The notes under the pieces were generated by a model. It had not been told where the DNA came from, searched no databases, and saw only the letters and a program-made list of their open reading frames with translations. Of a stretch of DNA of 57,368 nucleotides, positions 1-57,368 are shown piece by piece; the stretch's first letter is position 1; each line of letters starts with the position of its first letter. This DNA is from Bacteroidota bacterium. GTDB taxonomy: Bacteria > Bacteroidota > Ignavibacteria > Ignavibacteriales > Ignavibacteriaceae. The DNA lies in assembly GCA_021815365.1 (NCBI GenBank), contig JAKAGZ010000013.1, positions 1 to 57,368 of the forward strand, read 5' to 3'. The translations under genes were made by a program, and so were the position numbers.

Positions 1-1
1 A

Positions 2-217
2 TATACCTCAAAGGTTTTTGATTTCGGAAATCTAATTGGTTATTTTGTAGAAGAGTTTGAAGAAAAATTTAAAGTACAGTCGGCCGCAGACCCACGGGAT
101 ATGATGACAAATGTTTTAGGAAAAATTTTTGGCAAAATTCTGAAGAAGAATAAAACTATTCTTCCTTCACAGGTACTGATAATTCATTCACTGCAATTTA
201 TTTTAGTCAATCTATGA
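2..217 (+). CDS. Partial hypothetical protein (C-terminal end)
   Basis: An open frame runs from the window edge to a TGA at 215-217, giving 71 residues of a C-terminus. The stop overlaps the ATG of the next gene as ATGA, so the two are very probably co-transcribed and translationally coupled. The visible part is a soluble, lysine- and phenylalanine-rich stretch with no motif I recognise. Because it precedes a sigma-54 activator, it could be the tail of a sensor or accessory protein, but nothing in the residues shows this. Function unknown. Confidence 0.6.
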   Translation, partial: YTSKVFDFGNLIGYFVEEFEEKFKVQSAADPRDMMTNVLGKIFGKILKKNKTILPSQVLIIHSLQFILVNL

Positions 218-1581
218 ATTCAGTATTAATAATAGACGACGAAAAAGAGATTTGCGAAAGCATAAAAATGATCCTCGAATATGAGGGTTATAATGCTGAC
301 TATTCGACAAGCGCAAATGAATGCCTCAATAAATTAGCCGGAAATTCCGAAAGTGGTGGATATTCTGCCTTGCTACTCGATATTCAGATGCCGGAGATGA
401 GCGGATTTGAAGTTATAAAAAAAGTGAAAGAACAATATCCTGATCTTTCGGTTGTAATTATCTCCGCACACAGCAGCATTGAAAATGCAATCAAGGCAAC
501 AAAATCAGGCGCTTTCGATTTTATAGAAAAACCTATCGACCGGGAAAAATTATTGCTGAGCATTAGAAATGCTGTTGAACAAACTAACCTGCTGAAAGAA
601 AATACTGAGATCAAAAAATCGCTTATCGGTGATGGCAGAATCCTGGGAAAAAGCAAATCAATTCAGAACATACTTGAGATAATAGATAAAGTCGGTCCGC
701 TCGATACACGCGTTTTAATTTCAGGAGAGAACGGAACAGGAAAGGAATTAGTTGCACGTGCTCTTCACAACAAAAGCCATAGAAGAGATAAACCTTTTAT
801 TGAAGTAAACTGCGCTGCAATACCGAATGAATTAATAGAGTCTGAATTATTCGGTCACGAAAAAGGTTCTTTCACAGGAGCCGTTCAGCAGAGGATCGGA
901 AAATTTGAGCTGGCAAATAAGGGAACGATTTTTTTAGATGAGATTGGCGATATGAGCCTGCAGGCGCAGGCTAAGGTTTTAAGAGCAATAGAAGACGGTA
1001 AAATTGAAAGAGTCGGCGGTGGTAAAAAAATAGAGATAGACGTCAGGATACTTGCAGCAACCAATAAAGATTTAAAAGCCGAAATAGAAAAAGAAAAATT
1101 CAGAGAAGACCTTTATCACAGGTTGAATGTTATACCAATCCATATACCACCGCTGAAAGAGAGACATGAAGATATCCCGGTTTTAGTCGAACACTTTTCA
1201 AAAGAGATTACCACCAAGCACAAAAAGCTGCCGGTCACTTTTGACGATGAAGCTCTCAAACTTCTTCAGAGCCAGCAGTGGAGTGGAAATGTAAGGGAGC
1301 TGAGAAATATAATTGAACGGATAATCATAATAATTGATAAACGGCAAATCACAAAAAAAGATATTGAATTTTTATTCGCCGCAGGTAAATCTTCTGTGGA
1401 AGATATTATTGCTGAAAGTAATTCTTTCCAGGAATTTAAAGAGAAGGCTGAAAGAGCTTTCATTGTTAAACAGTTAAAAGCTAACGATTGGAATATCAGC
1501 AAAACTGCTGAAGCACTCGAAATTCAGCGAAGTCACCTCTATAACAAAATGAAAAAATATGGAATAGAAAAGGAGGAATAA
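214..1581 (+). CDS. Sigma-54-dependent response regulator, NtrC/AtoC family
   Basis: A transcription activator for RNA polymerase carrying sigma-54. It has a receiver domain (about residues 1-120, phospho-acceptor Asp56 in LLLDIQMP, Lys in EKPID), an AAA+ ATPase domain (about 135-375) and a Fis-type helix-turn-helix at the C-terminus (about 410-450). The Walker A is GENGTGKE at 171-178. The sigma-54 contact loop reads GSFTGA (218-223) instead of the usual GAFTGA, a conservative change. The length of 455 aa is normal for the family. The start ATG overlaps the stop of the upstream partial gene, and the HIT gene follows after 2 bases, so it lies in an operon. Its sensor kinase is not obvious. 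It may control the minus-strand exopolysaccharide locus, where -24/-12-like motifs occur (inference). Confidence 0.93.
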   Translation: MNSVLIIDDEKEICESIKMILEYEGYNADYSTSANECLNKLAGNSESGGYSALLLDIQMPEMSGFEVIKKVKEQYPDLSVVIISAHSSIENAIKATKSGAFDFIEKPIDREKLLLSIRNAVEQTNLLKENTEIKKSLIGDGRILGKSKSIQNILEIIDKVGPLDTRVLISGENGTGKELVARALHNKSHRRDKPFIEVNCAAIPNELIESELFGHEKGSFTGAVQQRIGKFELANKGTIFLDEIGDMSLQAQAKVLRAIEDGKIERVGGGKKIEIDVRILAATNKDLKAEIEKEKFREDLYHRLNVIPIHIPPLKERHEDIPVLVEHFSKEITTKHKKLPVTFDDEALKLLQSQQWSGNVRELRNIIERIIIIIDKRQITKKDIEFLFAAGKSSVEDIIAESNSFQEFKEKAERAFIVKQLKANDWNISKTAEALEIQRSHLYNKMKKYGIEKEE

Positions 1582-1583
1582 TT

Positions 1584-1931
1584 ATGGGTCATACCATCTT
1601 TTCTAAAATTATCAAAAGGGAAATCCCAGCAGACATTGTTTATGAATCCGAGCTTTTGCTCGCGTTCAAAGACATAAAACCAAAAGCGCCCGTACACATT
1701 CTAATAATTCCGAAAGCCGAAATTCCAAAAGTAACTGACATAAGAGGATTCGAGCATGCAGGTTTGCTCGGAGAAATGTTTGACGCAGCAAATAAAATCG
1801 CTAAAGATTTTGGAATTGCTAAAGACGGGTTCAGATTAGTATTTAACTGCGGGAACAACGGCGGGCAGGAAGTTAACCATCTTCATATGCATCTTTTAGG
1901 CGGAAGACAAATGACCTGGCCCCCCGGATGA
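1584..1931 (+). CDS. HIT family protein (HINT-type nucleotide hydrolase)
   Basis: A cytoplasmic histidine-triad protein of 115 aa, the usual length for the HINT/PKCI branch. Members hydrolyse nucleoside phosphoramidates and acyl-adenylates. The catalytic triad is visible as HLHMHLL near residues 99-105, followed by the typical GGRQMTWPPG C-terminus. The N-terminal FSKIIKREIPADIVYE segment is also characteristic. A good ribosome-binding site (AGGAGG) lies at the very end of the sigma-54 activator gene, whose stop is 2 bases upstream, so both come from one transcript. The functional link to the regulator is unclear; HIT genes are often placed by chance in operons. Confidence 0.93.
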   Translation: MGHTIFSKIIKREIPADIVYESELLLAFKDIKPKAPVHILIIPKAEIPKVTDIRGFEHAGLLGEMFDAANKIAKDFGIAKDGFRLVFNCGNNGGQEVNHLHMHLLGGRQMTWPPG

Positions 1932-1947
1932 TGGGTTGAACTATTAT

Positions 1948-4900
1948 TTATATCTTCATAGAAAATATTCTTTCTAGCACATTCACCATTTTTTCTCTAA
2001 AGATTGGTTTAGAGATAAAATCATCAAAACCAGCAGCAATGAATTTTTCTTTGTCGCCAGGCAAAACGTAGGCTGTTACTGCAATGATTGGAATATTTTC
2101 ATAACCCTGCATCTTCTGAATAATTTTTAGTGCATCCAGACCATTGTACTCACCCTGAAGATTTATATCCATTACAATAAAATCAAAATGATCACTGTCA
2201 AGTATCGGGAGAGCTTCTTCAAAGCTGACGGCAAATTTTATCTCTTTTAATTCCTTCATCTGCACCTTGAAGAGAATTTGAGAATCCACCTGGTCTTCAA
2301 TGTAAAGGCATCTTAGTTGTGAAAGATCCAATTTACCTGATGTTTGTGAAGACGAAGAATATTCATTTTCTTTTTTAATTTCGCCTGAAATTGTTTTAGC
2401 TTCATATTCAGTCTCCTTTTCTGTCACAGGTACTTTTTCGAAACCTGCTATCTCTTCTTCTTCGGCAGCTTCAAATTCTTTCGTTACCTCCAGTTCGCCA
2501 TAATCTGACTCATCAGAAAGTTCTTTGATAGCTTTTTCGATTTCATCTTCTCTCTTTGCTGACGCTTTCTGTTTTTCTTCAGCAGCCAGATAAAAGTCAA
2601 CCGGAAATACGAACCTGCAGTTAGTTTTTTCACCATCACCAAGTATTTCAAACTTACCATTTAATATTTTTAGCAGAGCTTTTACAAGTCGCAAGTTCAA
2701 CCTGGATATTCCATGATTTTTAGCGGTATCTATTTCACCGGTTATAAAAACAATCTTGTAAAAATCAAGCAAATATTTAGTTGTGTTAGCGTAATTATCT
2801 CTGACGGAAATAATAAATTTATCGTTGCCTTCAGGATAGGAAGAGAAATATATTTTCTTCTCTTTGCTTACAGACGCAGCAATTTTCACAAGTAAATTTA
2901 TAAAATGCTGGAACTTTGCCTTGTCCGATTTGAATTTCAACGATGAGGAAATCTTACCGTAACCAAATTCTGTTTTCTTTGAACCTGTAAACTCGGCAAT
3001 GTTACTATGCAGGTATTCGATTATCTCGGTAATAGCAATATCAGAAATATTAAACTGCACATTACCTTTTTCAATATTAGTGTACTCGACCACAGAGTTC
3101 ATCGTCTCAAGAAGTCTCTCCCGGTTTTGATTAATGATATCAGCCGACTCTTTCTGTTCTGGTGTCAGGTTATCTATGCTTTCAGTTAATTCCTGAACAA
3201 AACCAAGTATGACATTTATCGGTGTTAATATTTCGTGGAATAATCCGGACAGAAAGGATGAGTCTATCTTGCCGGAAGCCTGGCTGGTTTTTTCAATCGG
3301 TTTTTCAATGACAACTTCTTTAATAATTTCTTTTGTCTCAACAACCGGCTCTTCTTTCTTTTTAACAATAATCGTAAAAGACTCAATTTCATTTTTAAAG
3401 TTTAACACAGGAACTGCAAATAATTCAGCTTCAATAAATTCGCCATTAAGACTTTTCATACTAACAGTTAAGGATATTTCTTCCCTCACATTCGATTTAA
3501 ATACTGAAGTGTTGACTGTCCCCCTGTCTTCGTCTTTCAGGTAAGAGGCGAACGAACTGTCCGTAAAATCTTCTTTAGAATGACCTAAAACTGCGCAGGC
3601 AGCATCATTGACGAACGTGATAAAACCGTTTGGATCGGTAAGGAAGACCAGGTTGTCGGTTTTGTTAAAAACTGAATCAAAAGATTTTTCTTTCTTTTCA
3701 AGTTTCAGCTTTTCAGTAACATCCCTGATAATGTTAAAATGAGCATCCCTCTCTTTATATTTAAAAATTATTTTACTTAACTCAACAAAGACAGAAGAGC
3801 CATCTTTCTTTTTGTGTCTGTACGGTCCTGAAAATTTCCTCTCATTAATTTCACTTTTTGAAGTATCTAAAAGAGATTGGATATCCTCCGTAGTGTAGAG
3901 GTCCGTTAGGTCCATTTGCAGAAATTCATCCCTGGAATATCCGTAAAGCTGCAAAGCTGCGGCATTCACTTCCAGAAAGCGCAGATTTTCTGTATCATAA
4001 ATAAAAATCGGTTCAGGATTATTTTCAATTAATATGTCAAACATTTTCCCTCTCCTGGTTATCAACTTACCAAGATCAATTGACTCTTCAACACTCTCAA
4101 TCAAAATTGCAACGCCTTCAAGTTCATATTTCTCGTTGTAAACTTTGCTGAGTTGAAGAGAAATTTCTCCTGAATATTTTCTCTTAAATTTACTCTGATT
4201 ATTAAGCCTGTACTTTTTCTTATCTGAAGAACTTAAAATAAACTCGTCAATTATGCCAACTATTTCGTTGGGTAAAATCCGGTTATAGCTTAATCTCCGT
4301 AAATCGTGAAATTCTGTTTCGAATAATTTACGAAATTCTTCAGTAGTTTGCTTAAAAATTCCATCCTTGTCAATTATTGCAACAGGTTTGGGGAAAAATT
4401 GCAGCAAATCGGCAGGTGAAGCAAATATATCTGAAATACTTATTCCTTTGTTTACAGCAGATGACGACTGGGTAACACCAATAATTGCTATCACATTATT
4501 GTCGACATCACTTAGCGGAATTTCTATGGTTTGATATTTATCGCCAGACCGGTAATTCTTTAACGGAATTCCTTCAACAATCACATAATTCAGTGATTTC
4601 TTAAGATACGAAACTAAAGAATTGTGAAAATCGATAAGATGTGCAGGCAGGAAAGAAGCGACAGACTTCCCTTCAACCTGTGAGACCGATATTCCGAGAC
4701 TGTTTGCTAATTTATCATTAAGTACCTGGTAATTTCCGTCTATATCCTGCACCCAGAAAAGTTCGTCGAAATTATTGATTGCCTTCTGAATTTTTTCTTT
4801 ACCTATAAATGTAAAGGGATAAAGAGATTTAATTTCTTCAATAACTGTTAGGATGCCGGGGTTATGTATTATTTCTTTGAGGTCTTCGTTCTTTACAAGT

Positions 4901-5283
4901 ATTTCTGTTCTTCCGCCGATAATGATCTGGTTCTCTTTCTTTTTTATGCGGCAGAAGATGAAGTTTTCCTCTCTTTCTTTATAGGAATTTACAATCAGTT
5001 TAACATCGAATTCATCCCCCGACATTAAAATGAACCGGCTGTTAATCGAAATAAGTTTCTGTAAGGGAAGTTTTTTAGCAAAAAGTAATTTCAGCTCTTC
5101 TGCTGAAGCGTCATCAAGGTAAGAAAAAATATCCCCTTTGTTGTTTTCGAGCGATAATAACTCAGAAGCTTCTTTATTAAATGATAATATATTACCATCC
5201 ACATCCAGGACCAAAAAAGGGTCTTTGATGTGCTGAATCAATGATCCAAATAGATTACCATTTGATTTGTTATCTGCCTCCAA
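1948..5283 (-). CDS. Five-PAS hybrid sensor histidine kinase/receiver with degenerate ATPase domain
   Basis: A 1111-aa soluble signalling protein without membrane segments. By eye it has five PAS domains (about 16-120, 168-275, 295-400, 408-525 and 530-640), a HisKA dimerisation helix with His683 in the box FHEILTPIN, a HATPase-like region (about 765-880), an acidic linker, and a C-terminal receiver (about 985-1108, Asp1039 in VMDINLQ, Lys in SKPIF). The ATPase region looks decayed: the N-box position usually occupied by Asn is Lys (NLLVKIAAS), and the G1 box is DNYANT instead of DTGxG. It may therefore be a pseudokinase. Translation seems to start at TTG 5283. It is the last gene of the minus-strand exopolysaccharide locus, 103 bases after the lipoprotein gene; it could sense redox or ligand state for that locus (inference). 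Confidence 0.88.
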   Translation of the reverse strand: MEADNKSNGNLFGSLIQHIKDPFLVLDVDGNILSFNKEASELLSLENNKGDIFSYLDDASAEELKLLFAKKLPLQKLISINSRFILMSGDEFDVKLIVNSYKEREENFIFCRIKKKENQIIIGGRTEILVKNEDLKEIIHNPGILTVIEEIKSLYPFTFIGKEKIQKAINNFDELFWVQDIDGNYQVLNDKLANSLGISVSQVEGKSVASFLPAHLIDFHNSLVSYLKKSLNYVIVEGIPLKNYRSGDKYQTIEIPLSDVDNNVIAIIGVTQSSSAVNKGISISDIFASPADLLQFFPKPVAIIDKDGIFKQTTEEFRKLFETEFHDLRRLSYNRILPNEIVGIIDEFILSSSDKKKYRLNNQSKFKRKYSGEISLQLSKVYNEKYELEGVAILIESVEESIDLGKLITRRGKMFDILIENNPEPIFIYDTENLRFLEVNAAALQLYGYSRDEFLQMDLTDLYTTEDIQSLLDTSKSEINERKFSGPYRHKKKDGSSVFVELSKIIFKYKERDAHFNIIRDVTEKLKLEKKEKSFDSVFNKTDNLVFLTDPNGFITFVNDAACAVLGHSKEDFTDSSFASYLKDEDRGTVNTSVFKSNVREEISLTVSMKSLNGEFIEAELFAVPVLNFKNEIESFTIIVKKKEEPVVETKEIIKEVVIEKPIEKTSQASGKIDSSFLSGLFHEILTPINVILGFVQELTESIDNLTPEQKESADIINQNRERLLETMNSVVEYTNIEKGNVQFNISDIAITEIIEYLHSNIAEFTGSKKTEFGYGKISSSLKFKSDKAKFQHFINLLVKIAASVSKEKKIYFSSYPEGNDKFIISVRDNYANTTKYLLDFYKIVFITGEIDTAKNHGISRLNLRLVKALLKILNGKFEILGDGEKTNCRFVFPVDFYLAAEEKQKASAKREDEIEKAIKELSDESDYGELEVTKEFEAAEEEEIAGFEKVPVTEKETEYEAKTISGEIKKENEYSSSSQTSGKLDLSQLRCLYIEDQVDSQILFKVQMKELKEIKFAVSFEEALPILDSDHFDFIVMDINLQGEYNGLDALKIIQKMQGYENIPIIAVTAYVLPGDKEKFIAAGFDDFISKPIFREKMVNVLERIFSMKI

Positions 5284-5386
5284 GCTATACCATATATATT
5301 ACTGTAATCAAAAGCCCTATCAATTTTAGAAATTCCCATTCTTAGCTTAGCATTAATTTACATATTCTTGCTCTTTAGCACTACGC

Positions 5387-6370
5387 TTATTTGGGATACA
5401 CACTTACTACATTTGACCATGCAGAATCTGTGCTGGAGACTGCTTTAATTCTGTAAATATATTCCAATCCATAAACTGTTGAGCTATCAGTATAACGAGT
5501 AGTGTTTTTATCAACCCTTAATATTTCTGAAAAATTATTCCAGGAATTTCTTCTTTCAATCTTGAAATAATTTTCATTACTGCTGTTATCATTCCAGCTC
5601 AGATTAACTGTCGAACCTACACCCTGCACCGCTGCAAGATTTGTCGGAGGCAGCAACGCCGTTGATGATGTACCTACATTCATAGAATTGATTTCCGGGC
5701 TGAACGCAGAAGCACCGGCATTGTTTACTGCTCTTATCTTATAATAGTAAAGTGTATTTACAAGAGCGTTATCATCATTAATATTAAATGATTTTGGCGA
5801 TGCGGTTAAATACTTTGAATATGTTCCATTGAACCCTACACGCCGCCAAATTTCATAACTTGTAACACCAAGCGAAGAATCCTGCCAGGAAAGATTAAGT
5901 GTATTTCCCGTGCCAAGACGAGTGAAAGTAAAATTATAAGGTGTATAAGGAGTAACCCTGACATCCGATATAACAACTGCTTTCTGCACATCGCTTCTTG
6001 CTGAAGAACCATTCTGATCATAATAAATCAAAAAGTAATCGATCTTCGTACCAATAGTGTTTGGGTCCATCTTAAAATTTATCTTTGGCAGGCTGCCATC
6101 TGACCCGGTGAAGAATATAGAATTAAAATTATTATTTATATACAGCTCAATAAATTTAACTCCGCTACCTCCGGTAACAGAATACTTTATCTGCTCGCCT
6201 GCATAACCGATAGAATCATTGCTGACAGGGCTCAGGACTTGAATTTTTCCTGCGGTACCACTTGCAGTGCCGTTGTTCGGATCAGGAGATAAAATATCTG
6301 TACACCCTGCAACGATTATTGCAATTCCAATAAGGCTAAAGAGTATATATTTTTTAATTATTGTTTCCAT
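5387..6370 (-). CDS. Fibronectin type III domain lipoprotein
   Basis: A 327-aa predicted lipoprotein. The N-terminus has a lipoprotein signal with lipobox IIVAGC, so Cys22 or so would be lipidated, followed by a short Asn/Gly/Thr linker. Residues about 40-135 look like an Ig-like domain and two fibronectin type III modules follow (about 140-230 and 240-327), each with the Trp/Tyr pattern of the fold (SWQDSS, YEIWRR; SWNDNS, FKIERR). It starts 29 bases after the NodB-like gene and is probably co-transcribed with the exopolysaccharide synthase genes. A role in binding or retaining the polymer at the cell surface is plausible from context only. Confidence 0.82.
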   Translation of the reverse strand: METIIKKYILFSLIGIAIIVAGCTDILSPDPNNGTASGTAGKIQVLSPVSNDSIGYAGEQIKYSVTGGSGVKFIELYINNNFNSIFFTGSDGSLPKINFKMDPNTIGTKIDYFLIYYDQNGSSARSDVQKAVVISDVRVTPYTPYNFTFTRLGTGNTLNLSWQDSSLGVTSYEIWRRVGFNGTYSKYLTASPKSFNINDDNALVNTLYYYKIRAVNNAGASAFSPEINSMNVGTSSTALLPPTNLAAVQGVGSTVNLSWNDNSSNENYFKIERRNSWNNFSEILRVDKNTTRYTDSSTVYGLEYIYRIKAVSSTDSAWSNVVSVYPK

Positions 6371-6399
6371 ATCAAGTCCTGTTTACTTTCGTAAAACCC

Positions 6400-8295
6400 T
6401 TATGAATTTGTTTGATTATAATCTATATAATATGTTCTGGATTCGTTAGGCTCCAGGTCGTTGATATAAACATAAACGATCCTGCCTTTCTTATCATAAT
6501 CAAATCTTGCTTTTTTAGTGCCGATAATTTCTGAGCTTAAAGAAATCCTCTGGGCAGGGGCATTTAATTCAACTTCAACAACTAAATTACTTGCTGTAGA
6601 CTTACCCGGATTAGAGACCGTTAAAGTTACCCTGTTTGGTCCTCTCTTATCAGTTCTTATCTCAACACTGTTTTTCTCTGCATACCATTTTTGTATTTCT
6701 TCACCTGTTGTGATCCAGAAATTTTTCTTTTTAAGATCTTCAATCACATTTTTAACCACACCAATGTTCTCAGGTGCGCATTGATATTCTGTATGCATTT
6801 TAAATACATACATACCGCCTTCAAAGAGAACTCTGTCAATATCTTCCTGGTAAGTATAAAGCTGAAAATCAGGCTGCTTTAATCCAAAGTCACGGATAAC
6901 TTCATAATCATCGCGTGCGGTTTTTGTCATAGTTGTAATTCTCTTGTCACCTAAGATTATATTGTTAGGTACAGAACGATCTGTTAAGGAGTCGGTCATT
7001 ATATATTTATAACCGTCGTCTATTAAAGCTCTCAAAGTATTCTGGTCGAATAAGCCATAGTAAGGGAAAGCTCCAACAACTTTTGAGCCTGTAACTTCTT
7101 CGAGTTCTGTTTTGGCATCTTTCAATTTCTGAACCTGTGAATCATAGTCGTTCAGTGAGTTAACAGTGTCATTGATTGAACTAAGATAGCCTATATCAAC
7201 AAGCGAACCAACTTCACCATATCTTGCTAAAGATCTCACCAGACCTTTATTTAACTGAGCCTGCATTGGATTAACAAAGAATGTTGCTTTCACTTTTTCT
7301 GATCTTAATACGTTCAGTAAATTCTGAATGTTATTAGCATCAGCATTAACAGCAGGTGCAAGCATTGCAGCCGCGTCATAACCAACGGGCCATTCTTTAG
7401 CAAATGCAATCGGCTGATATGTTAACCAGTTGATCGAGTTATTAAATAATCTGTCAAAGTATATATAGTCTTCCTGTACACCGATAACAGAGTTTATCTC
7501 GAACCCCATCCAGACAAACCTTCCGCGTCCGTATGTACCATAAACTATACCGGCGCTCTTCTTAATGTTTTCTCTTACCAAGCCATTCTCGAGCCTGTAA
7601 TTGTACCAGAAGCTTACCTGTGTAGTCCTGGGATCCATCACTTCGACTGAGATCGGTTTATCCCACGTAGCAACTTTTAATGGAAAGCCGGTTGGTATAT
7701 TTGCAGTTATTGGCAAATCTCCTCTGAGAGTATGGACCTTTGTTACCTGATCATTATTTATTTCTTTAGAGAACTCCAATCCAAAAACTTCTGAGAAGAA
7801 ATTCCAGCCTCTCCATTTACCATCATCAGAGTATGAAGCTGTACCGCTTGTTGCAAAAATGCTTCCGCCTTTATCAAGATATTTTTTAATCTCAACTATT
7901 TCTTTATCGCTAAGCGCTCTTGAACCCGGCAGAACTAAGAGGTCATATTTAAAATGCTGCCCCAGCTCAATAGTTTCATCACTAATGATATCATATTTCA
8001 ACCCGGAATTGTCTAAAAACTTTTTCCAGGTTGTAATGTTATCATTTAACCAGGTGTTACCTTCGGGAAGCATATTTTCAGTATACTTAGAATAAAGTAT
8101 TCCTATAGTCGGTTTACTGCCAGCAATGACACCTTTCACAACGCTGGAGCTGGGAACTAATTCGTTTGCATTAAATGAGCCGTAGACTCCGCGTAAGATA
8201 AAAAAGTACGTCAATACTGCGCCGACTAAGAAAATTAGTCCGCTGAAGACGATAAGGCCCTGGCTGATGCCGCCTTTTTTATTTTTTATCTCCAC
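6400..8295 (-). CDS. Membrane-anchored GATase-like plus NodB-fold (polysaccharide deacetylase-like) protein
   Basis: A 631-aa protein with an N-terminal transmembrane anchor (about 12-35). A class-I glutamine-amidotransferase-like or ThuA-like domain (about 58-290) is followed by a NodB/CE4-like barrel (about 298-510; VKATFFVN is the recognisable strand) and a C-terminal beta domain (about 545-631), all presumably periplasmic. CE4 enzymes need an Asp-His-His metal site, but motif 1 (TFDDG) is replaced by a stretch around APAVNAD and the HSxxH motif 2 contains no His (GSLVDIGYL). It is thus probably not an ordinary deacetylase. Its start overlaps the end of the upstream small membrane gene by 10 bases. 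In PNAG systems PgaB occupies the equivalent position, so a polymer-binding or export role is likely. Confidence 0.8.
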   Translation of the reverse strand: MEIKNKKGGISQGLIVFSGLIFLVGAVLTYFFILRGVYGSFNANELVPSSSVVKGVIAGSKPTIGILYSKYTENMLPEGNTWLNDNITTWKKFLDNSGLKYDIISDETIELGQHFKYDLLVLPGSRALSDKEIVEIKKYLDKGGSIFATSGTASYSDDGKWRGWNFFSEVFGLEFSKEINNDQVTKVHTLRGDLPITANIPTGFPLKVATWDKPISVEVMDPRTTQVSFWYNYRLENGLVRENIKKSAGIVYGTYGRGRFVWMGFEINSVIGVQEDYIYFDRLFNNSINWLTYQPIAFAKEWPVGYDAAAMLAPAVNADANNIQNLLNVLRSEKVKATFFVNPMQAQLNKGLVRSLARYGEVGSLVDIGYLSSINDTVNSLNDYDSQVQKLKDAKTELEEVTGSKVVGAFPYYGLFDQNTLRALIDDGYKYIMTDSLTDRSVPNNIILGDKRITTMTKTARDDYEVIRDFGLKQPDFQLYTYQEDIDRVLFEGGMYVFKMHTEYQCAPENIGVVKNVIEDLKKKNFWITTGEEIQKWYAEKNSVEIRTDKRGPNRVTLTVSNPGKSTASNLVVEVELNAPAQRISLSSEIIGTKKARFDYDKKGRIVYVYINDLEPNESRTYYIDYNQTNS

Positions 8296-8735
8296 TTTAA
8301 AGCTCCTGTGTTTTTATTATCTTCTTGTGGTGTAATGTAACCTTCAGATGTATACTTCAAGAATTTATTACCTGAAGATCTCTGAGCCGTTCTTCCTGAA
8401 ACAGATGCACCCTGGAATGCTCTTCCGGCATTATATTGCTGCGGTTGAGGAGTAAACCTGGGCTGTGATGCCTGCTGAACAGGTTCTTGGTTCATAAATA
8501 TCGGCTGACGCTGAGCATATCCGTATGTTTCCTCTGCGTAAGCAGGAAATTGTTCTTGCTGAGGAGTTGCCGAAGGAGTAATTAATTCGCCTCTGACTTC
8601 AGAAGGTCTTGGTATATATACCTGCTGCCCTCTGGCTTCTCTTGCTTTATAAAGTATGTAAGCGCCTATTGCTAATAAGAAAGTACTTATTGTAGCAACG
8701 AGAATGATTGTTGAAAGAATAGGGATTAGTTCCAT
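8286..8735 (-). CDS. Small single-pass membrane protein, Gln/Pro-rich
   Basis: A 149-aa protein with one N-terminal transmembrane helix (about 5-28) followed by KAREARG on the likely cytoplasmic side and then a long low-complexity segment rich in Gln, Pro, Ala and Tyr. No enzyme motif is seen. It lies 39 bases after the glycosyltransferase and overlaps the NodB-like gene by 10 bases, so it is tightly built into the operon. By position it could be an analogue of small synthase partners such as PgaD, although it shows no sequence resemblance that I can see. Function unknown. Confidence 0.75.
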   Translation of the reverse strand: MELIPILSTIILVATISTFLLAIGAYILYKAREARGQQVYIPRPSEVRGELITPSATPQQEQFPAYAEETYGYAQRQPIFMNQEPVQQASQPRFTPQPQQYNAGRAFQGASVSGRTAQRSSGNKFLKYTSEGYITPQEDNKNTGALKWR

Positions 8736-8774
8736 AATGACCTCTTATGTTTATAAATTATTAATTAATAAATT

Positions 8775-10172
8775 TTACCTGCTTGCTCCAACTCTCTCTA
8801 ACTTACCCCAGGTCATTCGTATGCCCAGGAATTCCTCGATTGTAGACATCAGCTTGCTGACGTCAATCATTAAAATGAAAAACATTCTGTATATCAATGA
8901 ATAGCCTACCAATCTGAACTCTTCTTTTTCAACAGCGACACAGTACAAGGCTGTTACAAGATCCAGCAGAGCCAGCCCTGCCCACCAGAAAAAGATCAAT
9001 GATGTAAAACCGAAAAAGATAGCTGCAACTATGAAGAACAGGTTTGCTGCTATATTCATTGCAGGCCAGATCAAAGCTTCATAGAACATTGTCCAGAGAA
9101 TAAATGTATCACCAAAATTTATCGTAGGATTGAACATTAATTTTTTATGTTTTCTGATAGACTGCAAAATTCCTCTTGTCCATCTGTAACGCTGCTTCAG
9201 AAGCTGATGTAATTTTTCAGGGGCTTCTGTATAAGATATTGAATTCGGCTCATAGTAAATCTTCCATCCGTTTGCTAATATCTTCAGTGTTAAATCAGCG
9301 TCTTCTGCAAAAGTATCGCTTGAATAATATCCTGCCTCTTCAATTGCTTTCTTTCTGAACAAGCCGATAGGACCCGGGATAATATTCACAAGCCTTACAA
9401 AACTTTGTGCACTTCTTGCCATATTCAAACCTTCGATATATTCAAGAGCCTGAAGATCAGTAAACAGTTTTCCTCTGTTGAGAACTTTTACGTTACCTGC
9501 AACAGCACCGATTTCTGGATTGGTGAAGTGACGCACTGCGACTTTAATTGAATCAGGTGATAACTGACTGTCACCATCCATGCACAAAACTATTTCAGCT
9601 TTTGAATGTTTTATACCTGCATTAAGAGCCTGTGATTTTCCGCCATTTGGTTTATCAATAAGTGAAACCTTAACAGATCCATAACGACCTTTCTGATATC
9701 CCACCAGCGTTTCAGCAACTTCTTTTGTTCTATCAGTAGAGCCATCATTAACAACTATTATCTCATAGTTTGAATAATTAAGGTCAAGCAAGGACCTTAC
9801 TGAATCTGTTACTACCTTTTCCTCGTTATAAACAGGAACTATAATCGAAACAAACGGGAAAAAGCCGGATGAAGCTTTATAGGTATATTGATTCACATAC
9901 ATATAAGCTAAAATCAGGATCGCAAAGTACCTGAACAACAGTACAAAAAGAAATATTACTAACGCCACAATAGTTGCATACTCAAGCAATGAGCTTGTGT
10001 TAAGAACTGTTTTAGGCATTGTATAAAGGATGATCATTATCAGAACAAGAGATAAAAAGCCTGAAACAAGAATACGCTTTATCAGCTTGCCCTCAGTATT
10101 CAGATCATTCGGCTGATCTTCAACATTTTTTAATACTATTGAAGCTCGTTTAACTGGTTGTTTTGTTTGCAT
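8775..10172 (-). CDS. Processive family 2 glycosyltransferase (PgaC/HasA/BcsA-like polysaccharide synthase)
   Basis: An integral-membrane synthase of 465 aa that would polymerise a beta-linked polysaccharide from nucleotide sugars at the inner face of the cytoplasmic membrane. Two N-terminal membrane helices (about 30-55 and 62-95) precede a GT-A domain. The family motifs are visible: VNDGSTD, the DGD of MDGDSQL, the catalytic ED in FAEDADLT, and QRYRWTRG, the QxxRW signature of processive enzymes. Several membrane helices follow and the C-terminus has the MTWGKLERVG ending typical of PgaC/IcaA-like enzymes. There is no PilZ domain. The gene follows the TPR-barrel gene after 260 bases that include a -24/-12-like motif. 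The polymer cannot be deduced; poly-N-acetylglucosamine-like is one option. Confidence 0.92.
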   Translation of the reverse strand: MQTKQPVKRASIVLKNVEDQPNDLNTEGKLIKRILVSGFLSLVLIMIILYTMPKTVLNTSSLLEYATIVALVIFLFVLLFRYFAILILAYMYVNQYTYKASSGFFPFVSIIVPVYNEEKVVTDSVRSLLDLNYSNYEIIVVNDGSTDRTKEVAETLVGYQKGRYGSVKVSLIDKPNGGKSQALNAGIKHSKAEIVLCMDGDSQLSPDSIKVAVRHFTNPEIGAVAGNVKVLNRGKLFTDLQALEYIEGLNMARSAQSFVRLVNIIPGPIGLFRKKAIEEAGYYSSDTFAEDADLTLKILANGWKIYYEPNSISYTEAPEKLHQLLKQRYRWTRGILQSIRKHKKLMFNPTINFGDTFILWTMFYEALIWPAMNIAANLFFIVAAIFFGFTSLIFFWWAGLALLDLVTALYCVAVEKEEFRLVGYSLIYRMFFILMIDVSKLMSTIEEFLGIRMTWGKLERVGASR

Positions 10173-10201
10173 GTGATTTCACTTTATTTTTTATTAAAAA
10201 A

Positions 10202-10216
10202 ACAATTATAATGCCA
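10202..10216 (-). promoter_or_regulatory. GGCAT-N5-TTG motif, possible sigma-54-like promoter of the synthase gene
   Basis: On the minus strand the site reads TGGCATTATAATTGT. It matches the -24 half of a sigma-54 promoter (TGGCA) and the TTG of the -12 half at the right distance, but the near-invariant C after TTG is T. The predicted start would be about 18 bases before the glycosyltransferase ATG. Two similar sites precede KaiC-like genes at almost the same distance. Confidence 0.35.
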
Positions 10217-10361
10217 TTAAAAAATCTCTTTTTTTCTATCTACAAAAGATTATAAACTCTTTGTTTGTAACAGTTCTGGATATATGTTTAATTTGTTTCA
10301 ATTTTGTACACAACTTTAATAAGCACAAACTGCAACTGTTATAAACTGAAGATCAGGTTAA

Positions 10362-10383
10362 GCCGGCGTTGTGTAACGCCAGC
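10362..10383 (-). terminator. Hairpin between the TPR gene and the glycosyltransferase gene
   Basis: On the minus strand the sequence GCTGGCGTT-ACAC-AACGCCGGC forms a nine-pair stem with one mismatch. It lies about 50 bases after the stop of the TPR-barrel gene. There is no run of T after it, so it is a weak intrinsic terminator at best; it may reduce read-through or stabilise the upstream mRNA. Confidence 0.4.
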
Positions 10384-10432
10384 CTAGCCATTTACCTCAA
10401 GAATTTCAAATAACTTTTATTTACTTAACTTA

Positions 10433-13315
10433 TTAAAGATTCCAGAAAGCTCCGAAGTATGCAGAGAAAGAGCTGTAACCTAGCGTGTTCTGGAAGGTGC
10501 TTCCATAAGCTATAGTGCCCTGCAATGTAAATTTAGAAGCTGCTGCCCAGCTAAAGGATCCGTAAAGCTGCCTGATGATATATGAGCTGCGAGCGATTAG
10601 TCCAACTTTACCACCTACTGAAACTTTCGTCAACTTATCTTTCGATTTGTAAAGATCAAAATCACCGAATAAACTATGAGATGAATAATTCTGCGGAGAA
10701 TAATAACCCGGACTTACGAAAGAGAAATTCAATCCTTCATATTCATAACCGATTAATACTTCGGGATAGAAATATTTTCCAAATCTCATATTTAATTTGT
10801 AGCCGCTGTTGCCGTCTGTAATATTCAGGTATGAAAAGTCAGTAGAAATTCTGAAATTGTTCTTAAAGTTATAAAAACCTGTGAACCTTGTTAAGTCAGT
10901 ATATTCTCTCGTATTAACCAGGTTAGGTGAGAATAATACCTGGGCTGCGTCTACCCTTGAAAATGAAAGTACAGCGGAATAATGATCAGGTACTTCGCTT
11001 TTCAAAAATGCATCAGCTAATGTTTTCCTGCCGCTGTTTGCATAATATGAATTGCCCAAACCAATACCCAGTGTTGTATTCGGCATCAGAGTGATCATTA
11101 AATTCCATTTAATATTATTAATATTTTCTTTCGTAGAATTATTCGAAAGCGTTGTACGATTGCCTTCAACACCTATGGTCATGAACGAAGTAACACCTAA
11201 GTCAAACCTGATTCCCTGGGTATTAAATCTGAATCCCAGGTTATCGCCGTAGTATGCGCCGTAAGGTGAAAGCATTGCGTATGAAGGGAAAGATGACAGA
11301 GCTGAGCCGAAACCGCCTCTTGGCAGCCAGCCTTCTCTCATCTCAATCATAGCAGTCTGTGAAGAATCTAGCTGCATATTTTCTTTCATCCTGTCATACA
11401 CGTCTGCAGCTTCATCGAACTGGTGCATTTTAGCATAAGAATCTCCAAGATAGAGGTTTACAATAAAATCATCTGGTTTATCTTTTGCTAATTTCTGGAA
11501 CGAGCTGAGTGCATCAACAGAATCTTCCATATAGTAATAAGTTTTTGCTCTCATCAAATCAGTATCGTAATCATAACTCTGACTTAACAGATCGTTATAA
11601 ATAGAAATTGCTTTGCTGTAATTTTTAGCACAGACATTAACGTCAGCATATTCTCTCTGCACAATGACGTTCGGTTCTGCTTTTGCCATGTATTCATCGT
11701 ATTTTGCCAGAGCCTCATTACAACGATTTTCATAAGAAAGCTGGCGTCCTTCCTGCAGAATCTCGAACAACCTTTCCTGCTCTGCGGCAATTTTTGCTAT
11801 TGCAAAATCTGATTCCAGCTTATCAAGTGTAGGATTAGTGGGGTCAATCTTCTTAATTTGATTTAAATAACCTCTTGAAGCATCAAAATCTTTTTGCTGA
11901 AGAGTTAAAGAAGCCAGTGTAAGCATTGCAGGAACATCTTTAGGATTTTTTGCAATCATATTTTCAAGTACTGGTTTTACTTTGTCCAGATCCCTGCCGG
12001 ACCAAACTGAAAGCTGTGAGCGGAATAACTGGTATTTATAATTATTTGGTTCCGATTGCAGCAGTTCATCCACTACTGTAAGAGCTTTTGAGAAATCCCT
12101 GTTCTTTGCAGATAACTGAGCATATAAATATTTTACGTCATTGTTATTACCTGAGGAAGTTTTTGCTAGATAATCATCCAGAACTTTTAACCCGCTGTCA
12201 TAATCTTTTATCCTGTCATAATATTCTGCTAACCCCATAACAGCTTTTTTGTTCGTAGGATCATTTTTTACTAAGGCTGAATATTCATTAACTTTTTCGT
12301 GATAAATCTTATCCAGCCTGGCTTGCAGGTCTGAAGAATACTGGTTGTATATCTTTACATTCGAAGTAGTATCACGCGATAAAATATCCAACTGCTCGGT
12401 TGCTTCTTCGTATCTTTTAGCGTCAACTAATTCTTTAACAAGCTTAAATCTCAGCTCATTATTATTAGGAGTCCTTTTTAATAATCTGTAATCCCTGTCG
12501 ATCGGGTATTCGAAAACTTTTCTTACAGGTCCTCTTCCTGCATTATATTTTACAGAGGTATCATTGATAGTGTAAACGTATCCATTTCCTTTAGCCAGGT
12601 CCAATCCATCCAATGCTTCCTGGAAGAAGGGTCTTAAAGCCAAAGCATGCTCGAAGGCATCAATAGAAATTTTGAACTTACCGAGCCAGAGAGTAAAATA
12701 TCCATATCTCGACCAAAGCCTGTGGTCGTTTGGAAATTTTTCTGTATATTTTTTAAGTATTGGCTCGCCTTTAGCAATGTGATTATTTTTTGCTAATATT
12801 TCAGAATACCTGATTATCTCGTCAGGGGAAGCTTCTTCTCTTGCAAGGTACTGATCATACCACTCTTCAGCAGTTGCCCATTCGCCGAGATTTTTATAGC
12901 ATTTACCTATCTCAAGATAATTTTTAGCTGCATTCGGATTTATTGCAAGCTCTCTTTTATGTCCTTCAATTTTATTATAAAGGAGAGACTGCCATGCGGT
13001 TGTAGCTCTCGAAAGGTTAGCGCTTATATCTTTGTTATTAGGTTCTAACTTCAAAGCAGATCTATAGTCATACACTGCATTTTCATAATCTTTTCTTTTT
13101 TCGTAACAGATACCGCGAAGATTATACCCCAAAGCTTCCTGCGGGCGTGCAGAGATATATTTGTTCAGCAGGTCTATGGCTTCACCATAACGCCCGAATT
13201 GCATTTGCTTTTGTGCTTCCATTCTCAGCGCATCAGCCTGAACCTGTGCAAAAATGCTTGAGGCACTCAAAAATGCAAAAAGAAATACTACAGAGATAAA
13301 TATTGTTTTTTTCAT
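10433..13315 (-). CDS. TPR-repeat outer-membrane beta-barrel protein (PgaA/BcsC/PelB-like polysaccharide exporter)
   Basis: A 960-aa exported protein with a clear signal peptide (1-23, ending SIFAQ). Residues about 25-660 are tandem tetratricopeptide repeats, such as the ALGYNLRGICYEKRKDYENA unit near residue 56. About 680-960 are alternating, Tyr/Phe-rich strands of a predicted outer-membrane barrel ending FGAFWNL. Periplasmic TPR plus C-terminal porin is the architecture of PgaA, BcsC and PelB, which take the polymer across the outer membrane. Its stop is followed by a hairpin and the synthase gene, and its start lies 14 bases after the first KaiC-like gene, so a role as the exporter of the locus is well supported by context. 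Which polymer it handles is unknown. Confidence 0.85.
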   Translation of the reverse strand: MKKTIFISVVFLFAFLSASSIFAQVQADALRMEAQKQMQFGRYGEAIDLLNKYISARPQEALGYNLRGICYEKRKDYENAVYDYRSALKLEPNNKDISANLSRATTAWQSLLYNKIEGHKRELAINPNAAKNYLEIGKCYKNLGEWATAEEWYDQYLAREEASPDEIIRYSEILAKNNHIAKGEPILKKYTEKFPNDHRLWSRYGYFTLWLGKFKISIDAFEHALALRPFFQEALDGLDLAKGNGYVYTINDTSVKYNAGRGPVRKVFEYPIDRDYRLLKRTPNNNELRFKLVKELVDAKRYEEATEQLDILSRDTTSNVKIYNQYSSDLQARLDKIYHEKVNEYSALVKNDPTNKKAVMGLAEYYDRIKDYDSGLKVLDDYLAKTSSGNNNDVKYLYAQLSAKNRDFSKALTVVDELLQSEPNNYKYQLFRSQLSVWSGRDLDKVKPVLENMIAKNPKDVPAMLTLASLTLQQKDFDASRGYLNQIKKIDPTNPTLDKLESDFAIAKIAAEQERLFEILQEGRQLSYENRCNEALAKYDEYMAKAEPNVIVQREYADVNVCAKNYSKAISIYNDLLSQSYDYDTDLMRAKTYYYMEDSVDALSSFQKLAKDKPDDFIVNLYLGDSYAKMHQFDEAADVYDRMKENMQLDSSQTAMIEMREGWLPRGGFGSALSSFPSYAMLSPYGAYYGDNLGFRFNTQGIRFDLGVTSFMTIGVEGNRTTLSNNSTKENINNIKWNLMITLMPNTTLGIGLGNSYYANSGRKTLADAFLKSEVPDHYSAVLSFSRVDAAQVLFSPNLVNTREYTDLTRFTGFYNFKNNFRISTDFSYLNITDGNSGYKLNMRFGKYFYPEVLIGYEYEGLNFSFVSPGYYSPQNYSSHSLFGDFDLYKSKDKLTKVSVGGKVGLIARSSYIIRQLYGSFSWAAASKFTLQGTIAYGSTFQNTLGYSSFSAYFGAFWNL

Positions 13316-13329
13316 AGCTCTCTTATCTT

Positions 13330-14580
13330 TTAGTGAAAATAAAGTTTGTTTTTTTCTTCTGTTTCTTCATTTGTAAGCTGTTGAAGCAGATCCTCTGCAC
13401 TTTGAATTTTTTCATCTACTTTTACAACATACACCGATATGTGCTGCAGCAGTTCGGTTAAATTAACAGCCTGGCTTAAAGGTAGATTAGCTTTTACTCT
13501 TCCGATAATGGAGTTAATGCTCTTCTGATCTTCTTTTGTAATCAGAACAATGACTTTGTTATTTAAAATACAAATCTTATCCTTCTTATCAGTAGCTAAT
13601 CTGACTGCATTTTGTAATTGTGTTATTGTCAGTAAACCTCTGTTCTCTGCTGCCTTATCCAGACGGAATGACATTACTGTGAAAACCTGTCCTGTGCTTT
13701 TATACAGCGCTATCTGATTATTTAAAATTAATCTAAAATCATTTTCAGAGTAGTAACTTGTAAAAGTATAATTTTCAAATGGTACTTCTACATCTGCTAA
13801 TGATTTATATTTCTTTTCAGTCCCGGGAACCTGCGAAGGATATTGTATAACTTCCAAGGACTTAGGTGCCTGATAATCTATCACTATACCTTTATACGGT
13901 TCAATAGAATAAGTGGAAGAAACCTGTCCTTCAGTATGCCCGATGTTGGGTGTAATAGTCATAACGCCGTTTTGAACGGAAGTTGTCTTTGCGTTTTCAT
14001 TCTTCTTAAGATAAACAACGCCTGTTGAAAAGGAAGTAAGAGTATCTACTATCGCCTGGCTGCCGGCAGCGGCTGGTTCGCCAAGTACATATAAACTTGT
14101 AATGCCGCTGTCTTCTATCGTTTCACAAGTGTTGGAGAATGACTGACGTAATATGGAAATATTATTAAAGCCTACAAAAGGAGTAAGCTCGTCGAAAACG
14201 ATTTTGCTTGGCTGATATTGTTCGACAACTGTTACAATGTCATTCATATATTCAACCAAAAAATTATCAGGATTCCCGGCTTCATATAAATCAGCAGGAG
14301 GAGCTACTCTTACTACAATTATAAGATTCTGATTCATATAATTCTGAAGATCCAGATCAATGGAAGCTGCTTGTATCATTAAATCTTTAGGACGCATACT
14401 TGTGAAATACAAACACACTTCTTTTTGTTTAGCGCATTCCATAGCGTACTGGAGGCTTAATAAAGTCCTGCCGGATTTCCGGGCACCTATCAAAAGATAT
14501 GTACCTCCCCTATAGAACCCGCCCCACACTTTATCTACCAATGGAATTCCAGATGCTATTATTTGTATTTTTTGTTTCAT
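13330..14580 (-). CDS. KaiC-like RecA-fold ATPase with C-terminal GGDEF-like region (paralogue 1)
   Basis: A 416-aa cytoplasmic protein. Residues 1-240 are a single KaiC-type domain, starting SGIPLVDKVWGG and ending in a region like the KaiC strand pair (GHTEGQ). The Walker A reads GARKSGRT (32-39), so the P-loop Lys is Arg38. Walker B is KIVFDEL (Asp130). The position of the KaiC catalytic Glu pair after strand 2 is Thr-Ser (YFTSMRP). Residues about 265-405 look like a degenerate GGDEF fold with no GGDEF or RxxD motif: a helix NDFRLILNNQIALY, a strand pair around ICILNNKVIVLI, then ISVYVV. The ATG at 14580 is chosen because it aligns with both paralogues; an in-frame TTG lies at 14592. The TPR gene follows after 14 bases. 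It may regulate polymer synthesis. Confidence 0.82.
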   Translation of the reverse strand: MKQKIQIIASGIPLVDKVWGGFYRGGTYLLIGARKSGRTLLSLQYAMECAKQKEVCLYFTSMRPKDLMIQAASIDLDLQNYMNQNLIIVVRVAPPADLYEAGNPDNFLVEYMNDIVTVVEQYQPSKIVFDELTPFVGFNNISILRQSFSNTCETIEDSGITSLYVLGEPAAAGSQAIVDTLTSFSTGVVYLKKNENAKTTSVQNGVMTITPNIGHTEGQVSSTYSIEPYKGIVIDYQAPKSLEVIQYPSQVPGTEKKYKSLADVEVPFENYTFTSYYSENDFRLILNNQIALYKSTGQVFTVMSFRLDKAAENRGLLTITQLQNAVRLATDKKDKICILNNKVIVLITKEDQKSINSIIGRVKANLPLSQAVNLTELLQHISVYVVKVDEKIQSAEDLLQQLTNEETEEKNKLYFH

Positions 14581-14606
14581 TTTATTACTCAATTTACCTA
14601 GTGATT

Positions 14607-14622
14607 GGCAAAGATTATGCCG
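14607..14622 (-). promoter_or_regulatory. GGCAT-N5-TTGC motif, best sigma-54-like site of the locus
   Basis: The minus strand reads CGGCATAATCTTTGCC. GG and GC are spaced exactly as in -24/-12 promoters, and transcription would start about 16 bases before the ATG of KaiC-like paralogue 1. The same bases also contain the inverted repeat GGCA-N7-TGCC, so an operator for a dimeric repressor is an alternative reading. Confidence 0.45.
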
Positions 14623-14712
14623 TGCTTAAGCCCTTGTAGTTCAAGATATTTTCGATATAATTTTAACAAATTACTGGATTAAAGAAATACAAATCCCTTT
14701 ATCCTTGTATCA

Positions 14713-15462
14713 TTATGCTACGCTTTTTCTTGCAGACATACCAATTTTTGGACCGTTGTCAGAGAAATCAATTGTAACGCCTTTATAAGGCTCTATATGA
14801 TATTCAGTTCTGAACTGCCCTTCAGTATGCCCGATATTAGGAGTAATGATCATCTCTCCGCCCTGCTGTTCTTCGTCTTCTTTCTTCAGGTAGACTATGC
14901 CGGTCGAAAGAGTAACCATTGAATCAACTATTGATTGTGATGCAGGGGCTGCAGGATCATTTAATACAAAGAGACTTGTAATTCCTGCATCTTCTATTTT
15001 TTCACAGGTTTCTGAGAAAATATTCTGAAGGAGATTAAAGTCATTAAATTCGATAAAAGGTGTCAGCTCATCAAAAACTATTTTAGACGGCTGATATTGA
15101 TCTACAACTGCAGCAATATCGTTTAAGTATTCAACTAAAAATTCATCACCATTTCTTTCGGGCATATCTGAATCAGCAGGAGGAGCTACTCTTACTACAA
15201 TTATCTGATTCTTATCCATATACTGCTGAAGGTCAATATCAATTGATGCAGCCTGGATCATTAAATCTTTTGGACGCATGCAAGTGAAGAATAAACAGAC
15301 TTCATTCTGGCTGGCTGCTTCCATAGCATACTGAAGGCTTAGGAGCGTCCTGCCTGATTTATGTGAGCCGACTAATAAATAAGTACCGCCGCGATAAAAT
15401 CCGCCCCATTCTTTATCTACTAACGGAATACCCGATGATAATAACTGAATCTTCTTTTGCAT
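14713..15462 (-). CDS. KaiC-like RecA-fold ATPase (paralogue 2, single domain)
   Basis: A 249-aa single KaiC-type domain, strikingly similar over its whole length to the first 240 residues of paralogue 1 and without the C-terminal extension. Walker A is GSHKSGRT, again with Arg38 in place of the P-loop Lys; Walker B is KIVFDEL (Asp131). The catalytic Glu pair of KaiC is replaced by Thr-Cys (FFTCMRP). The ribosome-binding site GAGGA lies 5 bases before the ATG. It sits between its two paralogues, with 45 bases to the upstream and 120 to the downstream one. Tandem duplication is the simplest origin. A mixed hexamer of the three proteins is possible because KaiC-type domains assemble as rings (inference). 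Confidence 0.85.
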   Translation of the reverse strand: MQKKIQLLSSGIPLVDKEWGGFYRGGTYLLVGSHKSGRTLLSLQYAMEAASQNEVCLFFTCMRPKDLMIQAASIDIDLQQYMDKNQIIVVRVAPPADSDMPERNGDEFLVEYLNDIAAVVDQYQPSKIVFDELTPFIEFNDFNLLQNIFSETCEKIEDAGITSLFVLNDPAAPASQSIVDSMVTLSTGIVYLKKEDEEQQGGEMIITPNIGHTEGQFRTEYHIEPYKGVTIDFSDNGPKIGMSARKSVA

Positions 15463-15507
15463 ATCTTCCTCTGTTTTTATTTTTAATAATTATTTTTTAA
15501 TATCTTT

Positions 15508-16365
15508 TTATGTTTCTATATCGTCCGTATTATCAAACTCATCACCATTGTCACCGAGCGTATACCCATCATTAAAAAGATTTTTACGCCCGTTACTACT
15601 ACCGCCAAATTCTTTACTGTTACCTTTTTTCATTTTACCTCTTGCAATTTCCATAACAGGTGATGAATCAACAAAATCTACTGTAATACCTTCATAAGCA
15701 CTTATCGAATAGATAGATTTAAACTGCCCTTCAGGATGCCCTACTACAGGTGTAATTATCATCTCTCCTTCTTTGGATTCATTTTCATTATTAATATAAA
15801 TTACACCATTACCTTCCTTAACAACTGTATTAACTAAGTTTTCTGAAATATTATTTGCAGGATCTGAAAGGATGAAGAGACTTGTTGCCTGGTTTTGCTC
15901 GATTGTTTCCATAGACTGCCGGAATACTTCCGTCAATGCTGCTGAATTATGAAAACCGATAAAAGGGGTAAAGTCGTCAAAGACTATTTTGTCAGGTTTA
16001 TATTGTTCAACAACTCTTGTAATTTCGTTCCAGTGAAGTGCTAATTCCTCGTCGTGCTTTCCGGTAATATCCGACATTGAAGGCAGGGCAATTTTAATCA
16101 CTATTATTAAATTTTGATTAATGAAAGCCTCCATATCAAAATCTATCGTTGCAGAATGAATAAGAAGATCTTTTGGCTTCATAGCCGTGAAGTAAAGGCA
16201 GACTTGTTTTTGTCTTGCACATTCTCTCGCACACTGAATACCTAAAATAGTTTTACCGGATTTGTGCGGACCAATCAGGAAGTAGGTTCCCCCGATATAA
16301 AACCCGCCCCAGGTTTTGTCCACCAGTGGTATTCCTGATGATAGAACGTGTATCTTATTATTCAT
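15508..16365 (-). CDS. KaiC-like RecA-fold ATPase (paralogue 3, canonical Walker A)
   Basis: First gene of the exopolysaccharide locus, 285 aa. The KaiC-type domain spans about 1-235. Unlike its two neighbours it keeps the P-loop Lys (GPHKSGKT, Lys38). Walker B is KIVFDDF (Asp130), and the KaiC catalytic Glu pair position is Thr-Ala (YFTAMKP). The C-terminal 45 residues are polar, Gly/Asn/Asp-rich and probably disordered. The ATG at 16365 is preferred although the frame stays open upstream to 16578, because MNNKIHVLSSGIP aligns with the starts of the other paralogues and the extension looks non-coding. The ribosome-binding site is weak. Likely role: nucleotide-dependent regulation or assembly of the polysaccharide machine. 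Confidence 0.85.
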   Translation of the reverse strand: MNNKIHVLSSGIPLVDKTWGGFYIGGTYFLIGPHKSGKTILGIQCARECARQKQVCLYFTAMKPKDLLIHSATIDFDMEAFINQNLIIVIKIALPSMSDITGKHDEELALHWNEITRVVEQYKPDKIVFDDFTPFIGFHNSAALTEVFRQSMETIEQNQATSLFILSDPANNISENLVNTVVKEGNGVIYINNENESKEGEMIITPVVGHPEGQFKSIYSISAYEGITVDFVDSSPVMEIARGKMKKGNSKEFGGSSNGRKNLFNDGYTLGDNGDEFDNTDDIET

Positions 16366-16391
16366 TTCGCTTATATATTTTTTTGTTGAAA

Positions 16392-16408
16392 TGCCAAATA
16401 GTATGCCA
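16392..16408 (-). promoter_or_regulatory. GGCAT-N5-TTG motif upstream of the KaiC-like operon
   Basis: The minus strand reads TGGCATACTATTTGGCA. The -24-like half is good, but the -12-like half has TTGG instead of TTGC. Start of transcription would fall about 17 bases before the ATG at 16365. It can also be read as the direct repeat TGGCA-N7-TGGCA. Confidence 0.4.
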
Positions 16409-16566
16409 GAAATGGATAGCTGTAAATGGTTATTTTTTAATAATTTTAAGTTATTTTTCGTGAACCAGGTAGATACAAAAACTTTTCTCTGTATCAGCTT
16501 GTGACAGCGGATTTGAGAAGTTCTGTGCTGAAGAAACAAAGTAATTGGACTACAATTTTCAGTATA

Positions 16567-16659
16567 GTGTTGTGTCAACCTTAAATTGCCGCTAATTCGA
16601 GAATGATATTAGCGCATTCGCGGCTATATAAAAAGAAATTCTGCATATTTGACGTGACA
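16567..16659 (+). repeat. Dispersed repeat, copy 1
   Basis: About 93 bases, beginning GTGTTGTGTCAAC and ending TTGACGTGACA, closely similar to 25258-25360 in the same orientation. The ends form an imperfect inverted repeat. The core holds the pair CGCTAAT/ATTAGCG interleaved with a second pair (GAATG/CATTC). There is no coding capacity, which suggests a small non-autonomous element or a structured intergenic repeat. Confidence 0.75.
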
Positions 16660-16774
16660 ATAGTTTGTTTGTCCCTGATTTGTTAATTTTAATAACGAAC
16701 TCATAGCACTTTTTAAGTTTTAATTGAGTTAATCTTTCCAGCAGGATAAATTTATTATATCCGGGATGATATAA

Positions 16775-18628
16775 TTGATAAACAAAAACGGGCTTTTATT
16801 TTTTATCTTCATTATTACAACAGCTTATGCCTGTAATGTCTTTGCACAACCCACCCTGTTTGTTAAAAACGGTAAGGAAGATTATTCCCTTGGAAGGTAC
16901 ATTTCTATTTTAGAAGATAAGGGAGGTCATCTTACAATTGACGAAGCTACTTCCGATTCGATGAAAGATAAATATGTTTATTACGGAAAGGAAACCATTA
17001 ATTTTAAATTCACCTCATCTGCATACTGGGTCAGGTTCGTTTTTAAAGATACATTATCTGATCCTGCTTCCGGTTTGATTGATCCTCAAAACATAAGGAA
17101 TTGGATACTGGTTAATAACGAACCGGTTATTGAAGATATACGTGTATTTTATAAATCGCAAAATCAAAGTAAAAATACTTACGTTGAACAAAAAGCAGGC
17201 AGTATTGTCCCTGTTAATAAAAGGAAAATAGGAACAAATGACTTTATCGCAAGCCTTCCTGCTCTGACTGATAAATCTGATACTGTCTACATTAGATTAA
17301 AAACAAATTCACAGTTCATCATATCACTCAATATGATGACGGCAGAAGAATATATTTTACACAGCACAAATAAATATTTCTTTCACGGGATTCTTTTCGG
17401 GATTCTCGTTATGCTAATTGTGTATAATATTCTGCTTTATTTTTCTATAAAAGAGAAGACATACATTTATTATGTTCTTTATATTTTATGCTATATGCTC
17501 TTTATTTTTGTATACCATGGATATTATTTTAAAATTATCAGCAGAACTTTTTATCATGATTATTATATTCTCCCGCTGAGCATACTGTCAATTGGCGGTG
17601 TGTTCTGGCTGCTCCTCACAAGAGAATTCTTATCTACAAGATTTTGTCTTCCATGGGCTTTTAAATTACTTACTTATTCTACTCCATTAGCTCCTATCTT
17701 ATGCATTTTAGTGTTTGTTATATCACCTTCGTTGGCTGCAGTTTGGTCTATATCTATCCTAGGGTATTATGTTCTTGGATTTGTAATAGCTCTCATTACT
17801 CTGAAAAAAGGCATTGAAGTTTCAAAGTACTACCTTCTTGCTTTATTGGGTATGGCATTAGGAATATTAATTACAAGCTTTACACGAAATAATTTTCTCC
17901 AATTGACATATAATTTCTGGACACAGAATGCCGTTAATCTTGGAATATTGTGGGAAGCGCTGGTTTTAGCTGCAACTGTAGGATACAGGTTCAACTATCT
18001 GAAAGCCGAAAAGGAAAAAGAGAAAGCATTGATGAGAAGCCAGATTGCCGCTGACCTTCACGATGAAGTTGGAAGCAATCTTAGTACAATTTCATTGCAA
18101 AGCAGCTTAATGATGAGAGATAAACAGCTCAATTATAATTCCAAAGAACAGCTTCAGAATATTTCTAACCTTGCCGGAACGACAACAGATATTATCAGGG
18201 ACATAGTATGGTTTATAAATCCTTTCCACGATAAATCCGCAGACCTCTTTCTCAGGATGAAGGAACTTGCTTCAAAGATGCTGGCGAATTTGGATTATAC
18301 TTTTTCATCGGATGGAAATGCAGAACAAATCTTTGACCTTTTGCCTGACCTGAACAAAAGAAGACACGTGTTTTTAATATTTAAAGAAATATTGAATAAT
18401 ATTGTTAAACATTCCGGCTCTACAGAGGCTAACATTTTGTTATCGGCTGAAAGCGAAAAATTTATTTTGACTGTTAGTGATAACGGTAAAGGATTTGTTG
18501 AATCCGAAATTGTACCCGGTGAAGGTTTGAAAAATCTCAGGAACAGGGCTGAACAGGCAGGCGCTCAGATTTCAATTGAAAGCAACAGCGGCATAGGGAC
18601 GAAAATAACTCTCGAAGTCCCGCTGTAA
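16775..18628 (+). CDS. 7TMR-DISM sensor histidine kinase
   Basis: A 617-aa membrane sensor. It has a signal peptide (1-24), a periplasmic 7TMR-DISM extracellular beta domain (about 25-190), seven transmembrane helices (about 200-400), a short coiled coil, a HisKA_3-type dimerisation region with His429 (IAADLHDEVGSNLS), and a HATPase domain with intact N box (EILNNIVKHSG) and G box (DNGKGF). HisKA_3 kinases pair with NarL/LuxR-type regulators, and exactly such a gene lies convergently 22 bases downstream. The extracellular domain of this family is thought to bind carbohydrate-like ligands. The start is TTG at 16775; the ATG 9 bases upstream meets an immediate stop. Confidence 0.9.
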   Translation: MINKNGLLFFIFIITTAYACNVFAQPTLFVKNGKEDYSLGRYISILEDKGGHLTIDEATSDSMKDKYVYYGKETINFKFTSSAYWVRFVFKDTLSDPASGLIDPQNIRNWILVNNEPVIEDIRVFYKSQNQSKNTYVEQKAGSIVPVNKRKIGTNDFIASLPALTDKSDTVYIRLKTNSQFIISLNMMTAEEYILHSTNKYFFHGILFGILVMLIVYNILLYFSIKEKTYIYYVLYILCYMLFIFVYHGYYFKIISRTFYHDYYILPLSILSIGGVFWLLLTREFLSTRFCLPWAFKLLTYSTPLAPILCILVFVISPSLAAVWSISILGYYVLGFVIALITLKKGIEVSKYYLLALLGMALGILITSFTRNNFLQLTYNFWTQNAVNLGILWEALVLAATVGYRFNYLKAEKEKEKALMRSQIAADLHDEVGSNLSTISLQSSLMMRDKQLNYNSKEQLQNISNLAGTTTDIIRDIVWFINPFHDKSADLFLRMKELASKMLANLDYTFSSDGNAEQIFDLLPDLNKRRHVFLIFKEILNNIVKHSGSTEANILLSAESEKFILTVSDNGKGFVESEIVPGEGLKNLRNRAEQAGAQISIESNSGIGTKITLEVPL

Positions 18629-18650
18629 ATTTTTATTTGATGTTAATTCC

Positions 18651-19289
18651 TCACCTCGGTACAAGTCCTTCCTTCAGCGCCTTGGATACAAGACCGCTTC
18701 TTGTATTCACCTGTACTTTATGATAAATATTTTTAACGTGTGTCTGTACTGTTTGGGGGCTGGTGAAAGTGATCTTTGCAATTTCATTTACAGTTTTTCC
18801 ATCAACAAGATAATTAAGAATTTGCGTTTCTCTTTTTGTAAGCCCATAAGTATTTTCCGTTTGCTTCATGGATGAGAAAATATTAAAAACTTTTCTTGCA
18901 AGCCCGGAATTTATTGAAGAGCCGCCGTCTACAACAGTTTTTATTGCGTCAAGTATTTCTTCAGGCGAAGAGTTTTTAAGAAGATACCCGTTAGCCCCGT
19001 TGCAAATTGCATCGAATATTTTTTCATTATCATCGAAGACTGTTAGCACAACTATTTCAATTTCTTTAGCAATCGATTTTATTTCTTTTATGCCGTCAAT
19101 ACCGTTCATGCCGGGGAGATTAATATCTGTTAAGATAATATCAGGTGAATTTCCCTTCGACAGGAATTTCAGTGCATCTGCCACGTTTGTAAATTCCTGT
19201 TCACATCTGCACCAGTCGCTTTGGTTAATAGCGCTGCGAATAATGTGAGAATAGGAAGTGTTATCTTCTATTATCCATACATCTGTCAT
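18651..19289 (-). CDS. NarL/LuxR-family response regulator
   Basis: A two-domain regulator of 212 aa. The receiver spans about 1-120 with phospho-acceptor Asp55 (LTDINLPG). The LuxR-type helix-turn-helix spans about 145-207 (LTKRETQILNYLVDG, then TVQTHVKNIYHKV). It is convergent with the 7TMR-DISM histidine kinase, whose HisKA_3 type is the usual partner of this regulator class, so the two very likely form a two-component system. Its targets are not visible; the neighbouring exopolysaccharide locus and secreted-protein gene are candidates by position only. Confidence 0.93.
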   Translation of the reverse strand: MTDVWIIEDNTSYSHIIRSAINQSDWCRCEQEFTNVADALKFLSKGNSPDIILTDINLPGMNGIDGIKEIKSIAKEIEIVVLTVFDDNEKIFDAICNGANGYLLKNSSPEEILDAIKTVVDGGSSINSGLARKVFNIFSSMKQTENTYGLTKRETQILNYLVDGKTVNEIAKITFTSPQTVQTHVKNIYHKVQVNTRSGLVSKALKEGLVPR

Positions 19290-19716
19290 ATTACCTCTAC
19301 GTTAATGGATTTGCCGTTCGTCAGACTCGTTAATTTAACAAACATATAATTAAAATAATTACTGATAACTGAAAATACCATGAACTGGGTAATTTTAAAA
19401 TTTAATTTACTGAAATGTGATAAGTAAAGATAATACTACTATACTTCTAAGCGTACCTTGCGCCTTAGTGCTAACTTTGACTTTTTCTCTCTCGCAAAGG
19501 CGCAAAGCCCGCAAAGAGGAAACAGGTAAGTGCTTCATCTACCCAAAACATGGTATTTCTCACTTCTTTAAGTAAATACCTTAAACTTGGTATTCCCTCG
19601 TCTTATATCTGAAGTTAAGTTTACAATAGCCTAATAAAAAGAAAATTTTATAAAAAAATAATATTTGAACTCTCTTGTCTTTAGCGCGCATTTATCAATT
19701 TAATGGAAGGTGTATT
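19290..19716. other. Intergenic region with a Cys-free palindromic repeat remnant
   Basis: Between divergent genes. It holds the repeat described at 19451-19523; the rest is AT-rich and I see no further gene. The promoter of the LamG-like gene must lie here, but I cannot place it confidently. Confidence 0.5.
19451..19523. repeat. Intergenic repeat rich in GCAAAG words
   Basis: Contains the perfect nine-base inverted pair TTGCGCCTT (19458-19466) and AAGGCGCAA (19497-19505), followed by further GCAAAG units. Sequences of this type recur between genes in many genomes of the Bacteroidota/Chlorobi group, from memory. Non-coding. Confidence 0.5.
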
Positions 19717-21057
19717 ATGAAACACATTTACTTTTTTTTAGCTGCAATGTTTATAACAGCACAATTATTTCCTCAAGCCGGCAATGCACTAAACTTTGAC
19801 GGGAATAATGATTATGTGGTAACTTCCTCATCTTCTTCATTGGGTTTAACCAACCAGGTGACGATGGAAGCCTGGCTTAGGACATCTTACGATAATAAAT
19901 TTATAGTGGGTGTAGCAGGAAGTGATCCTAATTGGGGGTGCGAGATGGCGGTACAAAGCGGAGGATATTTGATCTTTTCTGTTTATAATGGGGCCTGGAG
20001 AAATTTAAGTTCTAATCCGATAACTGTAAATGACAATAATTGGCATCATGTAACAGCCGTTTATGATGGCGTTAACTTGAAATTATATATAGATGGAGCA
20101 TTAGTAGGTACCCTTAACAGTCCAGGCAGCATTAATACCGGTAATCCATATCTTACTATTGGAAGGCATTCGGCTGGTATACTCCATTTTAATGGAGAAT
20201 TAGATGAAGTCCGCGTCTGGAATACTGCCAGAACTCAAACTCAGATTCAAGATAACAGGAATACTACAATAGATCCTTCAACGGCTGGTTTGATTGCTTA
20301 TTATAGGTTTGACCAGGGGACAGCAGGAGGCAATAATGCTGGCGTAACAACTCTTGATGATTTAACTCCAAATAATAATGACGGAACACTAAATAATTTT
20401 GCTTTAAATGGCAGTACTTCTAACTGGGTAAGTTCACTCGCTCCACTGCCTGTAGAGCTAAGCTTTTTTACAGGAAGAGTTGAAAACGGGAGAGTAATTC
20501 TAAACTGGCAGACAGCGACGGAGGTGCAGAATTATGGATTCGAAGTAGAACAGGCTTCGTCTTCGACTTCGCCCCGTCAGGGTTGGGAGAAGATAGGGTT
20601 TGTTTCGGGTGCAGGCAACAGCAATTCTCCGCACAATTATTCATTTACAGACCAGCCAACCGGAGGAACAAGTTTTTCCTACAGGCTCAAACAGATTGAC
20701 AATGACGGACATTACAAGTATTACGATGCTATCACAGTAACATTGAAATCTTCAGGCAAAGCAGAGTTGATGCAGAACAGTCCCAACCCGTTCAATCCGA
20801 CAACAGCAATAAAGTTCTTCATACCAAACAGTTCAGATGTAACGATAAAGATATATGATATGCTTGGCAGAGAAGTAACAACTTTGGTTAACAACCAGAC
20901 AGAAGCCGGCTATCACATAGTCTACTGGAACGGGAGGGACAGCTACGGAAGAGATGCATCAAGCGGAGTTTATTTGTACAGACTGACGGTTGAAAATCTC
21001 GGCGGAAGCCGGACGGGAAGTTTCAGCGAAACAAAGAAAATGCTTTTGATGAAATAG
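19717..21057 (+). CDS. Secreted LamG/concanavalin-A-like protein with T9SS sorting domain
   Basis: The signal peptide (to about residue 20) leads into a LamG-like jelly-roll domain (about 25-230) with typical features: a repeated NFDGNNDYV start, WHHVTAVYDG, LYIDG, LDEVRVWN and a closing TAGLIAYYRFDQG. A linker domain rich in strands follows (about 250-350), then the type IX secretion C-terminal domain (about 365-445) with SPNPFNPTT, YDMLGREV and SGVYLYRL. The ATG at 19717 is chosen because a GGAAGG ribosome-binding site precedes it and the signal peptide begins there; an in-frame upstream start at 19675 is less likely. Likely a surface-attached carbohydrate-binding protein. Confidence 0.88.
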   Translation: MKHIYFFLAAMFITAQLFPQAGNALNFDGNNDYVVTSSSSSLGLTNQVTMEAWLRTSYDNKFIVGVAGSDPNWGCEMAVQSGGYLIFSVYNGAWRNLSSNPITVNDNNWHHVTAVYDGVNLKLYIDGALVGTLNSPGSINTGNPYLTIGRHSAGILHFNGELDEVRVWNTARTQTQIQDNRNTTIDPSTAGLIAYYRFDQGTAGGNNAGVTTLDDLTPNNNDGTLNNFALNGSTSNWVSSLAPLPVELSFFTGRVENGRVILNWQTATEVQNYGFEVEQASSSTSPRQGWEKIGFVSGAGNSNSPHNYSFTDQPTGGTSFSYRLKQIDNDGHYKYYDAITVTLKSSGKAELMQNSPNPFNPTTAIKFFIPNSSDVTIKIYDMLGREVTTLVNNQTEAGYHIVYWNGRDSYGRDASSGVYLYRLTVENLGGSRTGSFSETKKMLLMK

Positions 21058-21099
21058 CCCGGCTATTGACGGGCTGATGCTGAGATGATTTTTTGCAGA

Positions 21100-21273
21100 G
21101 AGATGAGGCTGACTAGTCAGAATTGATCGTCCGTCGACCTCGGCAGGCCCGTCGGTCTCAGCAGACCGCCGAGGTCTGACGGATCGCTCGTCGAGTCCGC
21201 TCGTTCCGGCAGAACGGAGTTCTGACGAAGCAGACTCTACGGAGGCTGACGACCGAGACCTGACGGGCTATAT
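21100..21273. repeat. GC-rich cluster of nested palindromes
   Basis: In sharp contrast to the AT-rich surroundings, this stretch is rich in GTCGAG, GACC and GACGG words. It has several inverted pairs, for example GACCTCGGC/GCCGAGGTC, GGTCT/AGACC and GAGTC/GACTC. The GAGGCTGAC word appears near both ends. It probably folds strongly as RNA or DNA; it lies after a T9SS-protein gene and has no open frame worth naming. Confidence 0.55.
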
Positions 21274-21302
21274 GAAAAGCAATATTTTTTTGAAAAATAG
21301 AA

Positions 21303-21378
21303 CACTGATGACGCGGATTAAACGGATTAACACAGATCTAATCCGCGAAAATCAGCCAAATCCGTGTCATCAGCGTGC
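21303..21378. repeat. Nested inverted repeat (intergenic)
   Basis: The outer arms TGATGACGCGGATT and AATCCGTGTCATCA pair with one mismatch; inner arms GGATTA and TAATCC also pair. Such CGGATT-word repeats are scattered in many unrelated genomes, as I recall. It lies about 90 bases before the sugar transferase gene. Confidence 0.55.
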
Positions 21379-21466
21379 TATTAAAAACACTGTGGCACTA
21401 TGCAATTTTATTTTTCAGAGGTTTCAAATAATAAACTTTTTAGAGACTCATATATAAATTTTCAGA

Positions 21467-22186
21467 ATGACAAACAGAATGAATCCCGTTCCGAATGGAT
21501 CCCCTTGGGATGGGAAAAGAATAATAGACCTTACTGTTTCCCTGCTGATAATTGTTGCAGGTCTTCCACTTATTATCCTGATCCTGTTCCTGGCTTTTAT
21601 CAGCACAGGTCAGTTCCCTATTATCTTCCAGCAAAGAAAAATATCCATTGGAAAAAAGAAAATTAACATAGCTAAGATTAGAACTATAAAAGATTGTAAA
21701 GACTTCAACATGATTGAGAAAAGCTGCAGTGAAATATTTATAAAAGAAAATTATTATAAATATGTCCCCTTGTTTTGCAGGTGGCTCAGGAAGACAGGTC
21801 TTGATGAGATACTGCAGCTAATAAACGTGTTAAAAGGTGAAATGTCTCTTGCAGGACCGCGTCCTCTGCTGGAGAGTGAGCTTGCTATTATGAAAGCACA
21901 CCAGCCTGAATTTTATAACAGGAGAGTTAAAATAAATTCTAAACCCGGTATAACCGGTCTCTGGCAGGTTTACGGGAACAGGCTGAAAGGGGCTTCCAAT
22001 TTAGTCGAACTTGATGGATACTATGAGAAAAATAAATCGTTAAAGCTTGATGTGAAAATAATTCTAAAGACAATATTTATCTTAATTACAGCCGATCATT
22101 CGGATGCGATAGATATGGGATATAATCGTTCTAATGGTAATGAGGCGGTCGTAAACTGGAAACCAACAGCAGAGTTTTATGAGTAA
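21467..22186 (+). CDS. Bacterial sugar transferase (polyprenyl-phosphate hexose-1-phosphate transferase)
   Basis: A 239-aa monotopic/membrane enzyme of the WcaJ/PglC superfamily that starts glycan assembly by moving a sugar-1-phosphate to undecaprenyl phosphate. A membrane helix (about 23-46) precedes the catalytic part. Diagnostic stretches are QRKISIGKKK, RKTGLDEILQLINVLKGEMS followed by LAGPRPLL, and KPGITGLWQVYG. The usual KFRTM box is altered to AKIRTI. No flippase, polymerase or further glycosyltransferases are next to it, so it is an orphan initiator. It converges with the GH9 gene, 14 bases apart. Confidence 0.88.
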   Translation: MTNRMNPVPNGSPWDGKRIIDLTVSLLIIVAGLPLIILILFLAFISTGQFPIIFQQRKISIGKKKINIAKIRTIKDCKDFNMIEKSCSEIFIKENYYKYVPLFCRWLRKTGLDEILQLINVLKGEMSLAGPRPLLESELAIMKAHQPEFYNRRVKINSKPGITGLWQVYGNRLKGASNLVELDGYYEKNKSLKLDVKIILKTIFILITADHSDAIDMGYNRSNGNEAVVNWKPTAEFYE

Positions 22187-22200
22187 TCTGCCGCTCAGAA

Positions 22201-23850
22201 TTATTTGTTCTTTAAATTCCCCAAAACGAATAGCGCAGTAGCATTCCCTACAATAGTTGGCTCGTTAGTGATATAATCCATCCTGTCGTCGTAATATTTT
22301 ATATCATCAGAATTGAAAAGATCATACTTAAAATTTGTTCTTTTGATATCATAATGTTTAAGTATGCTTTCAGGAGCGGGACCGGCACTTAAAGCACCGG
22401 GTAAATATCCGTTATGAAAGTACGCTACCTGCGAATGTAAGTGTTGTGGGAAGACTTTCCCTATATTATAAATAAATGATATTCCCCAGGGATTTCTTCC
22501 AAGCACATAATCTCTCTGGTAAGCTGCGAGAGAGTCAAAATCTGTTTTCCCGGTTAACGATTTATAAAGTATATTCTGAAGATCAATTCCTAAAAAAGAA
22601 TTTGTAGTTCCCCAGGTATAAGCCATACCTTCTTTAAAGATTGATTTATTTTTATTTGCGTTAAATGCTTTTAAATTATTTACAATATATTCACTGAACC
22701 TTGGGATATGCTGTGCTATTCTATAATCAGCCAGCGAATTTATATCGCCCCAGCTCCACCAATAATCAGACTTAGCACTGTCACCATAAACAGAAGCATC
22801 AGTTAGGTATTTTGAATTTTTTGTCGCGTTGTATAATTCTACAGCACCCAATGCAAGCTTTCCCCAGAATTTTGTATCCCTGTAAAATCCGGAAGTTGAA
22901 GTATCAATATCGGCTACTTTATTTCTTATCGCGTAAAATTTTTCAGCAGCAGCTAGGCACCTGTTTGCAAATTCATCATAATGAAATTTTTCTTTCCATA
23001 CCTTCGCTCCGATTGCAAGTGCAGCGGAATAAATTCCAATCTGATCCTTGCCGATGCCTTCAATCCCTGCTCTGTCATATCTTAAAGTATCATATTCGGG
23101 AAGCCTCCAGCCGACGTCGTGGTCGCGTATATCCTGCACCTGTGTAATTAATTTATCTTTAGAAAAATTTGCTCTCAGCAGCCAGTCGAGACCTATCTTC
23201 GCTTCTTCAAGAATATCAGGAACTCCATTATGATCATCATCAAAGCCGAATTTATCTTTATTAAACTCATAAGAAAAGATCATCATATAGGTAGTGTAAG
23301 CAATGGTAGATAAGAATTTTATATAATCGCCTGCATCGTGCCAGCCGCCTGTTACATCAACCATTCCTAAATTCGGCTCGCCGATAACTCTGGCTACATC
23401 GGAAAGATGGCAGGGACCATGCAGGTATGGATTTGTCGGACCGCATCGCTGAACTTTATAGAACAACAATAATGAGTCTGCTATTGCACTATACGCATCA
23501 TTATCAATCCGAAACGGATAAGAGATATTACCATCAACTATGATTTCGTACTTACCGGTTTTTTTTAACCCTGAAAAATCAAGTATATAACAATATCTGA
23601 ATCTGCCGTACTCATAAACCGGATCATTCAATTTATTTTTATAAATGTTCTTATGACTTGTAACGTCTCTGACAGCAAACTCTTTATTTTTAATTGGAGC
23701 TTCTGACATCACAACAGCAGTTTTAATATCCTTAATTAAAAAGCCAACCTGGTTAACTCTGATGTATATTGGTTTTCCTTTTGAAGCAGCAGCGTAATGC
23801 AGAAGAAAAGTAAACAGCAGTGCAAGGAAGAAGCGGGAATGAAATTTCAT
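22201..23850 (-). CDS. Glycoside hydrolase family 9 endoglucanase
   Basis: A secreted enzyme of 549 aa, with signal peptide (1-22), an N-terminal Ig-like CelD_N domain (about 26-110; IRVNQVGFLI) and an (alpha/alpha)6 GH9 barrel (about 120-545). Catalytic features are visible: the nucleophile region GGWHDAGDY, the PQHLHS stretch in place of the PxHR signature, and the acid Glu in the C-terminal segment TNEPTIVGNATAL. Family members cut beta-1,4-glucans such as cellulose. There is no T9SS tail or carbohydrate-binding module, so it would be periplasmic or use another exporter. It could degrade plant polymer or trim an endogenous beta-glucan; the context does not decide. Confidence 0.92.
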   Translation of the reverse strand: MKFHSRFFLALLFTFLLHYAAASKGKPIYIRVNQVGFLIKDIKTAVVMSEAPIKNKEFAVRDVTSHKNIYKNKLNDPVYEYGRFRYCYILDFSGLKKTGKYEIIVDGNISYPFRIDNDAYSAIADSLLLFYKVQRCGPTNPYLHGPCHLSDVARVIGEPNLGMVDVTGGWHDAGDYIKFLSTIAYTTYMMIFSYEFNKDKFGFDDDHNGVPDILEEAKIGLDWLLRANFSKDKLITQVQDIRDHDVGWRLPEYDTLRYDRAGIEGIGKDQIGIYSAALAIGAKVWKEKFHYDEFANRCLAAAEKFYAIRNKVADIDTSTSGFYRDTKFWGKLALGAVELYNATKNSKYLTDASVYGDSAKSDYWWSWGDINSLADYRIAQHIPRFSEYIVNNLKAFNANKNKSIFKEGMAYTWGTTNSFLGIDLQNILYKSLTGKTDFDSLAAYQRDYVLGRNPWGISFIYNIGKVFPQHLHSQVAYFHNGYLPGALSAGPAPESILKHYDIKRTNFKYDLFNSDDIKYYDDRMDYITNEPTIVGNATALFVLGNLKNK

Positions 23851-23934
23851 AATTATAAAATCTAATTGGAAATATATATTTGGCTATTTAAGTTCAATAA
23901 ATAATTATTAGAAAAATTCAGGGGAATATCTTGA

Positions 23935-24327
23935 TTATGCAACAGAAGTAAAATAATTGACCCTGTTGAGAAAATCATCCTTCATCACAGGTTTTGATAA
24001 ATAATCATTAGCACCTTGTTTAAGAAATCTCTCTTTATCTCCCTTCATTGCATAAGCGGTAACGACAAGAACAGGAAAATCTTTTTTATTCATTACATTG
24101 CGCAATTCGTTAAGAACTGCGCTTCCATCCAGCTTACCCGGCAAATTGATGTCGAGAATCAACAGATCATATTTATTTTTTTTAAGCAGTTCTATCCCGC
24201 TTTCAGCAGTATCGGTAATTTCGAGTTCAAATGAATTCCGCAGGTATATCTTAAATATTAATTGAGTGTCGTAATTATCGTCTATTAACAGAATTCTTTT
24301 TCTGTTTTTTTGTGACAGATCATTCAT
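23935..24327 (-). CDS. Single-domain response regulator (receiver only)
   Basis: A 130-aa stand-alone CheY-like receiver. Acidic pair at residues 16-17 (LLIDDN), phospho-acceptor Asp59 (LILDINLPG), Thr in VVTAYA, Lys in LSKPV. It resembles the C-terminal receiver of the hybrid sensor at 1948-5283 in the VTAY..xGDKExF segment. It starts 3 bases after the stop of the fatty-acid hydroxylase gene, so they share a transcript. Probably a phosphorelay shuttle; kinase partner unknown. Confidence 0.9.
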   Translation of the reverse strand: MNDLSQKNRKRILLIDDNYDTQLIFKIYLRNSFELEITDTAESGIELLKKNKYDLLILDINLPGKLDGSAVLNELRNVMNKKDFPVLVVTAYAMKGDKERFLKQGANDYLSKPVMKDDFLNRVNYFTSVA

Positions 24328-24330
24328 CCC

Positions 24331-25002
24331 TTAGTTAATATTATTATGTTTACTCGTCTTCAAATAATTATTTTCACTTCCTTCTTTTTTAGGGAAATTA
24401 GTCCCTATTATTTCATCCCACAAAGGTGAACTTACTCCAAAACCGAGCTCTGAGTTTTCAAAATGATGCCTAATGTGGTGCTTCTTCAACGCAAGCCAGA
24501 GTTTATTCCGAATATTAAAATGATGAACTGCATAGTGAGTCATATCATAAAATAAATACCCGGTTAAAAATCCTACAAAAAAAGGAGTTACCAAAATGTT
24601 TCCCAGGATTAAATAAAATAAGAAATAAAACAAGATTGCAAGAGGCACGCTGACTGACGGAGGCATCACCAGTCTCCTTGAATCGCTCGGATAATCATGA
24701 TGAACTCCGTGAAAAATAAAATGTATCCTTTTACCAAACTCCGATCTAAAAGGAAAGTGGAAAATAAATCTGTGCAAGGTATACTCTGTAATTGACCAGA
24801 CTAAAATCCCGACAATTATTAATGAAAAAATTGATCCAGCAGTGAGGTAAAAGTCTGCAACTGATTTATATAAAAAATAACAAATCACAGGGATGTAAAT
24901 ATATAACGGAACTGTAAAATGTACTCTCGAAAGAGCCTCAAGAAAATCATTTTCAAACATCCTTACAGTTTCATCTTTATTAGAAACAAAATTCTTAGGC
25001 AT
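24331..25002 (-). CDS. Sterol desaturase/fatty acid 2-hydroxylase family protein
   Basis: An integral membrane di-iron oxygenase of 223 aa. The His boxes are all present: HRFIFH, HGVHHDYP, THYAVHH and KKHHIRHH, with four predicted membrane helices around them. The arrangement, including the DSRRLVMPP stretch and the end FGVSSPLWDEIIGT, fits the FA2H/Scs7 branch, which 2-hydroxylates acyl chains of sphingolipids; in bacteria the substrate may be a lipid A or ceramide-like acyl chain. It forms an operon with the downstream lone receiver (3-base gap). Confidence 0.88.
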   Translation of the reverse strand: MPKNFVSNKDETVRMFENDFLEALSRVHFTVPLYIYIPVICYFLYKSVADFYLTAGSIFSLIIVGILVWSITEYTLHRFIFHFPFRSEFGKRIHFIFHGVHHDYPSDSRRLVMPPSVSVPLAILFYFLFYLILGNILVTPFFVGFLTGYLFYDMTHYAVHHFNIRNKLWLALKKHHIRHHFENSELGFGVSSPLWDEIIGTNFPKKEGSENNYLKTSKHNNIN

Positions 25003-25190
25003 AATATTTCTCCTCTTCTTTACTTAGGTATTTGTTTGACGGTAAATTTAATAATTATGGCACAAATGCAAAAGTCAAAGATAAAAAGCTATGGGTTTTA
25101 GTAGTGTCCAATTTTTTTCAGAACAATAAAAAAAGTAAATATTGTATTTATTCCGAACATTTTTCTTTGCTTCAAACTCAACCCCCCAGC

Positions 25191-25217
25191 CCCCTTCTCT
25201 TGCCAAGAGAAGAGGGG
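25191..25217. repeat. Pyrimidine/purine hairpin repeat
   Basis: CCCCTTCTCTT and AAGAGAAGAGGGG form a stem with a one-base bulge and a three-base loop. This matches a widespread intergenic repeat type in this group of bacteria (from memory). Non-coding. Confidence 0.5.
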
Positions 25218-25257
25218 TAAGGGAATAAGTTACTTTATTTACTATAATCACTTACTA

Positions 25258-25360
25258 GTGTTGTGTCAACTTTAAATTGCCGCTAATTTGCGAATGACAT
25301 TAGCGCATTCGCGGCTATATTAAAATGAATTCAAAAAGACACTACATAATTGACGTGACA
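25258..25360 (+). repeat. Dispersed repeat, copy 2
   Basis: Second copy of the element at 16567-16659, same orientation and about 10 bases longer near its 3' end. Here both interleaved stems are perfect: CGCTAAT/ATTAGCG and GCGAATG/CATTCGC. The nearly identical 5' two thirds and the conserved TTGACGTGACA end delimit the unit. Confidence 0.75.
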
Positions 25361-25461
25361 CCAGCAGCAAACTCAACAAGTGAATTTTTATTATTAGAAA
25401 ATATTTTGGACAGATATGATGGGTTTGAAATCTGCTAAGCTTGCAGGTTGTAAAGCCAAAT

Positions 25462-25495
25462 AAAAAAGCCACACTCTGATTTATGGAATGTGGCT
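25462..25495 (-). terminator. Intrinsic terminator of the FkbH/MBOAT operon
   Basis: On the minus strand AGCCACA and TGTGGCT form a seven-pair stem with a 15-base loop, followed by TTTTT. It lies 30 bases after the stop of the FkbH-like gene, the last gene of the acyl-transfer cluster. Confidence 0.75.
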
Positions 25496-25524
25496 ACGGG
25501 TTACTAAGTTCCTAACCTATACCA

Positions 25525-27231
25525 TTAATTACTTACTCTGTCAGCCGAATGCTCAACAAGTTTTATATATTCGGGAAATTCAATTTTCTTTTCGTCAAGG
25601 TTCAGTTCCCAGAAATAACCATCTTTTTTTGTGAAGTCATGTTTTTTATACATATCCCTGCTGGGTTCATTCTTGGGGGTAGGTATAATTTCACCTTCGA
25701 CTATTTTAATACCCTTATCCTCTGCAATTTTTGTTACGTATGAAAGGATAGCAGTCTCAACACCTCTGCCTAATACGCGGCAGCTCATCAGGAACGTGTC
25801 TATATAAACTTTCGCTTCCTGAAATTTAAGGATCACTCCCGCAATTATTCCATAATCTCCGAACTTATCTTTTACAGTTGCCTCCAGGATTCTGTAGTTC
25901 GGATCAGCATAGAATGCACGGACTTCTGATTCTGTATATCGCCTTGTTGTTAAGTTATATTGATTTGTTTTCTGAATTAGCTGCACAATCCTCGGCATAG
26001 AAAAATCATCCATATCTTTTATGATGATCTGCATATCTAATGATTTCAGGTATGAAGTAGTATCAGTAAAAGATTCTTCCAGCTTTTTTCTTTCCTGGTT
26101 TGCTGCGTAGCTTTTATTCCTTTTAAAATCATCATCCGTTAAAGTATGAAAGTTAAAGAAATCGAGGCTCTTCAGAAATTCTACATAATACAGCGGATCT
26201 TCCGGCATATCGGGTACCTCAACTTCGGGCAGTTGATCTTTTACCAATCCTCTTTCGAAGGCGTAGTCATCGAGAAAAATAAAGCTGTCAGTACCAAGAT
26301 TTAATTCCTGAGCAATGGATTTAATATTCTGACCTTTATTTTCCCAGTTGATTCTCATCGCAGCAAAATATTCAGGGCGCAGAATCATATAAGGATGATT
26401 TTTCATTGCTTCAAGAGCAACATCTTCAGTATTTTTACTGCATACTGCAAGTAAAATACCCTGCTTGTATAATTTCAAAAGCTCTTTCTGAAAATCATAG
26501 AATGCTTTGCCTGGCCCATCGTTACTCAGTTGAATATTTTCCATTCCATCCTGCCCGATCACACCGCCCCAAAGTGTATTATCGAGGTCGAGCACAATTA
26601 CTTTTTTTCTTAAACCCTTGTATGCCTTTATGTGGCTGAAATAGAGATCAGCTATTTTTTCATTTCCTGTTTTACTCCATTTACTTTTTGCGATGTAAAA
26701 TAATCTCGGGTCGTACAATTCTTTTTCACCAAATTTCATGATTAGCGAAAAAATATCCACAACCCTCACCCCTTTTTGTTCAGCGGCAAATTTTTCAAGT
26801 TCGAGGTTGAGCCTTACCGGAATATTACTAAGGCTGTAGGAACTGTTGGCTTCAAGTGTTTTATTGAAATAGGTTGAATTCAGGAAAAAGTTATCTACAA
26901 AAATCTGCGTGACGGGTAATTTCTCTCTTAATTTTTCCACAAGGCTCAATAATTGCTTAAACCTTTTTTCAACGGCTGAATAAATTTCGTTGTTATCTTC
27001 CTGGAATAAATTATCGAAAAGATCACCAGCAAAAAAGCTGAGGTCTATTGAAAGAAAAACTACATCAGGCTTGAAATTATAGAATGAACTTTCTTCGCCA
27101 AGTATTTCCTGGACATACTGATTGAATCCAGAAATATAGAAGTCATATTCTATCCCGGATTCTTTCAGTCTTTTCCCGAATTCTTTTATAATGAATTCAG
27201 AAGTATAATTGCTGAGAAATGCAATTTTCAT
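25525..27231 (-). CDS. FkbH-like protein: HAD-family phosphatase/glyceryl-ACP synthase with SGNH-like and GNAT-like parts
   Basis: A 568-aa cytoplasmic protein. Residues 1-200 resemble an SGNH-like N-terminal domain. The HAD core starts with VIVLDLDNTLWGG (Asp215 and Asp217 are the nucleophile and acid), which is the FkbH signature, and the C-terminal part (about 400-555) is GNAT-like. Characterised FkbH proteins take 1,3-bisphosphoglycerate, remove the phosphate and load a glyceryl group onto an acyl carrier protein. An ACP gene lies three genes upstream in the same operon, which fits well. The ATG overlaps the TGA of the VOC gene as ATGA. The acyl group actually handled here is inference. 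Confidence 0.88.
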   Translation of the reverse strand: MKIAFLSNYTSEFIIKEFGKRLKESGIEYDFYISGFNQYVQEILGEESSFYNFKPDVVFLSIDLSFFAGDLFDNLFQEDNNEIYSAVEKRFKQLLSLVEKLREKLPVTQIFVDNFFLNSTYFNKTLEANSSYSLSNIPVRLNLELEKFAAEQKGVRVVDIFSLIMKFGEKELYDPRLFYIAKSKWSKTGNEKIADLYFSHIKAYKGLRKKVIVLDLDNTLWGGVIGQDGMENIQLSNDGPGKAFYDFQKELLKLYKQGILLAVCSKNTEDVALEAMKNHPYMILRPEYFAAMRINWENKGQNIKSIAQELNLGTDSFIFLDDYAFERGLVKDQLPEVEVPDMPEDPLYYVEFLKSLDFFNFHTLTDDDFKRNKSYAANQERKKLEESFTDTTSYLKSLDMQIIIKDMDDFSMPRIVQLIQKTNQYNLTTRRYTESEVRAFYADPNYRILEATVKDKFGDYGIIAGVILKFQEAKVYIDTFLMSCRVLGRGVETAILSYVTKIAEDKGIKIVEGEIIPTPKNEPSRDMYKKHDFTKKDGYFWELNLDEKKIEFPEYIKLVEHSADRVSN

Positions 27232-27647
27232 TTTAACCCTCCTTTTGTTTCCAGCAGCTCAATTATTAACTTCTCCTTCGTAAGAAGAAAAGCAATGAGC
27301 TTGTTATTAAATGCAAGAGCAGGGACCGGTTCGACAAAAAGATAACCCCCGTTATCTGTAAAATATTCGATCCCTTTCTGTATATCTTCTACCTCGTAAC
27401 AAAAATGCTGCAAGGTATTACCCTTCTTTAACCATTGTGCTGAAGGCGAATCCTCGTAAACGGGTTGTATCAACTCGTAGGTTAATCCTTCTACATTTTG
27501 ATCTTTAAGGAACAATAAATTCACCTTCTGTTCCGGGTCGTAAATTACCCCCGTTGTTCTTTTCATGTTCAGAATATTTTCATAGAACTTCGCACTCTTT
27601 TCTATATCTTTTACAACCAATCCTACATGGTTAAATTTTAAATCCAT
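27228..27647 (-). CDS. VOC superfamily protein (glyoxalase/epimerase-like)
   Basis: A 139-aa vicinal-oxygen-chelate protein, with the paired beta-alpha-beta-beta-beta modules typical of methylmalonyl-CoA epimerase and glyoxalase I. Visible landmarks are NHVGLVVKDIEKSAKFYENIL at the start, with a metal-ligand His in NHVG, LTYELIQP (Glu), LQHFCYEVEDI (His) and LIELLE (Glu). The four ligands fit an active metal site. Sitting between MBOAT and FkbH genes (10-base gap, 4-base overlap), it could act on a hydroxyacyl thioester or ACP-bound intermediate; no direct evidence for the substrate. Confidence 0.86.
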   Translation of the reverse strand: MDLKFNHVGLVVKDIEKSAKFYENILNMKRTTGVIYDPEQKVNLLFLKDQNVEGLTYELIQPVYEDSPSAQWLKKGNTLQHFCYEVEDIQKGIEYFTDNGGYLFVEPVPALAFNNKLIAFLLTKEKLIIELLETKGGLK

Positions 27648-27657
27648 CTCCTAACCA

Positions 27658-29160
27658 TTAAAACTTAAAATAAAGAAACGGCTGCAAATCAGCCGACTTA
27701 GCCTGAATAGCAATCCAGATAACGAATGCTAATAAAACAGCTTTGCCTATCATAGGTGTTTTCACAACGACTGATTCAAGCTTGTATCTCCAGGATTCAG
27801 GCAATGAATGCAGTACCAAAACTAAAATCATTAAGCCCAGTATATAAGTGTAACCCTTAACGAACTGAGGGATGATATCTGCATGGAAGAAATTAAAAAT
27901 TTGACCGAGCATATTGAAAGCCGTTGTAAAGTCAGGTGCACGGAAAAACAGCCACGCAAAAACAAGCAGATGAAAAGTAATTACTATCTGGACGATTCTT
28001 AAAAATCTTGTGCCTGTTAAACCAACTGCATCAAAAAATTTCTTCTTTATCTTTTTCGTAAATATGGAAACCACCACATAGAAACCGTGCAGTGTTCCGA
28101 AGAAAAGAAACATCCAGCTTGCACCATGCCAAAGCCCGATAGCAATAAAAGTAATCATCAGTGCAAGAGCATTTCCGTAAATTTTCAAGTTTCTGAATTT
28201 GATCTGTAATGGTTTAAACGTATAATCGAGCAGCCACGAGGACATTGAGATATGAAACCTTCGCCAGAAGTCTGCAATGCTTGTAGCTTTAAATGGCCAG
28301 TTGAAATTGTCCATCAGGTTAAAGCCAAGCAGCAATGCAATCCCTAAAGCCATATCAGTGTAGCCGGAAAAATCACAATACAGTTGTATCGCGTAACCAT
28401 AAAGCGCCATCAGATTTTCAAATCCTGTAAAGCGCAGCGGGCTTTCAAATACGCGGTCAACAAAATTCAGGCTTATATAATCAGCAACAACTGTTTTTTT
28501 AAGAAGCCCGAGCATTATTAGAAATAAAGCTTTGCCTAAATCTTCTTTGGTAATGGACTGATCACCCTGAACCTGAGGCAGAAAATTCGAAGCCCTGTCA
28601 ATAGGACCGATCAGAACATTCGGGAAGAAAAATATAAAGAGCGAAAAATCTCTGAAGCTGTGAACCGGTTCGAATGTTTCAAGATAAATATCAATTACAT
28701 AGCTCAGTGCTTTGAATGTATAAAATGAAATACCAATAGGGAGGAAAATATCCAGCGGTGAAAAGGTACCTGTATGGATGCTGTTAACTATCTCGATGAA
28801 AAAGTTCGTGTACTTAAAATAAAACAAAGTGCCGAGATTCAGCAGAAGTGCTAAGTAGAAGACCAGCCGCCTTTTCAATTTACCAGGCTCAATAGCGGCA
28901 ATGAACTTACCGGCGTAATAATTTACAATCGCAGATGCGATCAGTATAACAAAATATTCTCCGGCTGCCTTATAATAAAAGAACAAAGAGAAAATAAGCA
29001 GAGTAAATATTCTCAGGTTTTTATTGAAAGCAAACAGACGATAGAATATTAAAAGTGCAAAAAAGAAAAAAAGGAAAAAACTTGTGCTGAATAAAAGAGG
29101 GTCGTGCGGGTCAAACACAAACAGTTGGAACAGTTTACTGAAGTCAATATTATTGAACAT
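27658..29160 (-). CDS. MBOAT family O-acyltransferase (AlgI-like)
   Basis: A 500-aa polytopic membrane protein of the membrane-bound O-acyltransferase family, close in layout to AlgI/PatA/DltB. About ten or more hydrophobic helices are seen. The conserved segment SIADFWRRFHISMSSWLLDY and the active-site His in GLWHGASWMFLFFG mark the family. AlgI-type proteins pass acyl groups from a cytoplasmic donor across the membrane onto polysaccharide. Next to the ACP gene (43 bases upstream) and FkbH gene, the donor is probably an acyl-ACP. It follows the ACP in the operon. Confidence 0.92.
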   Translation of the reverse strand: MFNNIDFSKLFQLFVFDPHDPLLFSTSFFLFFFFALLIFYRLFAFNKNLRIFTLLIFSLFFYYKAAGEYFVILIASAIVNYYAGKFIAAIEPGKLKRRLVFYLALLLNLGTLFYFKYTNFFIEIVNSIHTGTFSPLDIFLPIGISFYTFKALSYVIDIYLETFEPVHSFRDFSLFIFFFPNVLIGPIDRASNFLPQVQGDQSITKEDLGKALFLIMLGLLKKTVVADYISLNFVDRVFESPLRFTGFENLMALYGYAIQLYCDFSGYTDMALGIALLLGFNLMDNFNWPFKATSIADFWRRFHISMSSWLLDYTFKPLQIKFRNLKIYGNALALMITFIAIGLWHGASWMFLFFGTLHGFYVVVSIFTKKIKKKFFDAVGLTGTRFLRIVQIVITFHLLVFAWLFFRAPDFTTAFNMLGQIFNFFHADIIPQFVKGYTYILGLMILVLVLHSLPESWRYKLESVVVKTPMIGKAVLLAFVIWIAIQAKSADLQPFLYFKF

Positions 29161-29203
29161 TTATTTGCTCTTTTTGTTAATGATTTTTTTACTCCAATAT
29201 AAA

Positions 29204-29437
29204 CTAATTAGCCAGCTTCGTATCTATTAACTTCTGCAATTCACCAATGTTCTTAACTTTTAAGATTTCGGTGCCTTTGAACTTGACGCCAAATTCCTTT
29301 TCAACAGCAAGGATTATATTTATATGATTAAGCGAATCCCAGTTCGGAACCTGGTTAGCTGTTGTTTCATCAGCAATGTTGAAATCATCAAGCTCAAGTT
29401 CTGTTAAAATTACTTTTTTTAATTTTTCAGTTACCAT
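29204..29437 (-). CDS. Acyl carrier protein
   Basis: A 77-aa carrier protein with the phosphopantetheine attachment Ser35 in NWDSLNHI, followed by the acidic helix 2 (ILAVEKEFGVKF). The length is normal. It lies in the FkbH-MBOAT cluster, not near fatty-acid synthesis genes, so it is a dedicated carrier for the group transferred to the polysaccharide, probably loaded by the FkbH-like protein and used by the MBOAT protein. Confidence 0.92.
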   Translation of the reverse strand: MVTEKLKKVILTELELDDFNIADETTANQVPNWDSLNHINIILAVEKEFGVKFKGTEILKVKNIGELQKLIDTKLAN

Positions 29438-29507
29438 TAAGAACTCCGTAATTTATTCTTAAAATTCTAGTCTAAGTTTCCTGATGTCACATCAAAAAGA
29501 AAATTGT

Positions 29508-30971
29508 TTATTTATAACTATAGGAACCATCGAGCAAAGCTTTAGTAAGCATATCAGCAATTTTCTTAGCGCCCTGGAGATTTATATGGGTATAATCTTT
29601 AATCGCTAAAGGGGGATTAGATTCTACCCAGTCAACCATTGAGTTATGCCCGCCCATCGCTTCAAATAAATTCCAGAAAGCAATGCCCGTTGCGTTCGCA
29701 ATTCTTTTCTGTGTATCAACTAATTTTACTACTAAAGGATCTGTCATTAATCTTGTGCCGACCTTTTTACTCTTATCGCCGACACTGACTAAAAGAAAAC
29801 TGCTCTGCGGGAATGTGCTTTTAAGATTATTAATAATTTTTATCATCTGGCTTTCAAACCAGTCAAAGTTTGAATCACCAGAACTTACCTGGTTTCCGCC
29901 AAAGTTGATAATGATTAATTTATAATTACAAAGGCGATCAAAATCCTTAAGAGCGCCTTCGTTTAATTCTCTGAAAGAAATACCTGTATTGCCGCGCCAG
30001 GGAAAGTTATCTACATAAACACCGTTCCCATCCTCTAAACTTACTCCGTAAAAATCAGCCTGATTAGCCATCGTGGTGGTTAATTTAAAAGAACGGGCGC
30101 CGGAAGGATAAGTGAGCTTCAGTTCCTTTACACCTTTGCCCGGTGTTAACGAAGCTGTTTGTTCCGCTCCATCGTTAAAAGAATATTTTATTGTTGAAGA
30201 TTTTGCATTCGTATAAAAAACCCTGGCAACTTTAAATGTAGTCATCGAAGGGTATTTACCTGTTTCTTCATATCTGACCCAGCTAACTCCCTGAGGAGTT
30301 GCCATAAATCCGCTCATACCGATTGGTAAATTATTTGGGTTGCCGGTTCCGAGATAGCCGCTTAACACATTGGTTGTCTTCCAGTTATTTGAGAATGACA
30401 TTTTAGTTGTAGTTCTAAAAGTAATATCCTGGGAGGTAATTGATAAATATCCGACCCCTTCTCCACCAAATCTTTTCTGGAAATTATCACGGATATCCGC
30501 TGTTATAAGGTCACCTTCTATTTCGGAATCACCGTAATGTGCAATCCTCAGTTGACGACTGCCCGCACTTTTCAGCGCCTGGTAAAAATAACTCATCTGC
30601 GAAGTATTGCCTGTAATTGGAACATCCCTTGTTACAATACCAGATGATGGCTGGACCGCAGGCTTGTCAGAAACTTTTTTAGTTCCTTTGTCTGAAGAAT
30701 TAATCTTTTCTAAAATCAGGTCAATCAGGTCAGAAGAAATTACACCGGCAAATTTTGTATTTGAACTATTGTTGCATTTGAATTGGTCATTTAAAGAATT
30801 CCCCGAGTAACTTAAAAGAGAATCTGGTTTAATGTCGATAAACATATCAACAGCTTTAATTTTATAACCAAATATCTTTGTCCCACCGGGAATGTAAGAT
30901 GAAGCAATTAACAAAACAATTGCTATAGCAAAAATTATAACCGCTTTGGTTCTGTTATTTTCTAACACCAT
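29508..30971 (-). CDS. Membrane-anchored SGNH/GDSL-type hydrolase or acyltransferase
   Basis: A 487-aa protein with an N-terminal membrane helix (about 10-30) and a long extracytoplasmic part. The SGNH blocks are recognisable: HYGDSEIEGD with the nucleophile Ser, NFGGNQ as block III and DYTHINLQG with Asp and His. A jelly-roll-like insert (about 200-330) separates block I from the rest. Partner proteins of MBOAT systems (AlgX, AlgJ, PatB) have this fold and finish O-acylation in the periplasm, which fits its position as first gene of the cluster. The ATG at 30971 (AGGA ribosome-binding site, then the membrane helix) is preferred over an upstream start at 31025. Confidence 0.85.
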   Translation of the reverse strand: MVLENNRTKAVIIFAIAIVLLIASSYIPGGTKIFGYKIKAVDMFIDIKPDSLLSYSGNSLNDQFKCNNSSNTKFAGVISSDLIDLILEKINSSDKGTKKVSDKPAVQPSSGIVTRDVPITGNTSQMSYFYQALKSAGSRQLRIAHYGDSEIEGDLITADIRDNFQKRFGGEGVGYLSITSQDITFRTTTKMSFSNNWKTTNVLSGYLGTGNPNNLPIGMSGFMATPQGVSWVRYEETGKYPSMTTFKVARVFYTNAKSSTIKYSFNDGAEQTASLTPGKGVKELKLTYPSGARSFKLTTTMANQADFYGVSLEDGNGVYVDNFPWRGNTGISFRELNEGALKDFDRLCNYKLIIINFGGNQVSSGDSNFDWFESQMIKIINNLKSTFPQSSFLLVSVGDKSKKVGTRLMTDPLVVKLVDTQKRIANATGIAFWNLFEAMGGHNSMVDWVESNPPLAIKDYTHINLQGAKKIADMLTKALLDGSYSYK

Positions 30972-31274
30972 AAAATTTTCCTGAAATATATTTAGAAAAA
31001 AGATTAAGACTACGTGCCCTTCCAATTAGAGGACAATTTTTACTCGATTCAAATTTAACTCTCTCCCTTAACAGCAAAATAAACACAATTCTGTATAATA
31101 TTCCATGCATTAGGAATAGCTATCCACATTGTGGTCAATTCTTATAATTCCGTAAGGTTTTTGAACAATTATTATACCACTCACAATTCAAATGGTTTTC
31201 TCTGTTTTATTATTAAGCTGAAATATAATATTGAGATAGATATATCATTTTGAGATTGATATGAATAACAATCT

Positions 31275-31787
31275 TCACGCTTTAGCTTTTGTCAGTCTTA
31301 AAATAATTGCCGAATGTTCTGGATAGTCTTTCAATAACTTATTTCTATCACCAATTTCAAAATCTTCAAAAGAAAATCCTGGGGCAACAGTGCAGCCAAC
31401 AAGTGCAAAGGAAGTTTTATCTTTTAACTCAGCAGCAAACCAATTATTCTTTTCGACAACTATCTGCAGAGTTTCATTCGCATTAAGATTATTCCCAAGG
31501 ACTCTCTCCTCCATTTTACCTTCGTGTGTAATTATAAAAATTTTAACAGGGCTGCCATCATAAAAATGCCATATTTCATCTGATTGTAATTTATGAAAAG
31601 AGGAAAACTGCTTCCCTTCAAGTAGAAAATAAATTGAAGTTAAAAATGCCCTGCTGCCGTTATATCTCTCAGGAAGAACAGAAGCTTCAAAAATTTCGCC
31701 TGACCTGTAAATTTCGTTAAAGTACCCCCCTTCAGGATGTCTCTGCAATTTTAATTTTTGAATGTAATATATTGCTTTTTCATCCAT
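31275..31787 (-). CDS. DUF985 cupin-fold protein
   Basis: A 170-aa protein of the cupin-like DUF985 family. Typical segments are RHPEGGYFNEIYRS, SIYFLLEG, FHKLQSDEIWHFYDGSP and CTVAPGFSFEDFEIG. Family members have a double-stranded beta-helix and may bind metal or sugar, but the biochemical role is not settled. It stands alone, 80 bases after citrate synthase with a terminator in between, so it probably has its own promoter. Confidence 0.9.
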   Translation of the reverse strand: MDEKAIYYIQKLKLQRHPEGGYFNEIYRSGEIFEASVLPERYNGSRAFLTSIYFLLEGKQFSSFHKLQSDEIWHFYDGSPVKIFIITHEGKMEERVLGNNLNANETLQIVVEKNNWFAAELKDKTSFALVGCTVAPGFSFEDFEIGDRNKLLKDYPEHSAIILRLTKAKA

Positions 31788-31796
31788 TACATATTC

Positions 31797-31845
31797 TTAT
31801 AAAAAAAAGAGCGCACAATCTGTTACTATAACAAATTATGCGCTC
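31797..31845 (-). terminator. Intrinsic terminator of citrate synthase gene
   Basis: On the minus strand GAGCGCATAATTTGTTA and TAACAGATTGTGCGCTC form a long, nearly perfect stem followed by a run of eight or more T. It lies just after the gltA stop at 31867. Confidence 0.85.
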
Positions 31846-31866
31846 GCTGAACATCTGTATTTTTTG

Positions 31867-33141
31867 TTATCTCTTGGTAATAGGGACATAAGAATGTTTT
31901 TTTGAGCCGACGTATATTTGTCGTGGTCTATAAATTCTTTGTCCGTGTGTTTCTCTCATTTCTTTCCAATGAGCAATCCATCCTGGCAAACGACCCAATG
32001 CAAACATAACAGTGAACATATTAGTTGGGATACCCATTGCCCTGTATATTATTCCGCTGTAAAAGTCTACGTTCGGATAAAGTTTCCTTTCGATAAAGAA
32101 CTCATCTTTCAGAGCTACTTCTTCAAGATTTTTTGCAATGTCAAGCAAAGGATCATTTATGCCAAGTTCTTTTAAAACCTTATCAGCTTGTGCTTTTAAA
32201 ATTTTAGCTCTAGGATCAAAATTCTTATAAACCCTGTGCCCGAATCCCATCAGTTTAAAGTTCGAATTTTTATCCTTAGCCATTTCAATATATTTTTTAT
32301 AATTGCTGCCGTCGTTCCTGATCAACTCGAGCATATTGAGAACCTCCTGGTTAGCACCGCCGTGCAGAGGTCCCCATAACGCACAAATGCCTGCAGAGAT
32401 TGCCGCAAACAAATTCGCCTGGCTGCTGCCAACCATTCTCACAGTAGAAGTACTGCAGTTCTGTTCGTGATCTGCATGAAGAATGAGTAAAAGATCGAGA
32501 GCATCTTCAAGAACTTCAGGTACTTCATATTGTTCTGAAGGAACTGCATACATCATATGAAGCATATCGGCGCTGAAACTTAAATCGTTACGCGGATATA
32601 CATAAGGCTGACCAATGGACTTCTTATAAGAAAACGCAGCTATCGTTTTTAGCTTTGCCATCAGCCTTATCATATTTATACTCACATCAACATCAAAACC
32701 TTCTTCAGGATAAAATGCAGATAGTGAACTTACCATCGAAGAAAGGATTCCCATTGGATGAGCAGACGGTGGAAACCCCTCGAAGAATTTTTTCATATCT
32801 TCGTGAATAAGACTATGATGAGTCAGTCCATAGTGAAATTCAGCAAGCTCCTTTTTAGAAGGAAGATGACCATATACAAGCAGGTAGCTTACCTCAACAA
32901 AATTAGATTTTTTTGCAAGCTCCTCAATCGGATAACCCCTATAACGAAGAATCCCCTTTTCACCATCGATAAATGTTATAGCACTTTCGCAGGACCCTGT
33001 GTTGCCATAACCGCTATCCATAGTGATGGCGCCTGAATCATTGCGGAGTCTTGTAATGTCTATTGCTACTTCATTCTCGCTGCCAACGATTACAGGCAAT
33101 TCATATTCTTTCCCACTCAAAATTAATTTAGCTTTTTCCAT
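31867..33141 (-). CDS. gltA: Citrate synthase
   Basis: Condenses oxaloacetate and acetyl-CoA in the TCA cycle. The 424-aa length and the N-terminal beta domain (about 1-50) match the hexameric type II enzyme of E. coli. Active-site segments are visible: HADHEQNCSTSTVR, the His in LHGGANQEVL, and GFGHRVYKNFDPRA with the second His and Asp region near residues 300-310. The C-terminus has GRLPGWIAHWKEM. The gene is monocistronic, closed by a strong terminator, and its upstream gap contains a mobile-like repeat. Confidence 0.97.
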   Translation of the reverse strand: MEKAKLILSGKEYELPVIVGSENEVAIDITRLRNDSGAITMDSGYGNTGSCESAITFIDGEKGILRYRGYPIEELAKKSNFVEVSYLLVYGHLPSKKELAEFHYGLTHHSLIHEDMKKFFEGFPPSAHPMGILSSMVSSLSAFYPEEGFDVDVSINMIRLMAKLKTIAAFSYKKSIGQPYVYPRNDLSFSADMLHMMYAVPSEQYEVPEVLEDALDLLLILHADHEQNCSTSTVRMVGSSQANLFAAISAGICALWGPLHGGANQEVLNMLELIRNDGSNYKKYIEMAKDKNSNFKLMGFGHRVYKNFDPRAKILKAQADKVLKELGINDPLLDIAKNLEEVALKDEFFIERKLYPNVDFYSGIIYRAMGIPTNMFTVMFALGRLPGWIAHWKEMRETHGQRIYRPRQIYVGSKKHSYVPITKR

Positions 33142-33593
33142 GTTTGTTGCCCCATATTGTTAGTGTTTTTATTGATATTTAATAATTTTTAATTCTTGTA
33201 TTTTGAAAATCATTATTTTTCATAAATATAGAATTACATGCTACACTAAATTAACAAAAGAAATGTTAATAATTACAAATTTCTGATGAGCGGCGTTTCA
33301 AATCGGCTCTTCTGCCTTAACAAGAGGCTGACCAAAAAGTAGTAGAAATGTCATTGCGAGGAGTCCGGCAGTTGCCGGACGACAAATCCGCTTTGCGAGC
33401 TCTCGCTGATAGGCGGACAATCTTTTATCTTTAGCAAAAAATTGAGATCACTTCCCCCGACTGAAGTCGGGGTCGTGATGACATAGTTACTTTTGGGTCA
33501 GCCTCATACTCTGATGTATAAAAATTCTTTGGCATATTTATAAAAACATTACTAATTTTTTTGTATTATAAATAAAAAATTCGGAGCTAAAAA
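33142..33593. other. Intergenic region between gltA and the M28 peptidase
   Basis: Divergent promoter region of 452 bases. The centre is filled by the inverted-repeat element at 33324-33505. The rest is AT-rich; I find no small gene and no clear promoter. Confidence 0.6.
33324..33505. mobile_element. MITE-like element with terminal inverted repeats
   Basis: The ends GAGGCTGACCAAAAAGTA and TACTTTTGGGTCAGCCTC are inverted repeats with one mismatch over 18 bases. Inside are the common TGTCATTGCGAGGAG word, the hairpin TCCGGCA/TGCCGGA and a second hairpin CCCCGAC/GTCGGGG. There is no transposase; 182 bases fits a non-autonomous insertion or a large repetitive palindromic unit. Confidence 0.65.
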
Positions 33594-34997
33594 TTGAAAC
33601 CAATTACCTGTGCCTTTATCTGCATAATATTATTTCCAATAATTTTTTCTTTTCAAAATTCAAAAGCCCAGGCTCTTTCTGAAGAGCAGATAAATCAGTA
33701 CACAAAAATTGCTGATCAGTTCGTGAGAACAGCACTTACTGACAGGAAGGGTTATAAACTTCTTTATGAATTAACAAAAATGGGCCCGCGGCTCAGCGGT
33801 TCTGAAAATTCTGTTAAAGCAATTATGTGGGCTAAAAAGCAGATGGAAGAAGCCGGGTTTGACAAGGTCTGGCTTCAGCCGGTAATGGTTCCGCATTGGG
33901 TCAGAGGAAGAACAGAGAACGCCCGGATTGTAAAATCAAAAATATTTAACAATAAAAAACTGAGCATCGCAGCCCTGGGAGGAAGCATAGGCACTAATGA
34001 TAAAGGAATAACAGCAGAGGTTGTTGAGGTAAAAAATTTTAGTGAATTAAAAAATCTTGGGGCAAAGGCAAAAGGTAAAATAACTTTTATGAGCCGCTCT
34101 CTTGATCAAGGGTTGTATTATACTTTCCAGGGTTACGGCGGAGCGGTTGATCAGAGAGTTTTCGGTGCGATTGAAGCTGCAAAAGCAGGCGCTGTCGGAG
34201 TAATGATACGATCCATAACAACAAAATATGATAATGTCCCCCACACAGGAGTAATGATCTATAACGATACTATCCCAAAAATTCCTGGTGTTGCACTTGG
34301 CTACGAGGATGCAGATTTTCTTTCCTCGGCTTTAAAAAAAGATCCGACTCTAAAAGTAAATATAAAATTGGACTGCAAAACTCTGCCAGATACACAATCA
34401 TACAATTTAATCGGTGAACTAAAAGGTTCAGAAAAACCCGATGAGGTGATTGTAGTTGGGGGTCATTCCGACTGCTGGGATAAAGGAGTAGGTGCAAATG
34501 ATGATGGCACCGGAATCATGCAATCAATGGAAGTACTCGATCTTTTTAAGCGGCTGAAAATAAAACCAAAAAGAACAATACGATGTGTATTTTTTATTAA
34601 TGAAGAAAACGGAAGCCGCGGTGGAAGAAAGTACGGAGAGTATGCTGCCAACTCACAAGAATTGCATCTTGCAGCGATCGAAGCGGATGCAGGAAGCGGA
34701 AGTCCGCGTGGATTCTCTTTCGATTCTGATTCTTTAACTATCGAAAAAGTAAAAAGCTGGCTGCCTGTTTTACAGCATACAGGAATTGATTGGATCAGAA
34801 AAGGCGGAAGCGGTGAAGATGTAAGGTATATTAAAAATGCAAAAGCAAGAACAGGATATGTGCCGGATGGTCAGAGATATTTTGATTATCATCATTCGGA
34901 TAACGACCAGTTTGCAATAATTCATCCGCGCGAATTTGAACTTGGTTCTGCCGCGATGGCAGCTCTCGTTTATATGATTGATCAGCTCGGTCTATAA
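33594..34997 (+). CDS. Secreted M28 family zinc aminopeptidase/carboxypeptidase Q-like
   Basis: A 467-aa exported peptidase with a signal peptide (1-25). The two-zinc site is complete: GGHSDCWDKG (His, Asp), GANDDGTG (bridging Asp), INEENGSRG (Glu-Glu), IEADAG (Asp) and DYHHSDND (His). A protease-associated insert spans about 130-250. The translation start appears to be TTG at 33594, because the signal peptide begins directly there and no ATG fits. It probably trims peptides in the periplasm or outside the cell. It converges with hpnE, 21 bases apart. Confidence 0.92.
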   Translation: MKPITCAFICIILFPIIFSFQNSKAQALSEEQINQYTKIADQFVRTALTDRKGYKLLYELTKMGPRLSGSENSVKAIMWAKKQMEEAGFDKVWLQPVMVPHWVRGRTENARIVKSKIFNNKKLSIAALGGSIGTNDKGITAEVVEVKNFSELKNLGAKAKGKITFMSRSLDQGLYYTFQGYGGAVDQRVFGAIEAAKAGAVGVMIRSITTKYDNVPHTGVMIYNDTIPKIPGVALGYEDADFLSSALKKDPTLKVNIKLDCKTLPDTQSYNLIGELKGSEKPDEVIVVGGHSDCWDKGVGANDDGTGIMQSMEVLDLFKRLKIKPKRTIRCVFFINEENGSRGGRKYGEYAANSQELHLAAIEADAGSGSPRGFSFDSDSLTIEKVKSWLPVLQHTGIDWIRKGGSGEDVRYIKNAKARTGYVPDGQRYFDYHHSDNDQFAIIHPREFELGSAAMAALVYMIDQLGL

Positions 34998-35018
34998 ATT
35001 TTTCAGATGTAAATCTGA

Positions 35019-36305
35019 TTACGGACAAGAATTTAAGATTAATTGTGCAGCAGTTTTCCCGCTTTTAACGGCGCTTTCTATTGTTGAAGGCAAACCGGTT
35101 TCTACCCAATCACCGGCGAGAAAAAAATTTCTGAATTGTGTCTTTGCTTCCGGTCTTCTTCCGATTATATAATTAGAAGGAATGAAAGTAGCTCTTTTCT
35201 CTTTTATAACCCGGTAGTTTTTTATTTCTTTGGAAGAAATGTTTACAAATTTTTCCAGCTCCGCAGCTACCATTTCAAATATTTCTTCTTTTGATAATTC
35301 AACCAGATCGTTTGCATCGCTGATAACTAATGTTAAATGAGAACTATGATTGAATATCCAGTGTACTTTTGAATTTATCAGCCCGTAAAAAGCCTTCTCT
35401 AATTTATTTTCATTTAGCCAGATGTGAATAGTAAGAATTGAAGAATAAGTAAGTCGAAGCCCATCGGGTAATTTTATTTCCGGCGCAATTTTTTCAAGGG
35501 CAAATAAAGGTAACGCCGAGACAACAAAATCAAAATCCTCAATTTCTTTCTTTGACGTAAGAACTTTCACAGCTTTGTCTTTATCAAAAATAATTTCTTC
35601 GGCTTTTTCAGTGAATTTTATTTCCCCGCCATTTGCCTTAATATACTTTTGAGCAGCGAGGCAATAAGTTTCTGTCAGCCCATACTTAGGCAAAACAATT
35701 GCTGCTGACTTTCTGCCTGTGAAGAAAATCTGTTTTAATATATCTGCAAATATTTTCGCTGAGGCTTTTCTTATATTAGTATTCAATGCGCCTGCACACA
35801 GAATTTCCCAGAAAGCCTTCCTGATGTTTTCATCCTGATTTTCTTTTTCAAGCCAATCGTAAACGGAAAGTTCAGAAAGAGAACCTGCTGGGTGAAAATT
35901 CATTTTGAAAAAAAATGAAAGCAGCTTTAATCTTTCGTAAAGCTTCAATGCTTTATAGTTAAGTATGCCGAGGATCAGGTTTAAAGGATAAAAGACCGGG
36001 AATGCTTTTAACGGAAAGACCCTGAAATTTTCTTTTACAAAATTTACCTGCAATCTTTTTTGAAAATCCAGGTTATCAAGCGCATTTATTTCCCTGAAGA
36101 AATCCAGCGTTTCCCTGTAACAGCCCATTAAGATATGCTGCCCGTTGTCAATAATAGTATTGTTATCCTGATCGGTAAAAGAGTATGCACGCCCCCCTAA
36201 TTTTGGAGATGCTTCAATTAATTCAACTTTGAACCCTGCTTTGGAAAGATAAACCGCTGAAGAAAGACCGGCAAAACCACCGCCGAGGACAAGACATTTT
36301 TTCAT
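35019..36305 (-). CDS. hpnE: Hydroxysqualene dehydroxylase
   Basis: An FAD-dependent amine-oxidase-fold enzyme of 428 aa which makes squalene from hydroxysqualene, the last step of the HpnCDE route. The dinucleotide-binding motif GGGFAGL lies at residues 8-14 and ends in a Glu (VELIEASP) typical of the family. The GGRAYSF segment and the C-terminal FLAGDWVETGLPSTIESAV are diagnostic. The ATG overlaps the hpnD stop as TGATG, so translation is coupled. Squalene would feed hopanoid or other triterpene synthesis, but no cyclase gene is in this window. Confidence 0.93.
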   Translation of the reverse strand: MKKCLVLGGGFAGLSSAVYLSKAGFKVELIEASPKLGGRAYSFTDQDNNTIIDNGQHILMGCYRETLDFFREINALDNLDFQKRLQVNFVKENFRVFPLKAFPVFYPLNLILGILNYKALKLYERLKLLSFFFKMNFHPAGSLSELSVYDWLEKENQDENIRKAFWEILCAGALNTNIRKASAKIFADILKQIFFTGRKSAAIVLPKYGLTETYCLAAQKYIKANGGEIKFTEKAEEIIFDKDKAVKVLTSKKEIEDFDFVVSALPLFALEKIAPEIKLPDGLRLTYSSILTIHIWLNENKLEKAFYGLINSKVHWIFNHSSHLTLVISDANDLVELSKEEIFEMVAAELEKFVNISSKEIKNYRVIKEKRATFIPSNYIIGRRPEAKTQFRNFFLAGDWVETGLPSTIESAVKSGKTAAQLILNSCP

Positions 36306-37147
36306 CAGTAAACTAAGCTGTATTTAGCCCACACGCCAAGTGAAATGCCGGCTTTTTCAAATGCCGATACTTTAATGTTCCGCCGGAAAACATCATAGTC
36401 TGCACCGATAATTTTATTCAGCATTCGTTCATAGATGTGCTGCATCGCTCTTGCTGCAAACATTGCAGCTTTATCATCCAGACTAAGACAGCGGTTTGCC
36501 TTGTCAAAATATTCTTTTGCACGCAGCGCTTCATATTCCATCATCTGCCTGAAATTAAAGTTATATGTTTCATTGAGTAATTCTTTTTCTGAATAGCCGA
36601 ATTTTTTAAGGTCTTCCAGGGGTAAATAAATCCTTCCATTCCTGGCATCTTTTTTTATGTCTCTTAAAATATTCGTTAGCTGAAGCGCAATACCAAGATT
36701 AACAGCAAAATCTTTCGTTGACTTATGCTTGTACCCAAAAATTTCAATACACATTAATCCCACAGTAGAAGCAACATTGTAACAATATTGCCGCAGATCC
36801 TGAAAGCTGACATACCTGTTTTTCTGCAAATCCATTTCCACTCCTTTGATCAGCTCAAAAAAAGGATCAACGGGTATCTGAAATTTTAGAATAGTTTTTG
36901 CTAATTTATTCAGGAGCAGAAATTCGGAGCTGCAGGCAAAAGCCTTCTCAAGTTCGATCCTCCATTTACGAAGCCTGTCATATTTTTGGTCGGCAGGTTC
37001 ATTGCCTTCATCTATTATATCATCAGTCTGGCGGCAGAAAGCGTAAACAGTATTCATTGCATCGCGTTTATCAGACGGCAACAAATTAAAAGCATAATAG
37101 AAACTGCTTTTGCTTTTCTTTGCTATTTCTTTTGCGGTTCCGTGCAT
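36305..37147 (-). CDS. hpnD: Presqualene diphosphate synthase
   Basis: A 280-aa trans-isoprenyl diphosphate synthase that joins two farnesyl diphosphates to presqualene diphosphate. The two Asp-rich motifs are DDIIDE (in FCRQTDDIIDEGN) and NILRDIKKDARNGRIYLP. It overlaps hpnC and hpnE by single-base TGATG junctions on both sides. Assignment to hpnD rather than hpnC rests on the order hpnC-hpnD-hpnE and the phytoene-synthase-like ILRDIKKDA segment. Confidence 0.92.
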   Translation of the reverse strand: MHGTAKEIAKKSKSSFYYAFNLLPSDKRDAMNTVYAFCRQTDDIIDEGNEPADQKYDRLRKWRIELEKAFACSSEFLLLNKLAKTILKFQIPVDPFFELIKGVEMDLQKNRYVSFQDLRQYCYNVASTVGLMCIEIFGYKHKSTKDFAVNLGIALQLTNILRDIKKDARNGRIYLPLEDLKKFGYSEKELLNETYNFNFRQMMEYEALRAKEYFDKANRCLSLDDKAAMFAARAMQHIYERMLNKIIGADYDVFRRNIKVSAFEKAGISLGVWAKYSLVY

Positions 37148-37986
37148 CAGGTTATAGATTTTATTAATAATAAGAAAAAATCTTTCCCGCTTAGCTTAGG
37201 TCTTTGGCGAATTGCATCGTAATCTGCATCTTCAATTTTTTTTAAGATTGCTTCACCATCAAGTATCGTCCATTTAATTTCAATTTTAAGTTTTCCATCC
37301 AGGAAACTAAGAAGATTTTTTCCTGAGTCAAACAGCGCTCTTGTTCTCTCAATATTATATTTAATCAGCCGCTTAAAGTTAAGGCTATTTTCATTTAACT
37401 GAAATACTTTTTCCTCAACGCCAAAATATTCCATTTCATCCATCGGAAGATAAATCCTTCCTTTTTGATAGTCAGATTTTATATCCTGGTAAAAATTTGT
37501 AAGCTGCAGAGCAGTGCAGATGTTATCTGAATAAGCTAATGCCTCAGGGTTCCTGATATTAAATAATTCGAGGATCAATCTTCCTACAGGGTTTGCAGAG
37601 TTTCTGCAATATTCTTCAAGCTCTGTAAAATTATAATAACGCTTTTTTATTACATCCTGCTTAAAAGCTTTTAACAAATTATAAAAATGCTCAGGAGAAA
37701 GTTTATTCTTCCTGATTGTTTCATACAACGCTAATTCATATTCATCTTTTATTTCGCCTGATAAAAGCGCAGTTAATCTTGCTTCAAAGCTATTCATTTT
37801 TTCAAGTCTTTGTTCCTGAGTTAAATTGCCTTCATCTGCATAATCATCTGCCGTGCGTGCGAACCAGTAAATTATCGCAACATCTTTTCGTAATTTCTTC
37901 GGGATCAGAAATGAAACCACAGGAAAATTTTCGTAATGGCATTTGGCAAAGCCAAGAGCTTTTTTATATGCAGATACTGTATTCAT
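37147..37986 (-). CDS. hpnC: Hydroxysqualene synthase
   Basis: A 279-aa all-helical enzyme that converts presqualene diphosphate to hydroxysqualene. Motifs seen are ARTADDYADEG and LQLTNFYQDIKSDYQKGRIYLP; NFYQDI in place of NILRDI is common in HpnC. First gene of the hpnCDE operon and coupled to hpnD through TGATG. Divergent from prfC; the promoter must lie in 37987-38254, where I see no clear consensus. Confidence 0.92.
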   Translation of the reverse strand: MNTVSAYKKALGFAKCHYENFPVVSFLIPKKLRKDVAIIYWFARTADDYADEGNLTQEQRLEKMNSFEARLTALLSGEIKDEYELALYETIRKNKLSPEHFYNLLKAFKQDVIKKRYYNFTELEEYCRNSANPVGRLILELFNIRNPEALAYSDNICTALQLTNFYQDIKSDYQKGRIYLPMDEMEYFGVEEKVFQLNENSLNFKRLIKYNIERTRALFDSGKNLLSFLDGKLKIEIKWTILDGEAILKKIEDADYDAIRQRPKLSGKDFFLLLIKSIT

Positions 37987-38254
37987 TCTGCAAATGCAAT
38001 ATTTGTTGAATCAGCCATAAGCTTGCTATGTAAAATATTATTTTGTTATAACAACTTAAAATATTTATTTTTACCTGTAAAATTTAATCGGAATTTACAA
38101 ATAAACGTTTTGACTTAGAAACGATAAAATGACACATAAATTAGTCCCATATTTCATCTGCCATATCAGCTTTTTCTACTAAGGTTATTCATCCCCTACA
38201 TCAGCCTGTTACAGATTATCCAATAAGTTTAACAAAAAGTTTTACAAGAATTTT

Positions 38255-39862
38255 ATGAGCAAAATAAAAGAAATTAATAAACGCAGAACATTTGCGATCA
38301 TATCGCACCCCGATGCCGGCAAAACAACATTGACCGAAAAATTTCTGCTTTACGGAGGTGCTGTTCAGCTTGCGGGGTCGGTTACAGCACGAAAAAACCA
38401 GAGAGCATCAACATCAGACTGGATGGAGCTTGAGCGTAAACGGGGAATCTCGATCAGCTCGACCGTCCTGCAGTTTGATTACAAAGGCTTTAAAATTAAC
38501 CTGCTCGATACCCCCGGTCACCAGGATTTTTCCGAAGACACCTACAGAGTCTTAACTGCTGTAGATGCTGTTGTGATGGTAATTGACGCGGCAAAAGGAA
38601 TCGAATCACAAACGAGAAAATTATTTGAAGTTTGCCGTAAACGTCAGATACCGATCTTCACTTTTATGAATAAGCTTGACCGCCCTGCCCGAGACCCGCT
38701 TGAATTAGTTGATGAACTTGAAAGCGTACTTAAGATCGGCGCATACCCGATGAACTGGCCGCTCGGTTCGGGCATTGACTTTACAGGTGTTTATGACAGA
38801 ATACATAAGCAAATTCACCTTTTCGAAAAAACTACGGGCGGCACATTTAAAGCTCCTGTTACAATCCATAATATCACCGACCCGTTCGTAAAAGAAAAAC
38901 TTGATGCTAAAAACTATAATAAAATTACTGAAGAGCTTGAAATGCTGGAACACGCAGGCGAAGAATTCAATCCTGAACTAATTCTAAAGGGTAAACAAAC
39001 TCCTGTATTCTTCGGTAGTGCCACAAATAATTTCGGCGTGCAGTTATTGTTAGATGGATTTTTAAATTATGCAACCCCGCCTGTTCCTCGAAACAGTTCT
39101 ACTGGAGTTATTAAACCGGAAGATGATATTTTTTCTGGATTTGTTTTTAAAATTCAGGCTAATATGGATCCGAAACACCGTGACAGAATTGCCTTCCTGA
39201 GGATCTGTTCCGGCAAATTTACAAGGGATATGCAGGCGTTTCACTCAACAAGCGGGAAAAAGATCAGGCTTTCTAACTCTCAGAAACTTTTCGGACAGGA
39301 AAGGGAAACTGTTGATGAAGCTTATCCCGGCGACATTATTGGATTTGTCGGCAATTCAAATTTTAGTATAGGTGACACGATCACTGAAGATTTAAATATT
39401 GTTTACAAAGAAATTCCCAAATTCGCTCCTGAACATTTTGTGACCCTGCATAACCCTAACCCCTCAAACTACAAAAAATTCAGAGACGGACTTGACCAGC
39501 TTTTACAGGAAGGGGTTATTCAGGCTTACTATTTAAAAAATTCATCACAGAAAGTCCCCTTGCTTGGTGCAGTTGGTCCTTTGCAGTTTGAAGTTGTTCA
39601 ATACAGGCTGCAGGATGAATACGGTGCTGAAACAAGAATGGAACAAACAAACTGGAAAGTATTACGCTGGATATCTCCTTTACATTCAGAGGAAGAAATT
39701 TCACAAATTGTACTTCCGGCAGGCGCAGCTTTTGCCTATGACTCACAAGAAAATTTAGTGATTCTTTTTACAAGCGAGTGGTCGTTAAATTATTTTATGG
39801 AGAAACATCCTAAGATTATTCTTTCGGACATTCCATTTAAATGTGAGGAAATAAAAAATTAA
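38255..39862 (+). CDS. prfC: Peptide chain release factor 3
   Basis: A 535-aa translational GTPase that removes release factors RF1/RF2 after termination. The G motifs are clear: SHPDAGKTT (G1), the switch-I part with GISISS, DTPGHQDFSEDTYR (G3) and MNKLDRPARDP (G4), followed by domains II and III. The TARKNQRASTSDWMELE stretch separates RF3 from EF-G. Length is typical. Ribosome-binding site is weak (in the last bases before the ATG), as is common here. The tRNA-Leu gene follows on the opposite strand. Confidence 0.96.
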   Translation: MSKIKEINKRRTFAIISHPDAGKTTLTEKFLLYGGAVQLAGSVTARKNQRASTSDWMELERKRGISISSTVLQFDYKGFKINLLDTPGHQDFSEDTYRVLTAVDAVVMVIDAAKGIESQTRKLFEVCRKRQIPIFTFMNKLDRPARDPLELVDELESVLKIGAYPMNWPLGSGIDFTGVYDRIHKQIHLFEKTTGGTFKAPVTIHNITDPFVKEKLDAKNYNKITEELEMLEHAGEEFNPELILKGKQTPVFFGSATNNFGVQLLLDGFLNYATPPVPRNSSTGVIKPEDDIFSGFVFKIQANMDPKHRDRIAFLRICSGKFTRDMQAFHSTSGKKIRLSNSQKLFGQERETVDEAYPGDIIGFVGNSNFSIGDTITEDLNIVYKEIPKFAPEHFVTLHNPNPSNYKKFRDGLDQLLQEGVIQAYYLKNSSQKVPLLGAVGPLQFEVVQYRLQDEYGAETRMEQTNWKVLRWISPLHSEEEISQIVLPAGAAFAYDSQENLVILFTSEWSLNYFMEKHPKIILSDIPFKCEEIKN

Positions 39863-39915
39863 CTGCTTTGTCTTATTACACTTTAATCAAAAAATCAATT
39901 TGTTTAAAGCGGTTG

Positions 39916-39999
39916 TGCCCGGAACAGGACTCGAACCTGCATGAGGGAACCCTCACTAGACCCTGAACCTAGCGTGTCTACCAATTCCACCATCCGGGC
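39916..39999 (-). tRNA. tRNA-Leu (anticodon CAG)
   Basis: An 84-base class II tRNA on the minus strand. Acceptor arms GCCCGGA and TCCGGGC pair, with discriminator A. The anticodon stem-loop is CTAGG-TTCAGGG-TCTAG, giving anticodon CAG for CUG codons. The long variable arm (GTGAGGGTTCCCTCAT) is typical for leucine, and the T loop GGTTCGAGTCC is canonical. CCA is not encoded. Confidence 0.95.
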
Positions 40000-40113
40000 T
40001 AAAAGAATTTTCAAAGTTACTTTTCAAATTTACAATTAAAAAAATACAAAGTATAGAACTTCTTCTTCAACATCCAAAATCAAAATCCCGAAATACGAAG
40101 CAGTCAGTTGAAT

Positions 40114-42384
40114 TCACCATCCCGTATCGCCTTTCTTATCTTCTCTTTTTATTTTTCCTCCCGTGTGAATTTCACATTCACGGGGAAGATTTTTAGAATT
40201 TATTATATCAGTGACAACATTCGGGCAGTAAGGAGTTGCAAGTCTTGTGTCACCCTGGTCCATTGTAGTTTGACAAAACTGCGCATTAATAACTCCGGGA
40301 GCGAGTTCAAAATAATCGACAGGGATTTTTAATTCCTTATAAGCGCCTTCCATAAATTTAGCCCAGATTGGCATTGCGGCTCTACCTCCCTGTCCATAAG
40401 AACTGGTAAATTTAATCCTGTGATCGTCGAAGCCTACCCAGACACCAGCAGAAAGTCGTGGTGTATATCCAATGAACCACGCATCAGCAAAATCCTGAGT
40501 TGTACCGGTTTTGCCAGCGCAGGGATATTGAAAATATCTTCTTACGCCCGCACCTGTTCCATAGTTCACAACGTCCTGCAGCATATTTGTAATTATCGAA
40601 GCAGTCTGTGGAGAAATTGCTTCTTTATATTCAGGTGTAAATTGAGCAATTAAAATCCCGTTCCTGTCTTCGATCTTCAGAATTGAAATAGGTGTAACAT
40701 GAATTCCTTTGTTTGCTAAAGTTCCGTAAGCCGATGTCATTTCCAGTGGAGTAACTTCCGAGGTCCCAAGAGCAATCGAAGGATAAGGATTCAGGGGAGA
40801 ATCTATTCCCATATTTTTAGCATACTTTACAACCTGGCTCGGGGGCGCTATATCACTGATAGTCATTCGCCCAGCAATTACGTTTAGTGAATGAGCAAGT
40901 GCATACCGGAGTGTTGTGTACCCGCCATATTCTCCGGTTTCAAAATTATCTGGCGACCATCCGTTATAATCAAATTTCTGATTCAATAAAGTATAAGCCG
41001 GGAAATAGCCATTATCTATTGCAACAGTATAAACAAAAGCTTTGAATGCAGAACCCGGCTGCCTTCTGATACCTGTTACGTGATTTAACCCTCTGCCAAA
41101 ATCCTGGTTCTCACCGCCAACCATTGCTTTTATCTGACCGGTATGAGGATCGAGCACAACAAATCCCACCTGTATCTTCGTTGCGTTCTCTTTAACCTGC
41201 TGAATAAAATTTTTATCATTCTTCAGCTTGTTATAAACTTTTGCTCTCTCTTCAGGAGTTGAAGCAGCTTTATATTCTTCAGAACTTCGTATTTCTTTGT
41301 CAAGGATACTTGTAAGCAGGTCTCTGTTCTTATTCCAGTTCCAGTACTTGTTAAATAACTGCTGATATTCTTTCAGATGTTCGGCAGCAACACTATTTGC
41401 AATTTTTTGCATCCTCGAATCGAGAGTGGTATAAATATTTAGTCCGTCACGGTAAAGATCGTAACCATATTTATCTGCCTGAGCTTCCATTTGCTGGCGG
41501 ACATATTCCATAAAATGCGGCGCAATGCTTTCATTACCGCCGACCTTTTCAGATGCAAGAACAATCGGTGCTGCTTTTAACTGCTCATACTTTTCTTCTG
41601 TAAGCATCCCGTTAACAACCATATTGTGCATAACAAGATTTCTTCTCGCTAAAGCATTTTCAGGATGCCTGACCGGATCATAATTTGATGAAGACTTAAG
41701 CAGAGCGATCAGCATAGCTGCTTCTGGCAGAGTAAGGTCTTTACCGCTTTTACCAAAATAAACTCTCGCTGCAGATTCAATACCGTATGCACTCTTGCCG
41801 AAGTAAGAAACATTCAGATACAATTCGAGTATCTCTTTTTTTGTGTAAGTCTTTTCAATCTGCACAGCAGTGATCCACTCTCTTATCTTCCTGATTATAG
41901 TTTCAAAAGTATTTTCGTGTTTGCCTTTCAGATTATAGAGATTTCTTGCAAGCTGCTGGGTAATTGTGCTGGCGCCCTGTCTTGAAAAAGTAAAAATGTT
42001 TTTAACCATCGCTTTGGCAAAACGATCGAGATCAACGCCCCAGTGTGTGTAAAATTTTCTGTCCTCAGTCGAGATCAGTGCATTTGCAACATAATCAGGC
42101 AGGCTGTCAAGATGGGTTTCAATTCTATTCTCAATATAAAATTGCCCAAGCACTTCACCATCGGCAGTATAAACTGTAGAGGCAAGCTGCGGCTTCGGGT
42201 TTTCAAGCTGTTCGAGAGAAGGTAATCCGGATACAATATATATTGTAAATCCAACAGCAAATAAAAACAGGATGCCGGCTATTATTAATTTTTTCTTCAT
42301 AGTCATTTTAGCAGATCTCTTCCCGTTCCGCTTCAAAGGATTGTGAAAATATTCTTTTAAATCATCATCATTTCTTTTGGTCAT
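40114..42384 (-). CDS. Penicillin-binding protein 1A (bifunctional transglycosylase/transpeptidase)
   Basis: A 756-aa class A PBP that polymerises and cross-links peptidoglycan outside the cytoplasmic membrane. A basic cytoplasmic tail and one membrane helix (about 30-50) come first. The GT51 domain has EDRKFYTHWGVD and GASTITQQLARNLY. The penicillin-binding domain contains SAFK (Ser nucleophile), SLN and KTGTTQDF. The stop region is Lys/Asp-rich. It overlaps the upstream LpxH-like gene by 17 bases, so both cell-envelope genes share an mRNA. Confidence 0.95.
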   Translation of the reverse strand: MTKRNDDDLKEYFHNPLKRNGKRSAKMTMKKKLIIAGILFLFAVGFTIYIVSGLPSLEQLENPKPQLASTVYTADGEVLGQFYIENRIETHLDSLPDYVANALISTEDRKFYTHWGVDLDRFAKAMVKNIFTFSRQGASTITQQLARNLYNLKGKHENTFETIIRKIREWITAVQIEKTYTKKEILELYLNVSYFGKSAYGIESAARVYFGKSGKDLTLPEAAMLIALLKSSSNYDPVRHPENALARRNLVMHNMVVNGMLTEEKYEQLKAAPIVLASEKVGGNESIAPHFMEYVRQQMEAQADKYGYDLYRDGLNIYTTLDSRMQKIANSVAAEHLKEYQQLFNKYWNWNKNRDLLTSILDKEIRSSEEYKAASTPEERAKVYNKLKNDKNFIQQVKENATKIQVGFVVLDPHTGQIKAMVGGENQDFGRGLNHVTGIRRQPGSAFKAFVYTVAIDNGYFPAYTLLNQKFDYNGWSPDNFETGEYGGYTTLRYALAHSLNVIAGRMTISDIAPPSQVVKYAKNMGIDSPLNPYPSIALGTSEVTPLEMTSAYGTLANKGIHVTPISILKIEDRNGILIAQFTPEYKEAISPQTASIITNMLQDVVNYGTGAGVRRYFQYPCAGKTGTTQDFADAWFIGYTPRLSAGVWVGFDDHRIKFTSSYGQGGRAAMPIWAKFMEGAYKELKIPVDYFELAPGVINAQFCQTTMDQGDTRLATPYCPNVVTDIINSKNLPRECEIHTGGKIKREDKKGDTGW

Positions 42385-43129
42385 TTATTTCTCCGGGTAG
42401 GAGGTTTTCGTAGTCTACTATTTCAAATTTATTATTCTTAAATACACCGTAACATGGTGCATCGAGCCAGGAGCCTAAATTAATATAATATCCATTTTTA
42501 TATTTCATGTAACACCTGCTGTGCATGTGCCCGAACAAAACGTAATCGAACCCCTGTTCAATTTTTTCTTTCGCGGCTTCATATAAACCATCTTCTTCGC
42601 CGTAGTCTTTTTTTGTTGTATAGTCACGGCTTGTTTTGCTTGTGCTGCTCGCCAACGCTACACCGATATCAGGGTGTATCCAGGAATATAATCTTTGCAG
42701 AAATTTATTCCTCAAAATTTTTTTCAGGACGAGATACCCGAAATCATTCTTTACCAGCCCGTCGCCGTGACTGATAAAAAATCTCTTCCCCTCCAGTGTA
42801 ACTTCAAGCGGCTTCTCGTACATTAGAGCACCGATTTCATCGCTGAAAAAATTTCTGTGCATAAAATCATGATTGCCAATCAGGTAATGAACCTTTATTC
42901 CGTTCTCAGTAACATCCTGAAGAGCAGTCAGGGTTCTGAAAAATCCTTTCTGATAAACTCTTTTATATTCAAACCAGTAATCAAAAAGATCGCCTACAAT
43001 GAAAAGCTCTTTTGCATTTTGCTGTGCAAACTTAAAAAAGCTGACCAGGAGTCTTTCCTTTTTCTTTTCAATGTCGTCTGGTTGAAGCCCGAGATGAATA
43101 TCAGAAATAAAAAGATAAGAGTCTTTCAC
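42368..43129 (-). CDS. UDP-2,3-diacylglucosamine diphosphatase family metallophosphoesterase (LpxH-like)
   Basis: A 253-aa calcineurin-like hydrolase. Metal-site motifs are all present: SDIHLGLQ, GDLFDYWFEY, GNHDFM, SHGDGL and FGHMHSRC. The YWFEYK stretch after GDLFD and the overall length fit LpxH, which removes UMP from UDP-2,3-diacylglucosamine during lipid A synthesis at the inner membrane. Bacteroidota and relatives carry two or three LpxH-like paralogues, so the exact substrate is not certain. The 17-base overlap with PBP1A supports a role in envelope biogenesis. Confidence 0.87.
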   Translation of the reverse strand: MKDSYLFISDIHLGLQPDDIEKKKERLLVSFFKFAQQNAKELFIVGDLFDYWFEYKRVYQKGFFRTLTALQDVTENGIKVHYLIGNHDFMHRNFFSDEIGALMYEKPLEVTLEGKRFFISHGDGLVKNDFGYLVLKKILRNKFLQRLYSWIHPDIGVALASSTSKTSRDYTTKKDYGEEDGLYEAAKEKIEQGFDYVLFGHMHSRCYMKYKNGYYINLGSWLDAPCYGVFKNNKFEIVDYENLLPGEINDQKK

Positions 43130-43192
43130 TAAAAATCATTAAGATTGTTAAGAAAAAATAATATATACAAGCACTAAATAAAAGATAATTTC

Positions 43193-44911
43193 TCAGTCCC
43201 GGCTGCCATGTGGCATATCCATATTTTTTTTCTGAAGAAAAGTTCCAAGTATCCAGTTATGAGGATCTAAAATAACATCTGCCGGCTTCTTCTTTAACCT
43301 GATCTCAATCATTTGCTCTCTTTTGTTTACTGCTGATCTGAAAAATTGTTCTGTTCTGTCTTCAAAACTCACCTCAACTTCAAGGGGAAATTTATAAGTG
43401 TCAACACCTGTTTGAGTCTGAAGAAGGTTCAGTCTCAGAATATAATCGTTTCCATTTTTTTCTGTTTTCCACGAGTACGAAACATTAATTATCCCTGTCC
43501 CATCGTAAATCCATTGATTAAAGAAATAGTCGAGATTTTTTCCTGAGATATTTTCACATATTCTTTTAAAATCATTTATCGAGGCATTTTTATACTTATA
43601 TGTATTAAAATAGTTTCTCAATATTCTGAAGAATGCTGTGTCTCCCACTTCCCATCTCAACATGTGCAGTACCCACGCACCTTTGTCATAAACAGTCTGA
43701 GAGAAAAGATCCTCCGGGTCATAAATTTTATCATAAAAGTTGTTGTGGAATTTGCTCATCATTGCTGACTGCAAAGCTTTTGGTCCCGCGATGTGTTCTG
43801 CATAAAGAGCTTCGCAGTAAGAGGCAAATCCTTCGTTAAGCCAGATATCTTTCCATGATTTTAATCCAACAGCATCACCCCACCATTGATGCGCAAGCTC
43901 ATGAGCATAAATATCGTTAAAAAACTTTTTCCCTCCAATAAAATTTGAGCCGATACCCGTGATCGTCTGATGTTCCATCGCACCTAACTGCCAGAGGAAT
44001 TCTGCAACGCCGTACTTTTCTTTAATGAAAGGATATTCGCCGAAAGTTTTTGAAAAATAATTAAGCATATCAACGTGATCACTGAAATCTTTTTTTGCAT
44101 CGTCAAGCTGATTCGGAAAGACAAAATATGTTATTGCCATAGTGTCTGCTTTGTCCTGCGAGATATATTTATCATCAAACTCAACATAATCAGAAGAATA
44201 AAGACAAATAAGGTAAGTTGAAATCGGGTAATAAGTTTTCCAGTGATATGTTCTCCTGCTTCCTTCTGTTGTTACTCCTGCCAGCTTCCCGTTTGAAACA
44301 GAAACCTGTGATGAGTCATTTGTTATCCGCATATCGAGCAGGGCTTTATCATCAGGAATATCGTTGCAGGGAAACCACGTCGAGGCATACACGGGTTCAT
44401 TCAAACTATAAACAACAGACCGCCTGTTTATCTCACCGAAGACAAATGAAGAAAACCCCATTTTCTTCGGTGTCCCTTCATAAATAATTTCCAATTTAAA
44501 TGTATCGGAGCTGATTTCGTTCAATGGAAAAGATATGTTTGTCAAAGTTCGTTTATAGTTTACAGGTTTATCATTTAACATAGCTTGGAAAATTTTCATA
44601 TTGTCATAAAAGTTAAGTTCCAGCTCTTCGAGATTTTTCTTTTTAACGACACCTGTAATTACAGCATCACCTTTCAACAGTTTTTCTTTAGGATAAAGAT
44701 CAATATTTAATTTATAGCTGAGCACATCTATATTATATTGGTCTGATCTTATGTAGCCGGAGCTGTCTCCGGAAGCGGACTCAGCAGTTATCTCTTCGAA
44801 ATTTTTATTCTGCGGAAACGCGATCCCCTCTTGTGGAAGTATTATTATAAAATAAAAAAATATTAAGTAGAAAATTTTGGCTGAGTGTATCCTGAAAAAA
44901 ACTTTCATCAA
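43193..44911 (-). CDS. Secreted M1 family metallopeptidase (aminopeptidase N-like)
   Basis: A 572-aa exported zinc peptidase with an N-terminal signal peptide (about 1-32). The zinc motif HELAHQWWGD with the second Glu in WLNEGFASYCEAL is intact. The exopeptidase motif GAMEN reads GAMEH, a change seen in several bacterial M1 branches. It is shorter than PepN and lacks the large C-terminal helical domain, so the protein is the compact form typical of this phylum. It stands alone and probably digests peptides in the periplasm or outside the cell. Confidence 0.92.
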   Translation of the reverse strand: MMKVFFRIHSAKIFYLIFFYFIIILPQEGIAFPQNKNFEEITAESASGDSSGYIRSDQYNIDVLSYKLNIDLYPKEKLLKGDAVITGVVKKKNLEELELNFYDNMKIFQAMLNDKPVNYKRTLTNISFPLNEISSDTFKLEIIYEGTPKKMGFSSFVFGEINRRSVVYSLNEPVYASTWFPCNDIPDDKALLDMRITNDSSQVSVSNGKLAGVTTEGSRRTYHWKTYYPISTYLICLYSSDYVEFDDKYISQDKADTMAITYFVFPNQLDDAKKDFSDHVDMLNYFSKTFGEYPFIKEKYGVAEFLWQLGAMEHQTITGIGSNFIGGKKFFNDIYAHELAHQWWGDAVGLKSWKDIWLNEGFASYCEALYAEHIAGPKALQSAMMSKFHNNFYDKIYDPEDLFSQTVYDKGAWVLHMLRWEVGDTAFFRILRNYFNTYKYKNASINDFKRICENISGKNLDYFFNQWIYDGTGIINVSYSWKTEKNGNDYILRLNLLQTQTGVDTYKFPLEVEVSFEDRTEQFFRSAVNKREQMIEIRLKKKPADVILDPHNWILGTFLQKKNMDMPHGSRD

Positions 44912-44931
44912 TTAAAAATTCCTGGCTGATT

Positions 44932-44963
44932 GCTGGCAGGCCTGCCTGCGGTAGGCAGGTCTG
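44932..44963. repeat. Short palindromic repeat
   Basis: The sequence contains the perfect palindrome GGCAGGCCTGCC and the hairpin CCTGCC-TGCGGTA-GGCAGG. Such GCAGG-type units recur between genes in many low-GC genomes. It lies between the M1 peptidase and glgC and could act as a bidirectional transcription barrier. Confidence 0.5.
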
Positions 44964-45193
44964 TTTATGGTTGATAAATTATTTTAACTTACTTCAAAAA
45001 GATAAACCATTTCCTGGTTTTCTACAATCTGATTGTCAGTTTATTCACTGATTTTATTTTCGTTTAATTTTTTCCTGAACGCGATAAGCGATACGGGATG
45101 TAAAGGCAAATGAATATTAAGCAAATTTAAAATTACTCTCGTTGCCAATCTGTCTATAAATGAATATATTTTATTTGATTATAAGGAGTAAAT

Positions 45194-46432
45194 ATGACTT
45201 TCCCAGGCTCTTCGATACTCAGAGACACAATAACAATGGTTCTCGCTGGCGGACAGGGTGAAAGGCTGAAACCACTTACAAACGACAGAAGCAAACCAGC
45301 AGTGCCCTTCGGCGGGAAATACAGGATAATAGACTTTGCTCTTTCCAATTGCCTGAATTCAGGCTTACGGAAAATTTATGTTCTCGTACAATATAAATCT
45401 GATTCACTTAACCAGCATATCTTTGAAGCGTGGAGTATTTTTAATCCCGAATTAGGCGAGTACATTTATTCAGTTCCACCGCAAAGGAAAATGACGAAGG
45501 ACTGGTACCTCGGAACTGCAAATGCAATTTATCAGAATTTAAATCTCTTCACCAACAAAGGAGTCAAATGGGTGCTGATACTAAGCGGGGACCATATCTA
45601 CAAAATGGATTATTTAAAAATGCTTCAGTACCACGTTGACAGAAAAGCTGATCTCTCGATTGCCTGCATAGAAGTTCCAAAAGAAGAGGCGAGCCGGTTC
45701 GGAATTGTCGGTGTAAATAACAAACACCAAGTTGAATCTTTTATAGAAAAACCAAAAGATCCTCCCGTGCTTCCGGACTCTCCCGAACACTCTTTTGTCA
45801 ACATGGGCATTTACGTTTTTAATGCTGACGTTCTTAGCAATGTATTAACTGAAATGGAAAAACAAAAAATAACGGCGCACGATTTTGGTCAGGATGTAAT
45901 CCCGTATATGGTGAAAAATAAATTAAATGTGATCGCTTACAGATTCCAGGATGAAAATAAAAAAACAAAACCATACTGGAGAGACATCGGTACAATCGAC
46001 AGCTACTACGAAGCAAGTATGGACCTGATAAGCGTTACACCTGAATTTAATTTTTATGATCTTTCCTGGCCGATGAGAACTTACCAGTTCCAGTTTCCGC
46101 CTGCAAAAACTGTTTCACACGAAGGTGAAAGAGTAGGAAGAACCTTAAACTCACTTATCTGTGACGGAACAATAGTATCGGGCGGTTTGGTGGAACGCTC
46201 ACTGATCGGACCAAACGTAAGAGTCAATAGTTTTTCATATATAACAGATTCAATAATTATGAACAACTGTAACATCGGGCGCCACGCAAGAATAAGAAGA
46301 GCAATAATAGACAAAAATGTTATTGTGCCTGAGGGCTACGAAATCGGCTTTGACCCCGAAAGAGATAAAAAGAAATTTACTATTACCGAAAGCGGAATAG
46401 TTGTAATCGGGAAAAACGAGCTTTTAAGTTAA
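45194..46432 (+). CDS. glgC: Glucose-1-phosphate adenylyltransferase
   Basis: Makes ADP-glucose for glycogen. The 412-aa protein has the nucleotidyltransferase start VLAGGQGERLKPLT (about 16-29) with SKPAVPFGGKYRIIDF, the Asp in LSGDHIYKMDY, the sugar-binding SFIEKPKDP, YWRDIGTIDSYY and a C-terminal left-handed beta-helix (about 300-412) with DSIIMNNCNIG. The AAGGAG ribosome-binding site 8 bases before the ATG is unusually good for this window. No other glg genes are adjacent. Confidence 0.96.
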   Translation: MTFPGSSILRDTITMVLAGGQGERLKPLTNDRSKPAVPFGGKYRIIDFALSNCLNSGLRKIYVLVQYKSDSLNQHIFEAWSIFNPELGEYIYSVPPQRKMTKDWYLGTANAIYQNLNLFTNKGVKWVLILSGDHIYKMDYLKMLQYHVDRKADLSIACIEVPKEEASRFGIVGVNNKHQVESFIEKPKDPPVLPDSPEHSFVNMGIYVFNADVLSNVLTEMEKQKITAHDFGQDVIPYMVKNKLNVIAYRFQDENKKTKPYWRDIGTIDSYYEASMDLISVTPEFNFYDLSWPMRTYQFQFPPAKTVSHEGERVGRTLNSLICDGTIVSGGLVERSLIGPNVRVNSFSYITDSIIMNNCNIGRHARIRRAIIDKNVIVPEGYEIGFDPERDKKKFTITESGIVVIGKNELLS

Positions 46433-46588
46433 AGCTCTGAATCCATCGTTTACACTAATCACACCATTGTTTTTCCGCATAAAAAATTTACAGAAAAAAC
46501 TTACGGCAAACCAATAGAGCATCCACAATTCTTCTTTATAAAAAAAGAGGGAGCGTCGTTGTTTGTGCTGTTAGATGCCGTTGCCCGC

Positions 46589-48691
46589 TTATCTGAGAAA
46601 AAGGAGTTTCTTTGTCTCGATGAATTGTCCGGCTTGTAGACGATAGAAGTAAATCCCGCTCGCTCTTCCTGCTGCGTCCCACACGACCTTATGTGTGCCT
46701 GCCGGTCTCTCTCCGTTTACCAGGATGGCGACTTCTCGTCCGAGCAGATCGAAAACCTTGAGGGACACAAATTCTGAAGTTGGAAGGGCATACTGTATTG
46801 TCGTACTCGGGTTGAACGGGTTCGGGTAGTTCTGCATCAACGAAAAGCCTGAGGGAATATATGAGACAACATCTTCCCTCACAGATGTAATCCCTCCTGT
46901 GTTCGTGCGAAGAATTGTGCCATAAGCTCCCACCACCGTTCCTGTATTGGTGCTAGTGAAGGAGATACCAATTAGCATATACGTCGTTCCGCTTGACTGG
47001 CTTAACCAACTTAGACCGCCATCAGTAGTGCGAAGAATTGTACCGCCATCTCCTACAGCCGTTCCTGTTTTGGCGTCGGTTAAGGAGACGCCATAGAGCG
47101 TATTCGATGTTCCGCTTGGCTGGCTTGTCCAACTTAGCCCCCCATTGGTGGTACGAAGAATTATGCCGCGTCCCCCAACAGCAATTCCTGTGTTGGCATC
47201 GGCGAAACAGACACTTTGAAATGTATACTTTGTTCCGCTTGACTGGCTCGTCCAACTTAAACCGCCATTGGTGGTGTGAAGTATTGTGCCGCTTTCTCCC
47301 ACTACTGTTCCTGTGTCGGCGTCGGTGAAGGAAACACCATAGAGCGTAATGTACCCTATTCCGCTTGACTGACGCGTCCAACTTTGACCGCCATTGGTGG
47401 TACGAAGTATTGTGCCTTCTGCCCCCACCACTGTGCCAGTGTTAGCATCGCTGAAATAGACACCTGTGAGCGAGGTACCCGCTCCGCTTGTCTGTCTTGT
47501 CCAGTTTAGACCACCATTAGTGGTGCGAAGCATCGTGCCATTGTATCCCACCGCTATTCCAGTGTTGGAGTCGGCGAAGGAGACTCCATAGAGCGGATTA
47601 GTCGTACCACTTGACTGGATCGTCCAACTTTGACCGCCATTTGTGGTACGATAAATTGTACCATAGCCTCCCACAGCCGTTCCTGTGTTGGTGTCGATTA
47701 AGGAGACGCCATAGAGATGATTAGTCGTACCGCTTGACTGGCTTGTCCAACTTTGACCACCATTAGTGGTGCGATAAATTGTACCAGTTGTTCCCACCGC
47801 CGTTCCTGTGCTGGCATCGGTGAAAGAAACACTATAGAGCCGTTCTGTTGTTCCACTTGACTGAACTGTCCAACTTTGACCGCCATTGGTTGTACGAAGA
47901 ATTGTACCATAATCTCCCACCGCCGTTCCTGTGCTAGCATCGGTGAAAGAAACACTATAGAGCCGTTCTGTTGTTCCACTTGACTGGATTGTCCAACTTT
48001 GACCACCATTGGTAGTACGAAGAATTGTGCCACCACTTCCAACTACTGTACCTGTGTTGGCGTCAGTGAAAAAGACACCATTGAGCTCTTTATACGTTCC
48101 ACTTGACTGGATTGTCCAACTTTGACCACCATTGGTAGTACGAAGAATTGTGCCACCTCCCACCACCGTTCCTGTGTTGGCGTCTGTAAAGGAGACGCTA
48201 TAAAGCGGATTAGTCGTACCGCTTGACTGTATCGTCCAACTTTGACCACCATTAGTGGTGCGAAGTATTGTGCCATAGTTTCCCACCGCTGTTTCTATGT
48301 TGGCGTCGGCGAAGGAGACGCTATAAAGCGGATTAGTTGTACCGCTTGACTGGATCGTCCAACTTAGACCGCCATTGGTGGTGCGAAGTATTGTACCATA
48401 GTCTCCCACCGCTGTTCCAGTGTTGGCGTCGGTGAAGGAGACGCTATAAAGCGGATTAGTTGTACCGCTTGACTGGATCGTCCAGCTTAGACCGCCATTG
48501 GTGGTGCGAAGTATTGTGCCATGGTCTCCCACCGCTGTTCCCGTGTTGACGTCAGTGAAGGAGACGCTATAAAGATTATTTCCTTGTGGCAGTGGGTTTT
48601 GCCAGAACCAACCTGACTGTGCAAATGCATGTTCATGGATAATCAGTACTGCAACCACACAAATATATTGCAGAAATATGTGAGTTCTCAT
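46589..48691 (-). CDS. Secreted YCF48/BNR-repeat beta-propeller-like protein with T9SS sorting domain
   Basis: A 700-aa exported protein with signal peptide (1-24). It is built from 14 near-identical units of about 41 aa (residues about 38-600), each with LYSVSFTDANTGTAVG, GTILRTTNGG and SWTIQSSGTT segments, as in Ycf48-like photosystem-assembly and BNR/Asp-box proteins. The C-terminal 80 residues are a type IX sorting domain (YPNPFNPSTTIQY, DLLGREV, SGIYFYRLQ). The ATG at 48691 is chosen because AAAGGAGC precedes it and the signal peptide begins there; an upstream in-frame start (48733) is less likely. A surface protein; ligand unknown. Confidence 0.88.
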   Translation of the reverse strand: MRTHIFLQYICVVAVLIIHEHAFAQSGWFWQNPLPQGNNLYSVSFTDVNTGTAVGDHGTILRTTNGGLSWTIQSSGTTNPLYSVSFTDANTGTAVGDYGTILRTTNGGLSWTIQSSGTTNPLYSVSFADANIETAVGNYGTILRTTNGGQSWTIQSSGTTNPLYSVSFTDANTGTVVGGGTILRTTNGGQSWTIQSSGTYKELNGVFFTDANTGTVVGSGGTILRTTNGGQSWTIQSSGTTERLYSVSFTDASTGTAVGDYGTILRTTNGGQSWTVQSSGTTERLYSVSFTDASTGTAVGTTGTIYRTTNGGQSWTSQSSGTTNHLYGVSLIDTNTGTAVGGYGTIYRTTNGGQSWTIQSSGTTNPLYGVSFADSNTGIAVGYNGTMLRTTNGGLNWTRQTSGAGTSLTGVYFSDANTGTVVGAEGTILRTTNGGQSWTRQSSGIGYITLYGVSFTDADTGTVVGESGTILHTTNGGLSWTSQSSGTKYTFQSVCFADANTGIAVGGRGIILRTTNGGLSWTSQPSGTSNTLYGVSLTDAKTGTAVGDGGTILRTTDGGLSWLSQSSGTTYMLIGISFTSTNTGTVVGAYGTILRTNTGGITSVREDVVSYIPSGFSLMQNYPNPFNPSTTIQYALPTSEFVSLKVFDLLGREVAILVNGERPAGTHKVVWDAAGRASGIYFYRLQAGQFIETKKLLFLR

Positions 48692-48747
48692 CAATGCTCC
48701 TTTATTTTGATGAACACTGTCAGGCAACTGCAACTATCAGCAAAAAC

Positions 48748-50040
48748 TCAGAATGAAATTGTCATACTGTTTCCGCCTGGGTTGCCAAATCTTGGATTAA
48801 CTATATTATTGTAAATTGAACCGAATGAAAAAGATATTCCAAACCCACCCCAAAAACTATAAGTTGTTTCAAGCTGTCTTCGCTGCGTAAGTACATCTTC
48901 CAGCGTTGGACCTGCCCTCCGTAGTGTGATCTGGTCATTTATTTTAGAATATCCTCCGTAAAAAGATAACGCGAAACCCTTAAACAGATTCAACGATACA
49001 GAACCATTTACATTTATTTCATATAAATTTAAATCGCGAAGATACTCGTAGAACAACGAGCCTACATTCATTGCCCCCCACGGTCTGATCAGGGTTAAGT
49101 TAACGCTGACAGTTTGGCTCCATAAATAATCTCTTGTCTTAAAGTATAGAGTTTCCTCAGCATACCTGTCGAAAATATACTGCAGCTTATAACTTATCCT
49201 AAGTTGTTTTTCGTTGGAAACTGAATATGGGAAAATGTTGTATTCAATTCCCGGTCCAATAAATGCCCTGAAATTAATATTATTATAGATGGAAGAATTC
49301 AAGCCGCCCCACACTCCCCACGACCATCTGTCACTGATTGACTTTACAAGATAGGAATTGAAATACTGATTTCTTGTAATGCTGATTATCTCATTAGTCA
49401 CGCCGTTTGATACATAAGAATATTTATTCTGATTATAATTCAGACTAACACTGAAATTAAGCTTAAGGTCTTCCGTAGTCCTGTTGGCAGAAATATTACC
49501 ATTCAGATAAAGGTATTTATAATTTTTATCTCCGTTAAAATAACCATTCAGGCTTGTCCTGAAATACCAGAAATCCCAGTCATCTTTTTGTTCGCCTGTT
49601 GAAGTTTTAGGTTTTTCAAATGAAATATTCATTTCGCCCGAAACATTAGAACGTGCAATGTAACGAACAAGTCCCATCTTCAAAGCCTTGACCATTTTGC
49701 TGCGCTGAAGGTCGTCGCTGTCAGTCTGACCTGTTGTATATTTTATTGTGTCCATCATCCCGGCAAACATATTTTCACCCATAAAATAGAGAATATATTC
49801 CTTTCCGCCGGAGCCAGTTCCCTGAGAAGTAAAAAGCACATACACATCCGCATCTTTCCTGTCGCGGACATAATTCACTACAGGTATCTGCTCTTTGATA
49901 TAATTCATATCGCACAGACCGCAGGCGAAAAATACACGCGGCGCATTTTCTTTTATCAGAGTCTGATCACTCTGCGGAAAAATAAATATGGTAAAAACAA
50001 AGAATAGTACCTGCAAAAGGAAAAAAACTTTATGTCGCAT
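48748..50040 (-). CDS. Probable outer-membrane beta-barrel protein with conserved N-terminal domain
   Basis: A 430-aa exported protein with signal peptide (1-24). The segment at about 33-140 (FACGLCDMNYIKEQIPVVN, RKDADVYVLFTSQGTG) is a domain I have met in other Bacteroidota and Gemmatimonadota proteins, with no known role. Residues about 150-430 alternate polar and aromatic residues as in an outer-membrane barrel and end TMTISF, with a terminal Phe as barrel-assembly signals often have. It lies just before the propeller gene, 57 bases away, possibly co-transcribed. Function unknown. Confidence 0.72.
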   Translation of the reverse strand: MRHKVFFLLQVLFFVFTIFIFPQSDQTLIKENAPRVFFACGLCDMNYIKEQIPVVNYVRDRKDADVYVLFTSQGTGSGGKEYILYFMGENMFAGMMDTIKYTTGQTDSDDLQRSKMVKALKMGLVRYIARSNVSGEMNISFEKPKTSTGEQKDDWDFWYFRTSLNGYFNGDKNYKYLYLNGNISANRTTEDLKLNFSVSLNYNQNKYSYVSNGVTNEIISITRNQYFNSYLVKSISDRWSWGVWGGLNSSIYNNINFRAFIGPGIEYNIFPYSVSNEKQLRISYKLQYIFDRYAEETLYFKTRDYLWSQTVSVNLTLIRPWGAMNVGSLFYEYLRDLNLYEINVNGSVSLNLFKGFALSFYGGYSKINDQITLRRAGPTLEDVLTQRRQLETTYSFWGGFGISFSFGSIYNNIVNPRFGNPGGNSMTISF

Positions 50041-50323
50041 TTCAACTCCCGCTGATTGATTAATGATAATTTAATTCCGTGGAAACTAAATATAACATTT
50101 TAGCAAGGCTAACAAATCCTGATTATTTTTTTGTATTCACAAAAGCAAAGGGAAAATAAAAATAATAAGCATAAGGATGTTTATTCTTTCCCCTCTTTTA
50201 AGAGAGTTAATCTCATCACATATCATTATCGTGTTCGGTTATAAAAATACTATATGTTTAGAATTATAGCAAGAATAATTTTTAGCGGGATTAACGGCGG
50301 AGAAAACTTTGTGTGCAGACTTA

Positions 50324-50539
50324 TCAGAATTTTCGTGGTCTGTTTTGTTCTTTTATCCCTAAGATTTCATTGACCACGTCCTGTTCATTACTGAGGATTT
50401 TGATACTGCCATTCGCTTCGATTAGTTCAAAGCCCGTTCCGGAAACCCTGATCGGATAACCCTGCCGATGCTTTTTTTCGCTGGCTAGTTCATACTGATT
50501 TTCGGTTTCAGTAATATTTCTTTTATCGTTCTTTTGCAT
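50324..50539 (-). CDS. Small hypothetical protein
   Basis: A 71-residue polar, charged protein with no signal peptide. The ATG at 50539 is chosen because GAGGAG lies 6 bases before it; a longer open frame to 50656 has no such site. The second half (YPIRVSGTGFELIEANGS and ILSNEQDVVNEILGIKEQ) looks like a small folded unit, but I do not recognise the family. It stands alone between the outer-membrane-like gene and hrcA. Confidence 0.55.
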   Translation of the reverse strand: MQKNDKRNITETENQYELASEKKHRQGYPIRVSGTGFELIEANGSIKILSNEQDVVNEILGIKEQNRPRKF

Positions 50540-50971
50540 TTTGAACTCCTCACAAATTAAACATTGGAAGGAATTTTCATAACAAAGTAGTATGCTGCAT
50601 CCAAAAATGCAGCATACCAACCAATAATAGATTGAAAGCCTGCATCTGAAAAACACATACTTACCTGTTGGTCTTTTCTTATTATCTTCATCTTAACTAT
50701 TCTTTTCTTCTTTTCCGAAGGCTCAATCTATTTATTTTATAATTATTACTGGGTCAAAATTACTATGTCCGACTCCTTGCAATAAAGAGCTATTTTCATG
50801 ATTATATTGTAGAGAAAAGAGTGGTCGGGATGCCACAAAAAATGTGTCATACTGTGAGATTATTAAATAAAAAAGAGGCTTCCTCTGATTTGACTTCTAA
50901 TATCCTTAAAAAATTCTTAAAAAATCTTTATATTTGAAACTTTGAAAGGATGGCTGTTAAAATTAAGCGAT
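50540..50971. other. Divergent intergenic region before hrcA
   Basis: I looked for a CIRCE operator (TTAGCACTC-N9-GAGTGCTAA) and found none on either strand. A TATATTTG box at 50929-50936 resembles the Bacteroidota -7 element, but no matching upstream box is seen at the expected distance. No gene is evident. Confidence 0.5.
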
Positions 50972-52021
50972 ATGATCAAAGAAGAACTTAACGAAAGGGA
51001 AAAAAATATACTCAGATACATTATTCAACAGTTTGTGCTGACTGCCTCACCTGTCGGCTCGCGGAATATTGCCCGAAAATACGAACTGGGAATTTCACCT
51101 GCGACTGTAAGGAATATTATGTCAGACCTGGAAGAGTCCGGCTTCATTAATCACCCGCATACATCTGCAGGAAGAATCCCTACTGATAAAGGATACAGAA
51201 CCTACGTTGACTCACTAATGAAATTAGAAAAATTACACGAGACTGAGGCAGGGATGATAAACAAAAGTCTTGCAAGCACTGTCCCAGATACAGACGAACT
51301 GCTGAGAGTTACATCCAAATTACTGAGCAGCATTACAAAACAATTAGCTGCGGTAACTTATCCTAAGGTTGATTCGGGAACCCTTGAAAAAATACAGATA
51401 GTCAGCCTCTCATCAACAAGAATTTTAGTTGTGATAAGTATAAAGTCCGGGCTTGTAAAAACAATCACACTGGAACAGGACTCGGAAATAAAACAATCGC
51501 AGATCGAGTCGGTACAAAGATTATTGAATGAAAGATTAGCGGGGCTTTCACTGAAAGAGATAAGAAAAACTTTCAGCGACAGGTTTAAAGATGTTGACAC
51601 TCACAAGTCGATCATAAGGCTTTTCATAGATTCTGCTGAAAAAATTTTTAAGGATGTAAATCAGTCTGAAAAAATTGTTATCTCGGGTGCAAAAGACGTG
51701 ATCAGGCAGCCGGAGTTTGAAGCACCGGAAAGATTTCAAAGTGTGATCGAATTAATTGAAGACAAGGATGTGATAATTCATATCCTTGAAAAAGGAAGTG
51801 AATTACATCCTGACCAGGTTTATATTTCAATCGGAAGTGAAAATGAAGATCAGAAATTGCAGCATTACAGTTTGATCTGCAAAGAATATAAAATCGGGAA
51901 CGTTTCAGGTACGCTTGGAATCATCGGTCCGAAGCGGATGGAATATTCCAGGGTAATAGCAATAGTTGACTATGTTTCAAAAATCCTCAGTGAAGTTTTA
52001 ACAAATGAATATTCTAAATAA
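50972..52021 (+). CDS. hrcA: Heat-inducible transcription repressor HrcA
   Basis: A winged-helix repressor of class I heat-shock genes, 349 aa from the ATG at 50972. That start is chosen because the family begins LNEREKNILRYII; the frame is open upstream to a TTG at 50942. The DNA-binding part covers about 1-80 (TASPVGSRNIARKY, SPATVRNIMSDLEESG, HPHTSAGRIPTDKGYR), followed by the GAF-like dimerisation domain. It leads the operon hrcA-grpE-dnaJ with short gaps of 15 and 5 bases. No CIRCE site is visible upstream. Confidence 0.94.
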   Translation: MIKEELNEREKNILRYIIQQFVLTASPVGSRNIARKYELGISPATVRNIMSDLEESGFINHPHTSAGRIPTDKGYRTYVDSLMKLEKLHETEAGMINKSLASTVPDTDELLRVTSKLLSSITKQLAAVTYPKVDSGTLEKIQIVSLSSTRILVVISIKSGLVKTITLEQDSEIKQSQIESVQRLLNERLAGLSLKEIRKTFSDRFKDVDTHKSIIRLFIDSAEKIFKDVNQSEKIVISGAKDVIRQPEFEAPERFQSVIELIEDKDVIIHILEKGSELHPDQVYISIGSENEDQKLQHYSLICKEYKIGNVSGTLGIIGPKRMEYSRVIAIVDYVSKILSEVLTNEYSK

Positions 52022-52036
52022 AGGAGCAACCAGTAA

Positions 52037-52705
52037 ATGACCAGGAAACAAAATGAAAAAGATAATCAGCACAAAGACACCAATAATGAATTGAATAAAC
52101 AAAGCATTAACTCTGCCCGCTCAGAAATCGGAGCTGAAGCAGAGTTTGACAAAAAAATTCAGACTCTTGATGAAAAAATACAGTCACTCGAAAAAGAAAA
52201 AGAAGAGTATAAAGATAAACTTTTACGTAAGGCGGCTGAATTCGAGAATTATAAAAGAAGAAGTGAGAACGACCAACTGAATCTATTAAAATATACAGGC
52301 GAGATGCTGATAGTAAAATTACTCCCTGTTATAGACGACCTTGAACGTTCGCTTCAACACATAGGTAATGCAAAAGAAAACAGTTCGATAAATGAAGGGA
52401 TTAAATTAGTCTATGATAAATTGATGAAAATATTAGGCGAACAGGGCGTCAAAAAGATTGAAGCCGTTGGTAAACCTTTTGATGTCGAATATCACGAAGC
52501 GCTGCTGCAAAGGAAAGATGAAACGGTCCCTCCTCATACTGTGATTGAAGAGCTTGAGAAGGGTTATATTTATAAAGACAGGGTGATACGCCATGCAAAA
52601 GTTATTGTAAGTGAAGACTCAGAGCATTCTGCAGATTCAACGAACCAGGCAGAGAGTTCAGAGAAAGAAAAAAATGAAAATAATTTTTTTAGCGAGGACA
52701 AATAA
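52037..52705 (+). CDS. grpE: GrpE nucleotide-exchange factor
   Basis: Releases ADP from DnaK. The 222-aa protein has a charged N-terminal tail, a long coiled coil (about 40-95; [20 protein letters not shown]) and the family segment [13 protein letters not shown], ending in the beta domain with NPFDV-like [11 protein letters not shown] and VIRHAKVIV. It has a good AAGGAGC ribosome-binding site. Second gene of the heat-shock operon. Confidence 0.95.
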
Positions 52706-52710
52706 TTCTT

Positions 52711-53862
52711 ATGACTAAAAGAGACTATTACGAAATTCTCGGTGTGAACAGAGATGCCTCGAAAGAAGAATTAAAAAAAGCTTACAGAAAACTCGCAATG
52801 CAATATCATCCTGACAGGAACCCGGATAATAAGGAGGCTGAGGAAAAATTCAAAGAAGCTGCTGAAGCTTATGAAATTTTAAATGATGATGATAAAAGAG
52901 CAAGATACGACAGGTTCGGACACGACGGAGTCAGAGGCAGTGGTTTTGGCTCACAAGGATTCTCTGACATCAACGATATTTTTACACATTTTTCAGACAT
53001 ATTCGGAGGAGGTTCAATCTTTGATGACTTCTTCGGAGGTTCTTCTCAAAGAGGCTCAGCAAGAAAAAGAAGAACGGGAATCCCCGGTTCAGACCTCAGA
53101 ATTTCTATAAAGCTTACTCTCGAAGAAATAGCAACAGGCATAAGCAAAAAAATAAAAATAAAAAAACATGTTAAATGTGATGCTTGCAGCGGGAATGGTT
53201 CCGAAGGCGGCAAATCAACAAAGGCCTGTCCTGTTTGTAAAGGAACAGGAGAAGTGAAAACGGTCTCGCGCTCGGTATTCGGACAGTTTGTTAATATTAC
53301 GGCTTGCAATAATTGCGATGGCGAGGGCGTTGTAGTTGATTCGCCCTGCAGAAAATGCAGCGGTGAAGGAAGAATTGTCGACGAAGTGACCGTAAAAATA
53401 GACGCCCCGGCTGGAGTGAGTGATGGAAATTACATGACAATGCGCGGCGAAGGTAATGCCGGGAAACGCGGCGGTGACCCAGGTGACCTGATTGTAGTGT
53501 TCCAGGAAATTCCACACGAATATTTTGTGCGCGAAGGAGACGATATTCTCTACGATCTTTTCATCTCGTATCCTGACGCTGTTTTCGGCACTGAAGTAGA
53601 CGTTCCTACATTGAACGGAAAAGCTAAATTAAAAATTGATGGCGGAACTCCTTCAGGAAAACTTTTGAGGATGAGAGATAAAGGGATCAAACACCTTCAT
53701 CACTCCGGTCACGGCGATCAGATAGTTAGAGTGAACATTGAAATTCCGAAAAAAGTTAATTCGAAAGAAAAAGAATTACTGAGAGAATTGGCTGAGCAGC
53801 CGAACATCAAAAAGTCAGCATACGCCGATGATAAAAATTTTTTTAAGAGACCTGGATTGTAA
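52711..53862 (+). CDS. dnaJ: Chaperone DnaJ
   Basis: The Hsp40 co-chaperone of DnaK, 383 aa, type I architecture. J domain about 1-70 with the HPD motif in YHPDRNPDN, a Gly/Phe-rich region (about 75-130) and four CxxCxGxG zinc modules ([32 protein letters not shown]; about 150-220) before the substrate-binding domains. It begins 5 bases after grpE. dnaK is not in the operon or window. Confidence 0.97.
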
Positions 53863-53895
53863 AAATTACTAGTTCAACATTTTTAGAGTGTAAAA

Positions 53896-54399
53896 TTGGG
53901 GCTAAAAAAAATATCAGAAAAAATCGGGTTCACACAGCTTGAAATAAAAGTCCTCTTATTTTTGCTTGTGGTTTTTATCTCAGGATTTGTGATAAAAAGT
54001 TTTTTCAGCGAAGAGAACAAAAAACCTGTAAATTTCGATTATTCCAGGGAAGATAGTCTATTCCTCAGCATTGATCTTGCTGAAGATTCGACAAAAGATC
54101 ATCACGCAGAAAAAATTAATGAGACAGATTACAAAAATGAAGTACTAGGTCTTCAAAAACCGGTCTTAAATTCCGGGAAATCTGATAACCTTCCTGCAGA
54201 AAAAAGTATCAACATAAATAAAGCTGATATAAAATCTTTTTCAAGACTTCCGGGAATAGGACCTAAAACCGCGGAAAGAATTATTGAGTATAGAAAAACC
54301 AACAGCGGTTTTAAAAAACTTGAGGACCTGCTTAACGTTAAAGGAATTGGCAATTCAAAATTTAATAAAATCAAAAAGTATTTATATATTGAACAATAA
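53896..54399 (+). CDS. ComEA-like helix-hairpin-helix protein
   Basis: A 167-aa protein with one N-terminal membrane helix (about 15-37), a polar linker (40-100) and a C-terminal pair of helix-hairpin-helix motifs (NINKADIKSFSRLPGIG, then LLNVKGIGNSKFNKIKKY; about 105-165), as in the DNA receptor ComEA. It would bind incoming DNA in the periplasm during transformation. The start is TTG at 53896; there is no better ATG. It follows dnaJ by 33 bases and is followed by a PilM-like gene after 18 bases, so a competence/type IV pilus link is plausible. Confidence 0.85.
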   Translation: MGLKKISEKIGFTQLEIKVLLFLLVVFISGFVIKSFFSEENKKPVNFDYSREDSLFLSIDLAEDSTKDHHAEKINETDYKNEVLGLQKPVLNSGKSDNLPAEKSININKADIKSFSRLPGIGPKTAERIIEYRKTNSGFKKLEDLLNVKGIGNSKFNKIKKYLYIEQ

Positions 54400-54417
54400 A
54401 TAAAAATCTTTAATGAA

Positions 54418-55344
54418 ATGACAGGTTACGAAAACCACGCAGGCTTCAGTATTTCCGATTCCAAACTGCAAGTTGTTGAAATTAACAATCAGCAGGATCA
54501 CTTTTACCTTGAGAATATTGACGAAACTTATTTTAATGAACCGTTAAATTTCGAAAAAGATAAAGAGACAAAGATCAGCTCACTTCTGCAGGGAGCTTAC
54601 AACGAACTTATGATCCGTAAGCCGATCAAAAGCCGCTCGGTCTCATTCACACTTCCATTCGAACTGTTTTATACAGCCCAGCTTCCTTACGATAATACCC
54701 TGCTTCACCAGGACCTGCTCGAAGAATTCCGCTGGGAATTTTCTGTACTTTATCCTTTTGTGCAAGCGAAAGATCTTGCCATTCAATACATTGATATTGA
54801 TAAGAACGAGTTTACACCTTACAACACAGCGATCATTATTGCATTGCAAAGAAAGTATCTGCAGGTCTTAAATAATTTTTGCAGGCAAAATAACCTGAAG
54901 TTAAAATTTGTTGACAATATTCACTTTGCTGCTGAAAGAGCACTGGTTATGAGTAATGCTGCAGCACCTGCCGGAGTTTCGATGAGCGTATACCTGTGTA
55001 ATAAATACCTGTCAATCTTATTTTCTTATAACGGCAAGCCAATTCAGTTTAACATTTTACAACTGAACGATGCAAGTGAGATCCCGGGGCATATCATTCG
55101 TGCATTAACAGGAAGAGAAAATTTCAAAATAAGTAAGAATGCACTCACCTCGGCTTTTATAACCGGAGATAGTCTTTCAAACTCAATAGTGCAGACCTTG
55201 TGCGACACGCTGGATATAGATTTCATCCAGTTCAATCCATTCGATAAAATTAAACCCGGACAAAAATTATTTGAGAATAAATTTTATTCTGAACACTTCA
55301 ATTCTTTCGCCCCGGCTGCGGGGATTGCGTACAGGGTGGGTTGA
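54418..55344 (+). CDS. PilM-like actin-fold protein (type IV pilus or secretion assembly)
   Basis: A 308-aa cytoplasmic protein which looks like the actin-like ATPase PilM/ComA family: an opening GFSISDSKLQVVEI strand pair, an SVSFTLPFELFYTAQLP segment, a VDNIHFAAERAL helix and the end FAPAAGIAYRVG. The phosphate-binding loops are not sharp, so this rests on overall pattern and on the ComEA-like neighbour 18 bases upstream. If right, it would sit at the inner-membrane platform of a type IV pilus. No other pil genes are in the window. Confidence 0.6.
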   Translation: MTGYENHAGFSISDSKLQVVEINNQQDHFYLENIDETYFNEPLNFEKDKETKISSLLQGAYNELMIRKPIKSRSVSFTLPFELFYTAQLPYDNTLLHQDLLEEFRWEFSVLYPFVQAKDLAIQYIDIDKNEFTPYNTAIIIALQRKYLQVLNNFCRQNNLKLKFVDNIHFAAERALVMSNAAAPAGVSMSVYLCNKYLSILFSYNGKPIQFNILQLNDASEIPGHIIRALTGRENFKISKNALTSAFITGDSLSNSIVQTLCDTLDIDFIQFNPFDKIKPGQKLFENKFYSEHFNSFAPAAGIAYRVG

Positions 55345-55427
55345 AGATTCACTAAGTGTTCTGATTCATAAATACTGTGACTTATTCTGATCTTAATCTT
55401 GCTCCTGTCTGCCGGCAGGGGGGCTTA

Positions 55428-55468
55428 ATCTTAATCATAATCCCAAAGAGTAAGATTATGATTAAGAT
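55428..55468. repeat. Long perfect hairpin between pilM-like gene and rsmD
   Basis: ATCTTAATCATAATC and GATTATGATTAAGAT form a perfect 15-pair stem with an 11-base loop. It is preceded by a TGCCGGCA palindrome. No T run follows, so it is more likely a structured repeat than an intrinsic terminator. Confidence 0.6.
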
Positions 55469-55551
55469 ATGTCATCATAATTAAGAACTTATGTACTTAA
55501 CTTCAGAAATTATTTTGTCAGGATTCACAGTACATCATCATTTCTACACTA

Positions 55552-56112
55552 ATGAAAATGCGCATTATCGGAGGTAAATTTAAAAGGAGAATAATCAGTG
55601 TCCCGGATTCAAAACTTGTCAGGCCGACTACTGACAGAGTAAGAGAAACTCTTTTCAATCTTTTAAATAATAAAATTGATTTTAGTGGAAGAAAAATTCT
55701 GGATGTTTATGCTGGCTCAGGTTCACTCGGATTAGAGTGCCTCAGCCGCGGCGCATCAGAAGTTCATTTCGTTGAAAAGAATTTCGCAATCTATAAAAAC
55801 CTTCAGGAAAATATTAATTCTCTTGAGTCTGCTGATAAATGCAAAATTTTCAAGATGGAAGCAGTTAAATTTTCACAATTATTTAAAAACCAGGAATACG
55901 ATTTAATTCTTGCAGACCCTCCCTTTTTTATGGACGATGTTTACAAAGTAGTTGAGAATCTGCTAATTAATAAATACCTTGCTGAGGACGGTTTTATAAT
56001 TGTTGAACGTTCTGTACAAACAAAAGAAAAAGATATTGAGAACTTCAAAACCGAACCGTTCAAAATAATAGGCGATGCCTGTTTATATGAGATCCAAAGA
56101 AATAACTTTTAA
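55552..56112 (+). CDS. rsmD: 16S rRNA (guanine(966)-N(2))-methyltransferase RsmD
   Basis: A 186-aa SAM-dependent methyltransferase. The family start MRIIGGKFKRRIISVP and RPTTDRVRETLFNLL are visible, the SAM loop is LDVYAGSGSLGLEC (about 50-63) and the catalytic DPP motif is ADPPFF. It is immediately followed by coaD (23 bases), the conserved order in many bacteria. It methylates G966 of 16S rRNA in the small subunit. Confidence 0.95.
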   Translation: MKMRIIGGKFKRRIISVPDSKLVRPTTDRVRETLFNLLNNKIDFSGRKILDVYAGSGSLGLECLSRGASEVHFVEKNFAIYKNLQENINSLESADKCKIFKMEAVKFSQLFKNQEYDLILADPPFFMDDVYKVVENLLINKYLAEDGFIIVERSVQTKEKDIENFKTEPFKIIGDACLYEIQRNNF

Positions 56113-56135
56113 CTTTTAATATTTAACTTTCAACC

Positions 56136-56615
56136 ATGGCAAAAGCAATTTACCCCGGAACATTCGACCCTGTAACGTACGGACATATTGACATTATAAA
56201 AAGAGCCAGAGAAATTTTTGATTCAATCGTAGTTACTGTGGCAATCAACACAGGCAAGACACCGCTATTTACAACACAGGAGCGTGTCGAAATGCTGAAA
56301 GATTGTCTGAAAGAATTTCAGAATGTCTCAGTGGATTCTTTTGACGGACTGGTTGTGGACCATGCAAAAAATGTCGGAGCTGTAAGTATCATCCGGGGAC
56401 TGCGGGCTGTAAGCGATTTTGAATATGAATTTCAGATGGCTTTGATGAACAGAAAACTTGCCGGGGAAATTTCAACGGTGTTCTTAATGCCTCATGAAAA
56501 ATATACGTACCTCAATTCTTCAATAGTCAGAAGCCTTGCTGGTTTTAACAGCGACATAAGTGATTTCGTCCCCCCGAATGTAAGAAATGCGCTGGAGAGG
56601 AAATTTAAAAAATAA
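56136..56615 (+). CDS. coaD: Phosphopantetheine adenylyltransferase
   Basis: The penultimate enzyme of coenzyme A synthesis, 159 aa, normal length. The nucleotidyltransferase motif YPGTFDPVTYGHIDI (about 5-19; HxGH-type His) and the second motif YLNSSIVRSLA are present, as is RGLRAVSDFEYEFQ. It shares an operon with rsmD and is closed by a strong terminator. Confidence 0.97.
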   Translation: MAKAIYPGTFDPVTYGHIDIIKRAREIFDSIVVTVAINTGKTPLFTTQERVEMLKDCLKEFQNVSVDSFDGLVVDHAKNVGAVSIIRGLRAVSDFEYEFQMALMNRKLAGEISTVFLMPHEKYTYLNSSIVRSLAGFNSDISDFVPPNVRNALERKFKK

Positions 56616-56618
56616 AGA

Positions 56619-56649
56619 TGCAGGGGAGGGTCTCAGACCCTCCCCTGCA
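56619..56649 (+). terminator. Intrinsic terminator after coaD
   Basis: TGCAGGGGAGGG and CCCTCCCCTGCA form a perfect 12-pair GC-rich stem with a seven-base loop. A short T-rich run follows (ATTTGTAATTA). It lies 4 bases after the coaD stop. Confidence 0.8.
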
Positions 56650-56790
56650 ATTTGTAATTAATATTCAAGACAATTTCCATAATTTGTTTTGGACAGATGT
56701 TGGTTTGACGAATAATTTTTACTCACTCTTTTTAACTTAACCATTAAATTTATAATTTAGTAAAGTATAAAAATTTTCTAAAAGTCTTAT

Positions 56791-57368
56791 ATGAGAAACA
56801 TGAAAAAAATATATAATTTTTTTTTGATTTTAACTGCTGCCGCTATGTGTTTGATCTTCACTTCCTGTTCAAAAAAACCTGAAGAAGTTATTGCTGAATA
56901 TGAAAAAGCTTTTAACGCACACGATACGAATAAACTTACATCTCTTTTCAGCAGCGATGCTGAAATTGAATTATCCGGGTTAAATAAACTGAGTGGGCTG
57001 AAACAGATCAGAGATTATGCAGAGTACGACAGCGTTCTCCACAGCAATATTAAAATCAGCGACATAACAAGCAGCGATGGAAAATCATTTTTTGTTGTAG
57101 CATTAACAAACGATATTTTCAAAACTATTGGAATAGACACGGTAAAGTATTCAAAGATTTTCAAAATAAGCGGGGGGAAAATCAATTCCATTTCAGAAAG
57201 TGCAACTCCAGCATCCGATGATAAGATCAAGCAATTCAAAGACCAATTTATGCTGTGGGCTGCAAAGGAAAAACTGGATGTACTAAATGAAATTATGCCC
57301 GAAGGCAGGATGATCTATAATACCGCAAATGCAAAAAAATATTCTGAGCTTGTATTGGAATGGAAGAA
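56791..57368 (+). CDS. Partial lipoprotein with NTF2/SnoaL-like fold
   Basis: The open frame continues past the window edge, so only the first 192 residues are seen. A lipoprotein signal with lipobox FTSC (Cys about 26) precedes a domain resembling NTF2/SnoaL: EEVIAEYEKAFNAHDTNKL then LFSSDAEIEL, a typical helix-turn-strand. A second copy of the pattern may begin near residue 150 (FKDQFMLWAAKEKLDVL). Probably a surface or periplasmic protein of unknown ligand. There is no neighbouring gene to suggest a role. Confidence 0.75.
   Translation, partial: MRNMKKIYNFFLILTAAAMCLIFTSCSKKPEEVIAEYEKAFNAHDTNKLTSLFSSDAEIELSGLNKLSGLKQIRDYAEYDSVLHSNIKISDITSSDGKSFFVVALTNDIFKTIGIDTVKYSKIFKISGGKINSISESATPASDDKIKQFKDQFMLWAAKEKLDVLNEIMPEGRMIYNTANAKKYSELVLEWK

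Follow-up and report, generated by a model that had tools for sequence, protein, structure and literature searches.

A KaiC-fold protein with a degenerate GGDEF domain, a candidate BcsE-like scaffold, in a putative exopolysaccharide locus of Ignavibacteriales

Gene content of the locus

The window, i.e., the whole stretch of 57,368 nucleotides that was analysed, carries nine co-directional open reading frames on the minus strand at 1948-16365, as listed in the original prediction (Table 1). Pfam backs the assignment of eight of these nine genes, and the 149-aa small protein has no family. The mostly tight spacing was also borne out, with exceptions between the TPR and GT2 genes (260 bp), between KaiC2 and KaiC3 (132 bp), and between the Fn3 gene and the sensor (103 bp). 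For KaiC3 an ATG was taken as the start; a TTG 12 bases upstream is the other possible start.

Table 1 Features of the locus and the support for each
Feature	Position	Strand	Support
KaiC1: KaiC-fold domain with short tail	15508..16365	-	PF06745, E 2.5e-18
KaiC2: KaiC-fold domain alone	14713..15462	-	PF06745, E 1e-23
KaiC3: KaiC-fold domain with C-terminal degenerate GGDEF, 416 aa	13330..14580	-	PF06745, E 8.2e-23
Degenerate GGDEF domain of KaiC3, residues about 275-404	13369..13758	-	predicted model
TPR protein, presumed PgaA/BcsC-like exporter	10433..13315	-	TPR families (Pfam)
Processive GT2 synthase	8775..10172	-	Pfam GT2, E 3.7e-34
Small membrane protein, 149 aa	8286..8735	-	helix, linker and tail layout
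Membrane helix of small protein (MELIPILSTIILVATISTF...)	8628..8735	-	conservation in 46 rows
C-terminal tail motif of small protein (KFLKYTSEGYITPQED...LKWR)	8289..8366	-	conservation
NodB-fold protein: membrane-anchored amidotransferase-like domain with NodB-fold pseudo-deacetylase	6400..8295	-	PF01522
Fn3 lipoprotein	5387..6370	-	PF00041 fn3, E 2.9e-10
PAS hybrid sensor	1948..5283	-	Pfam PAS, HisKA, REC

The likely function of the gene set is synthesis and export of a sugar polymer. The best match of the GT2 was TIGR03937 (PgaC_IcaA) at 205.7 bits, below the cut-off of 422.3, and its DGD, EDxD and QRYRW motifs are intact in all 46 aligned rows. The TPR protein matched TIGR03939 (PgaA) over its TPR part only (E 1.3e-13, 50.1 bits against a cut-off of 366.65); judged by eye, it has a signal-peptide-like start and a beta-rich C-terminus. 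The locus resembles PgaABCD in having a GT2 closest to TIGR03937, an exporter-type TPR protein and a NodB-fold protein, but differs in that the GT2 and TPR proteins score below the cut-offs and the NodB-fold protein lacks the catalytic motifs.

The latter protein matched PF01522 (Polysacc_deac_1) with E 1.3e-7, the alignment beginning at profile position 19. The strict [TS]FDDG motif was found in none of 46 rows, a loosened pattern in two (L038 and L059), both away from the motif-1 position, and HxxxH in one (L048), outside the domain; with the patterns used, motifs of the Asp-His-His site were also absent from 15 NodB-fold proteins of a second class. Since the metal-binding motifs (TFDDG, HxxxH) are lost, we regard this protein as a pseudo-deacetylase, and the Pga-type deacetylase previously proposed here is not supported. 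In the hybrid sensor, the HisKA His and the receiver Asp are intact and the ATP-binding domain is degenerate (alignment of 36); no Pfam match to HATPase_c was obtained in it at E 0.1, although NCBIfam whole-kinase models do span the region. Judged from their sequences, the sensor-kinase and NodB-fold domains both lack canonical catalytic residues. At the threshold used, 38 of 55 genomes encode the Fn3 lipoprotein, presumed to be surface- or polymer-associated, within the locus; many of the others are cut by contig ends.

Conservation and distribution of the locus

Gene order is kept across tens of genomes, so the locus is more than a chance grouping. Of the 55 KaiC3-carrying genomes, 53 have KaiC3 as the immediate upstream neighbour of the TPR gene; the two genes overlap in 26 of these and are no more than 15 bp apart in 48. 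Among 60 genomes of the window's order, 53 have both KaiC3 and the NodB-fold gene, one has KaiC3 only, one the NodB-fold gene only and five neither (Fisher p 6.5e-6, with shared descent ignored and two of the five double-negative genomes chosen for lacking KaiC3). Thus, neighbourhood conservation and co-occurrence with the NodB-fold gene support the assignment of a KaiC-like gene to a polysaccharide locus. L033 and L067 were counted as one locus and L033 was kept outside the genome counts; it is still a row in the GT2, small-protein and NodB-fold alignments, whose 46 rows therefore represent 45 genomes. In the second class, all five core genes were present at 7 of 21 loci examined and four of the five at 4 more, and two of five KaiC3 carriers tested there had no NodB-fold match.

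Two neighbouring features were rejected as parts of the system on the basis of fetched stretches of about 4-20 kb: an NtrC regulator and HIT genes, which outside the window only L056 has, and the gene pair at 16775-19289, found in the window only.

In G026, G040 and G042, KaiC3 stays beside the TPR gene, and the GT2, small-protein and NodB-fold genes are on other contigs; the same pattern in G044 is ambiguous owing to contig ends. Such a split might point to a role of KaiC3 in export and not in synthesis. It also fits an explanation in which KaiC3 is functionally part of the exporter or of a wider envelope process and merely shares a transcript with the synthase, as does the retention of KaiC3 without the rest at the locus in G014 and at 9 of the 21 second-class loci (3 of these 9 on short or ending contigs). 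However, KaiC3 and the NodB-fold gene are missing together from the five double-negative genomes, two of which were picked as described above, and direct contact between KaiC3 and the TPR protein is unlikely because the latter, judged by eye, has an N-terminus resembling that of secreted proteins and KaiC3 is cytosolic. We thus consider a role of this kind improbable.

KaiC-fold proteins and their catalytic residues

The AF2 model of KaiC3 has a mean pLDDT of 83.6 and a pTM of 0.58, and its N-terminal domain overlays KaiC (7s65_B) with Z 27.0 and rmsd 2.3 over 216 in the predicted model. The best PDB sequence matches of KaiC3 are likewise KaiC; it also matches ArlH (E 7.6e-7) and 4yds_A (E 3.8e-4), and a PHROGs comparison gave a weak DnaB-like match and nothing more. 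KaiC2 shares 70% identity with KaiC3 over the KaiC domain, and KaiC1 shares 50% with KaiC2. Tandem KaiC copies occur in only 3 of 55 genomes, namely the window's (three copies), G027 and G019 (two each), and KaiC1 and KaiC2 are lineage-specific duplicates. A system core of three KaiC-type ATPases, as first thought, is thus not supported: most relatives have one copy, and the conserved component is a single protein joining a KaiC-fold domain to a degenerate GGDEF domain.

The KaiC-type catalytic Glu pair was found in none of 52 aligned KaiC3 rows. The Walker-A Lys is replaced by Arg in 43 of these rows and kept in nine; in the window, Arg occupies this position in KaiC2 and KaiC3 and Lys in KaiC1. 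The P-loop Gly and Thr are invariant across the 52 rows, and the Walker-B DE is kept in all of them, so KaiC3 may still hydrolyse ATP. None of 21 second-class KaiC3 proteins has a canonical Walker A, and no EE pair occurs in their aligned region (a loose regular expression hit 5 of the 21, which is chance-prone and was set aside). On this evidence at residue level, KaiC3 lacks the canonical KaiC catalytic residues, the Walker-A Lys in most cases and the Glu pair always. While KaiC3 shares the RecA-type fold with KaiC and ArlH, it differs in having a single KaiC domain, no KaiC-type Glu pair, a fused GGDEF domain and a polysaccharide neighbourhood. The proposal of an active KaiC-like ATPase ring, built from KaiC3 and its paralogues and timing or gating the synthase through ATP turnover, is consistent with the fold, the PDB sequence matches to KaiC, the Walker-A Lys kept in nine rows and the invariant P-loop and Walker-B positions, but the residue losses, the persistence of the second-class gene set without a canonical Walker A and the rarity of paralogues all speak against it, and we consider it unlikely.

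Degenerate GGDEF domain and c-di-GMP genes

KaiC3 is more than a KaiC paralogue, as it carries a C-terminal domain that had been overlooked. Modelled alone (pLDDT 82.5, pTM 0.77), this domain showed the alpha/beta GGDEF fold and matched 4urq_U with VIA Z 13.0 and rmsd 3.3 over 136. In Foldseek (best E 9.1e-6) and in the fold comparison, the best 50 matches listed were all GGDEF-domain proteins, with no BcsE chain among them in either case. PF17853 (GGDEF_2) matched 9 of 31 KaiC3 members (best 9.3e-5) and PelD_GGDEF matched one of 31 (0.0069). The GG[DE]EF signature of diguanylate cyclases is absent from the aligned KaiC3 members. At the RxxD position, proteins of the window's order have DKKD or similar and RxxD is not kept; an I-site-like LRxxD motif occurs in 15 of the 21 second-class proteins, two of which end before that region. 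A tie between this domain and the one other GGDEF-like protein of the genome (L089) was rejected (hhalign probability 0.4).

PelD is a membrane GAF-GGDEF protein. Like KaiC3, it is a synthase regulator with a degenerate GGDEF domain (KaiC3 against 4dmz_B: Z 10.8, rmsd 3.5 over 122); KaiC3 differs in its KaiC-fold partner domain and, in the window's order, in having no RxxD. The original prediction had placed a KaiC-like protein where other systems use a c-di-GMP effector such as PelD, an apt guess given the degenerate GGDEF domain at the C-terminus of KaiC3.

No PilZ protein was found in 59 genomes of the window's order, and EAL was found in one of 59, G011, for which contamination is estimated at 8%. 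GGDEF matches numbered one in 57 genomes (that of G024 below the cut-off), two in G011 and none in G035; G011 has both a strong GGDEF and a strong EAL. The signature of the lone GGDEF protein is degenerate in all 15 orthologs read. The order genomes thus seem to be without the usual c-di-GMP signal for such systems. Of second-class genomes carrying KaiC3, 5 of 24 have GGDEF proteins and 19 have no GGDEF match. If c-di-GMP enzymes had been overlooked, KaiC3 could, like BcsE and PelD, be a genuine receptor for c-di-GMP; the fold, the PelD match, the LRxxD motif, the five second-class genomes and G011 would allow this. The scarcity of PilZ and EAL, the degenerate lone GGDEF protein, the DKKD-like motif and the 19 carriers lacking a GGDEF match argue otherwise, and such a receptor seems unlikely.

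Small membrane protein

The small protein consists of a strongly conserved helix (0.78-0.94 identical to the consensus across 46 rows), a variable linker enriched in P, Q, A, S, T and G, and a conserved C-terminal tail. In G014 (94% complete), TPR and GT2 are missing from the fetched locus and the NodB-fold gene has no match genome-wide, and KaiC3, a small protein and the sensor are retained. The helix of this small protein has only 0.36 identity to the consensus, whereas its tail, at 0.59, is inside the range of the other rows; the tail core used in the shuffle comparison was the window's own motif, picked after G014 was seen. Since G014 keeps KaiC3 and the tail, with the helix diverged where exporter and synthase are missing from the locus, a link between tail and KaiC3 is favoured. 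In this one genome, the tail could serve the sensor instead.

Proposed function of KaiC3

BcsE of E. coli is described as an NTPase-REC-GGDEF protein that lacks catalytic competence; it is recruited by the cytosolic tail of BcsF, which has one helix and is encoded nearby (PMC7439463, PMC11470070). The single RecA/KaiC-like pseudo-NTPase domain of BcsE was overlaid on KaiC by the authors (PMC7439463). KaiC3 likewise unites a pseudo-NTPase with a degenerate GGDEF domain, the small protein has a BcsF-like layout, and the pairing of a GT2 synthase with a presumed outer-membrane exporter recalls the E. coli type II cellulose locus. Unlike BcsE, KaiC3 has no REC domain between the two; the GT2 here is PgaC-like and c-di-GMP genes are almost absent. 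PF10995 (BcsE, curated cut-off 25 bits) gave no match to the window's KaiC3 at E 1, and matched 2 of 52 and 2 of 31 KaiC3 members (best E 0.043), compared with 756.7 bits for E. coli BcsE. Profile comparison with seven BcsE rows was weak (hhalign probability 6.3, E 0.0059), collinear over the N-terminal domain, and the probability was 0.2 with a single BcsE; sequence homology was not established and only an architectural likeness is kept.

The earlier statement that no described polysaccharide system encodes several KaiC-like proteins stands for several, but not for one, as BcsE has one such domain (PMC7439463). No published description of such a KaiC-like polysaccharide system was found among the listed titles and abstract openings of the open-licence literature, and the main text of an operon survey (PMC7112194) names no Ignavibacter, KaiC, Rhodothermus or Bacteroidetes.

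We propose, with a probability of roughly 0.55, that KaiC3 is a BcsE-like scaffold which recruits and controls the synthase of an exopolysaccharide secretion system without c-di-GMP. The GT2 would polymerise a hexosamine-type polymer and move it through the inner membrane, and export would fall to the TPR-barrel protein. In the cytosol, KaiC3 would act as a scaffold tethered to the synthase through the BcsF-like small protein, whose helix may lie beside the GT2 and whose cytosolic tail may bind KaiC3; docking might then assemble or switch the synthase. The input would more likely be the nucleotide state of the KaiC fold, a phosphorelay from the linked sensor, or both, than c-di-GMP.

More tentatively, the locus may encode a class-spanning exopolysaccharide machine run without c-di-GMP by pseudoenzymes, i.e., a KaiC-fold pseudo-NTPase, a degenerate GGDEF domain kept after c-di-GMP loss or sensing another ligand, a NodB-fold pseudo-deacetylase and a pseudo-kinase, with a BcsF-like tail as tether to the synthase. 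If so, BcsE-type regulators would be older and wider than proteobacterial cellulose systems. The locus suggests that the odd design of pseudo-NTPase, degenerate GGDEF and membrane tether is ancient or was invented twice. KaiC3 offers a defined, testable protein family for the regulation of synthase-dependent polymers where c-di-GMP genes are nearly absent. In the small protein, the helix and tail motifs are compact enough to be probed directly by mutation. The breadth of conservation within a single order points to a polymer that matters for the biofilm or aggregate life of these bacteria. Weak matches (E about 3e-4) came from G120, G544 and G556.

A conserved, putative KaiC-GGDEF* regulator within a secretion locus

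All nine genes of the locus were found as originally described in the window's assembly (3.09 Mb, completeness 99.95%; the window is its contig 94). The proposal of a triad of KaiC-type ATPases at the core of the system was not supported: a single regulator is conserved, and among 55 genomes tandem copies were present only in the window, G027 and G019. The conserved family member is of the 416-aa KaiC3 type. With KaiC2 as the query, a strong match was obtained in 55 of 59 genomes (the window's own counted), while the match in G017 was weak and none was obtained in G001, G023 or G036. Of 294 genomes sampled across the class, 55 genomes of the window's order had strong matches, and at least four genomes of the order had no match among those listed (G001, G023, G232 and G295), a further 188 no-match genomes standing beyond those listed. 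Outside the order, 31 genomes of this sample had partial KaiC matches only (best E 3.2e-12).

Coordinates of the features discussed
Feature	Location	Strand
Nine-gene locus	window 1948-16365	minus
PAS hybrid sensor gene	window 1948-5283	minus
Membrane sensor kinase and LuxR-type regulator genes	window 16775-19289	
GAF-GAF-degenerate GGDEF protein gene	L089:112-1986 (G000 contig 87)	
GGDEF and EAL pair	G011 contig 10:4458-5690	

The KaiC3 gene is directly followed by that of the TPR protein, the presumed exporter, in 53 of 55 genomes of the order; the two genes overlap in 26 of these 53 and lie at most 15 bp apart in 48. Of the other two genomes, G032 is cut short by the end of its contig, and only G014 genuinely departs from the arrangement: TPR, GT2 and NodB-fold genes were not found in the 20-kb stretch fetched around its KaiC3 gene. 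In 45 genomes the same locus then continues with the GT2 synthase, the small membrane protein and the NodB-fold protein, and in 44 of them the overlap between the last two genes is exactly 10 nt. Contig ends limit six of the remaining ten loci (G005, G010, G012, G022, G032 and G044), and G026, G040 and G042 are true splits, with the second half on another contig, where several kb of different sequence precede GT2.

Where the gap between TPR and GT2 is larger, a secreted SGNH/GDSL-like protein of ~408-465 aa (SGNH label by eye) was encoded in 13 of 13 loci read (L047, L048, L049, L054, L056, L064, L067, L068, L072, L075, L077, L079 and L082), and may modify the polymer; the gap in the window, 260 bp, is too small for such a gene. 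In L037, L038, L039, L043, L057, L058, L083, L086, L143, L144, L150, L152, L154 and L157 the NodB-fold gene is followed by another of its kind, often a shorter one. In the window a sensor kinase gene and a LuxR-type regulator gene (labels by eye) adjoin the operon, a pair not found in the stretches fetched around the loci of relatives.

KaiC3 and the NodB-fold gene also occur together: among 60 genomes of the order, 53 had both and five had neither, G014 had only KaiC3, and G036, an assembly of 780 contigs, had only the NodB-fold gene. Two of the five with neither (G232 and G295) were added on account of their missing KaiC3, and the Fisher p of 6.5e-6 ignores shared descent and the choice of genomes. 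In 15 outgroup genomes picked for missing KaiC3, no NodB-fold gene was found beyond one match (E 4.6e-5).

Distribution in a second class

Among 395 genomes of the phylum, a KaiC3 domain profile gave strong matches in 38, all within the order, and matched G387, from another class, at E 1.1e-9. The G387 protein is a full-length KaiC3 homologue (392 aligned columns at 28% identity, hhalign probability 100), and matches to it at E 1e-3 were present in 48 of 195 sampled genomes of its class, part of them covering the KaiC part only or having marginal E values. We examined 21 loci of this second class (L119 and L141-L160). Seven carry KaiC3, TPR, GT2, the small protein and NodB-fold in order, and four carry four of these core genes (L142 stops before NodB, L141 is without a TPR match, L145 and L146 without a small-protein match). 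One shows KaiC3-TPR at a contig end, and nine have KaiC3 alone, three of which lie on contigs that are short or break off. Among five KaiC3 carriers of this class searched for the NodB-fold gene, three had a match, while G337 and G449 did not.

The analysis shows the predicted folds described below and the linkage and co-occurrence of the KaiC3 system, and we regard the locus as a genuine variant of synthase-dependent polysaccharide secretion that is widely conserved and has KaiC-GGDEF* as its regulator. No description of a KaiC-GGDEF* polysaccharide system was found among the titles and abstract openings listed from the open-licence literature.

Predicted folds and catalytic residues

The full-length KaiC3 model, built on an alignment of 52 sequences, had a pLDDT of 83.6, and its N-terminal domain superposed on KaiC with Z 27.0 and rmsd 2.3 over 216 residues. 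The C-terminal part modelled alone (pLDDT 82.5, pTM 0.77) matched GGDEF domains with a Foldseek E of 9.1e-6 and with Z 13.0 and rmsd 3.3 over 136 residues (VIA); PelD was also among its structural matches (Z 10.8). By sequence, GGDEF_2 was matched by 9 of the 31 proteins in a broader KaiC3 alignment, and no GGDEF family was among the 25 matches listed for the narrower 52-member alignment. The GG[DE]EF signature was not found in the aligned members, and in the order DKKD or a similar sequence stands at the RxxD site. In the KaiC-fold domain, the KaiC-type catalytic Glu pair is missing from 52 of 52 rows and the Walker-A Lys from 43 of 52, while the Walker-B DE is kept in all 52.

The catalytic motifs of GT2 are intact (46/46 rows), and the protein falls outside PgaC (205.7 versus 422.3 bits). 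Canonical motifs were not found in the NodB-fold protein (strict pattern 0/46). In the hybrid sensor, the HisKA His and the receiver Asp are conserved in all 36 rows. Its ATP-binding domain is degenerate, most rows having lost the glycine boxes as well as the N-box Asn (N at the aligned column in 3/36), and the protein may act as a phosphotransferase or be a pseudokinase.

The small membrane protein and comparison with BcsE/BcsF

In the small protein, 18 positions among the first 37 are at least 95% identical across 55 rows drawn from the two classes. A variable linker rich in P, Q, A, S, T and G leads to a tail in which 45 rows have a YTxxG[YFH]-like motif and all 55 have a Trp among the last four residues. 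Positive charges after the helix suggest that the tail is cytosolic. In G014 a small protein follows KaiC3; its helix has diverged (0.36 identity with the consensus, against 0.78-0.94 in 46 other rows), but its tail, at 0.59, falls inside the spread of the other rows (0.35 and above, median 0.76). A tail-core match of seven in ten occurred in 1 of 20,000 shuffles, the core having been chosen after the sequence was seen. The contacts, signal and product of the KaiC3 system are what we infer: because in G014, a single case, the helix diverged and the tail was kept, the helix would contact the synthase and the tail would contact KaiC3 or the sensor.

BcsE is built of the same kinds of parts as KaiC3. 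Excerpts of PMC7439463 describe an NTPase domain that is catalytically incompetent and that the authors overlaid on KaiC, and state that in BcsE and PelD the GGDEF core has lost its P-loop and helix alpha-1. The KaiC3 GGDEF domain looks, by eye, shortened at a similar place. In excerpts of PMC7439463 and PMC11470070, the degenerate GGDEF domain of BcsE binds c-di-GMP and the BcsF tail recruits BcsE through beta-strand addition. Since the likeness is one of layout only, profile comparisons did not establish homology between KaiC3 and BcsE, and KaiC3 fell outside the BcsE family, we propose by analogy that KaiC3 and the small protein would work like BcsE/BcsF, not that they are BcsE/BcsF.

c-di-GMP genes

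Control of the system by c-di-GMP appears unlikely, because PilZ and EAL are scarce in the order, its single GGDEF protein is degenerate in the orthologs read, and GGDEF is scarce among second-class carriers of the KaiC3 family. PilZ was found in 0 of 59 genomes of the order and EAL in one, G011 (estimated contamination 8%). A GGDEF match was present in 58 of the 59: two in G011 (one strong), none in G035 and one in each of the others, that of G024 being below the cut-off. In the second class, no GGDEF match was found in 19 of 24 genomes with the KaiC3 family, among them five of the seven with the full set (G378, G494, G496, G564 and G612). The strong GGDEF match and the EAL match of G011 form a pair, possibly on foreign DNA.

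The order's single GGDEF protein lacks GG[DE]EF in all 15 orthologs read, and is GAF-GAF-degenerate GGDEF in these 15 (Pfam domains for L089 only). Its gene (L089, with orthologs L100-L113) lies outside the KaiC3 locus and is also present in G001, which is without KaiC3; by eye, its layout resembles that of PelD.
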